DNA of 50,250 nucleotides from Nitrospirota bacterium. Its GTDB lineage: Bacteria > Nitrospirota > Thermodesulfovibrionia > Thermodesulfovibrionales > Magnetobacteriaceae. The notes under the pieces were generated by a model, which saw nothing but the letters and a program-made list of their open reading frames with translations, was not told the origin of the DNA and did no database searches. Made by a program: the position numbers and the translations under genes. Below are positions 1 through 50,250 of this stretch, piece by piece (position 1 is the stretch's first letter; each line of letters opens with the position of its first letter). The stretch lies in assembly GCA_015233015.1 (NCBI GenBank), contig JADFYO010000023.1:1-50250 (forward strand), written 5' to 3'.

Positions 1-2
1 CA

Positions 3-1163
3 GATAACAACGGGTATGTTTATGTTGCCGAAGGTGGCAATAATAGAATTCAGAAATTTACAAGCGATGGAACTTTTGTTACCAAATGGGGCAGCAGTGG
101 TGCAGGAAACGGCATGTTTAATTCTCCTGGCGCTATAGTAGTGGACAACAAAGGGTATGTTTATGTTGTCGATTCAGGCAATTATAGAATCCAGAAATTT
201 GCTCCTAATAATATCAGCAGCACCGACAACTTAACAATAACCAAATCCGGCACGGGTTCAGGCACAGTAACGACGTCAAGCGGAACTCTAAGCTGGAGCG
301 GCAGCACCGGCACAGCGTCGTACACATCTGGCACATCGGTAACGCTGGCGGCAGTGGCATCCTCCGGTTCTACGTTTACAAGCTGGTCGGGGTGTGATTC
401 ATCAAGCGGTTCTACCTGTACTGTTTCAATGTCGGCAGCTAAAAACGTAACAGCAACATTTACGTCATCAGGGTCAACATCATATACCCTTAGTGTAATG
501 AAATCCGGTACAGGTTCAGGCACCGTAACGGCGTCAAGTGGAACTCTAAGCTGGAGCGGCAGCACAGGCACAGCGTCGTACACATCTGGCACATCAGTAA
601 CGCTGACAGCAGTGGCATCCTCCGGTTCTACGTTTACAAGCTGGTCGGGGTGTGATTCATCAAGCGGTTCTACCTGTACTGTTTCAATGTCGGCAACTAA
701 AAGCGTAACGGCAACATTTACGTCAGGCATGTCGGATTCTGACGCTGCCTCTGCGGCATTTGACGCAATCTATAGTCAATATGTTTCGTGGTTCGGGTCA
801 AAATCAGGGAGCCTACAGACGGGAACATCATGGGTAGCCTATTACCAATTATATACCATTGGCGCTTACCTTGTAGCCGGTACAGATGGAAATCTGTATG
901 TGTATTATAATGGTCAGCTTACAAGTTTAGGGCTAACATGGCAGCCATTAGGCAAGGCAGCCTCAAAGATTACCTCCATCTATAATCAATATGCCTCATG
1001 GTTTGGCTCAACATCCGGCGGCATAGGCGCGGGAACATCCGACTCAGGAACGTACTACTACCAATGGTACACCAATGGTGCAGCCATTGTAGCCTGGACA
1101 GACGGCAGTTTGTACACATATTATAACGGTACCTCGTACGCTTTAGGGGTAAAATGGGAATAG
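3..1163 (+). CDS. Secreted NHL/InlB-repeat protein, 5' end outside window
   Basis: The reading frame is open from the window edge, so the start is missing. The N-terminal visible part has two NHL-type beta-propeller strands (GYVYVxxxGNxRIQKF) at about residues 4-20 and 46-62. Two InlB/'bacterial repeat' modules of about 75 residues follow, each with a WSGCDSSSGSTC cysteine pair that probably forms a disulfide outside the cytoplasm. The C-terminus is a tandem pair of an aromatic-rich module of about 60 residues (YxQYxSWFGSxSG...YYNGxxxxLGxxW). The same parts recur in the four large genes at 9305-19496, so this is a fifth family member lying about 8 kb away. The domain pattern suggests a cell-surface or secreted binding protein; no enzymatic function can be assigned. 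Confidence 0.85.
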   Translation, partial: DNNGYVYVAEGGNNRIQKFTSDGTFVTKWGSSGAGNGMFNSPGAIVVDNKGYVYVVDSGNYRIQKFAPNNISSTDNLTITKSGTGSGTVTTSSGTLSWSGSTGTASYTSGTSVTLAAVASSGSTFTSWSGCDSSSGSTCTVSMSAAKNVTATFTSSGSTSYTLSVMKSGTGSGTVTASSGTLSWSGSTGTASYTSGTSVTLTAVASSGSTFTSWSGCDSSSGSTCTVSMSATKSVTATFTSGMSDSDAASAAFDAIYSQYVSWFGSKSGSLQTGTSWVAYYQLYTIGAYLVAGTDGNLYVYYNGQLTSLGLTWQPLGKAASKITSIYNQYASWFGSTSGGIGAGTSDSGTYYYQWYTNGAAIVAWTDGSLYTYYNGTSYALGVKWE

Positions 1164-1190
1164 ACACGAACGCTGAATATCGTTGACGTG

Positions 1191-1226
1191 AATGGAAATG
1201 GCGGCTTAATGGCCGCCATTTCCATT
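1191..1226 (+). terminator. Perfect 15-bp inverted repeat, probable terminator
   Basis: The arms 1191-1205 and 1212-1226 are perfectly complementary around a 6-nt loop, 27 bases after the stop of the repeat-protein gene. There is no T-run after the stem, so it is not a textbook intrinsic terminator and could instead protect the 3' end of the message. Confidence 0.6.
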
Positions 1227-1288
1227 AAGACGCTGTGCCAGACGTTGACCTTACCAGTACGTTTGCCCTTGTTTATAAAATAAATAGT

Positions 1289-1317
1289 TTGACTTTATGA
1301 AATGAAATGATTATACT
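1289..1317 (+). promoter_or_regulatory. Sigma-70-like promoter for the RodZ-like gene
   Basis: TTGACT (1289-1294) and TATACT (1312-1317) are separated by 17 bases. The predicted transcription start near 1324 leaves a leader of only about 11 nt before the GTG start at 1335. Confidence 0.65.
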
Positions 1318-1334
1318 ATACACGGGTTGGTATC

Positions 1335-2516
1335 GTGATAGGTGACTATCTCAAAAAATGCCGTCAAGGCACGAATTTGTCGTTAGAGGATATATCCTCG
1401 GCGACAATGATAAAGTTATCCTATTTGAAGGCGCTGGAAGACGAGGATTTTCAGGAGTTGCCCTGCGAAGTCTTTACCAGGGGATATATTCGTGTGTATT
1501 TGGAGTTCCTGTCTTTGGATAGTTCAGAGGGTTTAAAGATTTATCAGGATGAGGGAGTTCACAAATTCAAATCAAATGACGCCAAAAACAGCAATCGCGT
1601 GGGGCTTATTAGTGCCGGTTTTGTGAAAGTGCCGGCAGAAGTAATTAATGAGCCGAATCCCTTCAACGCCCATAATCTCTTCAATGCACCCAACCCCAAC
1701 CCCAACCCCAACCCCAATGTCATAGATAAGATCAAGCCCGGCTACACGCGAAACATAGTTTATTTACTCGTATTATTGGCCTTTTTGGTCGTCGCGGTGT
1801 TTTCGGCGAGGGCGTTTTTTAATGTTACGAAGAAAAGTACTGCCTCTGTAACCCGTCCCGTTGACAGAAGCGGGAACGAGGCACTGAGAGACATCCCGCC
1901 ATCCGGCAGAATTCATTTGCCTGAGCTGGCCCCTGACCAGACAACTGTATCGGGTGAGAAAAAGGCCGTTTCGAAATCCTCGGACTCAAAAAAGACAAGC
2001 CCGCGGCCATCTGGCAAGGTAAAAGAATCCATGAACCTTATGAGGAAACCGGCTGCCAACCCTGCCAACCCTGATGGGGCAGGTACCTCTGGTGGGCAGA
2101 GTGCCCCTGGCCCGGAATTGCGGCAATTAAAGGACGTCTCTAATGTTGTGCAAAAGATGAAAAAAGTGGCATCATCCCTTAACTCGCTCAAGACATCTAT
2201 CGTAAAAGTTAAAGCTGGCGCAGCAGCCAGAAACAGCGGCAAATCTGCAAATCCCATAACAGTAGAGCCTGTCACACCGCCCGTGCCAAGCGGGGAGAAA
2301 GGGGAAGAGGAGACAATCGACGCCGAAAAAGATCCAGACAGGTCGGCCGTTGACACTTCCAGGGTATTTTCTTCATCCAGAGGTATAACCGGAGCGCCCG
2401 GCTCTGAAGCCTTATTCGTCGCGCCCGAAGGGGTAACAGAACAGTGCGGGTTGTCTGAAAAGAGCAGTGTTTCAGTGAGCGCCCCGATTTTGACACAACT
2501 GCAGCAGCCTTCATAA
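1335..2516 (+). CDS. RodZ-like membrane protein with N-terminal HTH_25 domain
   Basis: The 393-residue protein starts at GTG. Residues 1-75 form a cytoplasmic helix-turn-helix domain of the HTH_25/RodZ type (MIGDYLKKCRQGTNLSLEDI onward, with the typical LKALEDEDF and RGYIRxYLEFL segments). An Asn-Pro repeat lies at about 117-127 and one membrane helix at about 137-160 (IVYLLVLLAFLVVAVF). The long C-terminal tail is rich in Pro, Ser and Lys and presumably periplasmic. In the RodZ family the HTH contacts MreB at the membrane, but the tail here shows no recognisable DUF4115 domain, so I call it RodZ-like only. The gene has its own promoter and precedes the DUF2760/Hsp70 genes. Confidence 0.75.
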   Translation: MIGDYLKKCRQGTNLSLEDISSATMIKLSYLKALEDEDFQELPCEVFTRGYIRVYLEFLSLDSSEGLKIYQDEGVHKFKSNDAKNSNRVGLISAGFVKVPAEVINEPNPFNAHNLFNAPNPNPNPNPNVIDKIKPGYTRNIVYLLVLLAFLVVAVFSARAFFNVTKKSTASVTRPVDRSGNEALRDIPPSGRIHLPELAPDQTTVSGEKKAVSKSSDSKKTSPRPSGKVKESMNLMRKPAANPANPDGAGTSGGQSAPGPELRQLKDVSNVVQKMKKVASSLNSLKTSIVKVKAGAAARNSGKSANPITVEPVTPPVPSGEKGEEETIDAEKDPDRSAVDTSRVFSSSRGITGAPGSEALFVAPEGVTEQCGLSEKSSVSVSAPILTQLQQPS

Positions 2517-2518
2517 CA

Positions 2519-2548
2519 TTGACAATACCCGTATGATGTTGTTATAGT
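2519..2548 (+). promoter_or_regulatory. Strong sigma-70-like promoter, possibly leaderless
   Basis: TTGACA (2519-2524), an 18-base spacer and TATAGT (2543-2548) make a near-consensus promoter. The ATG of the DUF2760 gene at 2555 falls where transcription would start, and no Shine-Dalgarno sequence lies between the -10 box and the ATG. Confidence 0.65.
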
Positions 2549-2554
2549 ACTCCC

Positions 2555-3187
2555 ATGCTGGACAGGAAAAAACTGTTTATTGTCATTGCCGCTCTTACGA
2601 CTGGTTCCGCGGTCTTGTTGTCATTTGTTGCGGTTAATCTGAATGTCCCTAAGATGTTTCTCGTAGGAATATTTACCGCTGCCGGTCTGATAACCTCTGC
2701 GGTTGTTTATGGCGCGGTAAGTGCCTTGATTGCGAAAGTCAATGACGCCGCTGAGGCGGATGTCTCGTCTAAGGATGCCGCGGCTGAAGTTCGGGAAGTC
2801 CCCGCGTTTGACTATAAGGCCGTTCAAACGCTTATGATTTTACAGAAGAAGGGCCGTCTGATAGACTTCCTTCAGGAAGACATAAGCAGTTACAATGACC
2901 AGCAAATTGGCCGCGCGGTACGCTCAATCCATGCGGGATGCAGGGAGGCCATTACAGAATATATGAAAATAGAACCTGTCAGGCACGAAACAGAAGGCAA
3001 TGAGGTAACGGTCGAGGCAGGCTTTGACCCGTCGTCAGTTTGCCTTACTGGTAATGTTACAGGTCAGCCGCCATTTCGTGGGGTGCTGAGGCACTGTGGA
3101 TGGCGTGTTGTGGAGACGTCTTTGCCTGAAATTTCCGAAGGCCATGACCTCAGCATTGTAGAGCCTGCCGAGGTTGAAATGTCTTAA
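2555..3187 (+). CDS. DUF2760-family membrane protein, Hsp70-associated
   Basis: The 210-residue protein has two hydrophobic segments at about 7-27 and 33-55, then a soluble part of about 120 residues containing LMILQKKGRLIDFLQEDIS..YNDQQIGRAVRSIHAGCREAI and a late RGVLRHCGWRV segment. This pattern matches DUF2760 as I remember it. DUF2760 proteins commonly sit next to paired Hsp70-family genes, as here, so the protein probably works with those chaperone-like ATPases. Its molecular role is not known. The start at 2555 is chosen because it places the first membrane helix properly and coincides with the predicted transcript start. Confidence 0.8.
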   Translation: MLDRKKLFIVIAALTTGSAVLLSFVAVNLNVPKMFLVGIFTAAGLITSAVVYGAVSALIAKVNDAAEADVSSKDAAAEVREVPAFDYKAVQTLMILQKKGRLIDFLQEDISSYNDQQIGRAVRSIHAGCREAITEYMKIEPVRHETEGNEVTVEAGFDPSSVCLTGNVTGQPPFRGVLRHCGWRVVETSLPEISEGHDLSIVEPAEVEMS

Positions 3188-3203
3188 AAAAAAGTGTGTT
3201 AAT

Positions 3204-3232
3204 TTGAGATAAAGACATGGTCGCGATAAAAT
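3204..3232 (+). promoter_or_regulatory. Sigma-70-like promoter for the Hsp70 pair
   Basis: TTGAGA (3204-3209) and TAAAAT (3227-3232) are separated by 17 bases, each one mismatch from consensus. The predicted start near 3239 gives a leader of about 40 nt carrying the duplicated initiation site described next. Confidence 0.6.
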
Positions 3233-3251
3233 TCCCGCCTTTTACAACATA

Positions 3252-3286
3252 AGGAGTTGCCGATGAAGAGGAGTTGCCGATGAAGA
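3252..3286 (+). repeat. 17-bp tandem duplication of a translation-initiation site
   Basis: The unit GGAGTTGCCGATGAAGA occurs at 3253-3269 and again, without change, at 3270-3286. Each copy contains a Shine-Dalgarno sequence and an ATG. The two ATGs (3263 and 3280) are in different frames. Confidence 0.9.
3263..3283 (+). CDS. Six-codon leader ORF (MKRSCR) overlapping the Hsp70 start
   Basis: AAGGAG at 3251-3256 sits seven bases before the ATG at 3263. The ORF ends in TGA at 3281-3283, overlapping the ATG of the Hsp70 gene (ATGA). It could couple translation or simply be a by-product of the 17-bp duplication. Expression is unproven. Confidence 0.3.
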   Translation: MKRSCR

Positions 3287-5103
3287 ATTCGCCGTTTATA
3301 GTTGGGATAGACTTAGGGACGACCAACTGCGTCGTTTCATATATAGATACGCAAAAGGACGATTTCCTGTGTAATCTCTTTGACATACCGCAGGTTACAG
3401 ACATTGGGGTGGTTGAGAAGCTGCCCTCGCTGCCGTCGTTTTTATATATGCCGCTCGACTCTGAAAAGCCGGAGGTAAGTTATAAGCTGCCGTGGGATGC
3501 CGATAAGTCCGTAGGCGCTGTCGTAGGAAAGTATGCCCTGACGCGCGGCGCTCAGACGCCAACGCGTGTCATTTCCTCGGCGAAGTCGTGGCTCTGCCAC
3601 GCCGGGGTTGACAGGCAGTCACCTATCCTGCCGTGGAACGTTCAGGATGCGGCTATAAAACTCTCACCGGTAGCGGTATCCTCGGCTTATTTGAGCCATA
3701 TCAGACAGGCGTGGAACCACATCATGGCCGCGGCAGATAAGACCTATGCGCTCGAGGCGCAGGACATCTACCTGACCGTCCCCGCGTCGTTTGACGCCGT
3801 AGCGCGTGACCTTACGGTAAAGGCGGCCGCTATGGCCGGCCTTCCCGATGTCAATCTTATCGAGGAACCCCTTAGCGCATTTTACTCGTGGGTAAACGGG
3901 AATCCCGATGGTTGGAGGAAAGAGGTTACGGTTGGGGATATCGTGGTGGTTTGTGATATTGGTGGAGGCACGACTGATTTCAGTCTTATCGAGGTATGTG
4001 AGGAGGATGGTGAGCTTGTCCTGAAGAGAATTGCCGTCGGTGACCACATACTGCTTGGCGGGGACAACATGGACCTCACGCTTGCCTATGCCGTCAAAAA
4101 GAAATTCAATGATGAAGGCGTAACAATAGATTCATATCAGATGCTGGGGCTTGTTCATAGCTGCCGCGAGGCCAAAGAAAAGATACTGAGCGACCCATCC
4201 TGCGCCAATGTCGATATAGTAGTGCTGGGGCGCGGCAGGTCTGTCGTTGGCGGCGCTATCAGGACGGTTCTCAATAGACTAGAGGTTGAGCAGTCAATAG
4301 TGGAAGGATTTTTCCCCAAATGCACTATCGAAGAGACCCCCGTTGAGAGGCGTACGTCAGGCTTTAAAGAACTAGGCCTTCAGTATTCCTCAGACCCGGC
4401 GGTGACGAAGTTTCTGTCGAAGTTTCTCAAGCAGCACCTTGTGCATAAGGACAAGGCCGCGACATTCATTCATCCCACAAAGATACTATTTAACGGCGGA
4501 GTGACAAAGGGAATATCGCTGCGGGAGCGGGTCAGAGAGGTACTTGGCGGGTGGTTAGAGGCCGAGGGTGCTGAGGCGGTAACCGTCCTTGGTGGAAACG
4601 ACCCCGATACGGCCGTTGCCATTGGGGCGGCCTGTTATGGCTATACGAAAAGGGGAAAGGGCATACGGGTCAGGGGCGGGGCCGGACGTGCCTACTACAT
4701 CGGGGTTGAGACCTCTATGCCGGCAGTTCCCGGGATGCCGGCGCCGGTTAGGGCCGTATGCGTGGTGCCGTTTGGGATGGAAGAGGGCACAGATACAGGT
4801 ATTGCCGGGCATGTGTTTGGCCTCGTTGTAGGTGAGCAGTCGGTGTTCAGATTCTTTGGCTCGAATATCAGAAAGGAAGACGCGCCCGGTCAGGTGCTCG
4901 ATGAATGGGACGAAACGGAGTTGTCTGAGCTTGCCTCATTAGAGACTGCCCTTGAGGCCGCCAATGATTCCAGTGAGACGGCGGTAGTGCCTGTGAAAAT
5001 ACACAGCTATCTGACAGAGATAGGAACGCTGGAACTTTGGTGCGAGGCGCTTGAGGGCCAGAGGAAGTGGAAACTCGAGTTCAGTGTCCGGCAAGAGGCT
5101 TAG
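3280..5103 (+). CDS. Hsp70-family (DnaK-like) ATPase, first of a pair
   Basis: The 607-residue protein carries the actin-fold nucleotide-binding signatures of Hsp70: GIDLGTTNCVV at about residues 9-19, TVPASFD near 166, DIGGGTTDF at 226-234 and a GGDNMDL segment. The C-terminal third is beta-rich and there is no obvious helical lid or EEVD-like tail, so it is not housekeeping DnaK. ATG 3280 is preferred over the in-frame TTG at 3274 because GAGGAG (3268-3273) lies six bases upstream of it. The stop overlaps the next Hsp70 gene by one base (TAGTG), suggesting translational coupling. It is likely a specialised chaperone; the client is unknown. Confidence 0.88.
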   Translation: MKNSPFIVGIDLGTTNCVVSYIDTQKDDFLCNLFDIPQVTDIGVVEKLPSLPSFLYMPLDSEKPEVSYKLPWDADKSVGAVVGKYALTRGAQTPTRVISSAKSWLCHAGVDRQSPILPWNVQDAAIKLSPVAVSSAYLSHIRQAWNHIMAAADKTYALEAQDIYLTVPASFDAVARDLTVKAAAMAGLPDVNLIEEPLSAFYSWVNGNPDGWRKEVTVGDIVVVCDIGGGTTDFSLIEVCEEDGELVLKRIAVGDHILLGGDNMDLTLAYAVKKKFNDEGVTIDSYQMLGLVHSCREAKEKILSDPSCANVDIVVLGRGRSVVGGAIRTVLNRLEVEQSIVEGFFPKCTIEETPVERRTSGFKELGLQYSSDPAVTKFLSKFLKQHLVHKDKAATFIHPTKILFNGGVTKGISLRERVREVLGGWLEAEGAEAVTVLGGNDPDTAVAIGAACYGYTKRGKGIRVRGGAGRAYYIGVETSMPAVPGMPAPVRAVCVVPFGMEEGTDTGIAGHVFGLVVGEQSVFRFFGSNIRKEDAPGQVLDEWDETELSELASLETALEAANDSSETAVVPVKIHSYLTEIGTLELWCEALEGQRKWKLEFSVRQEA

Positions 5104-7955
5104 TGCCGGGGCACTCGCGATATATCATAGGCATTGACCTTGGCACTACAAACTCCTCCGCAGCGTATGTCGATACAGAGCAGAGCGAGGCGCTGCACAT
5201 ATTTGAAATACCTCAGCTCGTTGGCGAAGGACAGGTAAGCGCACGGCCTCAGCTGCCGTCGTTTTTATATCTTACAAGCGAATATGATAGGGCCTCTTTT
5301 GACGCGGCACTGCCGTGGTCAAAGGACATCTCATATATTGTTGGTGAGTTTGCACGGGTGAAGGGGGCAGTTGCCCCGCTGAATCTCGTCTCATCGGCAA
5401 AATCATGGCTTTGCCACAGCCGCGTAGGGCGCAAATCTCCGATTTTACCGTGGGGAAGGCAGGACGCAGACGGTGGAAAACTCTCCCCCATTGAGGCGTC
5501 ATGCCGCTATCTAAGGCATATCAGAGAGGCATGGAATTATGTAATTGCCCGTGGGGAAGTGGCAAAGAAACTCGAAAATCAGGCAGTAGTAATCACCATA
5601 CCCGCGTCGTTTGACGAATCCGCAAGGGAGCTGACCTCAGAGGCCGCCCAAATGGCGGGCATTAAGACATTTACGATGCTCGAGGAACCACAGGCCGCCT
5701 TTTACTCATGGCTGGCCGCACATGAGGACGACTGGCAGCACATTATTAAAACAGACCAGTTAATACTTGTCTTTGACGTGGGCGGCGGGACGACGGATTT
5801 TAATCTCATCACGCTGAAAGAGGCTGGCGGTGTGCCGGTGTTTCAGAGAATGGCGGTTGGAGACCACTTAATGCTTGGCGGTGACAACATGGACCTCGCT
5901 CTGGCCATGGCGATGGAGGCCAGTATATTAGGCGGGAAGCGTACGCTGGGGATTCAGGGCTGGGTGTCGCTTTCCGAGCAGTGCAGGGCTGCCAAAGAGG
6001 CGCTTCTTTGTGATACTCCAGACGGCTCAAAGTCCTTCGATGTGTCAATCCTGGGCACAGGGCGCAGCGTCATAGGCAGTTCGGTAACTGGACATATCAC
6101 CTATGACGACGTAAGGCGAGTGGTTATAGAAGGTTTTTTTCGGCAAGTCGATATGTCAGACCCAATAAATAAAGACAAGCGCTCAGGATTTCAGGAACTT
6201 GGCCTTCCATACGTTACCGACACGTCGGTGATGAAACACCTCTCTTCATTTTTAAAACGTCACGCGGTAAATCCCGCACTTCCCGTTCACAGCGGCGGCG
6301 GGGTTTCAATAGTCCGGCCAGATGTCATCTTATTTAACGGCGGGGTCTTTAAGTCAGCGCTCATAAGGCAGTGCGCTATCGATGGCCTAAGGCACTGGTT
6401 TAAAGGGCAGGCGGATTGGACGATTGACATACTTGAAAACGACAGGTTTGACCACGCGGTCTCTCTGGGGGCGGCGTACTATGGACTTGTTAAGAGGCAG
6501 GCGGCATCTGAACCCGATACAAAGAAAGTAAGAATTTCAGGCGGGCTTGGCAAGGCATATTATATAAGTGTCAAGACCGGAGAACAAGCCCCTGGCATCA
6601 TATCTGCCGCCTGCATAGTGCCTCGGGGATTTGAAGAGGGCGGTGAGCTTCATATTCTTGAGCCGGAGTTTCATGTTGCCGCCAACACTCCCGTCTCTTT
6701 TTCGGTCTATTGTTCTTCATACAGGGCGGGCGACAGGCCGGGGGATATTATCAGCGCCGACAGGGACTCCCTTATAGAACTCCCCAAGATAAAGACTATC
6801 CTTCATTATGGGAAAAAGGGCGCTGCGGTCATTCTTCCCGTATCGCTTGGCATACGGCTGAACGAATACGGCACGCTTGACGTGTGGTGCGAGGCGAAGA
6901 ACACGACACATAAGTGGAGGCTTGCCTTTGATATACGCAAGGTACCGGAGAGCGATGTATTTTCAGCGCGCCACACACTAAACGAGGCTAACATAGACGT
7001 GGCTGTCAGCCTTATAGAAAGGGCCTTTTCCGGTCAACCCGGGGACACTCCCGACGACCTCCCACGGGCACTGCCTGAAGCACTTGGCATCCCAAATAAG
7101 GCCGACTGGCCGCTGTCAGCTATCAGAAAGATGTGGGATGCGCTCATTGCACTTCGTCAGAGGCGTCTTGTTACACCGCGTCATGAGTCGCGGTGGCTTA
7201 ATCTTGCGGGATTTTTATTGAGACCCGGGTTTGGTCATCCTCTGGATGAATGGAGGATAAAGGAGTTGTGGAAGCTGTTTTCTGAAGGTGTAAGATTTTC
7301 CCGCGACGGGCAGTGCCGCCTTGAGTGGTGGATACTGTGGAGGCGTGTTTCCGGAGGACTTGCGACACATCATCAGGACATCGTCTATAAGCGCATAGCG
7401 CCGTTTATTATATCATCGAAAAAAATGAAGGGTCCGCGCCTTCAGAGCGCGGAGTTTGTGGAGCTGTGGATGCTTGCCTGCAGCCTCGAGCACCTCAGTC
7501 CTAAGATTAAGATTGCACTTGGAGATGAGCTGGTTAGTATAATTAAAAAAGAGAAGGGCAGGGCGCTTGGAAGCCACTTCTGGTCATTATCGAGAATTGG
7601 GGCGAGAATGAGTTTTTACGGCCAGTTGGACAGACAGGTCCCGAAAGATGTGGCTGAGAGGTGGATAAGAGAATGCCTCGCAGTGACCTGGACGAAGCCG
7701 GAGGATGCGGCCTATGCGGTTGCCCAGCTTGCCAGAAAAACCGGTGACAGGACAAGGGATATAGACGATGCCCTGCGCATCGACATTTTTAAAAGACTTC
7801 GACCATATGCCGAAGGGCATCCACCGGCCAGATGGGCAAGGCGCTATATCAGACAGATAGAGGAACTGACGCCGCTCGATAACGCCGATGAAAACGAAAT
7901 ATTTGGCGAGTCCCTCCCGATAGGTCTAATCGTTGAGGCGGGTGTACCCGAATGA
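5103..7955 (+). CDS. Hsp70-family ATPase with C-terminal DUF3731-like region
   Basis: The 950-residue protein is a paralogue of its upstream neighbour, with GIDLGTTNSS near the N-terminus, a TIPASFD segment, FDVGGGTTDF around 226-235 and GGDNMDL. A further region of about 320 residues follows, rich in Trp and Arg (for example WWILWRRVSGGLATHHQDI), which matches my recollection of DUF3731. GTG 5103 is chosen because it overlaps the previous stop; an upstream GTG at 5067 would lie wholly inside the first Hsp70 gene. The stop overlaps the M48 protease start as ATGA. The DUF2760 + Hsp70 + Hsp70-DUF3731 set looks like one functional unit. Confidence 0.85.
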   Translation: MPGHSRYIIGIDLGTTNSSAAYVDTEQSEALHIFEIPQLVGEGQVSARPQLPSFLYLTSEYDRASFDAALPWSKDISYIVGEFARVKGAVAPLNLVSSAKSWLCHSRVGRKSPILPWGRQDADGGKLSPIEASCRYLRHIREAWNYVIARGEVAKKLENQAVVITIPASFDESARELTSEAAQMAGIKTFTMLEEPQAAFYSWLAAHEDDWQHIIKTDQLILVFDVGGGTTDFNLITLKEAGGVPVFQRMAVGDHLMLGGDNMDLALAMAMEASILGGKRTLGIQGWVSLSEQCRAAKEALLCDTPDGSKSFDVSILGTGRSVIGSSVTGHITYDDVRRVVIEGFFRQVDMSDPINKDKRSGFQELGLPYVTDTSVMKHLSSFLKRHAVNPALPVHSGGGVSIVRPDVILFNGGVFKSALIRQCAIDGLRHWFKGQADWTIDILENDRFDHAVSLGAAYYGLVKRQAASEPDTKKVRISGGLGKAYYISVKTGEQAPGIISAACIVPRGFEEGGELHILEPEFHVAANTPVSFSVYCSSYRAGDRPGDIISADRDSLIELPKIKTILHYGKKGAAVILPVSLGIRLNEYGTLDVWCEAKNTTHKWRLAFDIRKVPESDVFSARHTLNEANIDVAVSLIERAFSGQPGDTPDDLPRALPEALGIPNKADWPLSAIRKMWDALIALRQRRLVTPRHESRWLNLAGFLLRPGFGHPLDEWRIKELWKLFSEGVRFSRDGQCRLEWWILWRRVSGGLATHHQDIVYKRIAPFIISSKKMKGPRLQSAEFVELWMLACSLEHLSPKIKIALGDELVSIIKKEKGRALGSHFWSLSRIGARMSFYGQLDRQVPKDVAERWIRECLAVTWTKPEDAAYAVAQLARKTGDRTRDIDDALRIDIFKRLRPYAEGHPPARWARRYIRQIEELTPLDNADENEIFGESLPIGLIVEAGVPE

Positions 7956-9205
7956 ACACGCCGCTTCTTATAATCCTCGCCGCCTTCATATTAAAAGAGT
8001 GTTTCGGATACTATCTCGAATATATAAACATCAGGCACATGAGGGCAAACGGTTCAACCGTTCCCGAGGAATTCAGGGAAGGCATTGATGCCGCCCTCTT
8101 AAAAAAGACATGCGATTATCAGATAGAAAATACGCGCTTTGGCATGGTCTCATCCATCTTTGATAACATAGTGGTTATCATATTTATCTTCGGCGGCCTT
8201 CTAAACGCATATAATTCATGGGTATTGTCGTTTAATTTATCATTTGTGTATTGCGGGGTAATTTATTTTCTTATGTTGAACTATGTGGAGACTGTCCTGT
8301 CTGTGCCGTTTAGTCTTTATCACACGTTTAAGATGGAGAAAAAGTATGGCTTTAATACGGCGACATTCAAAGTGTGGCTGACGGATTTGATTAAATCGCA
8401 GGGGATTTCGACAGTTCTGATGGGGGCGTTGATTGCGGCGGGATTATATATTATTAAGAGGTCGCCTGATTACTGGTGGCTATGGGTGTGGTGTGTGTTT
8501 TTTGTATTCAGTATCTTTCTCATGTATGTGTCTCCATATGTAATCGAGCCGTTGTTTAACAAATTTACGCCTATATCGGAAGACGCGGTGGTTCACAGGA
8601 TTCAAGAGGTGATGGACAAGGCGGGGATAACGGTTAAGAGTGTGTTTAAGATGGACGCCTCACGCCGCTCAAGGCATACAAACGCCTACTTCACCGGTAT
8701 TGGGAAGGTAAAACGCATTATTATATACGACACGCTTCTGGAAAAAGTGGACGCCGATGAGTTGGTTGCCATATTGGCACACGAGGCCGGGCACTGGAAG
8801 AAGCACCACCTGTTAAAACACATAGCCGCCTACGAAATCATAATGCTGGCAGGGTTGTATTGCTTTTTCATCGTACTGAAGTCAGACGCGCTGCTTAAGA
8901 TATTCAATATAGCCGTAGATTCGTTTTACGCAAAACTCCTGCTGTTGAGTTTTATCGCGGGCATAGTGATGTTTCCATTAAGACCGCTTTCAAACGCCAT
9001 ATCGAGGAGACACGAAAGGGAGGCCGACCGTTTTGCCGCCGCTCTGACAGGCCGTCCCGATAATATGATGTCTGCCCTCGTAAAGCTCGCAAAGGACAAT
9101 CTGTCAAATCTCTACCCTCATCCCCTGTATGTTGTGTTTCACTACAGCCACCCCCCGGCTGTGGAGAGGTTGAAATATCTGTCACAACTCAAGAAAAATA
9201 TTTGA
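7952..9205 (+). CDS. Ste24/CAAX-protease-like M48 membrane metallopeptidase
   Basis: The 417-residue membrane protein has several N-terminal membrane helices (Ste24-type N domain) and the zinc motif HEAGH at 277-281, with the third ligand probably Glu357 in RRHEREADRF. The late SHPP segment before RLKYL is also typical of M48A enzymes. In eukaryotes Ste24 trims prenylated proteins; bacterial members are thought to take part in membrane-protein quality control. The four-base ATGA overlap with the Hsp70-DUF3731 gene ties a membrane protease to two chaperone-like ATPases. Confidence 0.9.
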   Translation: MNTPLLIILAAFILKECFGYYLEYINIRHMRANGSTVPEEFREGIDAALLKKTCDYQIENTRFGMVSSIFDNIVVIIFIFGGLLNAYNSWVLSFNLSFVYCGVIYFLMLNYVETVLSVPFSLYHTFKMEKKYGFNTATFKVWLTDLIKSQGISTVLMGALIAAGLYIIKRSPDYWWLWVWCVFFVFSIFLMYVSPYVIEPLFNKFTPISEDAVVHRIQEVMDKAGITVKSVFKMDASRRSRHTNAYFTGIGKVKRIIIYDTLLEKVDADELVAILAHEAGHWKKHHLLKHIAAYEIIMLAGLYCFFIVLKSDALLKIFNIAVDSFYAKLLLLSFIAGIVMFPLRPLSNAISRRHEREADRFAAALTGRPDNMMSALVKLAKDNLSNLYPHPLYVVFHYSHPPAVERLKYLSQLKKNI

Positions 9206-9231
9206 CAAACCGGTCGTATAACTGATATATA
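9202..9231 (+). promoter_or_regulatory. Probable promoter for the secreted repeat-protein cluster
   Basis: TTGACA (9202-9207) overlaps the protease stop codon, and TATATA (9226-9231) follows after 18 bases. A second TATAAT at 9256-9261 lies nearer the gene but lacks a good -35 box at standard spacing. Either could drive the gene at 9305. Confidence 0.45.
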
Positions 9232-9304
9232 TAATTTACAATCATTTTGTTCGGGTATAATCGGGGTATGACTTTTCATCACTTAAAAATGGGAGGATTC
9301 AAAC

Positions 9305-11593
9305 GTGGGGAACGGGAAACTAATTAAAACAATAGTCTTTATCGTAGTTTCGTTAATGACAGTCGTTTGCCTTAGCGCGTCAGCATCAGCAAGTCAGACC
9401 ATTTGGACAACAGATCAGGGCAATGATTTCACGGTGACCTCGGACGGTGTGGTAAAAGGACTTAAAATAACGGCCAGTACCAGTGGAAGTTGTTACAGTA
9501 GTTTGAATTTTTCAGCTACTTTTGCGGATACATCGGTCGATGGAAGTGGAAATTTCACTGTATCCAAGAGTTGGAGTAGTACCGCAATAAGTGATTATGG
9601 CTCATATTCTCTTTCTGTTAATGGCAGCTTTACCAGCGCTACGACATTAACCGGTACATGGTCAGCAGGTTTTGGCATGTATTATAATAAAGTCTCCTGT
9701 TCCAACTCCGGAAGCGGCACATGGACAGCTACACCGTCAGGGGTATCTTATTATAACCTCAGCGTAACGAAATCCGGTGCTGGTTCGGGCACAGTAACAG
9801 CGTCAAGCGGGACACTCAGCTGGAGCGGCAGCACCGGAACAGCGGCCTACACGTCAGGCACATCGGTAACGCTAACAGCAACGGCCTCTTCCGGTTCAAC
9901 GTTTTCGGGTTGGTCGGGTTGTGATTCCACAAGCAGCTCTCAATGTACAGTTACGATGTCGGCGGATAAGTCTGTAACGGCAACATTTACGCCGTCATAT
10001 ACCCTGACTGTGACCAAATCCGGCACGGGTTCAGGCACGGTAACAGCGTCAAGCGGGACACTCAGCTGGAGCGGCAGCACCGGCACGGCGACCTACACGT
10101 CAGGAACGTCGGTAACACTAACGGCAACGCCTGATGCCGGTTCTGGTTTTACAAGTTGGTCAGGATGTAATTCGTCAAGCGGTTCTCAGTGTACCGTTTC
10201 TATGTCCGCGGCCAAAAGCGTAACGGCAACATTTACATCGTATTACACCCTGAGTGTAACGAAATCCGGCACGGGTTCAGGCACGGTAACAGCGTCAAGC
10301 GGGACGCTCAGCTGGAGCGGCAGTACCGGCACGGCGACCTACACGTCAGGAACGTCAGTAACACTAACGGCAACGGCTGATGCCGGTTCTGGTTTTACAA
10401 TTTGGTCAGGGTGTGATTCATCCAGCAGCACTCAGTGTACCGTTGCGCTTGTCTCGGCTAAGTCTGTAACGGCAATGTTTTCGTCGTTGTTTACATGGAC
10501 TGCGCAAACTGGCGCAGGCAGCAGAAATTGGACATCAGTAGCGTCCTCATCAGACGGGACAAAGCTCGTGGCTGCTGTTTCTGGTGGTTATATTTATACC
10601 TCAACCGATTCAGGCGCTACTTGGACTGCTCGCACTGGTGCCGGCAGCCAAAAATGGCGCTCAATAGCGTCCTCATCAGACGGGACAAAGCTCGTTGCTG
10701 TAACTTCTGGTGATCCTTATTTTCATTCTTATTATGGTTGTATTTATACCTCAACTGATTCAGGCGCTACATGGACTGCAAGCACATATACAAGCGGCCC
10801 AAATTGGTCGTCAGTAGCGTCCTCATCAGACGGGACAAAGCTCATTGCTATAGGTCAGACTAGTGGTCCTACAGGTCAGAATGTTTATGATATTTGGACC
10901 TCAACCAATTCAGGCGTTTCATGGACCATGCGATCAGGCAGCCAAGCTTGGAACTCAGTCGTGTCCTCATCAGATGGGACAAGGCTTGCCGCTTTGCTTA
11001 GTGATGGTTATATTTATACCTCAACCGATTCAGGTGCTACATGGAATAAGGAAACTGGAGCAGGCAGCCGAAATTGGTCGTCAGTCGCGTCCTCGTCAGA
11101 CGGGACAAAGCTTGCCGCTGTGGTTAGTAGTGGTGGTAATATTTATACAGGAGTATATACATATGACGCTGCCTCCGCGGCAATTGCGGCAATATATAAT
11201 CAATACGCCTCGTTTTTTGGATCGACATCTGGAGGCATATCTACGGGAACCTCCGGTTCAGCCACATATTATGTCCAGTGGTGTACCAACGGTGCCGCCA
11301 TTGTGGCCGGGGCGGACGGGACTTTGTATACGTATTATAACGGTACCTTTTATTCTTTAGGGGTAAGCTGGCAAACATTAGGCAAGGCTGCCTCGAAGAT
11401 TACCGCAATATATAATCAATACGCCTCATGGTTTGGCTCGACATCCGGGAGCATATATACAGGGACATCCGGCGGGGTCACATACTATGCCCAATGGTTT
11501 ACCAACGGCGCCGCCCTTGTGGCCGGGGCAGATGGAACTATGTACACTTATTATAATGGTACCTTTTACTCTTTAGGTGTGAGCTGGAAATAA
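9305..11593 (+). CDS. Secreted InlB-repeat and Asp-box propeller protein
   Basis: GTG start with GGGAGG at 9291-9296. The 762-residue protein has a signal peptide (KLIKTIVFIVVSLMTVVCL, cleavage near ASASA). A domain of about 115 residues (SQTIWTTxQGNDFTVTSDG onward) shared with the next gene comes first, then three InlB-type repeats with a WSGC...C pair. About five Asp-box blades (STDSGATW; one STNSGVSW) form a beta-propeller. The C-terminus holds two aromatic-rich modules ending LGVSW. Asp-boxes occur in sialidases and other propellers, but no catalytic residues can be recognised. Probably a cell-surface adhesin or binding protein. Confidence 0.85.
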   Translation: MGNGKLIKTIVFIVVSLMTVVCLSASASASQTIWTTDQGNDFTVTSDGVVKGLKITASTSGSCYSSLNFSATFADTSVDGSGNFTVSKSWSSTAISDYGSYSLSVNGSFTSATTLTGTWSAGFGMYYNKVSCSNSGSGTWTATPSGVSYYNLSVTKSGAGSGTVTASSGTLSWSGSTGTAAYTSGTSVTLTATASSGSTFSGWSGCDSTSSSQCTVTMSADKSVTATFTPSYTLTVTKSGTGSGTVTASSGTLSWSGSTGTATYTSGTSVTLTATPDAGSGFTSWSGCNSSSGSQCTVSMSAAKSVTATFTSYYTLSVTKSGTGSGTVTASSGTLSWSGSTGTATYTSGTSVTLTATADAGSGFTIWSGCDSSSSTQCTVALVSAKSVTAMFSSLFTWTAQTGAGSRNWTSVASSSDGTKLVAAVSGGYIYTSTDSGATWTARTGAGSQKWRSIASSSDGTKLVAVTSGDPYFHSYYGCIYTSTDSGATWTASTYTSGPNWSSVASSSDGTKLIAIGQTSGPTGQNVYDIWTSTNSGVSWTMRSGSQAWNSVVSSSDGTRLAALLSDGYIYTSTDSGATWNKETGAGSRNWSSVASSSDGTKLAAVVSSGGNIYTGVYTYDAASAAIAAIYNQYASFFGSTSGGISTGTSGSATYYVQWCTNGAAIVAGADGTLYTYYNGTFYSLGVSWQTLGKAASKITAIYNQYASWFGSTSGSIYTGTSGGVTYYAQWFTNGAALVAGADGTMYTYYNGTFYSLGVSWK

Positions 11594-11625
11594 ATAATAT
11601 ATATGGATGAAGGGAGGATTCAATC

Positions 11626-13497
11626 GTGATTAACAGGAAATTAAGTAAAACCGTAGCAGCCGTCGTGGTTTCGTTACTAACAGTCTTTTGTCTTAGCGGG
11701 TTAGCGTCTGCAAGTCAAACCATTTGGACAACAAGCCAGGGCAATGATTTTACGGTGACCTCGGACGGTGTGGTAAAAGGTCTTACTATAAAAGCTAGTG
11801 CCAGTGGAGGTTGTTACAATGGTCTTAGTTTTTCAGCTACGTTTGCGGATACATCAGTCGATGGAAGTGGAAATTTTACAGCAAGCAGGAGTTGGAGTGT
11901 CAGCTTAGATGGCTCATATTCTCTTTCTGTTAAGGGCAATTTTTCCAGCGGTACGACAATAACCGGTACATGGACTGCCGGTCACTACATGTCTTATGGT
12001 GGTGTCTCTTGTTCCGACTCCGGAAGCGGCACATGGACCGCTACATCGACAGGGGTATCTTCATATACCCTGAGCGTAACGAAAGCCGGCACGGGTTCAG
12101 GCACAGTAACAGCGTCAAGCGGTTCTCTCAGCTGGAGCGGCAGCACCGGCACGGCGGCCTACACGTCAGGCACGTCGGTAACGCTAACGGCGGCGGCCTC
12201 GGACAACTCTACTTTTACCAGTTGGTCGGGTTGTGATTCCACAAGCGGTTCTCAATGTACGGTTACGATGTCGGCGGATAAGTCTGTATCAGCGGCATTT
12301 ACAATACCTTACACTTACACATGGACTAAGCATGGTTCCGGCAGCCAAAATTGGTATTTGGTCGCGTCCTCCTCAGACGGAACAAAGCTCGTTGCCGCAG
12401 TTGAAGGTGGTTATATTTATACATCAACCGATTCAGGCGCTACGTGGACTCAGCAAACGAGCGCAGGCAGTCGAACTTGGAGATCTGTGGCGTCCTCCTC
12501 AGACGGGGCAAAGCTCGTTGCTACAGTTGAAGATGGTTATATTTATACCTCAACCGATTCAGGCGCTACATGGACTCAGAGAACTGGTGCAGGCAGCCAA
12601 AAATGGTGGTCAGTGGCGTCCTCCACAGACGGGACCAAGCTCGCTGCTGTAGTTTATGGCGGTTATATTTATACCTCAACCGATTCAGGTGCTACATGGG
12701 CTCAGAGAACTGGTACCGGCAGCCGAATTTATAGATCAGTGGCGTCCTCGTCAGACGGGACCAAGCTCGCTGCTGCAGTTGAAGGTGGTTATATATATAC
12801 TTCAACCGATTCAGGTGCTACATGGACTGAGCGAACTGGTGCAGGCGGAAAAAACTGGCATTCGGTAGCGTCCTCGTCAGACGGGACCAAGCTCGCTGCT
12901 GTGGTTTATGGTAGTTATATATATACCTCAACCGATTCAGGTGCTACATGGACTCAGCAAACTGGTCCCGGCAGCCAATCCTGGCATTCGGTATCGTCCT
13001 CTTCGGACGGGACAAAACTCATTGCTGCGGTTTATGGTGGTTATATTTATACAGGAGACTACAGCATTGTCTATGCCTCCGCGGCAATTACCGCAATATA
13101 TAATCAATATGCCTCGTGGTTCGGGTCAACATCCGGGAGCGTAGGCACGGGAACTTCCGGTTCAACTACATACTACTATCAATGGTTTACCAACGGCGCC
13201 GCCCTTGTGGCCGGGGCGGACGGGACTTTGTACACGTATTATAACGGTACCTTGTACTCTTTAGGGATAAGCTGGCAGACATTTGGTAAGGCAGTCTCGA
13301 AGATTAACGAAATCTTCAGTCAATATGCCTCGTGGCTTGGGTCAACATCCGGGAGCATAGGCACGGCAACGTCAGGCGGCAGTACATACTATTATCAATG
13401 GTTTACCAACGGGGCCGCAATTGTAGCCGGGGCAGACGGGGCTATGTATACTTATTATAATGGTAGCTTGTACTCTTTAGGGGCGAGTTGGCGATAA
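11626..13497 (+). CDS. Secreted protein with 126-bp-repeat Asp-box propeller
   Basis: GTG start with GGGAGG 8-9 bases upstream, only 32 bases after its paralogue. The 623-residue product has a signal peptide ending near SGLASA, the same SQTIWTTSQGNDFTVTSDG N-terminal domain and one InlB-type repeat. Six or seven near-identical 42-residue blades follow (VASSSDGTKLxAAVxGGYIY then TSTDSGATWT), then the paired aromatic C-terminal modules. The blades are so similar in DNA that copy number may vary by recombination. Function unknown; a surface binding protein is likely. Confidence 0.85.
   Translation: MINRKLSKTVAAVVVSLLTVFCLSGLASASQTIWTTSQGNDFTVTSDGVVKGLTIKASASGGCYNGLSFSATFADTSVDGSGNFTASRSWSVSLDGSYSLSVKGNFSSGTTITGTWTAGHYMSYGGVSCSDSGSGTWTATSTGVSSYTLSVTKAGTGSGTVTASSGSLSWSGSTGTAAYTSGTSVTLTAAASDNSTFTSWSGCDSTSGSQCTVTMSADKSVSAAFTIPYTYTWTKHGSGSQNWYLVASSSDGTKLVAAVEGGYIYTSTDSGATWTQQTSAGSRTWRSVASSSDGAKLVATVEDGYIYTSTDSGATWTQRTGAGSQKWWSVASSTDGTKLAAVVYGGYIYTSTDSGATWAQRTGTGSRIYRSVASSSDGTKLAAAVEGGYIYTSTDSGATWTERTGAGGKNWHSVASSSDGTKLAAVVYGSYIYTSTDSGATWTQQTGPGSQSWHSVSSSSDGTKLIAAVYGGYIYTGDYSIVYASAAITAIYNQYASWFGSTSGSVGTGTSGSTTYYYQWFTNGAALVAGADGTLYTYYNGTLYSLGISWQTFGKAVSKINEIFSQYASWLGSTSGSIGTATSGGSTYYYQWFTNGAAIVAGADGAMYTYYNGSLYSLGASWR
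12322..13054 (+). repeat. Tandem 126-bp repeats encoding propeller blades
   Basis: The sequence GGTTATAT recurs at about 12409, 12535 and 12661 and onward at a strict 126-base period (42 codons), with high nucleotide identity between units. Boundaries are approximate. Confidence 0.85.
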
Positions 13498-13501
13498 ATA
13501 A

Positions 13502-13515
13502 AGGGCATAAGCCCT
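13502..13515 (+). promoter_or_regulatory. Conserved short hairpin upstream of a ribosome-binding site
   Basis: AGGGC-ATAA-GCCCT lies between two secreted-protein genes, about eight bases before AGGAGG (13524-13529). The same hairpin precedes the gene at 16659. It may affect translation or mRNA stability, or be part of a duplicated leader. Confidence 0.45.
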
Positions 13516-13536
13516 GAGACATAGGAGGATTCAAAC

Positions 13537-16500
13537 GTGGGTAGCGGAAAACTAATTAAAACAGTAATCTTCATAGTAGTTTCGTTAATAACAGTCATTT
13601 GCTTTAGCGCGTCAGCATCAGCGGCATTGACAAGCGGCAACTGGAGCTGGGTGGATTCCAGTTCCGGCTCAACTATGACATTTACTGTGGCGAATAACAC
13701 TTTCAGCTCAGTCAGTGTAAAACTATTGCTGGATGGGACGTGCAGCGGTTCTGCCACAGCTTATACATATCAGGTTACCGCCAGCGGTGTAACATGGAGT
13801 GGCAGCAGTTTTACTCTTAGCGCATCAAATCTTACCTGCTCGCCTTTTTGTTCTAATCTTGGCGATAGTTTAACGATGTCGGGAACTGTCAACTCAGACA
13901 GCGGCATTACCGGCACAGTTGCAGGAAGCAAACAAAACTTCACTTGCAGCACTAGTCATAATTATTCCTTTACGGCTGCTCCCGGTACTATCCTGAGCAT
14001 AACGAGGGCAGGCACAGGTTCAGGCGATGTAACAGCGTCAAGCGGAACTCCCAGTTGGAGCAACAGCACCGGAGCTGCCATCATCTACGCATCAGGCACA
14101 TCGGTAACGCTAACGGCGACGCCTAATTCCAGTTCTACTTTTACGTCATGGTCAGGGTGTGATTCGACAAGCGGTTCACAATGCACTGTTGTCATGTCAG
14201 CGGCTAAAAGTGTAACGGCAACATTTACGGCCCTGCCTGTCCTGACTGTAACGAAATCAGGCGCGGGTACAGGCACAGTAACAGCGTCAAGTGGCACTCT
14301 CAGTTGGAGCGGCAGCACCGGCACTGCTACCTATGCGCCAGGCACATCTGTAACGCTGACGGCAACGGCTGATGCCGATTCTACTTTTAAAAGTTGGTCA
14401 GGGTGTGATTCGTCAAGCGGTTCTCAGTGTACCGTCACGGTGTCATCAAGTAAGTCTGTAACGGCAACGTTTACGTCTTTTTGGACTCAGCAAACTGGTC
14501 CGGGCGAAGAACATTGGAAATCAGTAGCGTCCTCATCAGACGGGACAAAGCTCGTTGCCGCGGATGGTGGTTCTCATGGTAATTATGATGGTTATATATA
14601 TACGTCAACCGATTCAGGCGCTACATGGACTCAGCGAAATAGTGCTTACAGCGAATGGAAATCAGTAGCGTCCTCATCAGACGGGACAAAGCTTGTTGCC
14701 GCGAATGATTATGGTAACGGTGATATATATACGTCAACCGATTCAGGTGCTACGTGGACTAAGCGAACTGGCGTAGGCAGCGGAACTAATGCTTCAATAG
14801 CATCCTCATCAGACGGGACAAAACTCGCTGCGGCCGGTAATGGTTATATATATACGTCAACCGATTCAGGTGCCACATGGACGGCGAGAACTGGTGCGGG
14901 CAGCCAAAAATGGTATTCGGTTGCGTCCTCATCGGACGGGACAATGCTCGTCGCAGCAGTTTATGGTGGTTATGTATATACGTCAACCGATTCAGGTACC
15001 ACATGGACGGCGCAAACTGGTGCGGGCAGCCAGAATTGGTATTCGGTATCGTCCTCATCAGACGGGACAAAGCTAGTTGCAGCAGTTAATGGTGGTTATA
15101 TATATACATCAACCGATTCAGGTGCTACATGGACTAAGCAAACAAGTGCGGGCAGCCAAAATTGGCAATCAGTAGCATCCTCATCAGGTGGGGCAAATCT
15201 TGTTGCCGCTGGTAATGGTTATATATATACGTCAACCGACGCAGGCGCTACATGGACTAAGCAAACAAGTGCTGGCAGTCAAAATTGGCAATCAGTAGCG
15301 TCCTCATCAGATGGGTCAAAGCTTGTTGCTGCGAGTGGTGGTGATGGTTGGGGTTATATTTATACAGAAGTAAATGCAGTCTATGGCGACGCCGCCTCCG
15401 CGGCAATTACAGCAATCTATAATCAATATGCCTCGTGGTTTGGCTCAACAACCGGAGGTATGTCTTCGGGAACATCCGGTTCAGGCACATACTATGTCCA
15501 ATGGTTTACAAACGGTGCCGCCCTTATGGCCGGACCAGACGGTACTTTGTACACTTATTATAACGGCACATTTTATTCTTTAGGAGTGAGCTGGCAGACA
15601 TTCGGCAAGGCAGCCGCGAAGATTAACGAAATCTTCAGTCAATATGCCTCATGGCTTGGGTCAAAATCCGGAAACATATCTACGGGAACATCAGGCGGGG
15701 TCACATACTATGCCCAATGGTTTAGCAACGGTGCCGCTATAGTGGCCGGGGCAGACGGGGCTATGTATACTTACTATAATGGCAATCTTTACTCTTTGGG
15801 GGTGAGATGGTATGAACTTAATACGCTGACTGTAACGAAATCAGGCACGGGTTCAGGCACAGTAACGGCGTCAAGCGGCACTCTAAGCTGGAGCGGGAGC
15901 ACGGGCACGGCCTCATACCAATCAGGCACATCTGTAACGCTGACGGCAGCGGCCTCGTCCGGTTCTTTGTTTACAAGCTGGTCGGGGTGTGATTCATCAA
16001 GTGGAAATCAGTGTACCGTTGCGATGTCATCAGCTAAAAGCGTAACGGCAACATTTACAACAACGCCGTCATATTCATTGAGCGTAACGAAATCCGGCAC
16101 AGGTTCAGGAACTGTAACGGCGTCAAGCGGCACTCTGAGTTGGAGCGGGAGCACGGGCACGGCCTCATACCAATCAGGGACATCGGTAACGCTGACGGCG
16201 GCGGCTTCATCCGGTTCCACTTTTACGTCATGGTCGGGGTGCGATTCGACAAGCGGCTCACAGTGTACTGTTACTATGTCATCGGTAAAGTCTGTAACGG
16301 CAACGTTTACGACAACGCCGTCATATACTCTGACTCTGACAAAAAGTGGATACTCAGGATGTGACATGACACCGTCAAGCGGCACTCTGAGCTGGAGCGG
16401 GAGCACGGGCACGGCCTCATACCAATCAGGTACATCCGTAAATATACAGTCAAGCTGTCATTCCCTGATCTGTAGTTACTCATGGTCGGGGTGCGATTCA

Positions 16501-16575
16501 TCAAGCGGCTCACAGTGTACTGTTACTATGTCATCTGATAAGTCTATATCGGTCTCATTGAGTTGTACTATCTAA
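13537..16575 (+). CDS. Secreted 1012-residue InlB-repeat/Asp-box protein
   Basis: GTG start with AGGAGG upstream. Signal peptide KLIKTVIFIVVSLITVICF, cleavage near SASAA. Order: a unique N-terminal domain of about 120 residues, two InlB-type repeats, about seven Asp-box blades (TSTDSGATWT), the paired aromatic modules, and then three further InlB-type repeats, the last degenerate (SYSWSGCDSSSG). This is the only member in which the aromatic pair is not at the C-terminus, so the last three repeats look like a later addition or a recombination product. No enzymatic motif is visible. Confidence 0.83.
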   Translation: MGSGKLIKTVIFIVVSLITVICFSASASAALTSGNWSWVDSSSGSTMTFTVANNTFSSVSVKLLLDGTCSGSATAYTYQVTASGVTWSGSSFTLSASNLTCSPFCSNLGDSLTMSGTVNSDSGITGTVAGSKQNFTCSTSHNYSFTAAPGTILSITRAGTGSGDVTASSGTPSWSNSTGAAIIYASGTSVTLTATPNSSSTFTSWSGCDSTSGSQCTVVMSAAKSVTATFTALPVLTVTKSGAGTGTVTASSGTLSWSGSTGTATYAPGTSVTLTATADADSTFKSWSGCDSSSGSQCTVTVSSSKSVTATFTSFWTQQTGPGEEHWKSVASSSDGTKLVAADGGSHGNYDGYIYTSTDSGATWTQRNSAYSEWKSVASSSDGTKLVAANDYGNGDIYTSTDSGATWTKRTGVGSGTNASIASSSDGTKLAAAGNGYIYTSTDSGATWTARTGAGSQKWYSVASSSDGTMLVAAVYGGYVYTSTDSGTTWTAQTGAGSQNWYSVSSSSDGTKLVAAVNGGYIYTSTDSGATWTKQTSAGSQNWQSVASSSGGANLVAAGNGYIYTSTDAGATWTKQTSAGSQNWQSVASSSDGSKLVAASGGDGWGYIYTEVNAVYGDAASAAITAIYNQYASWFGSTTGGMSSGTSGSGTYYVQWFTNGAALMAGPDGTLYTYYNGTFYSLGVSWQTFGKAAAKINEIFSQYASWLGSKSGNISTGTSGGVTYYAQWFSNGAAIVAGADGAMYTYYNGNLYSLGVRWYELNTLTVTKSGTGSGTVTASSGTLSWSGSTGTASYQSGTSVTLTAAASSGSLFTSWSGCDSSSGNQCTVAMSSAKSVTATFTTTPSYSLSVTKSGTGSGTVTASSGTLSWSGSTGTASYQSGTSVTLTAAASSGSTFTSWSGCDSTSGSQCTVTMSSVKSVTATFTTTPSYTLTLTKSGYSGCDMTPSSGTLSWSGSTGTASYQSGTSVNIQSSCHSLICSYSWSGCDSSSGSQCTVTMSSDKSISVSLSCTI

Positions 16576-16613
16576 AGGCAATGGTTTCGTCGTCAGGTGA
16601 GCGGAGATAAATA

Positions 16614-16629
16614 CAGGGCATAAGCCCTG
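16614..16629 (+). promoter_or_regulatory. Second copy of the conserved leader hairpin
   Basis: CAGGGC-ATAA-GCCCTG is the same hairpin as at 13502-13515, one pair longer, again close upstream of a purine-rich ribosome-binding region. Confidence 0.45.
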
Positions 16630-16658
16630 AAATACAGGAGATATAGGATGATGAAAAT

Positions 16659-19496
16659 ATGAGTAACAGAGAACTAAGGAAAACAGCAGCCTCAATTATC
16701 GTTTTGTTAATGGTGGTTTTTTGCCTTAGCGCGGTAGCGTCGGCTAATGTATCTGCGGGGGCTGTCACCGGCAATAACGCCGCAATTGCCGCGTCATACG
16801 GGAAACTGCCGATTGCCTTTGAGGCAAACGATGGGCAGACTGACCCGAACGTCAAGTATTTTGCCAGAGGGCAGGGCTATACGCTTTTTCTGACGCCACA
16901 GGAGTTTGTGCTTTCAATGGCAACTCCAAAGCGATCAAAGGGAGTGTTAACAATGTCATCTATTCGTATAAGATTTATCAATCCAAACCCCGATGCTGAA
17001 ACTATAACCGGCATTGACAATCTTCCCGGGAAATCCAACTACTTCATCGGCACAGACCCTCAGAAATGGCGTACCAATGTGCCGGCATATGAAAAAGTGA
17101 AATACACAGGTGTATATCGCGGCGTTGACCTCGTTGTTTACGGCAATCAAAAGAAGATAGAATACGATTTTGTCGTAGCGCCTCATGCCGATTATAAGCA
17201 AATTGCCCTAAGGGTCGAAGGGGCGAAAACACTGAGGCCAGATAGAGACGGCAACTTAATAATCGCCGCTCGTGGCGGTAAGATGCTCATGCACAAGCCC
17301 CTTGTCTATCAGGAAATAGATGGCGTAAAGAAGGAAATCAAAGGCAGATATCAGGTTGGCAAAGGCAATCTGGTAAGTTTTAACGTGTCGGGCTATGACA
17401 GGAATAAAGAACTCGTCATCGACCCAACGCTTGCGTATTCGACATATCTTGGCGGTAGTAATGGCACATATGGTGATATGGGCAACAGCATAGCGGTAGA
17501 TTCCTCAGGCAATGCCTATATTGCCGGAATTACATACTCAACAGATTTCCCTGCGACAACCGGCGCATATCAGACTGCATGGAAAGGAACTGATAAAGCT
17601 TTTATAACAAAACTCAATTCAACGGGCACAGCCCTTGTCTATTCTACGCTGCTTGGCGGGAGTAATGCCGATTCCGGCGCCGGCATAGCGGTAGATTCCT
17701 CAGGCAATGCCTATGTTACCGGAAGTACACTCTCAGCAGATTTTCCTACAACAAACGGGGCATATCAGACTTCTCTGAAAGGAAACTATAATGTCTTTAT
17801 AACAAAACTAAACGCCACGGGCACAGCCCTTGTCTATTCAACGCTGCTTGGCGGCAGCACCGGGGATTCTGGCAACGCCATAGCAATAGATTCCTCAGGC
17901 AGTGCCTATGTTACTGGAAGTGCAACCTCATCGGATTTCCCTACAACAACCGGCGCATTTCAGACCGCCGTGCTTTATTATGACGTCTTCATAACAAAAC
18001 TCAACACCACGGGCACAGCCCTTGTCTATTCGACGCTGCTTGGTGGGCGCGATCGTGATTTCAGCTACAGCATAGCAGTAGATTCCTCAGGCAATGCCTA
18101 TGTTACCGGCCTTACATGGTCAACAGATTTTCCAGTAACAACCGGCGCATTTCAGACTACGCTGAAAGGATCAAAAAGTAGTGGTTATGTAACAAAATTA
18201 AACTCTGGAGGCACTGCCCTTGTCTATTCTACTTTTCTTGGCGGCAGCAATGGCGGTTATGGCAGAAGCATAGCAGTAGATCCCTCAGGCTATGCCTATG
18301 TGGCTGGAACTGCATTCTCGACAACAGATTTTCCAGTAACAACAGGGGCATTTCAAACTACGATAAAAGGATTCTCTAATGCTTATGTAACAAAATTAAA
18401 CGTTGGCGGCACGGCCCTTGTCTATTCTACGCTGCTTGGCGGCACCGGTGAGGACGAGGGCATCGGCATAGCAATAGATTCCACAGGCAATGCCTATGTG
18501 ACAGGATATACAACCTCATCAGATTTTCCCACAACAACCGGTGCATTTCAGACTACTCTGAAAGGAGCCTCTAATGCTTATATAACAAAATTGAACGCTG
18601 GCGGCACAGCCCTTGTCTATTCAACGCTTCTTGGAGGTAGTAATAGCAGCCATGGTGATACCGGCAACGGCATAGCACTAGACTCTTCAGGAAATGCCTA
18701 TGTGGCCGGATATACAAACTCAACCGATTTTCCTGTGACAACCGGCGCCTTCCAGACTACTCTGAAAGGATTCTACAATGTTTTTGCAGCGAAGTTGCAG
18801 CTTTCATCGCCATCTTCATATACCCTGAGCGTAACGAAAACAGGAAACGGTACGATAACAAGCTCACCATCGGGAATAAGCTGCGGCTCAACATGTTCGT
18901 CATCATATACTTCGGGCACATCGGTAACGCTGACGGCAGCGGCGTCCTCAGGCTATAGTTTCTCAAGCTGGTCAGGCTGTGATAACGCAAGCGGCACTCA
19001 ATGTACGGTTACGCTTGTCTCGAATAAAAGCGTGACAGCAACGTTTACATCATCTGGAGCCTCTGACAATTCAACAATTGCCTCTTCGGCATTTAATGCA
19101 ATCTATAATGAATATGCCTCATGGTTTGGGTCAACATCCGGGAGCATACAGACGGGAACATCCTGGATATCCTATTACCAATTATATACCAACGGTGCTT
19201 ATCTTGTAGCCGGAACAGATGGAATCCTGTACGTGTATTATATTGCTCAGCTTACAAGTTTAGGGATAACATGGCAGCCGTTAGGGAAGGCAGCCATAGA
19301 GATTACCGCCGTTTATAATCAATATGCCTCATGGTTTGGGACAAAATCCGGGAGCATCTATATTGGAACATCCGGCTCAGCCGCATACTATGTCCAGTGG
19401 TATAGCAACGGCGCAGCCCTTGTAGCCGGGACAGACGGGTCAATGTACACGTACTACAACGGTACGTGGTACGCTTTAGGGGTAAGCTGGAGATAA
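16659..19496 (+). CDS. Secreted SBBP-repeat beta-propeller protein
   Basis: The 945-residue protein starts with a signal peptide (cleavage near SAVASA). A conserved N-terminal domain of about 210 residues follows (LPIAFEANDGQTDPNVKYFARG onward), of the kind that precedes SBBP propellers. About eight SBBP blades of the form YSTLLGGS...GNAYVTGxTxSxDFPTTTGAFQTxxKG come next, then one InlB-like repeat with a CGSTC variant and the paired aromatic modules at the C-terminus. SBBP proteins are secreted or surface exposed and are often numerous in environmental bacteria. ATG 16659 has only a weak AGGA about ten bases upstream. Role unknown, probably surface binding. Confidence 0.85.
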   Translation: MSNRELRKTAASIIVLLMVVFCLSAVASANVSAGAVTGNNAAIAASYGKLPIAFEANDGQTDPNVKYFARGQGYTLFLTPQEFVLSMATPKRSKGVLTMSSIRIRFINPNPDAETITGIDNLPGKSNYFIGTDPQKWRTNVPAYEKVKYTGVYRGVDLVVYGNQKKIEYDFVVAPHADYKQIALRVEGAKTLRPDRDGNLIIAARGGKMLMHKPLVYQEIDGVKKEIKGRYQVGKGNLVSFNVSGYDRNKELVIDPTLAYSTYLGGSNGTYGDMGNSIAVDSSGNAYIAGITYSTDFPATTGAYQTAWKGTDKAFITKLNSTGTALVYSTLLGGSNADSGAGIAVDSSGNAYVTGSTLSADFPTTNGAYQTSLKGNYNVFITKLNATGTALVYSTLLGGSTGDSGNAIAIDSSGSAYVTGSATSSDFPTTTGAFQTAVLYYDVFITKLNTTGTALVYSTLLGGRDRDFSYSIAVDSSGNAYVTGLTWSTDFPVTTGAFQTTLKGSKSSGYVTKLNSGGTALVYSTFLGGSNGGYGRSIAVDPSGYAYVAGTAFSTTDFPVTTGAFQTTIKGFSNAYVTKLNVGGTALVYSTLLGGTGEDEGIGIAIDSTGNAYVTGYTTSSDFPTTTGAFQTTLKGASNAYITKLNAGGTALVYSTLLGGSNSSHGDTGNGIALDSSGNAYVAGYTNSTDFPVTTGAFQTTLKGFYNVFAAKLQLSSPSSYTLSVTKTGNGTITSSPSGISCGSTCSSSYTSGTSVTLTAAASSGYSFSSWSGCDNASGTQCTVTLVSNKSVTATFTSSGASDNSTIASSAFNAIYNEYASWFGSTSGSIQTGTSWISYYQLYTNGAYLVAGTDGILYVYYIAQLTSLGITWQPLGKAAIEITAVYNQYASWFGTKSGSIYIGTSGSAAYYVQWYSNGAALVAGTDGSMYTYYNGTWYALGVSWR

Positions 19497-19760
19497 GTAA
19501 AGTTAGTAAGCCCTCTGTGTCAATATACGTTAGACATCCGGGGGGTTTTATGATAAGTGGAACTATATATAGCGGCAGCCCTCCTGACACCGTCATCCCA
19601 GATTTGTTTTCATCTTTGCCGTATTCATCCCTTGTGCCGTAATAGTTCATCTCGCAGGCATCTTGCCGATATGGAGCAGATTACATATATATGGAGTGCC
19701 ATACCGTATTCTTGCGGCTATTGAATTTATTAACTCATTGTAATATATAGATAAAAGCAG
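19497..19760. other. Intergenic region without recognisable gene
   Basis: I see no convincing gene. A degenerate piece of the leader hairpin (AAGCCCT near 19507) follows the SBBP gene. A lone half-site GTGCCAT at 19696-19702 resembles half of the palindrome near the sigma-54 regulator at 36626. The minus-strand frame through here continues into the repeat gene and is not convincing. Confidence 0.5.
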
Positions 19761-19777
19761 TGGCACAGGATTTGCAT
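19761..19777 (+). promoter_or_regulatory. Near-perfect sigma-54 promoter upstream of radC-like gene
   Basis: TGGCAC-AGGAT-TTGCAT fits the sigma-54 consensus TGGCAC-N5-TTGC, with GG (19762-19763) and GC (19774-19775) exactly ten bases apart. The predicted start is about 19787, some 60 bases before the gene. A TATAAT at 19783-19788 overlaps but has no good -35 box. Confidence 0.65.
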
Positions 19778-19847
19778 TGTTATATAATATGTGTTGTCTG
19801 TTATGTGAGTTTATCCTATCAGGTGCCGTGTCGATAGGGAGCGAGCC

Positions 19848-20486
19848 ATGTATTTGAAGGTTGTGCGTGTTGGCCGTCCCACATCGGGGGCTAAGATTAT
19901 ATCTTGTGCGCAGGATGTCTATAATCTCTTGAGTTTTATAGCCAGAGAGGACAGGGAAACCCTGTTTGCCATCCACCTCGACACGCAGAACAGGTTCCTT
20001 GGCAAAGAGTTCCTGGCCAAAGGTTCTCTCAATATATGCGCTGTTACGTTTCGTGAAATATTCAAAACTGCCTGTCTGAACAACACTTCAGCGATGATCC
20101 TGGTACATAACCATACTGGTGGTAAGGCAAGGCCAAGCGAGGATGATTTTCTGCTCACAGAGAGGGTAAAGGCATTTGCGAAACAAATAAATATTAAACT
20201 TCACGACCACCTTATAATCGGCGACAGCGAAATATACAGCATAGAGGGCAGGGTGCGCTTTATCATTCCACCCAAAAGCCGCACAATTCAAAAGCTCTTC
20301 GGCCAGTGTCTGAAAGACGATAGCTGCGTGGAAGCCCTTAAGGCTCTGAACAAAGAGATCTATGAGTGCAGCCTCTGCGTATATAACAAAGATGACGGCT
20401 ACGGTTATCTATACATGAGCAAGGACGACAACATCAGGATTATCTTCGATAATAAGTACAAAATACAAGGCATCGAAGAAGATTAA
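19848..20486 (+). CDS. RadC-like JAB-domain protein
   Basis: The 212-residue protein contains the RadC-type JAB/MPN metalloprotease-like signature HNHTGGKARPSEDD at about 85-98, followed by a downstream TERVKAFAKQINIKLHDHLIIGD segment. The usual N-terminal UPF0758 helix-hairpin-helix half is missing and about 60 residues without an obvious family follow the JAB core. RadC proteins are often carried on mobile elements and their function is unsettled; a role in DNA repair was withdrawn for E. coli RadC. GGGAG lies upstream of the ATG. The sigma-54 promoter upstream suggests conditional expression. Confidence 0.8.
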   Translation: MYLKVVRVGRPTSGAKIISCAQDVYNLLSFIAREDRETLFAIHLDTQNRFLGKEFLAKGSLNICAVTFREIFKTACLNNTSAMILVHNHTGGKARPSEDDFLLTERVKAFAKQINIKLHDHLIIGDSEIYSIEGRVRFIIPPKSRTIQKLFGQCLKDDSCVEALKALNKEIYECSLCVYNKDDGYGYLYMSKDDNIRIIFDNKYKIQGIEED

Positions 20487-20550
20487 TATTAATGTAGTGT
20501 CTGACTGCATAAGTTATACTACGTTGCGTTCATAGAAGCAAGAAACCTTG

Positions 20551-20634
20551 AATCATCCTGAGCCCGTCGAAGGATGCTCCTTTAAGTCTTATTTCCCCAT
20601 AAGTCGGAAATCCTTCGACAGGCTCAGGATGATT
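20551..20634. repeat. 25-bp inverted repeat with one mismatch
   Basis: The arm 20551-20575 (AATCATCCTGAGCCCGTCGA onward) is complementary to 20610-20634 with a single mismatch. The TCCTGAGCCCGTCGAAGGA-type core is one I recall as a common intergenic repeat in many environmental genomes. Confidence 0.85.
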
Positions 20635-20728
20635 CTATTAACAGTATGGTTTTTATTTGCATTCAATAGGGTAACTTCCTTATCGCTTCTTGGCTCAGGA
20701 TGATTCTATTAACAGTATGGTTTTTATT
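20621..20728 (+). repeat. Two identical 37-bp direct repeats
   Basis: 20621-20657 and 20692-20728 are identical, beginning GGCTCAGGATGATTCTATTA, with a 71-bp period. They suggest internal duplication of the right arm of the inverted repeat. Confidence 0.9.
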
Positions 20729-20811
20729 CATATGATTGCAACTTGGTATAACTGCATTTCGCAAAAAAAATTTGATAAAATATTTCGTATCAGCCGTTTA
20801 ATCGGGCAAAA

Positions 20812-20820
20812 TGCTATAAT
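20812..20820 (+). promoter_or_regulatory. Extended -10 promoter for the porin gene
   Basis: TGC followed by TATAAT (20815-20820) is an extended -10 element; no good -35 box is present at 17 bases. A strong GGAGG at 20841-20845 follows but lies about 20 bases before the only in-frame ATG. Confidence 0.55.
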
Positions 20821-20865
20821 AGCCCATTAACCAGCTTATTGGAGGAAAAGGCAGATAATAGTGAT

Positions 20866-22311
20866 ATGAGATTTGTACCGGAACTTTTTACCTCATCGAG
20901 TGCCATACTATTCAGAGGAATAAACAAGCAGTTCGCGGCGTGGTACGCGTTTGTGCTGGTTGTCTTGCTTCTGGCGGTATCACAGCCGGTTTACGCCGAT
21001 AATGACACGGTATCCGAGCCGGCCGCCGCCACTGACAATGAAACGCTGCAAGACCGGATGCCGCCGTGGTTTCCAAAATTACTGGGATTGCAGTTTAATG
21101 GTATATACCAAAATGTACCGGGCCTTCGCAGCCCTTATACGGGAGACAACAGCTTTAATGCCGACAGAGCGCTCAAAGATGCCATTACACACATATATGG
21201 AATATATCTGGGCATTCGGCTGGCCCCAACATTGCAGTTCTATCTCGACGCCGAGATGGCCAAGGGTGCTGGCGTCAGCCAGGGTCATGGCCTTGGCGGA
21301 TATACTAACGGAGACGTCATCAAGGCTGGGTCAGGTGATATAGGAACTGGCCCTTATGTAGCGCGGGCATATTTTCGCTATATCGTTCCCCTAGACGATG
21401 AGACTGAAAAGGTGGAGCGCGCAATTGACCAGCTCCCCGGCAACGAGTATGTCAAACGTGTAGAGATAAAGGCGGGCAAGATGTCGCCAAGCGATGATTT
21501 TGATATGAACCGGTACGCCAACAACACGCGCACGCAGTTTATGAATTACGCGTTTATTTACAATCCGGCATGGGATATGTCAAGCGATACCCGCGGCTAT
21601 AGCTATGGAATTGTCACCGCCCTTGTGCAGCCGCAATGGAGACTGGCCCTGGGCGTTTACATGATGCCAACCTACCAAAACGGCCCAATAATGGACTCAC
21701 AGATATTCAGGGCGCAGGGAAGCAATTTAGAGCTTACCATCAAACCAAATAATTATGGTACGGTGATACGTACGTTGGCCTACATGAATCAGGGGAGCAT
21801 GGGTAATTATAACGAGGCGTTGGCTAATACCGCGTCGACACCCGATGTCTTTGCCGATGAGAGGCACGGGCGCACTAAATATGGTTTTGGCGTGAACTTC
21901 GAACAGCCATTGGCGGACGACGGCGAAACCGGCCTCTTTGGCCGTATAGGATGGAACGATGGGCATAACGAGACCTTTTGCTATACCGAAGCTGACCAGC
22001 ACCTGAGCCTGGGCGCGCAGCTAAGCGGCACACACTGGGGGCGCGCCGAAGACCGTGCAGGACTGGCCTACGCGATAGAAGGCATATCGTCAGGGCACAG
22101 GAATTATCTGGCGGCCGGCGGACTTGGTGTATATATAGGCGACGGCGCACTGAACTATGCCCCCGAGCAGATTATAGAACTCTATTACCGCATACAAATC
22201 GGAAAATTCGTTCAGATTACGCCCGATTATCAGCTTATCGCCAATCCGGGATATAACCGTGACCGCGGCCCGGCAAACGTTATTTCTATGAGGCTGCGTG
22301 TTTCATGGTGA
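20866..22311 (+). CDS. OprB-type carbohydrate-selective porin
   Basis: About 481 residues from ATG 20866. An in-frame TTG at 20839 lies before the GGAGG and would be an unusual start. A signal peptide ends near PVYA/DND. The mature part is an outer-membrane beta-barrel, and its C-terminus (YLAAGGLGVYIGDGALNY..EQIIELYYRI...ITPDYQLIANPGYN..RGP) is characteristic of OprB/carbohydrate porins, ending in RLRVSW with a terminal aromatic as barrel proteins do. It would let small solutes cross the outer membrane. A bidirectional terminator follows. Confidence 0.85.
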   Translation: MRFVPELFTSSSAILFRGINKQFAAWYAFVLVVLLLAVSQPVYADNDTVSEPAAATDNETLQDRMPPWFPKLLGLQFNGIYQNVPGLRSPYTGDNSFNADRALKDAITHIYGIYLGIRLAPTLQFYLDAEMAKGAGVSQGHGLGGYTNGDVIKAGSGDIGTGPYVARAYFRYIVPLDDETEKVERAIDQLPGNEYVKRVEIKAGKMSPSDDFDMNRYANNTRTQFMNYAFIYNPAWDMSSDTRGYSYGIVTALVQPQWRLALGVYMMPTYQNGPIMDSQIFRAQGSNLELTIKPNNYGTVIRTLAYMNQGSMGNYNEALANTASTPDVFADERHGRTKYGFGVNFEQPLADDGETGLFGRIGWNDGHNETFCYTEADQHLSLGAQLSGTHWGRAEDRAGLAYAIEGISSGHRNYLAAGGLGVYIGDGALNYAPEQIIELYYRIQIGKFVQITPDYQLIANPGYNRDRGPANVISMRLRVSW

Positions 22312-22323
22312 GGCAATTGTCAC

Positions 22324-22347
22324 AAAGGGGCATTTATTTGCCCCTTT
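22324..22347. terminator. Bidirectional terminator between convergent genes
   Basis: Perfect 9-bp stem (AAAGGGGCA / TGCCCCTTT) with a 6-nt loop between the porin stop and the end of the minus-strand PilT-like gene. The stem's own terminal A and T bases give short U-tracts in both directions. Confidence 0.75.
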
Positions 22348-22361
22348 ATTATACCGCGCTT

Positions 22362-23501
22362 TTACAATAATGCGAGAAGGTACTTTCCATACCTGAAGGC
22401 AAGTGAGACATTTTCCTCGAGTTCATGCACGCTTTTAAGGAATTCAAAGGACTGCTCCATCGTTTGCATTCCTAATGCGTTGCCTTTTCCAACCTCTTTA
22501 TTGATCTTGTCCAATTGGTTTGTTCGTATCAATTCGGAGATTTTTTTAGTATTATGTAAGATTTCCATCGCCGGAACAGTTCCCTTGAAGTCTTTAAGGG
22601 GCAGCAGGTGCTGCCAAATGATTGACCTCAAAACCCGTGAGAGCTGAAATCTTGCATATCGTTGCTCAGCTTCGGTATAAAAATTAAGCATTCTGAATAT
22701 TGCCTCGCCCGACCCCCCAAATGTCCGCATCACCGCTATTACCAAAGTACCGGCATCGGCCGCGTTCATGGCAAGATTCAGAGCCAATTTGCTCTGTATA
22801 TCGGTAAGAACTATTACGTCCGCCTTGCTTCTGATGGCGGCATTTATAGCAGTTGTAAAATCTAGGGTGTGTACTCCTACCTGGCGCTGGTCTAACAGAG
22901 AAGACTGGTTGGCATGATGATACTCTATTATTTCCTCTATTGTTATAATAACTTTCCTCTTGTTTATATTTATATGCTCGATGATGGATGCAAGCGTGGT
23001 GGATTTACCCGACCTTGCCTCACCGGTTATTAAAACTAAACCGTCGTCAAGCTCCGCGATTTTTTCGAGTGATTCCTTTGGCCCCAATTCCTGAAACTCA
23101 GGGATTCTGCGTGGAATTATACGGCACGCCGCTCCGATACCATCCTGAGCGTGGTACAGATTAATTCTGATACTGCCGGTGTGGTCGCTTACGTAAACAA
23201 GCTCCATATCCAACTGCTTTTCAAATTGCAGTATCTGGCCTTTATCCAAAATCCCATATACCAGACGTTTGAGTTCCTCCTGCCGGTAGAAAGGGCTTTC
23301 CAGAAGTTTATAAAACTTTCCATGGCGCTTGAGCACAGGACATTCATCGACAGAAAAGTAAATGTCGGATGCGTTATTATCTCGTGCCGCTATGAAATAA
23401 TTAACTATCTCAGGCACACCTGCCAGCGGCTCTCTTTTCGCCTCGATTTTATATATATAGCCTTCGTCCTCTGCCGGGTACTCTTTATTTAAGTCATCCA
23501 T
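22362..23501 (-). CDS. PilT-like ATPase with degenerate catalytic boxes (second copy)
   Basis: The 379-residue protein aligns with type IV pilus retraction ATPases: a PilT-like N-terminus (ASDIYFSVDECPVLKRHGKF), Walker A GEARSGKST at 160-168 and an Asp box (IITIEEIIEY). The Walker B segment, GEMRD in PilT, reads LTDIQS, and the His box, GTLHT in PilT, reads AVMRT, so the catalytic Glu and His are lost. The late LGMQTMEQSF resembles PilT's SLGMQTLD. It is the last gene of a minus-strand cation-transport operon, 16 bases after its paralogue, with no pilus genes nearby. A regulatory or structural ATP-binding role is inferred. Confidence 0.8.
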   Translation of the reverse strand: MDDLNKEYPAEDEGYIYKIEAKREPLAGVPEIVNYFIAARDNNASDIYFSVDECPVLKRHGKFYKLLESPFYRQEELKRLVYGILDKGQILQFEKQLDMELVYVSDHTGSIRINLYHAQDGIGAACRIIPRRIPEFQELGPKESLEKIAELDDGLVLITGEARSGKSTTLASIIEHININKRKVIITIEEIIEYHHANQSSLLDQRQVGVHTLDFTTAINAAIRSKADVIVLTDIQSKLALNLAMNAADAGTLVIAVMRTFGGSGEAIFRMLNFYTEAEQRYARFQLSRVLRSIIWQHLLPLKDFKGTVPAMEILHNTKKISELIRTNQLDKINKEVGKGNALGMQTMEQSFEFLKSVHELEENVSLAFRYGKYLLALL

Positions 23502-23516
23502 TTAATAAACCCCCAT

Positions 23517-24602
23517 TCAATAATAAGCCTCTTTTACCGTATTAACATAATAAGAATAGGTATCGTCTCTGAATTTTTCTAAAGCCCCTTTGCCTATAAG
23601 CCCTTTATCAGTAACCTCGGCCAACGCCTGAGTTATGGTTTTCATACCCCTGCGAGAGCCGGCCGCCATTGTCGGTCTGAGAAGATGATATTTTTCATTA
23701 ATTATCATGGCAGATATTATAGGGTCGTTAAGAAGTATTTCAAAAACCGGCATAACCGCCGTGCCGTCAGATAACAAAGTTTGCCAAAACATTGCCTTTA
23801 AAGTCGTCGAAAGTGTTTGTTTTGCTTCTTTTCTATCATTTTCTGGAAAACATTCCAGCATAAGCCTGAGGGACTCGGAAACTCCCCCGTTGCTTCCTAC
23901 CGAGGCTATTACCCAAAGGCCTTTCCCCGAGGCTAAAAGCGCGAGCCTCATTGTCTCATACATGGGAAAACCGTCTATGGCCAGCACAGATGCATCCCTT
24001 ATGGTTTTATCGAATGCTATTGTAGTATGTAAAATATCTGACATCCTGACAAACGGCTGCTTTACTATCGAGAGCCAATCTTTATGAAGATACTGGGGAG
24101 GTTCCTCCATTACAACGATTCTTTTATTATAATTCTTATTTATAAAATCGACAAATGAAGCCACCGTAGTGCTTTTACCGGCGTTGTTTTTTCCAATAAC
24201 CAATATGAGGCCCGATTGTATATGCGCAAGGTCTGTTATTATATCAGGTAAATCCAAAGAGTTTATCTCAGGTATTTCCACATAAACCGGGCTTATTGAC
24301 AACATATAACCATTATGCCCGCGTGTTGCCAATACTCCGAAATTCCCCGCTTCTTTGGACTCATAATTAAACCTCGATTCCATAACAGGTTTTTCTACCT
24401 TTACTGTCGAACGGTTTATGAGTAAATTGACGAAATCCATGGTCATTTTCCCATTTAAAGGGGCAATTGTATCTACCCTGGAAAGGGTATTCCCTATTCT
24501 GATATATGGACTGGCATCAGGCGCCAGGTAGAGCATCGACCCTCTTCGTTCCTTTAAGAGACTGCAGAGAGAGTCAAAATAATCTATTCTTTTTATCTTC
24601 AC
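23517..24602 (-). CDS. Divergent PilT-like ATPase with degenerate motifs (first copy)
   Basis: The 361-residue protein starts at GTG, overlapping the previous stop as GTGA. Walker A GKNNAGKSTT is at 137-146 and an Asp-box-like VVMEEPPQYLH follows. Where PilT has Walker B GEMRD this protein has AIDGFP, and the His box reads ASVGSN. A RRGMKTITQAL segment matches PilT's late conserved motif. It is more divergent than its neighbour. Two degenerate PilT paralogues translationally coupled to HMA-like membrane proteins is not an arrangement I know. Confidence 0.75.
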   Translation of the reverse strand: MKIKRIDYFDSLCSLLKERRGSMLYLAPDASPYIRIGNTLSRVDTIAPLNGKMTMDFVNLLINRSTVKVEKPVMESRFNYESKEAGNFGVLATRGHNGYMLSISPVYVEIPEINSLDLPDIITDLAHIQSGLILVIGKNNAGKSTTVASFVDFINKNYNKRIVVMEEPPQYLHKDWLSIVKQPFVRMSDILHTTIAFDKTIRDASVLAIDGFPMYETMRLALLASGKGLWVIASVGSNGGVSESLRLMLECFPENDRKEAKQTLSTTLKAMFWQTLLSDGTAVMPVFEILLNDPIISAMIINEKYHLLRPTMAAGSRRGMKTITQALAEVTDKGLIGKGALEKFRDDTYSYYVNTVKEAYY

Positions 24603-25222
24603 TTTTTAAGATTACCGGTAAGTGCAGGCTTGTCAGTTTTTTTCAAATACTTGCCTATGTACTCATTTTCAAGTAGTATTTTATACAAGGGACCGGAGCT
24701 TTTCGATAAAAAATATGCGGAAAGAAGTAAAATTGGTATGCCGGGTATGCCCGGTATAATAACGCCGATTATTCCTGCCCCGGCCAACACCCCTCCGACG
24801 GCCTCATATAATCTGTTTGGCTTAGCCTTTCCACCGATTTGCTCACCCTGTGATTTTTCTTCCGGTATATTATAAGAGTTGCCGTCAACTACCATCTTCA
24901 TATCGATGGTGCTCAGATTTTTCAGGATACAAGCCTCGTTAATTACGTTTTCGTCATAGTATATGGTCATGCTGCCACAGTATCCGTTAAATGAGGTCTC
25001 GCTTATTCCGGACAGAGTGAGGATTTTTGTATTAACAGCCTCAAACAAGGCTCTGTTTAACCTTAAAGCCTCCGATACCACCCTTAGGCGCCCGGCAATG
25101 GAATGTTTAACCTCGAAGGGGATGTATATTGCAGCACCCATCGCGGCCAAACTCTCTATGGGCTGAGAAGTATTGTCAAACAACACACAGGGTGCAGAGG
25201 AAGCGATGATGATTTTATCCAT
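24599..25222 (-). CDS. HMA-like domain fused to DUF454-like membrane hairpin
   Basis: The 207-residue protein has an HMA-type ferredoxin-like domain at about 35-110 (VKHSIAGRLRVV...GYCGSMTIYYDE). It lacks the metal-binding CxxC of classical HMA domains but closely resembles the N-terminus of the P-type ATPase upstream in the same operon. Residues about 140-190 form a two-helix hairpin (AGIIGVIIPGIPGIPILLLSAYFLSKSSG) typical of DUF454/YbaN. It overlaps both neighbours, so translation is probably coupled. Role inferred: membrane adaptor or accessory of the ATPase. Confidence 0.75.
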   Translation of the reverse strand: MDKIIIASSAPCVLFDNTSQPIESLAAMGAAIYIPFEVKHSIAGRLRVVSEALRLNRALFEAVNTKILTLSGISETSFNGYCGSMTIYYDENVINEACILKNLSTIDMKMVVDGNSYNIPEEKSQGEQIGGKAKPNRLYEAVGGVLAGAGIIGVIIPGIPGIPILLLSAYFLSKSSGPLYKILLENEYIGKYLKKTDKPALTGNLKK

Positions 25223-25817
25223 TGGTTGCTGGTTTCTCGGATTTTAGCGATTCAACCAGGAGCTGTTCCATTACTTTATTGGACTCATATTGTTTAAGAG
25301 AACTGTAGCCAAAAATTAAAAGCACCAGCCAGGCAGGAGTCGGAAGTCCGGGGGCTAAAAGAAGCGTAAGGAGACTGGCAGAAATGGTTGTCGCCGAAAA
25401 CACGGTGTCTTTCTTAAACACGGTTGAGCCTGAAGTTTCTTTTGTTGCTTGTCCGTATAAATAATTTATAGAGATTTTACCATCTTTGATAATTATTTCT
25501 ATGTCGTCGCCTTCACCAAAACGCGCGGCATTCAATATCTCCTCGTAAGTGCCGGTAAAATTTGAAAGAGATATAATGAAATCCATTTGGTCGCCGAGTT
25601 TTGTTATTAAATCGTCCATGACGCTGCCGCTGTCATCGAAATAAAGAGTAACCGATGCGGCAAAACGGTTAAGCTGGGCCTTTCTTATCTCTTTAACCGA
25701 CTTTATGGCAGCTCTCAAAAATACAAAAAACACACGTATATCCATACAGGTTTCAACCTTCAGCCTCAGCCGCCCCCTTATGTAATGAGCCGCTTTCAAC
25801 TCAAACGCGCTGTTCAT
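25215..25817 (-). CDS. HMA-like membrane protein
   Basis: The 200-residue protein begins with a Cys-poor HMA-like domain (AHYIRGRLRLKV...ASVTLYFDD), a third relative of the domain seen in the P-type ATPase and the DUF454 fusion. A hydrophobic hairpin near 145-175 (ISASLLTLLLAPGLPTPAWLVLLIFG) and a charged tail follow. It overlaps the genes on both sides by 4 to 8 bases. Function not known; part of the cation-ATPase operon. Confidence 0.7.
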   Translation of the reverse strand: MNSAFELKAAHYIRGRLRLKVETCMDIRVFFVFLRAAIKSVKEIRKAQLNRFAASVTLYFDDSGSVMDDLITKLGDQMDFIISLSNFTGTYEEILNAARFGEGDDIEIIIKDGKISINYLYGQATKETSGSTVFKKDTVFSATTISASLLTLLLAPGLPTPAWLVLLIFGYSSLKQYESNKVMEQLLVESLKSEKPATNG

Positions 25818-26050
25818 TTTCGCTCGGCCCTTGTTTGCGCCTCTTTAGTCTTTTCGATCTCATACTCTGCCTTACTCTCGGCCGCTATGTCTTTAAATTC
25901 CTCATATGAGTGCCCTAAAGAGGAGAGCAGCGCGTCTTTCAAAGAATAAAATAGTTTCATCAGGCTTTTAATAAAACTCTTGTTGGGGACCATCTTTACA
26001 AAAAAAACCACAACAAGCCCCCCGGCTATACCGGCAATTATGTATCCCAT
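25814..26050 (-). CDS. Small membrane protein, PacL-like architecture
   Basis: 78 residues: an N-terminal membrane helix (YIIAGIAGGLVVVFFVKMV), a short amphipathic stretch and a charged Glu/Lys/Ala-rich helix (AAESKAEYEIEKTKEAQTRA). It is a paralogue of the 77-residue protein one base upstream; both share AESKAEYE. The layout recalls mycobacterial PacL proteins, small membrane partners of P-type ATPases, but the metal-binding His/Asp tail of PacL1 is absent. Function inferred from layout and position only. Confidence 0.65.
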   Translation of the reverse strand: MGYIIAGIAGGLVVVFFVKMVPNKSFIKSLMKLFYSLKDALLSSLGHSYEEFKDIAAESKAEYEIEKTKEAQTRAERK

Positions 26051-26051
26051 A

Positions 26052-26285
26052 TTACGCCTTGACCGCTGCCTCTGCCTTTGCGGCTTTTACGGCCTCGTAC
26101 TCAGCCTTGCTCTCTGCCACTACATCCTTTAACGATTCCATGCACTCCCCGCCGCCGGATGTAAAGGTGTCCGACACCGAATATCCCATCTTTATAACTC
26201 CCTTTACAGCATTCCTTAGAAGCTCGGTTTTACCCGCAACATAAACTACCGCTCCACCAAATATCCCAGCCAATATCGTTTCCAT
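26052..26285 (-). CDS. Small membrane protein, PacL-like architecture (paralogue)
   Basis: 77 residues with an N-terminal glycine-rich membrane helix (ILAGIFGGAVVYVAGK), a GVIKMGYSVSDTF middle and an Ala/Glu/Lys helix (VVAESKAEYEAVKAAKAEAA). AGGAGG is well placed upstream of the ATG. It lies directly after the P-type ATPase gene, as PacL-type genes do beside ctp genes in mycobacteria. No cysteine or histidine cluster for metal binding is visible. Confidence 0.65.
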   Translation of the reverse strand: METILAGIFGGAVVYVAGKTELLRNAVKGVIKMGYSVSDTFTSGGGECMESLKDVVAESKAEYEAVKAAKAEAAVKA

Positions 26286-26354
26286 ATCGTCCTCCTGTAG
26301 TTGATATATTATATATTTAGTATACCTACGGCATACATAAATAGCAAGTGCCGG

Positions 26355-28691
26355 TTAATGCCCCTTTAATTTCATCCTTATTATAGGTTTCATCCCATTT
26401 AAACACGCCACGATGGCCGAGCCATTGCTGATAAGAGTGCTAAGGACAGGCGATATCAGATTAAGGGCCGCAAGCCCATAAGCCACAACGTTCAGCCCTC
26501 CGGTTATGGCATAATTTTCCTTGATAAGTCTTATGGTTTCCTTACTTATTTCAAAAGCCATAGGGATTTTATTCAGATTGTCGTCAAGCAGGATTACCCC
26601 GGCGGTCTCTTTTGTAATATCCGCGCCTCCCTTTACGGAAATCCCGATATCGGCGTAAGAAAGTGCTACGGAGTCATTTATCCCATCGCCGACGAAGGCC
26701 ACTATGTGGCCTTTATTCTTTAAATCTATCACGACATCGGCCTTTTGCTCAGGGAGCACCTCGGCAATGCACTGGTCTATTCCCAGCGATTTTGCCACCG
26801 GATATGCCACTTTTTTCACGTCTCCCGTAAGCATTATTACATTTTTAACGCCCACGCGGTGAAGCTCATCTATCATACCCTTTGCCTCTTTGCGTATCTG
26901 GTCTCTGAATGAAATAATGCCGCAAAGACGTCCGTCAAACGAAACATACAGTGCCGCCTTGCCGTCGTCGATAAGCGTATCGGTGATAGCCGTAATCTCA
27001 TAATCGTCTAAGGGTATGGAGTTTTCCTGAAGCAGCCTCAGGCTGCCGACAAGCACATTTTTCCCCGCTATCGAGGCATCCACACCACGCCCGACACAGT
27101 ACTGAACCGTATCCCGTTTTTTTAGTTCGATGTGTTTATTCTCGGCATGTCTTACCACGGCCTCGGCTATCGGATGTGTCATCTGAAGCTCCGCCGTGGC
27201 CGCATATGAGATTATCTCCTCTTCGTCGTAGCCGTTGAAACCTATGACATCCTCCACTTTAATCACACCGGTGGTTAGTGTCCCGGTCTTATCGAAGATT
27301 ATGGTGTCGGATCTGTAGAGTTTTTCGAGGTAACTCCCGCCCTTTATTAAAATCCCGTGCGAGGTGGCCGAAATCATACAGGATAATACCGCGGTAGGCG
27401 CCGAAACCCTTACGCCGGTGCCGAAATCCACGGTAAGAAGCGCCGCAAGTTGGTTAAGATTTAACGTGGCCGCAAATAACAGACCGGTGGTGATAAGTGA
27501 GGGCATGACAATGCCATCCGCAAACTTTTCGGCGTGGTTTTGTATCTTCGTTTCATAAATCGGGGCCTCTTCCACCATTTTTACCACCTGAGCGACTTTT
27601 GTGTCATTGCCGGTTCTGAGCACCCTTACATATGCCTTGCCGTCTTTTATTACGGTTGCGGCAAGGACGGTATCGCCCGCCTCTTTGTGGACGGGGAATG
27701 ATTCTCCGGTCAATACCTGCTGATCTACAATGATTTCACCCTCGGTTATTTCGCCGTCAACCGGTATAAGATTCCCTACGTTTAAGGAAACTATCTCGCC
27801 TACCGCGATATCTTTAACCCGTACCTTTACCTCGACCTCGCCCCTTACCACCCACGCATAGTTTTCCTGAAAATCCAGGAGCTTTCTTATGGTTCGCTGT
27901 GAGCTTGACGCCGTGAGGTCGCGTATGTAATCGCCAAGGTGAATGAGCCACACCATGGCTGAGGCATTTATAACGTCTCCCGTGAGCATACCCACCGTCA
28001 GAGCGGCGGCGTCGAGGAAGTCAACGTTTAATCTATGCTCCTTTGTTGCACACTTGTAGGCTCGTTTGTAAACGGGTATGGCGATATATATAATAATTGG
28101 ATAGACGATGGCAAGGGCAAGCGGTGGAATGCCAGCAAGCATGAGGCTTAAACCCGTCGCGGCAGACGCCCACTTAAAGTACGAAAGAGAAACATCCTTG
28201 TCCCCGGTTTTTATCAGCTCAGGCTGCGCCTTCAGAGCAACGACGTCAGAAAGGGTCAGACTGGAAACAGAGGCCGCGATTATATCCGGTATCACCGCGT
28301 CATTATCGTAAAAAACGGTAAAACTCCCACAGTAGTGGTTCACGCTTACGTCAGTGACGCCGGGTTGTGTTCTTAAATAATTGCCAAGTGTGGTACTTAA
28401 ATCTTTATACGAGGCCAGAAGTGAAACGCTTAAACGAATCCTGCCTGTTATTGAGTGTTTAATTTCACACTTAAGGCGCAGTTTAAGCAAAGACGTATTG
28501 ATCTCTAAAAAGGCGGAGGAATTCTTCTGGATGATTTGCTTGTATTCCTCCGGACTGACGATGTTAGACGTGACTTCCGGGACGCAGGCAGCCGCCTTCT
28601 CTAAGATTTTAACCGCGTTCCCTGTGCCTTTATCGAAAGCAGACTGATCAAAACTGTAGTCTGTTTTTGGCAGTGTTTCCATTAAATCCAT
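26355..28691 (-). CDS. P1B-like cation-transporting ATPase with altered metal site
   Basis: 778 residues. A Cys-poor HMA-like domain at about 75-150 (KHSITGRIRLS...YCGSFTVFYD) is followed by the P-type core: TGES at 328-331, phosphorylated Asp467 in DKTGT, the HP motif (MTHPIAEAV) near 506, GRG near 534 and GDGIND at 668-673. The membrane segment before DKTGT, where P1B pumps carry CPC or SPC, reads FGTGVRVSAPTAV (423-435) with no cysteine in that window, so the transported ion cannot be read from the motif. The C-terminal NGSAIVACLN resembles CtpC-like pumps. It stands between CaCA exchangers and accessory genes. Confidence 0.88.
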   Translation of the reverse strand: MDLMETLPKTDYSFDQSAFDKGTGNAVKILEKAAACVPEVTSNIVSPEEYKQIIQKNSSAFLEINTSLLKLRLKCEIKHSITGRIRLSVSLLASYKDLSTTLGNYLRTQPGVTDVSVNHYCGSFTVFYDNDAVIPDIIAASVSSLTLSDVVALKAQPELIKTGDKDVSLSYFKWASAATGLSLMLAGIPPLALAIVYPIIIYIAIPVYKRAYKCATKEHRLNVDFLDAAALTVGMLTGDVINASAMVWLIHLGDYIRDLTASSSQRTIRKLLDFQENYAWVVRGEVEVKVRVKDIAVGEIVSLNVGNLIPVDGEITEGEIIVDQQVLTGESFPVHKEAGDTVLAATVIKDGKAYVRVLRTGNDTKVAQVVKMVEEAPIYETKIQNHAEKFADGIVMPSLITTGLLFAATLNLNQLAALLTVDFGTGVRVSAPTAVLSCMISATSHGILIKGGSYLEKLYRSDTIIFDKTGTLTTGVIKVEDVIGFNGYDEEEIISYAATAELQMTHPIAEAVVRHAENKHIELKKRDTVQYCVGRGVDASIAGKNVLVGSLRLLQENSIPLDDYEITAITDTLIDDGKAALYVSFDGRLCGIISFRDQIRKEAKGMIDELHRVGVKNVIMLTGDVKKVAYPVAKSLGIDQCIAEVLPEQKADVVIDLKNKGHIVAFVGDGINDSVALSYADIGISVKGGADITKETAGVILLDDNLNKIPMAFEISKETIRLIKENYAITGGLNVVAYGLAALNLISPVLSTLISNGSAIVACLNGMKPIIRMKLKGH

Positions 28692-28733
28692 TTAAAAACC
28701 CCCTGAATACTACTTGATGCTTCGTAATTATAT

Positions 28734-29861
28734 TTAAAATATAAAGAAATAAGCAATGCCTAAAATTATATATAAAGCTACAAGCTGCACACCTTCCATC
28801 CAATGGGTCTCCCCGTCTGACGAGATAAAATTGACTAACAGGACAGAAAACACTAAGGAGATGGTCTCAAGCGCGGTAAAGGTCAAATCCATCGGAGAAG
28901 GACCGATGAAGTAACTTATAAAAACCAGAAGGGGAGCCAGGAACATCGCTACCTGAGAGCTTGACCCAATGGCTATCGCCACCGAAACGTCCATCTTGTT
29001 TTTACGCGCCATAAGGATTGCGGTACTGTGTTCTGCGGCGTTACCGACCAACGCAACGACTATGACGCCGACAAATACCTCGTTCATCCCCATCGACTTA
29101 GTTGCCGTCTCCAGTGATTTAACCAGAAATTCACTCATAAAGCTGATACCAACCGTAGCGGCCACAAGCACGGACAGGGATTTACCCGTGCTCCAGCTCT
29201 CTATGGCTTCGATGCCTTCCATCTCCCCTTCGCCTACCCCATACAGGTGCTTGTGGCTTTTTAATGAAAACACGAGGCTCAGTATATAGGTAATAAAGAG
29301 AACTATGGCAATTGCAAGGCTTATTTTGAGATTCATGTCGCCTATGCCTGATTTAGTTAAAGAGCTGTTTCCTACCAGCGTATAGATAACCGATGGAACC
29401 ACGAGGCTGGAGGCACTGAGAATCAGCATCGTAGAGTTAAGGTTGGCGGCTGTGGCGTTGAATTTCACACATTTTTGTTTCAGTCCTCCGGCAAAGAAAC
29501 TAAGTCCGAGGACAAGCAGGATATTGCCGATAATCGAACCCGTTATCGATGCCTTTACAACGTGATACATCCCCTCTTTGATTGCAATGATTGCAATAAT
29601 CAGCTCTGCCGCGTTTCCAAATGTCGCGTTAAGAAATCCACCTATACCGGCGCCGACTTTTTCAGACAGGTGTTCGGTTGCATTACCCATAATCGATGCC
29701 AGAGGCACTATAGCCAATGCCGATGTAATAAAAATCAAAGTGCCGCTTGCGTGAGTAAGCTCAAGTATAAAGGCAATAGGGAAGAAAATCAGTAACATGT
29801 CTAAGAAACCGATATGAAGGTTTCCTATTTTTTTGAAAGTTAAAACCATTTGAGCATCCAT
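28734..29861 (-). CDS. Cax-type calcium/cation:proton antiporter
   Basis: The 375-residue membrane protein has the two CaCA/Cax repeats: [20 protein letters not shown] with [10 protein letters not shown] in the first half, and [10 protein letters not shown] in the second with a following [14 protein letters not shown]. About eleven membrane helices. The family exports Ca2+ (or Mn2+ and others) in exchange for protons. It overlaps the upstream antiporter gene by 22 bases and lies 42 bases before the P-type ATPase, so the three are probably co-transcribed. Confidence 0.9.
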
Positions 29862-30814
29862 CCGAGATAAAACACATAGATTAGTAAAAACATTGCGCCC
29901 TCATACCTTGACGGCTTTTTGTCGATAAGGACAAAGGTAAAAATTATAGAGGCAAACGCCATCATAGGCAATCCTTTCTTAATAGTATCCTCGGCAACCA
30001 AAAGCAAGCCTGGGCGCGGCGTAAAATAACTGAACAGCGAGGCCACACCAACTACGGAGAAAAAGTTAAATATCCCCGAGCCGACGATATTCCCCAGCGC
30101 AACATCCAGTCTTCCTTTTCTGGAATACTTTAAGGAAATCATAAGTTCCGGCAAAGAGGAGGCCATGGAAACCGCAGTACCGGCGATAACTCCTTCATTT
30201 ATGTGATATATTTTAGCAACCTCATTAATATAATCTACAGTCCATTCGCCTCCAAAGTATAGCATTACGGAGCTGGCCGCAAGAAGGACATATGTGAAAG
30301 CCGTCGCGGGGGCGGCCCCACCCTCGCTTTCCTTTTCCCCCTCCATGTCCATGTCAGGCTTTCTTGTAAACACCGACCAGATGTAAATAGCGGCCCCGAT
30401 AAGAGAAAGCATTCCGTCTGTGGCCTTATAGTAGCCACGGCTGGTCATAAAGATAAAAAGGGCGGTTGCGGTAATAAAAAATGGGATATCTATACTTATA
30501 AGATTAATTTTTACTTTTTCGCCTTTAAAGAATAAAAAAGCTATTCCAAGCACTAAAAAAGTGTTTGTGATGTTTGAGCCTATGACACTTCCCGCAACGA
30601 TTTCCGTAGTTCCCTTAAAGACGGCAAAAATAGACGCTATCATCTCAGGCAGGCATGTGCCAATGGAGATTATCACCGCTCCGATGACAAAGTCGGGAAG
30701 TTTGAGGCTTTTACCGATACGTTCGGCGCAGTATGTAAACTTATCTGCCCCGAATATTAAAAGACCTATTCCCACTGCAAGCATGGAAAAAACGAAGATA
30801 ACGCTGTGTTCCAT
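29840..30814 (-). CDS. CaCA-family calcium/sodium antiporter (YrbG-like)
   Basis: 324 residues with the inverted alpha repeats of the NCX/YrbG branch: [17 protein letters not shown] with [12 protein letters not shown], and [16 protein letters not shown] with [16 protein letters not shown]. About ten membrane helices. It would exchange Ca2+ (or a similar cation) for Na+ or H+. GGAGG precedes the ATG. It is the first gene of the long minus-strand operon, so cation stress may control all the genes below it. Confidence 0.9.
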
Positions 30815-31193
30815 CTGCCGACACCTCCAAAGGAATAGGATTCACAGGTACTATATCAGATCTAATGATAAAAAATAAAGTAGCTCTGCCACCCTAAATC
30901 CACCATCACATTAAAGGGTATCCATGTGAAATCCCGTGGATACTGCCTCCAACCATCTCCAAACATTATTCCATCGTGAGAAAAATATTTTCATTAATGT
31001 AAAAGTGTTATGTCTAAAAACCGTTGTATAATGATACGTTACACTCTTTTCCCATAATTTTGATGGTGGATTTAGGCCACGCTAAGCGATAGAAAAAAAA
31101 AAAGCACATATGTTATGATGGCGGGGGTATGGATGCAAATGTGCCGTTTAATGGCACAAACACCCTGTTTACTGCAAACTGTGAGGAGAACCC
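30815..31193. promoter_or_regulatory. Divergent intergenic region with candidate promoters
   Basis: For the minus-strand operon, TATAGT (complement of 30850-30855) lies about 40 bases from the antiporter ATG but has only a poor -35 box. For the plus-strand symporter, TATAAT at 31027-31032 and TATGAT at 31114-31119 are candidates, neither with a good -35. A 7-bp hairpin GTATCCA/TGGATAC occupies 30918-30943, inside the long inverted repeat 30893-31076. No gene is seen. Confidence 0.4.
30893..31076. repeat. 16-bp perfect inverted repeat bounding 184 bp
   Basis: CCTAAATCCACCATCA (30893-30908) is exactly complementary to TGATGGTGGATTTAGG (31061-31076). No ORF lies between. It may be a small non-autonomous element or a looped regulatory region. 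Confidence 0.75.
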
Positions 31194-32486
31194 ATGAGTC
31201 TCGATTTCAAAAAATTTGATTTCAAAAAACTTGAGGCGTTAATGCCGGTTATGGCTATTATTTTTCTTTTTCTGGGCATGTTCGCGGCCAAATCTTCTAC
31301 TGCCCTGAGCACTTCCGTTGCGTCATGGCTTTCCGCGCTTATCGATTTTTACAAGTATGCGTCTCCGTTGGTAATTTTTCTCGTTTTGGCTTGTTCACTT
31401 TCTTATATTTTCAAAGAAAGCAAGGGGGAATTCGCGTTTCAGGCTATTGTGTTTTTTTTGAAGGCCAGAGTGCTGGCTTGTATATGGGCTGTAGCATTTA
31501 TTTCTATTTGCCTTAGATTACCGTTTCTTCCACGCGGTTTTAAAGGCTCTTTCAGCGAGTTCAAAGGGGCGGTCATTACACTATTTATGTCGTTGTCCCA
31601 GAATACGTTTTCGTACGCGATACTATTGGCCGTTATAGTTGCTTTATTATCAAACAAATTTACGATCATTTATAAGATTATGAATAGTCCTTTTACATTG
31701 ATTGAGAAATTTGGCAATCTCCTTTTCCCGCTTATACCGGTGTTTATGTTTATGGTTGGAGTTTACATCTATTCCCTTCCCAATGAGGTTAATAATATAA
31801 TGTCAAAAGAAGGTACAAATACTATTATTTTCAATACCTTTAAGGTATTTGGCATATCGCTTTCAATTGATAGCATGGGGGGGTTATTCGGTATTTATAT
31901 CGTTATTTCAATGTTGGTTGGCTTATCGACATTGATATGGCACTTGGGATTTGTATTTTTTGTAAGAAGATTCGTGTATGGTTTTTCGATTAAACACTAT
32001 TTTTCTAATTACTGGATACAGATGTTTCCGTTTTTGTTTGCCACAGCCTCAGAATCGTTATCGATGCCTCTTAATCTTGTTTTGGTTAATAAACATTTTC
32101 CCGGGATAAACAAAATGATAAAAGACTTTACCGTTTCGATTGGAAGTTATATAGGCATTAATGGAACTACGATATGTGTGTTTGTAATGGCTGCATTCGT
32201 AGCGAAATTAGTTGGGGTTGAGCTTTCTTTTGTCGAGCTTTTTATAAGTATACCCATTGTGATTATTATAGGGCTTGGGGTGCCTGGCATCCCTGGTGAA
32301 TTGCTGCTTTTTGGCGCTCCCCTTGCAGCTTTTTATAATCTGCCCGCTGCGGTTTCCACCATTTTTATAACGATATATGTAGGACTACAGTTAGGGCTGC
32401 CGGATTCGTTTCGCTCAGGAGTTAATTCCACAGACAATAGCCTGGTCTGTATCTATATGAACTCGGTATATAAAGAAAAAATATAA
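31194..32486 (+). CDS. Divergent SDF-family (dicarboxylate/amino acid:cation) symporter
   Basis: The 430-residue, very hydrophobic protein has about eight helices and two re-entrant-type segments. The C-terminal half shows weakly conserved SDF landmarks: ATASESLSMPLNL for the serine-rich hairpin, GSYIGINGTTICVFVMAAFVAK where the family has NMDGT, GVPGIPGELLLFGAP, and DSFRSGVNSTDNSL where the family has D-RT-N. A GAGGAG ribosome-binding site lies before the ATG. It is divergent enough that the substrate cannot be assigned; import of an organic anion or amino acid driven by Na+ or H+ is the family role. Confidence 0.7.
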   Translation: MSLDFKKFDFKKLEALMPVMAIIFLFLGMFAAKSSTALSTSVASWLSALIDFYKYASPLVIFLVLACSLSYIFKESKGEFAFQAIVFFLKARVLACIWAVAFISICLRLPFLPRGFKGSFSEFKGAVITLFMSLSQNTFSYAILLAVIVALLSNKFTIIYKIMNSPFTLIEKFGNLLFPLIPVFMFMVGVYIYSLPNEVNNIMSKEGTNTIIFNTFKVFGISLSIDSMGGLFGIYIVISMLVGLSTLIWHLGFVFFVRRFVYGFSIKHYFSNYWIQMFPFLFATASESLSMPLNLVLVNKHFPGINKMIKDFTVSIGSYIGINGTTICVFVMAAFVAKLVGVELSFVELFISIPIVIIIGLGVPGIPGELLLFGAPLAAFYNLPAAVSTIFITIYVGLQLGLPDSFRSGVNSTDNSLVCIYMNSVYKEKI

Positions 32487-32836
32487 CAGGTATTAAAGGG
32501 TATTAGAAACACTATCTTTATAATTCAAACAGAATAGTTCAACTTGGTTCCGCCGGGGAACCTAAGTCCCAAGTCAGTTGTTTGTCCTGTACACGAGGAA
32601 ATGTGCTTATAAGCATAGACAAGTATATTGCAGACCCATCTATTGCTTAGGAAGCCAGGATTAGGTGTGCTAAACTCTGATGACCAATGGCTTCGTTGCC
32701 GATTTTACTGTGCAGTCTCGCACCTCCTGTCATATCACCTCAATTAATCTTTGCCGCAGGTGAGTCCGCTGTCGCGTAGCCACTATGCACTCAAACACCG
32801 AAAACTGAATCCTCTGCCCATAATCCTGACACGCGT
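32487..32836. other. Non-coding stretch before the CRISPR remnant
   Basis: No gene is recognised. A nested stem-loop lies at about 32542-32574 (ACTTGG...CCAAGT outside, GGTTCC...GGAACC inside). On the minus strand a short frame reading RGARLHSKIGNEAIGHQSLA is open but has no family I can name. The stretch looks like decayed mobile DNA. Confidence 0.4.
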
Positions 32837-33000
32837 TCGCTGCCCTCCGCCCCTGCGTGAGGGGCGACCTGAGGACGATATAGACAAATGGCGTACTGAC
32901 ATGTTTCAATCCACGCCCCTGCGTGAGGGGCGACCTCCTGCCAGTATGTGCCGGCTGCCTTCCACTGTGTTTCAATCCACGCCCCTGCGTGAGGGGCGAC
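32837..33000 (-). CRISPR. Three-repeat type I-C CRISPR remnant without cas genes
   Basis: Two identical 32-bp repeats (32903-32934 and 32969-33000, plus-strand start GTTTCAATCCACGCCCCTGC, end GGGGCGAC) and a degenerate copy (32837-32868) that keeps only its last 21 bases. The two spacers are 34 nt each (32869-32902 and 32935-32968). The repeat matches the type I-C class, whose usual orientation ends in ATTGAAAC, so the array reads on the minus strand and the degenerate copy is the trailer-end repeat. No cas gene is in the window, and the leader position is occupied by a truncated ATPase gene. Confidence 0.92.
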
Positions 33001-33466
33001 TCGTATCAAATGGGTTAAACGGCAATCTAATGAGTGTGCCTTCCTTGCGGTCATTTATTGCCATCTCGACTGGAACCACAAAATCTTCAATTCTAATGCT
33101 ATATTCGCCGGAGAAAATATTTGGTGTTTCAGTAACTGCAAATACTGATTTAAAGCCGACACCGAATTTCCCGATTGCAGTCAAATCAGTCTTTTTTGTG
33201 GAATTACCGTAGCCTGTAACTCCTTCAATATCTTTGAAATCGAAATCTCTTCCGTTATGACGAATATCGAGCTTGTCTTCAAAGAGTTCGAAACTCACCG
33301 CCTTTGCGGAAGCATCTTCAGCATTCTGAAGTATTTCATAGACAAAATGAGACGGGTCGTTATATAGGCCAGCCAAGAGGCTATCAAAGTCGAAGTTATT
33401 TTCTCGCGAGCTTGCTACCCAGTTTTTCCTTTTCGTATTAAGCTCTGCCAAATCCATTTCACGCAT
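33001..33466 (-). pseudogene. GHKL (Hsp90/sacsin-like) ATPase, truncated by CRISPR repeat
   Basis: An intact start with AAGGAG opens a frame whose first 155 residues or so form a GHKL ATPase domain: YEILQNAEDASAKAV (N-box), LDIRHNGRDF and GKFGVGFKSVF (G-boxes). The frame then enters the CRISPR repeat at 33000 and stops after ten repeat-encoded residues (about TSRPSRRGVD). Related proteins are usually far longer and many sit in defence or restriction islands. The 3' part of the gene is gone, probably deleted together with the CRISPR leader. Confidence 0.8.
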
Positions 33467-33480
33467 ACAATCTCCTTGAT

Positions 33481-33493
33481 TACCATTATGGTA
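33481..33493. promoter_or_regulatory. Perfect palindrome TACCATTATGGTA upstream of the ATPase fragment
   Basis: The 13-bp perfect dyad lies 15-27 bases before the truncated gene's start codon. Its core CCATTATGG is the same as in the palindromes around the sigma-54 regulator gene at 36626. Confidence 0.4.
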
Positions 33494-33536
33494 CTGTCGC
33501 CAAAGTCTGCGCCATGAAGTGTAACAATGATATCAG

Positions 33537-33731
33537 TCATCGCCACAATTTGTCAAATCGTGCCGGATTAGTCGCCGAATAAATCACGGTGTGCTGAATA
33601 TTCCTATGGCCTAAATAGTCCTGAATGAGCCGCGTATCCGCGCCTTGGTCTGCAAGGGCAAAGACGTAAGCATGGCGTAACATATGAGGGACACGGTTAA
33701 TCCCGGGGACACAATACTGAACTCCTGACTG
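33537..33731 (-). pseudogene. C-terminal remnant of a tyrosine recombinase
   Basis: A frame of 64 codons without a start, bounded upstream by TAG, encodes the C-terminal catalytic end of an XerC/phage-type integrase: PHMLRHAYVFAL (HxxR), QDYLGHRNIQHT (the LGH box) and Tyr in TVIYSA (the nucleophile). It ends with a normal stop. The N-terminal and core-binding domains are absent, so it is a scrap left by a lost or rearranged element. Confidence 0.8.
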
Positions 33732-33812
33732 CTATACTATTCAAACGTCAAACACAGGGGAAAATCAACTCATAACTTAAGCGGAATAGAAACAGGAGCA
33801 CGTTGCCTTATT

Positions 33813-34094
33813 TCAGCTTCTGACCTCCTGCCTGTCAGCTTTTTCATGGCGCGCATTTCTGAAATAAAGTAAGATATCAATAATTACCATCAGACAGTTC
33901 ATAATATATAAATATATGACAGCGTCAAAGCAATAAAGAAACTTGTGGGTAATCCCCGACAGGTATCCTAGTAGAACGATAAACAAAAAACAGATGCTTT
34001 TACCTTCGTTTTTCCCCGACTTGTATGTTTTATATATCGAAAAAGGCCAGGCTGAACCAAAACATACTAACATTGTCATCTCAAATATGCTCAT
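33813..34094 (-). CDS. Small PQ-loop/SWEET-like membrane protein
   Basis: 93 residues with three membrane helices; FGSAWPFSIYKTYKSGKNEGKS resembles the PQ-loop turn of MtN3/SemiSWEET-like proteins. AAGGAGG is well placed before the ATG. It stands alone and is divergent from the CbiB fusion. The family name is likely but substrate and function are unknown. Confidence 0.65.
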   Translation of the reverse strand: MSIFEMTMLVCFGSAWPFSIYKTYKSGKNEGKSICFLFIVLLGYLSGITHKFLYCFDAVIYLYIMNCLMVIIDILLYFRNARHEKADRQEVRS

Positions 34095-34171
34095 TTGCGG
34101 CCTCCTTCGGGTTAATAGTGCTCATGACACACGGCAAGCCTATTCGCCGCCCGATTATGATAATATATCAC

Positions 34172-36460
34172 ATGGTTTTTTTAACAGGCATACCGCTGCA
34201 AATGTTAACCGCATTCGCCGTCGATATCTGCGTGGGCGACCCCCGATGGTTTCCCCATCCTGTCATATATATCGGCAGGTTGATAAATTTTCTGGAAAGG
34301 CAGATGCGCAGGCCGGCAAGGCCGCCGCTTTATAATCTAATCACGGGCGCGATTGCCGTAGTAATTACTGTAGGTGTTACATATGGTGCGGCGTATCTGT
34401 TTACCGGAGTTCTCTTACTGCCGCTCAGGCAATATACAATATTTAATAGTATTTCACTCTATGATTTGACAGCAGGCGTAACCGGCTCATTGGTGCTGGC
34501 TCAAAATGGGCTTATCAGGTCGGTATTACTAGTGAGAGATAAACTTGAATGTGCAGACGAAGAGGGGGCAAGGGCGGCAGTTGCCATGATAGTCGGCAGA
34601 GACACGAAGGCACTTACGAAAGAGGCAATAGCGCGCGCCGCCATCGAGACCGCCGCCGAAAATACCTCGGACGCGGTAATCGCCCCTCTGTTTTACTTTG
34701 CCATCGGAGGGCTGCCCCTCGCGTTAGCGTATAAGGCGGTTAATACGCTTGATTCTATGATTGGTTACAAGAATGAAAAATATTTATACTTCGGACGTGC
34801 CGCCGCCAAACTTGACGATATTGCTAATTATATCCCAGCGCGCCTGACCGGTATTGTCATGGTCTTAGCGGTATTTGCAATTAGTATTGTAAAATTGTTA
34901 CGCTCTACGATAGGGGGATTGCCCGTGATGAGCAACGAAGAAGGACATTCAGATGAGGGCGGCCAGAGGTCAGCCTTAGCGCCTTTCACACAGAGCCTGA
35001 CAACTACGCTGAGAGACGGCAGAAAACACTCCAGCCCAAACGCCGGTATCCCGGAAGCGGCGATGGCCGGGGCGCTTGGCATAAGACTTGGAGGCCCGTC
35101 ATACTACGGCGGCACATTAGTCGAAAAGCCCTATATCGGCAGGGCAGACGAGCCGCTGAGCGTGTCAAAAATAACCGACGCAGCGGCGATAACGGCAGTA
35201 TCTTCTTTTATCGGCTTGCTGGTATTGATGTTTATATTGTTTGGCGCAGATGCCACCTATGGAGCGGCTGATAATCAGTCCATCTCCGGCAACATCTTTA
35301 CCGAAACCGGCAATCAATTTACCGTCTTGCTGGTCGATAAACATACCAGTCAACTCCACATAGCAGAGGTCAAAGACAACATGCCACAGATTTCAAAAAG
35401 CTATGGCGCCTTATATGGCAGAAACGACGGCGACAAGCTCAAAGAAGGCGACAACAAGACCCCTGAGGGATTTTACTATATAACAAATTATATACCGCCG
35501 GAACAACTCGACACTACCCTCTACGGCGGCGGCGCCTATACGCTGAATTACCCGAATATCATGGATAAGAACAAGGGTAAGACGGGCCGCGGCATATGGA
35601 TACACGGGCGCGGCGCTGAAAGAAATAACGAAAAAACACAGGGCTGCGTCTCCCTGTCAAACAGCGATCTTGCGAATCTCAGGCCTTTCAATCTGTTGGG
35701 AGCGCCGGTAATCATATCAGGCAGCCTTGAGTTCCTGAGCGCCGAAGACTATAAAAAGCGCAAGAATAAATACATGGATAGGTTTAAGGGATTCATCGGC
35801 TCATGGGAAAAAGGCGATTTCGAGGGTTTTATAAACTACTTCGACACCAAATTCAGAGGCTATGACGGCCTGTCTGCAAAGAATTATCTGAATAAAAAGA
35901 AACGGCTTATGCGCACTAACCCCAAAAGAAGGATAGTCGTCTCAAACGTCAACATCTTTAAAGAAGACACCGCTAAACTTATGTACAGCTTCAACCAGCT
36001 CTACTGCGCCGACAACCTGCTCTCTTACGGCAGCAAGAGGCTCTACCTCATGGCCGAAAAAGAGGACGACTACAGGATCGTTGCCGAGGAGTTTACACAA
36101 CTGGAGATGGAACCGTTTATTGAAAAGAACGTTATCTCAACAGTCAATAAATGGAAGGCCGTATGGCAGGCCAAAGATATAGAAAAATACATCTCATTCT
36201 ACGGCAGCTCATTCACGTCGGACACAATGGACATAAAAAAGTGGAAGGCACACAAAAAGGACATTTTTAAAAAAACCAAGGCCATCAAAATCAAGCTCAC
36301 CGAGATGAAACTGAAGACCGTCTCGCCCAGAAAGGTGGTCGTTTCGTTTATGCAGGAATACACGTCGGGAGATGTGGCGGACAGGGGGATTAAGACACTG
36401 GTGCTGAGCGGCTGTCCGGGCGATTACAAGATAGTGGGAGAGGCGTGGGACCCGGCCTGA
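34172..36460 (+). CDS. CbiB/CobD fused to periplasmic L,D-transpeptidase with NTF2-like tail
   Basis: One uninterrupted frame of 762 residues. Residues 1-360 are a full CbiB (adenosylcobinamide-phosphate synthase) with DPRWFPHPVIYIGRLI, AAIETAAENTSDAVIAPLFY, NTLDSMIGYKN and HSSPNAGIPEAAMAGALG. The last membrane helix (AVSSFIGLLVLMFILF) runs straight into GADATYG and a YkuD L,D-transpeptidase domain with HGRG (His about 478) and GCVSLSNSDL (Cys about 492), then two NTF2-like domains. The start is uncertain (34157 is an alternative); the open frame to 34025 would overlap the divergent gene. No Shine-Dalgarno is visible. A lost stop between two once-separate genes is possible. Confidence 0.8.
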   Translation: MVFLTGIPLQMLTAFAVDICVGDPRWFPHPVIYIGRLINFLERQMRRPARPPLYNLITGAIAVVITVGVTYGAAYLFTGVLLLPLRQYTIFNSISLYDLTAGVTGSLVLAQNGLIRSVLLVRDKLECADEEGARAAVAMIVGRDTKALTKEAIARAAIETAAENTSDAVIAPLFYFAIGGLPLALAYKAVNTLDSMIGYKNEKYLYFGRAAAKLDDIANYIPARLTGIVMVLAVFAISIVKLLRSTIGGLPVMSNEEGHSDEGGQRSALAPFTQSLTTTLRDGRKHSSPNAGIPEAAMAGALGIRLGGPSYYGGTLVEKPYIGRADEPLSVSKITDAAAITAVSSFIGLLVLMFILFGADATYGAADNQSISGNIFTETGNQFTVLLVDKHTSQLHIAEVKDNMPQISKSYGALYGRNDGDKLKEGDNKTPEGFYYITNYIPPEQLDTTLYGGGAYTLNYPNIMDKNKGKTGRGIWIHGRGAERNNEKTQGCVSLSNSDLANLRPFNLLGAPVIISGSLEFLSAEDYKKRKNKYMDRFKGFIGSWEKGDFEGFINYFDTKFRGYDGLSAKNYLNKKKRLMRTNPKRRIVVSNVNIFKEDTAKLMYSFNQLYCADNLLSYGSKRLYLMAEKEDDYRIVAEEFTQLEMEPFIEKNVISTVNKWKAVWQAKDIEKYISFYGSSFTSDTMDIKKWKAHKKDIFKKTKAIKIKLTEMKLKTVSPRKVVVSFMQEYTSGDVADRGIKTLVLSGCPGDYKIVGEAWDPA

Positions 36461-36516
36461 AGATACGCAGGGATACGGGGGCGCAGGGGAAATCCTTTGA
36501 ATCTGGGATAAAGTGA

Positions 36517-36545
36517 TTGACAGCACATGCAAACAGTGTCATAAT
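36517..36545 (+). promoter_or_regulatory. Sigma-70-like promoter of the sigma-54 activator gene
   Basis: TTGACA (36517-36522) and CATAAT (36540-36545) with exactly 17 bases between them. The -10 box lies inside the first palindrome, an arrangement typical of autorepression. Confidence 0.7.
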
Positions 36546-36550
36546 GGCAC
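36536..36550. promoter_or_regulatory. Palindromic operator copy 1 (GTGTCATAATGGCAC)
   Basis: A near-perfect dyad, differing at one position from the reverse complement of the perfect copy at 38031. It covers the -10 box of the regulator promoter. Confidence 0.6.
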
Positions 36551-36576
36551 GATAAATAGGATGTTTTCCTTAGACA

Positions 36577-36591
36577 GTGCCATTATGGCAT
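36577..36591. promoter_or_regulatory. Palindromic operator copy 2 (GTGCCATTATGGCAT)
   Basis: One base from the perfect dyad, centred 41 bases (about four helical turns) after copy 1, within the untranslated leader of the regulator gene. Confidence 0.6.
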
Positions 36592-36625
36592 TATAGTTTT
36601 TATCATTTAATCGTTGGAGAGGCGT

Positions 36626-37987
36626 GTGGATCTGAGTGTGTTGGTTGTAGAAGAGCGGGAGAGGCCGGTGTGGGAAAAGGCCAGAAATTATTTAAAGAGA
36701 AAAAAACTTAAATTATTTTCTGCGTCTTCCGTGAAGGAGACCTACAAAATATTAAACAGAGAACCCGTCAATATCGTGCTTTCCGACTTTAATTTAAAGA
36801 ATATCAACAGCCTCAATTTCCTAAAAAAAATAAAGACGCTCAGGCCGGATGTCGAGATAATTTTTCTTTCCGAGCGCGTGCCGCTATCCAGGGCGATGGA
36901 GGCGATGAAGGCCGGCGCGTATGATTTCTATGAGTTTCCCATCAACATGAAGCTCCTTATGACCGTAATAGAAAAGGCGGCTGAAAAGCAAACCCTGTAC
37001 ATAGAGAAGATGAAACTGGAGAAGAAGTTCAAAGAGCGCGTCAACTATGGAAACATAATCGGCAGGAGCAAGGCCATGCAGTATGTCATCGACATAGTGG
37101 ACTCTGTGGCGTCGAAAAACGTGAATATCCTGATAACCGGCGAAACCGGCACGGGCAAAGAGATGATAGCCAACGCAATCCACTACAACAGCAGCCGCGC
37201 TTTAAAACCATATGTTAAGGTCAATTGTGCCGTGTTCAACGAAGGCATCCTGGAGTCTGAATTGTTTGGACACGAAAAGGGCGCCTTCACGGGGGCTGCG
37301 GCAAGAAGGCTGGGGCGTTTTGAGCTGGCAAACGGCGGCACGATATTCCTCGATGAAATAGCCGATTTGCCGCTTGGCACACAGATTAAGCTGTTGCGAA
37401 TCCTGCAGGAGAAAGAGTTTGAGCGTGTCGGCGGCAACGAGACAATAAAGGTTGACGTCAGGGTCATCGCGGCCACAAACAGGGACCTCAGAAGGCTTAT
37501 CGACGAGGGCAGGTTCAGGGACGACCTCTACTATCGCCTCAATGTAGTCAAGATCGAACTGCCCGCACTCAGGGAGAGAAAAGAGGATTTTCCTCTCCTT
37601 GCCAGCTATTTCATCAATAAGCTGAACGAAGAGAAAGGCTATAAAATCAAGGGCATATCGAAGGACGCGATGCAGACGCTCCTGAGTTACCAGTGGCCGG
37701 GAAATGTGAGAGAGCTTGAAAACGCCCTTGAGTCGGCCATGGCGCTGGCAAAAAAGGATTTCATCGATGCCAGTTATCTGCCGGCGTTTTTACTTATGTC
37801 AGAACCAGAACACAGCGACTGCTATCGGATCTCCAACAATCTCACCCTTTCCGAGGTCGAACGTGAACTCATACGCCTCACCCTCAATAAAACGAACGGT
37901 AATAAGACCGCCGCCGCAAAGGCACTCGGCATAGGGCTGAGAAGCCTCCACAGAAAGATAAAGGAAATCAAGACGCCGGCGCCATGA
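36626..37987 (+). CDS. NtrC-family sigma-54 activator with atypical receiver
   Basis: 453 residues from GTG 36626, chosen because GGAG (36616-36619) lies six bases upstream; TTG 36614 lies before it. The receiver keeps a candidate phospho-acceptor Asp54 (IVLSDFNL) and Ser82, but the conserved Lys of the KP switch is Phe (YEFP, 104-105) and the acidic pair reads Glu-Glu. The AAA+ core has Walker A GETGTGKE (172-179), GAFTGA (219-224) for sigma-54 contact, FLDEIADLP and RDDLYYRLNV. A Fis-type helix-turn-helix ends the protein (NKTAAAKALGIGLRSLHRKI). No histidine kinase gene is nearby. It probably binds the palindromes flanking its gene. Confidence 0.92.
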   Translation: MDLSVLVVEERERPVWEKARNYLKRKKLKLFSASSVKETYKILNREPVNIVLSDFNLKNINSLNFLKKIKTLRPDVEIIFLSERVPLSRAMEAMKAGAYDFYEFPINMKLLMTVIEKAAEKQTLYIEKMKLEKKFKERVNYGNIIGRSKAMQYVIDIVDSVASKNVNILITGETGTGKEMIANAIHYNSSRALKPYVKVNCAVFNEGILESELFGHEKGAFTGAAARRLGRFELANGGTIFLDEIADLPLGTQIKLLRILQEKEFERVGGNETIKVDVRVIAATNRDLRRLIDEGRFRDDLYYRLNVVKIELPALRERKEDFPLLASYFINKLNEEKGYKIKGISKDAMQTLLSYQWPGNVRELENALESAMALAKKDFIDASYLPAFLLMSEPEHSDCYRISNNLTLSEVERELIRLTLNKTNGNKTAAAKALGIGLRSLHRKIKEIKTPAP

Positions 37988-38030
37988 TAAGATTAAGCCG
38001 CGGCACTACGAAATTGCGCGCAGGGCAATC

Positions 38031-38045
38031 GTGCCATTATGGCAC
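38031..38045. promoter_or_regulatory. Perfect palindrome GTGCCATTATGGCAC, probable enhancer site
   Basis: A perfect 15-bp dyad centred about 120 bases upstream of the predicted sigma-54 transcription start, a usual distance for an NtrC-type upstream activating sequence. Confidence 0.65.
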
Positions 38046-38131
38046 TATGCTGGATGTGTCAGAAGACAAGGAATGTCCGTGAAAAGGCCATTAAAAGGCA
38101 TGGCCTTGACAGATTTTAAATGAAACCATAC

Positions 38132-38148
38132 TGGCATGAATATTGCAT
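38132..38148 (+). promoter_or_regulatory. Sigma-54 promoter of the kamA-like operon
   Basis: TGGCAT-GAATA-TTGCAT has GG (38133-38134) and GC (38145-38146) ten bases apart and one mismatch to the TGGCAC-N5-TTGC consensus. The start is predicted near 38158. A TTGACA at 38106-38111 might support a weak sigma-70 promoter with a poor -10. Confidence 0.7.
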
Positions 38149-38215
38149 ATAATTATAAGGCGCAGTAAATCCTTCATTCTGGAGGATCAAAAAACTTTGA
38201 GCATACCGGAGAGAG

Positions 38216-39520
38216 ATGAAAAACACTACACTTTCGCAGGAGGAAGAACCTCCAAGTTTGCAAAGCACACAGCTATTCGACTATGAGCTTAAACCGTCAG
38301 GCTCGATTGTCCGTAAATTGTGGCCCGCCGTAACTGCCGATGACTGGAACGACTGGTACTGGCAGCTCTCAAACAGATTAAGATCGGTATATGCCCTCGC
38401 GGCATTATTCGATTTAAAACCGCATCATACAGCGAAATATAAACAGTTAATAGAGAAGTACCATTATTCTATAACGCCTTATTACTTATCTCTGATTGAC
38501 TGGACTGACCCGCATGACCCGATAAGGCGGCAGTGTGTCCCGGACCTTCAGGAGATAGAATACATGAACGAGGGAGATAATGACCCTCTCGAAGAGGAAA
38601 ATGACACTCAGGTTGCCGGCCTCGTCCACAGGTATCCGGACAGGGTGCTGATGCTGGTTACTAATCAGTGTGCAATGTACTGCCGCCACTGTACGCGAAA
38701 GAGGATATGGCAGGATGGAGAGTCGATAAGGAGCAAAAAGGATTTACTTGCAATGGTAAACTACGTAAAGGGTGTGCCGGAGGTAAGAGAGGTAATCATC
38801 TCTGGCGGCGACCCGTTGACGATGAATATAGAGACGCTGGACTGGTTTTTAGGGGAGTTAAAGACAATTTCTCACCTCGAGGTAATAAGAATAGGGACGA
38901 GAATCCCTGTCGTATTGCCGATGAGGATAACCGATGAGCTTGCCGGTATGTTATCGAGACACAGGCCGCTCTGGATAAATACGCAGTTTAACCACCCGCG
39001 CGAGGTAACTCCGGAGGCGCAGGAGGCCTGTGATAAGCTTCTTAGGGCGGGCATACCGGTGTCCAACCAATCCGTCTTACTCAAGGGCGTAAACGACTCT
39101 GTTGCGACGATGAAGGCCCTCTGCCACGCGCTTCAGAGGATAATGGTACGGCCTTATTACCTATACCAGTGCGACCCGGTAAAGGCAGCCGGGCATTTCA
39201 GGACAAGCATTTGGAAGGGCATAGAGATAATTGAGCAGATGCGTGGATTTACGGGCGGACTATGCGTACCCACATTTGTGGTGGACGCACCGGGAGGCGG
39301 CGGCAAGGTGCCCCTTCAGCCGTTTTATCTCCTTTCGGCCACTGAGGACGAGGTAACACTCAGAAACTACGAGGGGATGATTATCAGGTATCACAATCCC
39401 ATTGATAAAGACCGCAAAGAGCGCCCCGCGCGTGAGCAAAAAAGCTGCAAGGTCCCGGTTGACGCAGCCCGCTATAAAAGAAGAAAGGAAAAAACACTGT
39501 TTTCAGAAAAGGCGCAATGA
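38216..39520 (+). CDS. kamA: Lysine 2,3-aminomutase-like radical SAM/PLP enzyme
   Basis: 434 residues with the radical SAM cluster motif CAMYCRHC (Cys152, 156, 159), SGGDPL for SAM binding, and DAPGGGGK with Lys364 as the probable PLP-binding lysine. Asp320 (QCDP) and Asp357 (VVDAPGG) have the same spacing to each other and to Lys364 as the lysine-binding Asp293 and Asp330 of the clostridial enzyme, arguing for L-lysine to beta-lysine rather than glutamate. The gene follows a sigma-54 promoter and overlaps the next gene as ATGA. Beta-lysine is a known osmolyte and peptide building block; its role here is inferred from the neighbours. Confidence 0.88.
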   Translation: MKNTTLSQEEEPPSLQSTQLFDYELKPSGSIVRKLWPAVTADDWNDWYWQLSNRLRSVYALAALFDLKPHHTAKYKQLIEKYHYSITPYYLSLIDWTDPHDPIRRQCVPDLQEIEYMNEGDNDPLEEENDTQVAGLVHRYPDRVLMLVTNQCAMYCRHCTRKRIWQDGESIRSKKDLLAMVNYVKGVPEVREVIISGGDPLTMNIETLDWFLGELKTISHLEVIRIGTRIPVVLPMRITDELAGMLSRHRPLWINTQFNHPREVTPEAQEACDKLLRAGIPVSNQSVLLKGVNDSVATMKALCHALQRIMVRPYYLYQCDPVKAAGHFRTSIWKGIEIIEQMRGFTGGLCVPTFVVDAPGGGGKVPLQPFYLLSATEDEVTLRNYEGMIIRYHNPIDKDRKERPAREQKSCKVPVDAARYKRRKEKTLFSEKAQ

Positions 39521-40554
39521 ACATCGGCCTGACGTTTGACCTCAGAAGGCAATACGAGGAAATGGGTCTGTCCAAAGAGGAGACCGCCGAGTTTGACTCA
39601 GAAGAAACCATAGATTGCCTTGAGCAGGCCATTAAAAACTCTGGTCACACGGTATCGCGTATCGGCAATATCAGGAGCCTAGTAGAGAAACTTGCCGCTG
39701 GCATGAGATGGGACCTTGTCTTTAACATCTCAGAGGGCCTCTATGGAAGGAGCAGAGAGGCGCAGATACCTGCCCTGCTCGAGGCATATGCCATTAACTA
39801 TACCTTTAGCGACCCGCTTACGCTTGCCCTGTCTCTGGACAAGGCAATGGCAAAGGCCGTCGTGCGTTCATACACTGTGCCGACGCCGGATTATTGCGTC
39901 GTAGATTCTATGGAGTGCCCGGCCTTATCACAATTAGAATTGGGCGCTCCGTTTAAAGGTTTCCCATTGTTTATAAAACCCCTCTCTGAAGGCACGGGCA
40001 AGGGTATCGACACCTCGTCTATTGTCTGGAGCGAGAGACAATTCAGAGAGCGCTGCGAGTTTGTCCTGAGTACGTACAGGCAGCCGGCCATTGTGGAGGA
40101 GTATCTGCCCGGCAGGGAATTCACTGTCGGCGTCATAGGCACAGGGAAAAACGCGCGCGCCGTGGGAACTCTCGAAGTAAAGCTGCTTGACAATGCCGAC
40201 CCTTTGGTGTATTCATATGCCAACAAGGAATTCTGCGAAGAGAGGGTCAAATATGTGCTCTGCCGCGACGAGGCAATTGTCAAAGAGGCATCGGCGATAG
40301 CGTTAGCGGCATACAAAGCTCTGGGATGCAGGGACGCGGGCAGAGTTGATTTAAAATGCGACGCCACGGGGCGTCTTTCATTTATCGAGATAAACCCGCT
40401 TGCCGGCCTCCACCCTTCGCACTCGGACTTGCCCATATTATGTGCCCTCAACGGCATCGGCTATGATGAGTTGATCTCAGGGATAATTGAATCCGCCTCA
40501 GAGCGCAGCGCAAAACACACACGACTTGGGCAGACGACAGCTGCAATACTGTGA
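39517..40554 (+). CDS. ATP-grasp ligase, D-Ala-D-Ala ligase-like (first)
   Basis: The 345-residue ATP-grasp protein has WDLVFNISEGLYGRSREAQIPALLEA (substrate-loop region of the Ddl family), LFIKPLSEGTGKGI for ATP, VEEYLPGREFTVGV and the metal-binding end GRVDLKCD...FIEINPLAGLHPSHSDLP. It joins two carboxylate/amine substrates with ATP hydrolysis. It is distinct from a housekeeping ddl: divergent N-terminus and a stop/start overlap with the kamA-like gene and with a second ligase. Substrates are not known; one may be beta-lysine (inference). Confidence 0.8.
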   Translation: MNIGLTFDLRRQYEEMGLSKEETAEFDSEETIDCLEQAIKNSGHTVSRIGNIRSLVEKLAAGMRWDLVFNISEGLYGRSREAQIPALLEAYAINYTFSDPLTLALSLDKAMAKAVVRSYTVPTPDYCVVDSMECPALSQLELGAPFKGFPLFIKPLSEGTGKGIDTSSIVWSERQFRERCEFVLSTYRQPAIVEEYLPGREFTVGVIGTGKNARAVGTLEVKLLDNADPLVYSYANKEFCEERVKYVLCRDEAIVKEASAIALAAYKALGCRDAGRVDLKCDATGRLSFIEINPLAGLHPSHSDLPILCALNGIGYDELISGIIESASERSAKHTRLGQTTAAIL

Positions 40555-41561
40555 AAATAGCAGTCGTTCATGAACAAATCATCGCGGGAAGGCCGGACTC
40601 CGAGGACACCCTCGATGAGCTTAACGTTGTAACCCAGGCGCTTCAAAATCTCGGCATTAAATATGAGACTCTTACATTTGGCGGCGGCTTAAAGGCGCTC
40701 GATGAGCTGCTTGCGCTGCTTTCCGCGTTTTCGCCTGATGTGGTATTCAATTTAGTTGAAAGCCACGAGCGGGGGCAGCGGCTGTTTCCCGCGGTATGCG
40801 GATTGATAGAGCTTGCCGGAGTTCCATTTACCGGCTCAGCGTACGATGCCCTCCTGAGCACGACAAATAAGATTATTGCCAAATCAATGATGAAGGCCGC
40901 TGGTATTGCCACGCCTGAGTGGCATGTTTATTATGACGGTGTTATTCCATCTCTCAGGCCAGGAATCCCCTATATTGTGAAACCCTCGTCTGAGGACGCC
41001 TCGGTTGGTATCGACGATACATCTGTGTTTTACGACCACGAAAAACTTCTGGCGTCATTGCCTGAAACCTTCGGCATACACAAGCAGCCGCTCCTGATAG
41101 AGGAATTTATTAAAGGAAGAGAAATAAATGTCTCCATCATCGAGCATAAGGACGGCGAGCTGGAGGTCTTCCCTGCCGCCGAGATAATATTTCGGGATTG
41201 GCCTATGGATAAACCAGCAATAGTTAATTACGATGCGAAATGGCTGCCGCAGTCCTTCGAATACAATAACACGCTGAGGCGGTTTAATCCTGAAGGTATC
41301 GACATCAGAGACGTCAGAGAAACCGCGTTAGAGTGCTGGCGGGTCTTTGGACTGAGGGGATACGGGCGGGTTGACATGCGTATAAGTGATGCGGGCGGCC
41401 TGTATGTCATCGAGGTAAACGCCAATCCCTGCATATCTGGTGATTCGGGATATATGTCTGCAGCCGCAGAATCCGGCTATTCCGGGACAGATGTCGTCAG
41501 AATGATAATCGAGGCATCGCTGCTCACCCAAAATGCCCAATCAGGACAGGCAATTGATTAA
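40551..41561 (+). CDS. ATP-grasp ligase, D-Ala-D-Ala ligase-like (second)
   Basis: The 336-residue paralogue starts at GTG in a GTGA overlap. Motifs: DVVFNLVESHERGQRLFPAVCGLIEL, YIVKPSSEDASVGI, IEEFIKGREINVSI and GRVDMRISD...VIEVNANPCISGDSGY. Two different ligases in series would allow two successive peptide-like bonds. The pair resembles Ddl-like ligases seen beside radical SAM aminomutases in some Deltaproteobacteria, as far as I recall; I know of no characterised product. Confidence 0.8.
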   Translation: MKIAVVHEQIIAGRPDSEDTLDELNVVTQALQNLGIKYETLTFGGGLKALDELLALLSAFSPDVVFNLVESHERGQRLFPAVCGLIELAGVPFTGSAYDALLSTTNKIIAKSMMKAAGIATPEWHVYYDGVIPSLRPGIPYIVKPSSEDASVGIDDTSVFYDHEKLLASLPETFGIHKQPLLIEEFIKGREINVSIIEHKDGELEVFPAAEIIFRDWPMDKPAIVNYDAKWLPQSFEYNNTLRRFNPEGIDIRDVRETALECWRVFGLRGYGRVDMRISDAGGLYVIEVNANPCISGDSGYMSAAAESGYSGTDVVRMIIEASLLTQNAQSGQAID

Positions 41562-42033
41562 ACTAAGGACAACTGCCGCGACATCTGACATAGCGGCGGT
41601 ACGGCAAATCCTCGATTCAACCGGCGTGTTTCACCCGAGGGAAGCAGCCGTGGCGATAGAGCTGCTTGAGGATAAACTCACAAACCAAGAACAAAGTGAA
41701 TACAATTTCATATTCGCTGAGCTTGATAGCACCGCCATAGGTTACCTATGCTACGGCCCGATAACGATGACCGAGGCAGGGTATGACGTTTACTGGATAG
41801 CCGTGCGAAAAGATGTGCAGCGCACAGGGGCAGCGGGGCTGTTGATAGAAGAGGCGCAAAGGCGCATAATCGACACCGGCGGTAAGTTTGTTTACATAGA
41901 AACCTCCACGAAAGACATCTATAACCCAGCGCGTGAGTTTTACATAAAACACGGCTATACCTGTGTAGCCACAGTACCGCACTACTACGCTGAAAACGAC
42001 GATAAGGCCGTGTTTATGAAGCAATTACGCTGA
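41533..42033 (+). CDS. GNAT-family N-acetyltransferase
   Basis: 166 residues with a GNAT fold: RTTAATSDIAAVRQIL at the N-terminus, DVYWIAVRKDVQRTGAAGLLI for acetyl-CoA binding (Q/RxxGxx loop) and YNPAREFYIKHGY near the end. It overlaps the second ligase by 29 bases; TTG 41554, with AGGACAGG just before it, is a credible alternative start. In the known N-epsilon-acetyl-beta-lysine pathway an acetyltransferase follows the aminomutase, but AblB is longer, so equivalence is not claimed. It may cap the ligase product. Confidence 0.8.
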   Translation: MPNQDRQLIKLRTTAATSDIAAVRQILDSTGVFHPREAAVAIELLEDKLTNQEQSEYNFIFAELDSTAIGYLCYGPITMTEAGYDVYWIAVRKDVQRTGAAGLLIEEAQRRIIDTGGKFVYIETSTKDIYNPAREFYIKHGYTCVATVPHYYAENDDKAVFMKQLR

Positions 42034-42062
42034 CAGGGACATTGTCACTGACGGGGGGTATG

Positions 42063-42092
42063 TTGCAAAACTGACCTGCCTTATGACATAAT
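42063..42092 (+). promoter_or_regulatory. Candidate promoter for the coiled-coil gene
   Basis: TTGCAA (42063-42068) and CATAAT (42087-42092) are separated by 18 bases. They lie after the GNAT stop and before a GAGAGGA ribosome-binding site. Confidence 0.45.
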
Positions 42093-42115
42093 AATTCAGA
42101 GAGGACGATGAGAGT

Positions 42116-42650
42116 ATGAAAAAAGCGGTCAATGTGATAGTGTTAACATTGTTACTTTCAGTGATACTCCCTTCATGGGCATACGCGGATGGTTTCACCC
42201 AACAAGACAGGGAACGGCTAACCCGCGTCGAAGATCGGTTATCGCGCGTCGAAGAGAGGTTGACACGTGTCGAAGAAGGTTTAAAGAGTACCAACCAGCG
42301 TATGGATGACGGTTTTAAGAGTACCAACCAGCGCATGGATGACGGTTTTAAGAGTATCAGCCAGCGCATGGATGATAGTTTAAAGAATACCAACCAGCGC
42401 ACAGAGGATGGCTTTAACGCTATAAATCACCGGCTGGGCGACATATACGGGTTGATGTATGTACTTATTGGCGGTATGCTTACGTTAGTGGGTTTTGTCT
42501 TATGGGACAGGCGAACAACGCTCGCCCCTGCTATCAGAAAGAACATGGAAATTGAAGAGCGCGCGGAAAAAAATTGTGAGCACCCTTAAAGAAGTTTCTG
42601 CTAAAGACTCCAATGTAGCCGAGGCCATGAAACACGCTGGCCTTTTGTGA
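42116..42650 (+). CDS. Signal-peptide coiled-coil membrane protein, frame disrupted in A7 tract
   Basis: A signal peptide (cleavage near AYA/DG) is followed by three heptads of the type LTRVEDR, four 11-residue repeats of the type FKSTNQRMDDG, and a membrane helix near 119-136 (LMYVLIGGMLTLVGFVLW). The open frame stops at 42589 after NCEHP. One base fewer in the A7 run 42567-42573 would instead give EKIVSTLKEVSAKDSNVAEA and MKHAGLL, ending with TGA at 42648-42650. That tail looks like the genuine C-terminus. The cause may be a homopolymer error, slippage or a real mutation. Function unknown; the extracytoplasmic coiled coil suggests a spacer or scaffold. Confidence 0.72.
42278..42409 (+). repeat. 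Four tandem 33-bp repeats (11-residue coiled-coil units)
   Basis: Four units of 33 bases beginning at GGTTTAAAG encode variants of an 11-residue hendecad. They are preceded by three 21-base heptad units from about 42217. Confidence 0.85.
42622..42646 (+). terminator. Stem-loop with T-run near the gene end
   Basis: AGGCCA (42622-42627) pairs with TGGCCT (42638-42643), followed by TTTT. It overlaps the frame-restored end of the coiled-coil gene, so it may be coding chance as much as a terminator. Confidence 0.4.
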
Positions 42651-42688
42651 TAAGCGTAATATACGGCAGAGGTTGTGCGGCTGCCCCC

Positions 42689-44200
42689 CTACAACCCAGC
42701 CAGTGCATATATGAAATCCATATTAAGATTACTCTTCAGCAGCTCCGCTAACCTGTCTATGGCGGCGTCTTTTTCCGCGGCATAAATGACCGGGGTCTCA
42801 AGCGGAGGCAGACCTTTTCTTTGCCTCAGTCCGTTTATTAAATCCCTGCGAAATGCGTCGTTATCGAAAATACCGTGTATATATGTTCCCCATACGCCAT
42901 TCTTAACCGCACCGTCATTGTCCTGGTTGCCGCCGATGACAAACGCCGGTGTATCAGTTCCCGCACCCGCCGTCTGGCCCATGTGGATTTCATAGCCCGT
43001 CAGGGCGCTGTGCGCATTTTTTACGTATGGGATTTGCCCCGCCGCCGTCTCCGCTATGACCTGCCGCGTGGTCTTCGTTTCATTAAACACCGTCGCCGTA
43101 TCAAGCAGGCAGAGGCCGGGAACTTTCACCTCAGCGCTTTCAATCCTCATGGGGTCTTCGATTGTCCTGCCAAGCATCTGGTATCCCCCGCAGAGGCCGA
43201 TGAGCGGGATGCCCTTGTTTACCGCCTGTTTGATAATCTTATCGAGGCCGGCTTCTCTTAATATCGTGAGGTCTGCGATTGTATTCTTGGAACCCGGGAT
43301 TATTATTAAATCTGTATTTATTATGTCTTCGGGGCGGCGGCTTATTACGAGTTCCACGTCCTGCTCATACTGAAACGGCTGAAAATCGGTGAAATTCGAT
43401 ATGTACTTATGCCTCAGCACCGTTATCTTTATGGAGGCATGAGACGAGCCAGCCGCCCGTCCCTTCGCGCGAGTATCCAGCACCAAGCCGTCCTCCTCCG
43501 GCAGCCCCATGTCGGTAACATATGGCAGGACGCCGATGACTGGAATGCCCGTTCTGTCTTCGATTAGTTTATTGCCCGGCAGGAGGATATTTATATCGCC
43601 GCGAAATTTGTTTATTATAAATGCCTTAATCAGGCGCGCGTCCTCGTCATTTAAGAGTGCCGCAGTGCCATAGAGAGATGCGAATACCCCTCCCCTGTCG
43701 ATGTCGCCGACAAGAATGACCGGCGAGCCGGTGTGCCTTGCAACCGCCATATTTACGATTTCCCTGTCCATGAGATTAATCTCTGCCGGACTTCCCGCTC
43801 CCTCGATGACTATAAACTCATAGGCGGCGCTCAATTCGTCCCACGCGTGTGTTACAGCACCCCAGAAGATTTCCTTATTCGCATAAAACTCCGCCGCCTG
43901 CATCGTCTTAGCCACCTTGCCCAGCACTATGACCTGGGAGCCGCTCTCACCGGAAGCCTTTAGCAGAATTGGGTTCATATAGACAGAAGGAGCAATGCCA
44001 GCGGCTGCGGCCTGCGTGGCCTGAGCAGTGCCTATCTCCCCGCCGTCTGCCGTTACGAATGAATTCAGGGCCATGTTCTGAGCCTTAAACGGCGCCACGG
44101 CAAGCCCCATGTCTTTGGCGAATATCCTGCACAGCCCGGCGGCTATCAGGCTCTTACCAACCCCTGAGCCGGTTCCCTGAATCATTATCGATTTAGGCAT
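42689..44200 (-). CDS. cobQ: Cobyric acid synthase
   Basis: 503 residues. The N-terminal P-loop domain has IQGTGSGVGKS and PFKAQNMALNSFVTADGGEIGTAQ; the C-terminal class I glutamine-amidotransferase-like domain has GLCGGYQMLG with the catalytic Cys and IHGIFDN with the His. Length and motifs are typical of CobQ/CbiP, which amidates the b, d, e and g side chains of adenosylcobyrinic a,c-diamide. It is the last gene of the minus-strand purL-purF-cobS-cobC-cobQ run and overlaps cobC by 16 bases. Confidence 0.95.
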   Translation of the reverse strand: MPKSIMIQGTGSGVGKSLIAAGLCRIFAKDMGLAVAPFKAQNMALNSFVTADGGEIGTAQATQAAAAGIAPSVYMNPILLKASGESGSQVIVLGKVAKTMQAAEFYANKEIFWGAVTHAWDELSAAYEFIVIEGAGSPAEINLMDREIVNMAVARHTGSPVILVGDIDRGGVFASLYGTAALLNDEDARLIKAFIINKFRGDINILLPGNKLIEDRTGIPVIGVLPYVTDMGLPEEDGLVLDTRAKGRAAGSSHASIKITVLRHKYISNFTDFQPFQYEQDVELVISRRPEDIINTDLIIIPGSKNTIADLTILREAGLDKIIKQAVNKGIPLIGLCGGYQMLGRTIEDPMRIESAEVKVPGLCLLDTATVFNETKTTRQVIAETAAGQIPYVKNAHSALTGYEIHMGQTAGAGTDTPAFVIGGNQDNDGAVKNGVWGTYIHGIFDNDAFRRDLINGLRQRKGLPPLETPVIYAAEKDAAIDRLAELLKSNLNMDFIYALAGL

Positions 44201-44805
44201 AGCTCCGGCACATAGTTCATGAGTTTTACCACTGGGACGCCATCATAGAAATCTATTATGTTGAGACATATAAAGTCCTGCTCAACCCGAAATATGTGTG
44301 AGAGCGGGATGCCAAGTATGTCGCATAGTATGACCCTGTTTACCCCGCCGTGCGCCACAACGGCTATAGTTTCGTTCTCGTGGTCTTTTACGATACTATA
44401 AAACGCCGGGAGCGTCCTCAAACTTACGTCTTGTGTGCTTTCACCGCCAACAGGACTGAAATTAAGCGGGTCGCCTGCCCAACTTGCAAATTCCTTTGGA
44501 TAGGCAGCCTCTATCTCGTCAAACGTCATGCCCTCCCATGCGCCAAAATGCCGCTCGCGAAGGCCGGCCATCGGCACGGGCGTGATGCCGAAGGGCTGTC
44601 CGATGGTCTCAGCGGTCTTTACCGCGCGAATAAGGTCAGAGCAAAATATACGGTTGGGGGCATCCAGATTTTTAATGAATCCGGCAAGGCGCGCGGCCTG
44701 CTTTACGCCCTCATCAGACAGCGGCACATCGATATGGCCCTTGTATCGCCTTTCATGCGCATCGACGGTCATCCCGTGGCGAATCAGATAAACCCGCGTT
44801 GGCAT
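44185..44805 (-). CDS. cobC: Histidine phosphatase, probable alpha-ribazole phosphatase
   Basis: The 206-residue phosphoglycerate-mutase-like protein has YLIRHGMT at the N-terminus (phospho-His), RAVKTAETI, FGAWEGMTFDEIEAAYP and VAHGGVNRVIL with the second catalytic His. The fold alone does not fix the substrate, but overlaps with cobS and cobQ on either side argue for removal of phosphate from alpha-ribazole phosphate (or adenosylcobalamin phosphate) in the nucleotide-loop pathway. Confidence 0.85.
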   Translation of the reverse strand: MPTRVYLIRHGMTVDAHERRYKGHIDVPLSDEGVKQAARLAGFIKNLDAPNRIFCSDLIRAVKTAETIGQPFGITPVPMAGLRERHFGAWEGMTFDEIEAAYPKEFASWAGDPLNFSPVGGESTQDVSLRTLPAFYSIVKDHENETIAVVAHGGVNRVILCDILGIPLSHIFRVEQDFICLNIIDFYDGVPVVKLMNYVPELCLNR

Positions 44806-45608
44806 AAGTGACCTCCCGTCGTTATCGTCAGATATATCAAAAAAATCAGTTCACTGACCTCAATAAACGCCCCTAAAGTATCACCCGTCAGGCCGCCAAA
44901 ACGCTTCAGGAAAAATGACCCGCTGATTTTAGCGGCAACGGCGATTATAATTATTATCGCAATAGAATGGAAAGAGACACACGGGACGCCGCAGCCGGTA
45001 TTCAGCGACAGGTTTAACAGCGTTACAATCAAAAACATAAACCCTGCCGCCAAGGAAAACTCTTTTGCGCCGGTATGCTCAATAAATATACATCCAAGCC
45101 CCTCTGACCTCGCGCTCTTGCCTGTGAACATAGCCGCAGTAGCGGCAAACCGTCCGGCAGCGGGATAGGTCAGGAGGACAAAGGCGCTTGAGATTTGGGC
45201 GTTCATAAGTAAGTTTTTCAGCAGAGCGTATTTTAAAAGCAGGGTAAGCACAATGGCGGCAACTCCGATTGGGCCGGCCGCACCACTTTTCATTATCAGT
45301 AGCCTATCCGTGGGCGTCCTTTTTGCGGCAAGGGCGTCAAACGTGTCCGATACCCCATCGAGATGCAGCCCCCCTGTGATTACCGCCCCAACTAATATTA
45401 CCACAACGGCGCACACCTCTATGGGTAGCACATATTTAAGCGCAGCATAGCACAAGAAATACGCACTACCCATGATAAGGCCAACCACGGGAAATACAGA
45501 AGAACTCCTACCAATGCCGCTTTCATCCCATACGTGACTGTCCGCCCGCTTAAACGGCAGGGGTATTATCGTCAAAAACTCAAACGCCGCGGCAATTCTC
45601 TTTATCAT
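44784..45608 (-). CDS. cobS: Adenosylcobinamide-GDP ribazoletransferase (cobalamin synthase)
   Basis: The 274-residue integral membrane protein has the CobS landmarks TIIPLP near the N-terminus, VITGGLHLDGVSDTFDAL with acidic residues for metal, MKSGAAGPIGVAAIVLTLLLKY, and a C-terminal FGGLTGDTLGA. It joins adenosylcobinamide-GDP to alpha-ribazole at the membrane. It starts 21 bases after purF, so cobalamin and purine genes probably share a transcript. The CbiB enzyme that acts earlier is encoded on the other strand at 34172. Confidence 0.95.
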   Translation of the reverse strand: MIKRIAAAFEFLTIIPLPFKRADSHVWDESGIGRSSSVFPVVGLIMGSAYFLCYAALKYVLPIEVCAVVVILVGAVITGGLHLDGVSDTFDALAAKRTPTDRLLIMKSGAAGPIGVAAIVLTLLLKYALLKNLLMNAQISSAFVLLTYPAAGRFAATAAMFTGKSARSEGLGCIFIEHTGAKEFSLAAGFMFLIVTLLNLSLNTGCGVPCVSFHSIAIIIIIAVAAKISGSFFLKRFGGLTGDTLGAFIEVSELIFLIYLTITTGGHLCQRGFI

Positions 45609-45629
45609 CTAAACACTACGACAATTCCA

Positions 45630-47033
45630 TCATGCCAGAAACAATTCCATTTGGGCAGGTTCCTCTCGTACGAAACTAATCGGGTATTTACTGTTAAAAC
45701 ACGCGTAGCAGTAGTCTTCGGGATTTGGCAGCACAGACTTAAGTCCCTCAAACGACAGATATGAAAGCGAGTCCGCGGTAATAAACCTTCTTATCTCCTC
45801 GACCTGGTGTGTGGAGGCAATGAGTTCATTGCGCGTTGGGGTGTCAATACCATAAAAACACGGGCTTATCGTGCAGGGGGAGCTGATTCTTACGTGAACC
45901 TCGGCGGCCTTGCCCACCTCTCTGATCATCTTGACGATTTTCTTACTGGTCGTCCCTCTGACGATGGAATCATCGACGACAACGACCCTCTTACCTTTGA
46001 GAATGCTTTGAACGGGATTTAATTTTATTTTTACGCCAAAGTGGCGAATATTCTGTTTGGGTTCTATGAATGTACGCCCAATGTAGTGATTTCTCACGAG
46101 GCCAAAGTCAAAGGGGATTATGCTCTGGTTGGCATAACCGATTGTGGCAGGGACGCCGGAGTCAGGGACGGGGATGACGACATCGGCATCGACATAGGAC
46201 TCAATAGCCAGCTGCCTGCCCAGTGCCTTTCTTATGCGGTGGACGTTTGTGCCGCCGAAGATTAAGCTGTCCGGGCGGGAGAAATATATAAACTCAAATG
46301 CGCAGTGCGCCCTCCTTACACTTCGTATTGCCCTTATGGAGTTTATACCGTTTTTATTTATTATAACCATCTCACCCGGCTCTATGTCCCTGATATATGA
46401 TGCCCCGATAAGGTCGAAGGCACATGTCTCCGAGGCCACCACATAGGCGCCGTCTATCGTTCCCATACACATCGGGCGCACGCCGAAGGCGTCTCTGACG
46501 GCAATTAACTCGTCTTCTGTCAATATGAGCAGGCTGAATGCGCCTTGTATCTGGTTGACTGCCTCTATGATTTTCTCCTCCGATGTGCGGGCGTCCGAAT
46601 GGGCTATCAAGTGGACTATGACTTCGCTGTCGGCGTTGGACTGGAAAATAGCGCCGTCTCGTTCGAGCGCCTCTTTCAGCGCCATAGCATTTGTGAGATT
46701 GCCGTTATGGGCTATGGACAACGAACCGAGAGATGAGTTAACCATGATGGGCTGCACGTTTTTCTGGGCGTTGCCGCCTGCCGTTGAGTATCTGTTATGT
46801 CCAATGGCGCTATCACCCGGAAGCCTTTTCAGGCGCTTTTCACTAAATATCTCCGACACATAGCCAAGAGATTTCTCCAGATGAAACGTTCGTCCGTCAG
46901 ACGAGCATATGCCCGCCCCTTCCTGCCCCCTGTGCTGCAGGGAGTAAAGGCCCAGATAGGTCATGTTGGCGGCCTCCGGGTGCCCATAAATTCCAAATAT
47001 CCCACACTCTTCCTTCATGTCATATATGTTCAT
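45630..47033 (-). CDS. purF: Amidophosphoribosyltransferase
   Basis: 467 residues. The N-terminal Ntn-hydrolase glutaminase domain begins after a short propeptide, with Cys11 in ECGIFGIYG as likely nucleophile. RHRGQEGAG-like ([11 protein letters not shown]), GHNRYSTAG, the PRPP loop [15 protein letters not shown] and the late [10 protein letters not shown] (iron-sulphur cysteine region of the Bacillus-type enzyme) are present. It catalyses the first step of purine synthesis. ATGA overlap with purL upstream. Confidence 0.96.
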
Positions 47034-49261
47034 TTTTGGTTGAGTCCCCTCTCTAATGAAGTGTCATAAATGGATTTCAAGTCACTTACCGGCACATCGA
47101 TAAGCGTTTCACCCTTGGCCTTAATGAGTAAGACATCTCCGCCTGTTTTGCCGATTTGAGTTATGGGAAGTCCTGCCGCCTCTACAGCGGCCATGACTTC
47201 GGCGGCATTCTCAGAAGCCGTGCTTATAAGCACTCGCGTTGCAGATTCTCCAAACAGCAGCGCGTCCGTTCTCATTGAATACTGGCCCATGTCAATCTCT
47301 GCCCCTATAAGCGCGCCAAACGTTGCCTCAGCAGCCGTAACGGCAAGGCCGCCCTCTGAGCAGTCATGGGCAGAGCGCAACAGCCCGCGACCATTAAGTT
47401 CAACAAGCGCCTTATGAAGTAAGTGTTCTTTCTCTGGATCGATAGCGGGAGGCAGCCCGCGCTCTATGCCGTGACAGACATAAAGATACTCACTGCCGCC
47501 AAGCTCTTCCCTCGTCTGCCCTATCAACATAATGACATCCCCTGCACTTTTAAACCACTGGGTCAGCGCCTTGTCAGCGTCCTCTAAAACGCCTACGACG
47601 GCTATTGTTGGCGTAGGGAAAATGGCCTCGCCTTTTGTTTCGTTATACAGGCTTACATTGCCGCTGATGACCGGGGTATTAAGGGCGCGGCAGGCGGCGC
47701 TTATGCCTTCCACCGCCCCGATGAACTGCCACATCACCTCTGGTTTTTCCGGGTTTCCGAAGTTCAGATTGTCGGTAACAGCAAGCGGCCTCGCCCCAGA
47801 ACAGGCAACATTCCGGGCGGCCTCGCACGCGGCGTGAACTGCGCCGAGATATGGGTCAAGCCAGCAGTAACGGCTGTTGCAATCCACCGACATGGCAAGG
47901 GCCTTCTTTGTACCCTTTACTCTGACAACGGCGGCGTCTGAGCCTGGCCTGACGATTGTGTCCGTACGAACCATGTGGTCATACTGCTGCCAAACCAGCT
48001 CCTTCGAGGCAATCGACGGGCACGACAGGAGTTTTCTTAACGCATCATTACAGCTGTTTGAGTTAATTGTATCCGGGATTTTCGATAAATCGAGCGTGTT
48101 GAGCGCATCCTGATTAGCCGGCCTTTTTGACGGCCTGTCGTAGATTGGGGCATCGGTTGAGATCTTTGTCGCCGGTATTTCAGCCGCCATTTTGCCGTGC
48201 CAGTTCACTCTTAAAAAACCATCGCCCCCAACTTTACCGATTACGACGGCGTCGAGGTCCCACTTTTTAAATATATCGATAAGCGCGTCCTTATTTTCCT
48301 TCTCCACCACAAGCAGCATTCGCTCCTGGCTTTCTGAGAGCATTATTTCATAGGGTATCATGCCCTCGGCACGAAGCGGCACAAGGGATAGCTCAAGCTC
48401 CACGCCTGTCTCTGCCCTTCCCGCCATTTCCGAGGACGAGGACGTAAGCCCAGCCCCGCCCATATCCTGAATCCCAACGATAAGGCCCTTGTCCATTGCC
48501 TCGAGGCACGCCTCAAGCAGGAGTTTTTCAGTGAATGGGTCACCTATCTGCACGTTTGGTTTCTTTTGCTGGGCGTCGTCTGTGAACTCCTCGGAGGCCA
48601 TAGTAACGCCATGAATGCCGTCTTTGCCGGTTTTTGAGCCGGCGTAGATGATGAGATTGCCGTCTCCGCTTGCCTTGCCATAAAATATTCTGTCTTTTTT
48701 CACAATACCGACATTAAACACGTTTACTAAAATATTCCCCGCGTAACAGGGGTGGCAGTATATCTCGCCGCCTACTGTAGGGACGCCGATGCAGTTGCCA
48801 TAACCGGCAATCCCGGATACGACGCCGCCGAAGAGGTGTTTATGATAGGGGTCTGAAAGCGGGCCAAACCTAAGTGAATTGAGGCTTGCCACCGGCCTTG
48901 CCCCCATTGTGAAAATATCCCTCAAAATGCCGCCCACGCCGGTTGCCGCCCCTTCGTATGGTTCGATGTATGAGGGATGGTTATGGGATTCCATTTTAAA
49001 CACGGCGGCCAGGCCGTCTCCGATGTCGATAACGCCGGCGTTTTCGCCCGGGCCTTGAATGACCCACGGCGCTTCAGTCGGCAGTTTTTTCAGGTGGAGG
49101 CGGGAACTTTTGTACGAGCAGTGCTCACTCCACATAACCGAAAAGATACCCAATTCGGTAAAAGTGGGGACCCGGCCAAGTATGCTAACGATACGGCCAT
49201 ATTCGACGGGCGTTAACCCGTGATCTTTTATCAGTTCTTCAGTTATTAAGGGTTCTTTCAC
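47030..49261 (-). CDS. purL: Phosphoribosylformylglycinamidine synthase II
   Basis: 743 residues, the length of the small (Bacillus-type) PurL that works with PurS and PurQ. Motifs include [73 protein letters not shown] and [18 protein letters not shown]. It starts at GTG 49261. PurS and PurQ are not in this window. First gene of the purL-purF-cobS-cobC-cobQ run; no clear promoter is seen upstream. Confidence 0.96.
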
Positions 49262-49374
49262 TTAGACGACCCGTTCACTGGATTACACAATAAGGAATTC
49301 TCTTATCTTAACACAATCGGCAAAATAATGTCGTATGAAAAAAAAGTTGGGTAGTATGAGCTGGCGCAGGTGTT

Positions 49375-49887
49375 TTACTCGAAGATGTCTTTAATATCGA
49401 CTTGCAGCCCTTCTATCACTTTAGACGTAACCACGCCTTCAAAGGCCGCAACCGAATGCAGCTTATACGTATCTCCTTCAAGGGTTAATATCTCAACGGT
49501 TTTTAGTTCCGGCATGACGATCCAGTACTCTGGAACGCCATATTTCTCATAAATTGCCTTTTTGATTTCAGTATCATATTCATAACTGCTTGGAGATACT
49601 ATCTCACAAACCATGTCCGGCACGCCGCGCACCCAGTCCTGCAAGATGCCCTCATTTTCCTTCTTCACAAACAGTATATCGGGTTGGAGCCTGTTAATTC
49701 CTTCTTCGAAGATGACATCGAGAGGGGCAAAATATAACTGTCCCAAATTACCCGTCTCAATATGTTGGTGTATGATAAAGACCAGATTGCCGGAAATACT
49801 CTGATGTTTAGCGAATGGACAAGGCCGCACGACTTCCACCCCGTGGATGATTTCGGTTAAGTCTAAATCGCTTTCTATGGTTTGCAT
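49375..49887 (-). CDS. Uma2-family (DUF820) putative endonuclease
   Basis: 170 residues with the Uma2/DUF820 pattern, a PD-(D/E)XK-like fold: HQSISGNLVFIIHQHIE, LQPDILFVKKEN, PDMVCEIVSPSSYEYD with the conserved Asp and Glu, then KKAIYEKYGVPEYWIVMPE. This family is abundant in cyanobacteria and many environmental genomes; its biological role is unknown. It stands alone. Confidence 0.85.
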   Translation of the reverse strand: MQTIESDLDLTEIIHGVEVVRPCPFAKHQSISGNLVFIIHQHIETGNLGQLYFAPLDVIFEEGINRLQPDILFVKKENEGILQDWVRGVPDMVCEIVSPSSYEYDTEIKKAIYEKYGVPEYWIVMPELKTVEILTLEGDTYKLHSVAAFEGVVTSKVIEGLQVDIKDIFE

Positions 49888-49920
49888 GATGATATTATAC
49901 CGCTGAACTGATGGTTTTGT

Positions 49921-50250
49921 CTATGCGCTCATGGAAGACAACGAACGCAGCTTGTCGCGAAAATAACAAAAACTCGGGGATTTGTTTGTTTCCACATCCA
50001 TGTGAGGGGTGATGGCTATAGCCCATTCAAATTTTTTGGCGCCAACGCCACGTGTCGCTTTCAGTTGTGCCGCCCCGCCAAGATAAATAGCATCTGCCAA
50101 CGTCTCCCATGTACCGCATATATGTAAGCGTCTAAATAACCCCACCCATATATTTGACGCCAAGGGCATCCCTATCGACAGATTGCGGGAGCAGGGATTT
50201 GTAATCGTCTTCAGTCTTGGAATATGGCAGTCGTTCAAAGATATAGCGTA
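49921..50250 (-). CDS. Small unknown protein, 5' end outside window, helix-hairpin-helix-like
   Basis: A minus-strand frame open from the right edge to a stop at 49921 (109 codons seen). The middle (LASNIWVGLFRRLHICGTWE then TLADAIYLGG and TRGVGAKKFEWAI) resembles the helix-hairpin-helix of the RNA polymerase alpha C-terminal domain type. The resemblance is by eye and weak. The true start is outside the window. Confidence 0.45.
   Translation of the reverse strand, partial: YAISLNDCHIPRLKTITNPCSRNLSIGMPLASNIWVGLFRRLHICGTWETLADAIYLGGAAQLKATRGVGAKKFEWAIAITPHMDVETNKSPSFCYFRDKLRSLSSMSA

Follow-up and report, generated by a model that had tools for sequence, protein, structure and literature searches.

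A predicted sigma-54-controlled operon combining a lysine 2,3-aminomutase, two Ddl-fold ATP-grasp ligases and an N-acetyltransferase in diverse bacterial phyla

Results

A candidate pathway to an acetylated β-lysine amide

The window, i.e., the whole 50,250-nt stretch analyzed, from a Candidatus Magnetominusculus-like member of the Nitrospirota, contains a cassette of four genes for KamA (K), two ATP-grasp ligases (A and B), and a GNAT acetyltransferase (G), arranged in the order K-A-B-G (Table 1). The best explanation for this cassette is, on balance probably, a dedicated sigma-54-controlled pathway to a small, polyamine-like N-acetylated β-lysine amide or short peptide. Successive genes overlap by 4, 4, and 29 bases (K/A, A/B, and B/G, in ORF coordinates), and the original prediction of two Ddl-like ligases and an acetyltransferase in overlapping frames was thus confirmed at the level of the ORFs. 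A comparison of the cluster across genomes, which had been proposed as a check, revealed K-A-B-G in at least eight bacterial phyla, the hosts including Nitrospirota, Nitrospinota, Desulfobacterota/Dadabacteria, Myxococcota, Planctomycetota, and Goldbacteria, among others. In the cultured Singulisphaera acidiphila DSM 18658 (L054), a K-A-B set is accompanied by a neighboring GNAT gene. Since the identical gene order recurs in many phyla, the gene set lies far beyond chance.

The literature search, which covered mainly open-access sources, returned neither a characterized pathway of this composition nor a paper combining KamA with an ATP-grasp enzyme, so that the earlier statement that no such pathway had been characterized holds within the searchable literature. 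The 2009 amidoligase survey by Iyer et al. reportedly describes ATP-grasp ligases together with amino-acid-modifying enzymes and acetyltransferases, and may include the K-A-B-G neighborhood. The cassette appears to represent an orphan biosynthetic pathway that is conserved in at least eight phyla. Its hosts comprise environmentally important groups, namely Nitrospirota, Desulfobacterota, and Planctomycetota, as well as magnetotactic bacteria. The pathway would provide β-lysine with a third fate beside the N-acetyl-β-lysine osmolyte and EF-P lysylation, would demonstrate the recruitment of Ddl-type ligases to tasks outside the cell wall, and would set right the probable mis-annotation of numerous “D-alanine–D-alanine ligases.”

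Table 1. Features of the cassette and its upstream region (positions in the window).
Feature	Positions	Strand	Description
NtrC-family response regulator / sigma-54 activator gene	36614-37987	+	Pfam Response_reg, Sigma54_activat, HTH_8
Probable sigma-54 -24/-12 promoter TGGCATGAATATTGCA	38132-38147	+	11/12 consensus positions matched
KamA gene	38216-39520	+	434 aa ORF; predicted lysine 2,3-aminomutase (radical SAM, PLP)
Ligase A gene	39517-40554	+	345 aa ORF; predicted Ddl-fold ATP-grasp ligase, D304 class
Ligase B gene	40551-41561	+	336 aa ORF, GTG start; predicted Ddl-fold ATP-grasp, K230-W231 / G300 class
GNAT N-acetyltransferase gene	41533-42033	+	166 aa ORF; not AblB

Lysine 2,3-aminomutase

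KamA is similar to the Clostridium lysine 2,3-aminomutase (PDB 2a5h; E 3e-126). The residues D320, D357, and K364, whose spacing had been proposed to match that of lysine 2,3-aminomutase, align exactly with D293, D330, and K337 of 2a5h at a constant offset of 27; R161 aligns with R134, and the radical SAM CxxxCxxC motif is formed by C152, C156, and C159. The lysine-reading residues D320 and D357 and the PLP lysine K364 are fixed in all 81 cassette KamAs examined, and the carboxylate-binding R161 is present in 80 of them, the remaining row being gapped. As every diagnostic residue is present and invariant within the family, the likely product of KamA is β-lysine formed from lysine, as originally suggested. 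A glutamate 2,3-aminomutase identity was rejected, as the K/N pair associated with that enzyme is absent from the window KamA; among the non-cassette KamA homologues it occurs in 9 of 43, all nine from Bacillota. The best NCBIfam model, TIGR03820, scores 509.1 bits, just under its equivalog cut-off of 525.4, which counts against the best explanation, and the scores against the glutamate-type and arginine-type models are 461 (cut-off 650) and 383 (cut-off 600), respectively.

Alternatively, KamA might serve EF-P β-lysylation, with the rest of the operon being independent: EpmB is related to KamA, and EpmA β-lysylates EF-P in some bacteria (PMC6544042). This route was discarded as scarcely credible, because KamA scores only 246 against the EpmB model TIGR03821 (cut-off 369) and is linked to A-B-G across phyla, and because no EpmA (TIGR00462) was found above the cut-off in the genome, the best match being in a 502-aa frame of lysyl-tRNA synthetase size.

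Ligases A and B

Both ligases contain the Pfam domain Dala_Dala_lig_C. Their AlphaFold models (pLDDT 92.8 for A and 92.1 for B) have Ddl enzymes as the top Foldseek PDB matches, with TM of about 0.74–0.80 for ligase A. With D-alanine–D-alanine ligases (the Ddl/VanA family, PF07478) they share the fold, the ATP/Mg residues, and the catalytic Lys and Arg; the retained residues are K237, R276, D278, E291, and N293 in ligase A and K230, R273, D275, E288, and N290 in ligase B. Sequence and models thus assign both to the Ddl-fold ATP-grasp ligases, in agreement with the original prediction. Nevertheless, as judged from sequence, they are not D-Ala-D-Ala ligases, because they score far under the cut-offs (148 bits for A and 116 bits for B vs. 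243, the NCBIfam Ddl subfamily cut-offs being 243 to 246 bits), their active sites are altered, and a separate true Ddl (365 bits, above the cut-off) is encoded elsewhere in the genome. The equivalents of Ddl Y216, S150, and S281-L282 are E238, T160, and S303-D304 in ligase A and W231, A150, and S299-G300 in ligase B, whereas the genome's own Ddl retains Y, S, and S-L at these positions.

The same observations bear on a cell-wall role, either as a D-Ala-D-Ala variant or in a β-lysine cross-bridge. Besides the Ddl fold of both ligases, it could draw on a LysM-amidase gene that follows K-A in one Omnitrophota locus and on an L,D-transpeptidase domain encoded upstream within the window. However, the latter belongs to the lineage-specific cobalamin neighborhood and does not accompany the cassette in other phyla, and, unlike Ddl/VanA genes, the cassette has no cell-wall neighborhood. 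A pair of cell-wall Ddl enzymes was excluded by the cut-offs, the active-site changes, and the separate Ddl, which likewise speak against the cell-wall component that had been among the suggested products; a cell-wall role in general is very improbable.

The Y216 equivalent varies among E, R, K, and W in ligases A and is W in ligase B. By the residue in the acceptor loop, ligases A fall into two clades, D304 and C304, whereas the active site of ligase B is constant. From the C304/D304 split, the choice of substrate can be predicted in a directly testable way.

Acetyltransferase and comparison with osmolyte pathways

The cassette GNAT has Pfam domains Acetyltransf_7/1, and its family profile matches PDB 2r7h, a putative D-alanine N-acetyltransferase (E 2e-49). 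The AblB profile TIGR03827 gave no match to the cassette GNAT, whereas the AblB next to a non-cassette KamA scored 313 against the cut-off of 205. The AblA-AblB pathway of N-ε-acetyl-β-lysine likewise places a lysine 2,3-aminomutase before a GNAT in one operon. The cassette differs from it in the GNAT family, the two extra ATP-grasp ligases, and sigma-54 control, and its KamAs cluster in the tree apart from the AblB-linked ones. Identity with the AblAB osmolyte operon was rejected on the basis of the GNAT.

A variant osmolyte, in which N-acetyl-β-lysine or an acetylated β-lysine dipeptide serves as a compatible solute and the cassette GNAT replaces AblB, seems rather unlikely. An acetylated dipeptide, N-acetylglutaminylglutamine amide (NAGGN), is among the known osmolytes, and NAGGN synthesis works similarly, with a GNAT and an ATP-grasp enzyme making an acetylated small peptide. 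In contrast to the NAGGN system, neither an asparagine-synthetase-like amidotransferase domain nor a GNAT/ATP-grasp fusion was found within positions 38,216–42,033, and the starter would be β-lysine. Two conserved ligases would be superfluous if the product were N-acetyl-β-lysine, the GNAT is not AblB, and the cassette hosts are largely from freshwater and groundwater (habitats taken from record titles). A sigma-54/NtrC two-component switch is also not known to be typical of osmolyte operons, which further counts against this alternative.

Modularity of the ligase pair and polyamine-related neighbors

A minimal K-A form lacking B was observed in Omnitrophota and in one Clostridiales genome, which ties ligase A to β-lysine. 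Some clusters lack B or G, so that lineages may differ in their final product. In 84 Desulfobacterota loci with a strong B ligase, KamA adjoins in 62 and a pyruvoyl arginine decarboxylase, counted within 8 kb, in 12 (0.3 expected), whereas both are found together in none. The neighbors in the arginine-decarboxylase type include arginine decarboxylase and agmatinase, each above the curated cut-offs, as well as a DHS-family enzyme. On this genomic evidence, the ligase pair is modular, exchanging its KamA neighbor for arginine decarboxylase. These 12 loci, without an adjacent KamA, count against the best explanation, KamA being encoded elsewhere in the genome: an orphan KamA with the D/D/K residues is present in all 12 genomes of the arginine-decarboxylase type, compared with 42 of 163 cassette-less genomes (Fisher p 3e-7, uncorrected for relatedness). 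KamA is present in 81 of the 84 Desulfobacterota cassette genomes.

An HDAC-fold amidohydrolase gene adjoins K-A-B in about ten loci of Planctomycetota and some Desulfobacterota. It resembles acetylpolyamine amidohydrolase and the HDAC-fold polyamine deacetylases, although the polyamine role of these neighbors is putative and the window has no such gene.

These neighborhoods could reflect the conjugation of β-lysine to a polyamine, a possible but doubtful reading in which KamA, adjacent or elsewhere, supplies β-lysine, PdaD/agmatinase/DHS-like enzymes supply a diamine or triamine, the two ligases link β-lysine, polyamine, and an amino acid through amide bonds, and G and the HDAC-fold enzyme control acetylation. 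It would accommodate the arginine decarboxylase counts, the agmatinase and DHS-family neighbors, and the orphan KamAs, and in a quick tree of ligase A the deepest C304-class rows adjoin KamA. On the other hand, no PvlArgDC was found in the window genome and no polyamine gene in the window cassette, the PdaD type could be a paralogous pathway without any β-lysine, and the orphan KamA may have another use.

Proposed pathway

Within the favored pathway to an acetylated β-lysine amide, KamA would convert L-lysine to β-lysine (3,6-diaminohexanoate), a putrescine-like 1,4-diamine bearing a carboxylate. β-Lysine is itself a carboxymethyl-putrescine. Ligase A would activate a carboxylate as an acyl phosphate and then form an amide with an amine, with β-lysine as one of the partners, probably recognized through the acceptor loop carrying D304. 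Ligase B would form a second amide bond by the same chemistry across all cassettes, and the GNAT would acetylate a remaining amine. The enzyme classes, the diagnostic residues, the conservation, and the promoter motif are evident from sequence, whereas we infer the step order, the partner identity, the final product, and its role as a polyamine-like or compatible-solute-like cationic metabolite. A polyamine-like cationic product is suggested because A-B(-G) also occurs beside polyamine-forming enzymes and because an HDAC-fold amidohydrolase is often found in K-type clusters. For the product class, an acylated β-lysine peptide or amide is a sound interpretation. More tentatively, the loci may produce a widespread and as yet uncharacterized class of cationic metabolites, in which twin Ddl-derived ligases join β-lysine to a polyamine and/or an amino acid, reversible acetylation exerts control, and the amine-supplying front end is exchangeable (KamA or arginine decarboxylase/agmatinase) while the ligase pair is kept.

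Regulation and genomic context

The original prediction had implied sigma-54 control through the neighboring activator only. In addition to this adjacent NtrC-type AAA+ activator (receiver, AAA+, and Fis-type HTH domains), a conserved candidate -24/-12 promoter was identified, which starts 84 bases upstream of the kamA ATG and through which the activator would switch transcription. This promoter is kept in five other Magnetominusculus-type loci (L013–L017), and similar sites precede kamA in L026, L029, L030, L033, L051, L054, L216, L220, L224, and L227, belonging partly to other phyla. In five related loci of the Magnetominusculus type, as well as in L029 and L030, the same activator gene also adjoins the cassette. 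Overall, predicted sigma-54 sites were found in 18 of 72 kamA upstream regions vs. 3 of 72 shuffled ones, and in none of 90 regions upstream of ligase A.

In G079, an apparent open frame of 24,479 aa proved to be a run of N and was discarded. Cobalamin-type genes flank the cassette in the window, with CbiB upstream and CobQ-like, phosphatase, and CobS genes downstream. A functional link to cobalamin synthesis was dropped, and this locus is treated as a location rather than a function, since the cassette occupies it only in Magnetominusculus-type genomes.

Structure and Predicted Regulation of the KamA Cassette

The four genes for KamA, ligase A, ligase B and a GNAT occur where the original prediction placed them, overlap by 4, 4, and 29 bases, and lie downstream of an NtrC-family activator gene. 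The genome is close to Candidatus Magnetominusculus (Nitrospirota), and the closest KamA loci (89% identity) belong to Ca. M. xianensis and related MAGs. The site TGGCATGAATATTGCA is conserved in other Magnetominusculus-type loci, and similar sites were observed 5' of kamA in loci of Thermodesulfovibrionia, Nitrospinota, Planctomycetota, and Desulfobacterota. Sites scoring at least 10/12 were found in 18/72 kamA upstream regions vs. 3/72 shuffled ones, the related loci not being independent, and in 0/90 regions upstream of ligase A. The predicted sigma-54 control of the cassette is well supported, since the sites 5' of kamA are conserved and one Desulfobacterota lineage carries a histidine kinase and an NtrC-type regulator inside the cluster (order: ligase A, kinase, regulator, KamA, ligase B).

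Features of the window and of the compared loci (L numbers)
Locus	Positions	Feature
Window	34025-36460	CbiB (cobalamin), L,D-transpeptidase (YkuD), and Cds6 domain in a single 811-aa frame
Window	34025-45608	Cobalamin gene neighborhood enclosing the cassette
Window	38132-38147	Predicted sigma-54 site
Window	38216-42033	KamA, ligase A, ligase B, GNAT
Window	42116-42589	Short protein lacking a Pfam match; its start is signal-like, and it carries repeats of the heptad-like unit STNQRMDDGFK
L036 (Omnitrophota)	4284-9037	KamA-A locus preceded by TldD/TldE-type genes (checked by Pfam)
L082 (Omnitrophota)	8230-9537	PIG-L type deacetylase between ligases A and B
L168	6134-7060	Third ATP-grasp protein, RimK-like
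L178	6549-7472	Third ATP-grasp protein, RimK-like

Substrate Signature of KamA

KamA aligns over its full length with the Clostridium lysine 2,3-aminomutase structure 2a5h (E 3e-126). Because this end-to-end alignment keeps a constant offset of 27 throughout the active-site region, D320, D357, K364, and R161 correspond to D293, D330, K337, and R134 of 2a5h, whose roles we take to be established for lysine 2,3-aminomutase. The best NCBIfam model is the lysine type (509 bits, below the cut-off of 525); the glutamate and arginine types come next, with 461 bits (cut-off 650) and 383 bits (cut-off 600), respectively. All 81 KamAs adjoining ligase A or B conserve the two Asp residues and the PLP Lys. 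A K/N pair, presumably associated with glutamate aminomutases, replaces the two Asp in 9/43 non-cassette homologs, which served as an internal control; the Bacillota homologs with this pair, as in glutamate 2,3-aminomutase, are from L049, L080, L084, L086-L090, and L092. On the tree, the cassette KamAs are strongly clustered, with 7 label changes vs. 32 in shuffles, and that of the window is the only KamA homolog found in its genome.

Ligases Distinct from Ddl

Both ligases are ATP-grasp enzymes of the D-alanine–D-alanine ligase (Ddl) fold, their AlphaFold models (mean pLDDT 92-93) matching Ddl structures best. Ligases A (148 bits) and B (116 bits) score far under the Ddl cut-off of 243; by contrast, the Ddl encoded on contig 57 of this genome reaches 365. 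Aligned with the latter, both retain the catalytic Lys, Arg-x-Asp, and the Glu-x-Asn metal site, but the Ddl Tyr (Y216 equivalent) is replaced by E238 in A and W231 in B, and the acceptor-loop Leu by D304 and G300, respectively; the numbering and roles of the Ddl residues are those of the E. coli enzyme. RimK-like proteins were observed in the cassettes of one KamA-type and one PdaD-type locus, the latter type having a pyruvoyl-dependent arginine decarboxylase instead of KamA. In Nitrospira-type genomes (L174, L179-L183, L188, L189), a B-like ligase always adjoins a ~350-aa protein weakly matching a zinc metallohydrolase family; the two form a conserved pair of their own. B-like domains in ~585-730 aa frames with no KamA nearby (L175, L176, L184, L185, L190, L191) may represent a further ligase family carrying a fused domain.

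Distribution and Variable Front End

The order KamA-A-B, with or without GNAT, was found in Nitrospirota, Nitrospinota, Desulfobacterota (with Dadabacteria), Myxococcota, Planctomycetota (including the finished Singulisphaera acidiphila genome), Goldbacteria, Omnitrophota, and one possibly contaminated Actinomycetota MAG. Most Omnitrophota loci and one Clostridiales genome have KamA-A without ligase B; TldD/TldE-type genes precede this pair in L036-L039 and L045, again without ligase B, and L036 also contains a small GNAT and a LysM-amidase. Ligase B matches at E 1e-70 occur in 35/199 Planctomycetota.

Among 84 strong ligase B loci from 247 sampled Desulfobacterota genomes, KamA lies within 8 kb in 62, and the arginine decarboxylase takes its place in 12 (chance expectation 0.3); no locus combines the two. 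The other 10 lack both, and several of them are located at a contig end or next to an assembly gap. An agmatinase and/or deoxyhypusine-synthase homolog precedes the decarboxylase in most PdaD-type loci. All 12 PdaD-type genomes encode KamA elsewhere with an intact lysine signature, adjoined by neither ligases nor AblB (the acetyltransferase of the N-epsilon-acetyl-beta-lysine pathway), compared with KamA in 42/163 cassette-free genomes (p 3e-7, kinship between genomes ignored). We infer that the two front ends yield the same diamine unit, since beta-lysine is, like putrescine, a 1,4-diamine.

The active-site residues of ligase B are the same in both cluster types. A single branch with full support divides ligase A into a D304 class of 67 rows and a second class of 17 rows marked by W238 and an N-S-C-F-P-K acceptor loop. 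The second class comprises 12/12 PdaD-type loci, 2 undecided ones, and 3 still beside KamA (L167, L178, L210). In the simplest account, ligase A recognizes the variable amine, B performs the common step, and KamA was the original neighbor. Glycosyltransferases and methyltransferases downstream of PdaD-type clusters (L163, L166, L192, L194; by Pfam in L166) suggest further decoration of the product.

Acetylation and Predicted Product

By alignment, the GNAT is one family across all these clusters, its nearest solved relative being 2r7h, named a putative D-alanine N-acetyltransferase. The cassette GNAT does not match AblB, while AblB beside ordinary KamA scores well over the AblB cut-off. An HDAC-fold amidohydrolase, often fused to a GNAT, is encoded in about ten KamA-type loci; the window cassette contains no such gene. 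HDAC-fold enzymes include polyamine deacetylases (PMC5454378), and their presence would be consistent with a polyamine-like product that is acetylated reversibly.

The core of the original prediction stands: judged from sequence, production of beta-lysine by KamA would combine with two non-Ddl ligases, an acetyltransferase, and regulation by sigma-54 in a coherent uncharacterized pathway. The product is on balance probably a polyamine-like amide or short peptide of beta-lysine that carries an N-acetyl group; a beta-lysine/polyamine conjugate is possible but rather unlikely. No paper combining KamA and ATP-grasp terms was found in the searchable literature; one key amidoligase survey falls outside its coverage, so priority of the prediction may lie there.

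In Magnetominusculus-type genomes, the cobalamin neighbors of the cassette are a CbiB-like gene upstream and CobQ-like, histidine phosphatase, and CobS genes downstream. The equivalent of the 811-aa frame is likewise one long frame in L015 and L016, and two frames in L013, L014, and L017.
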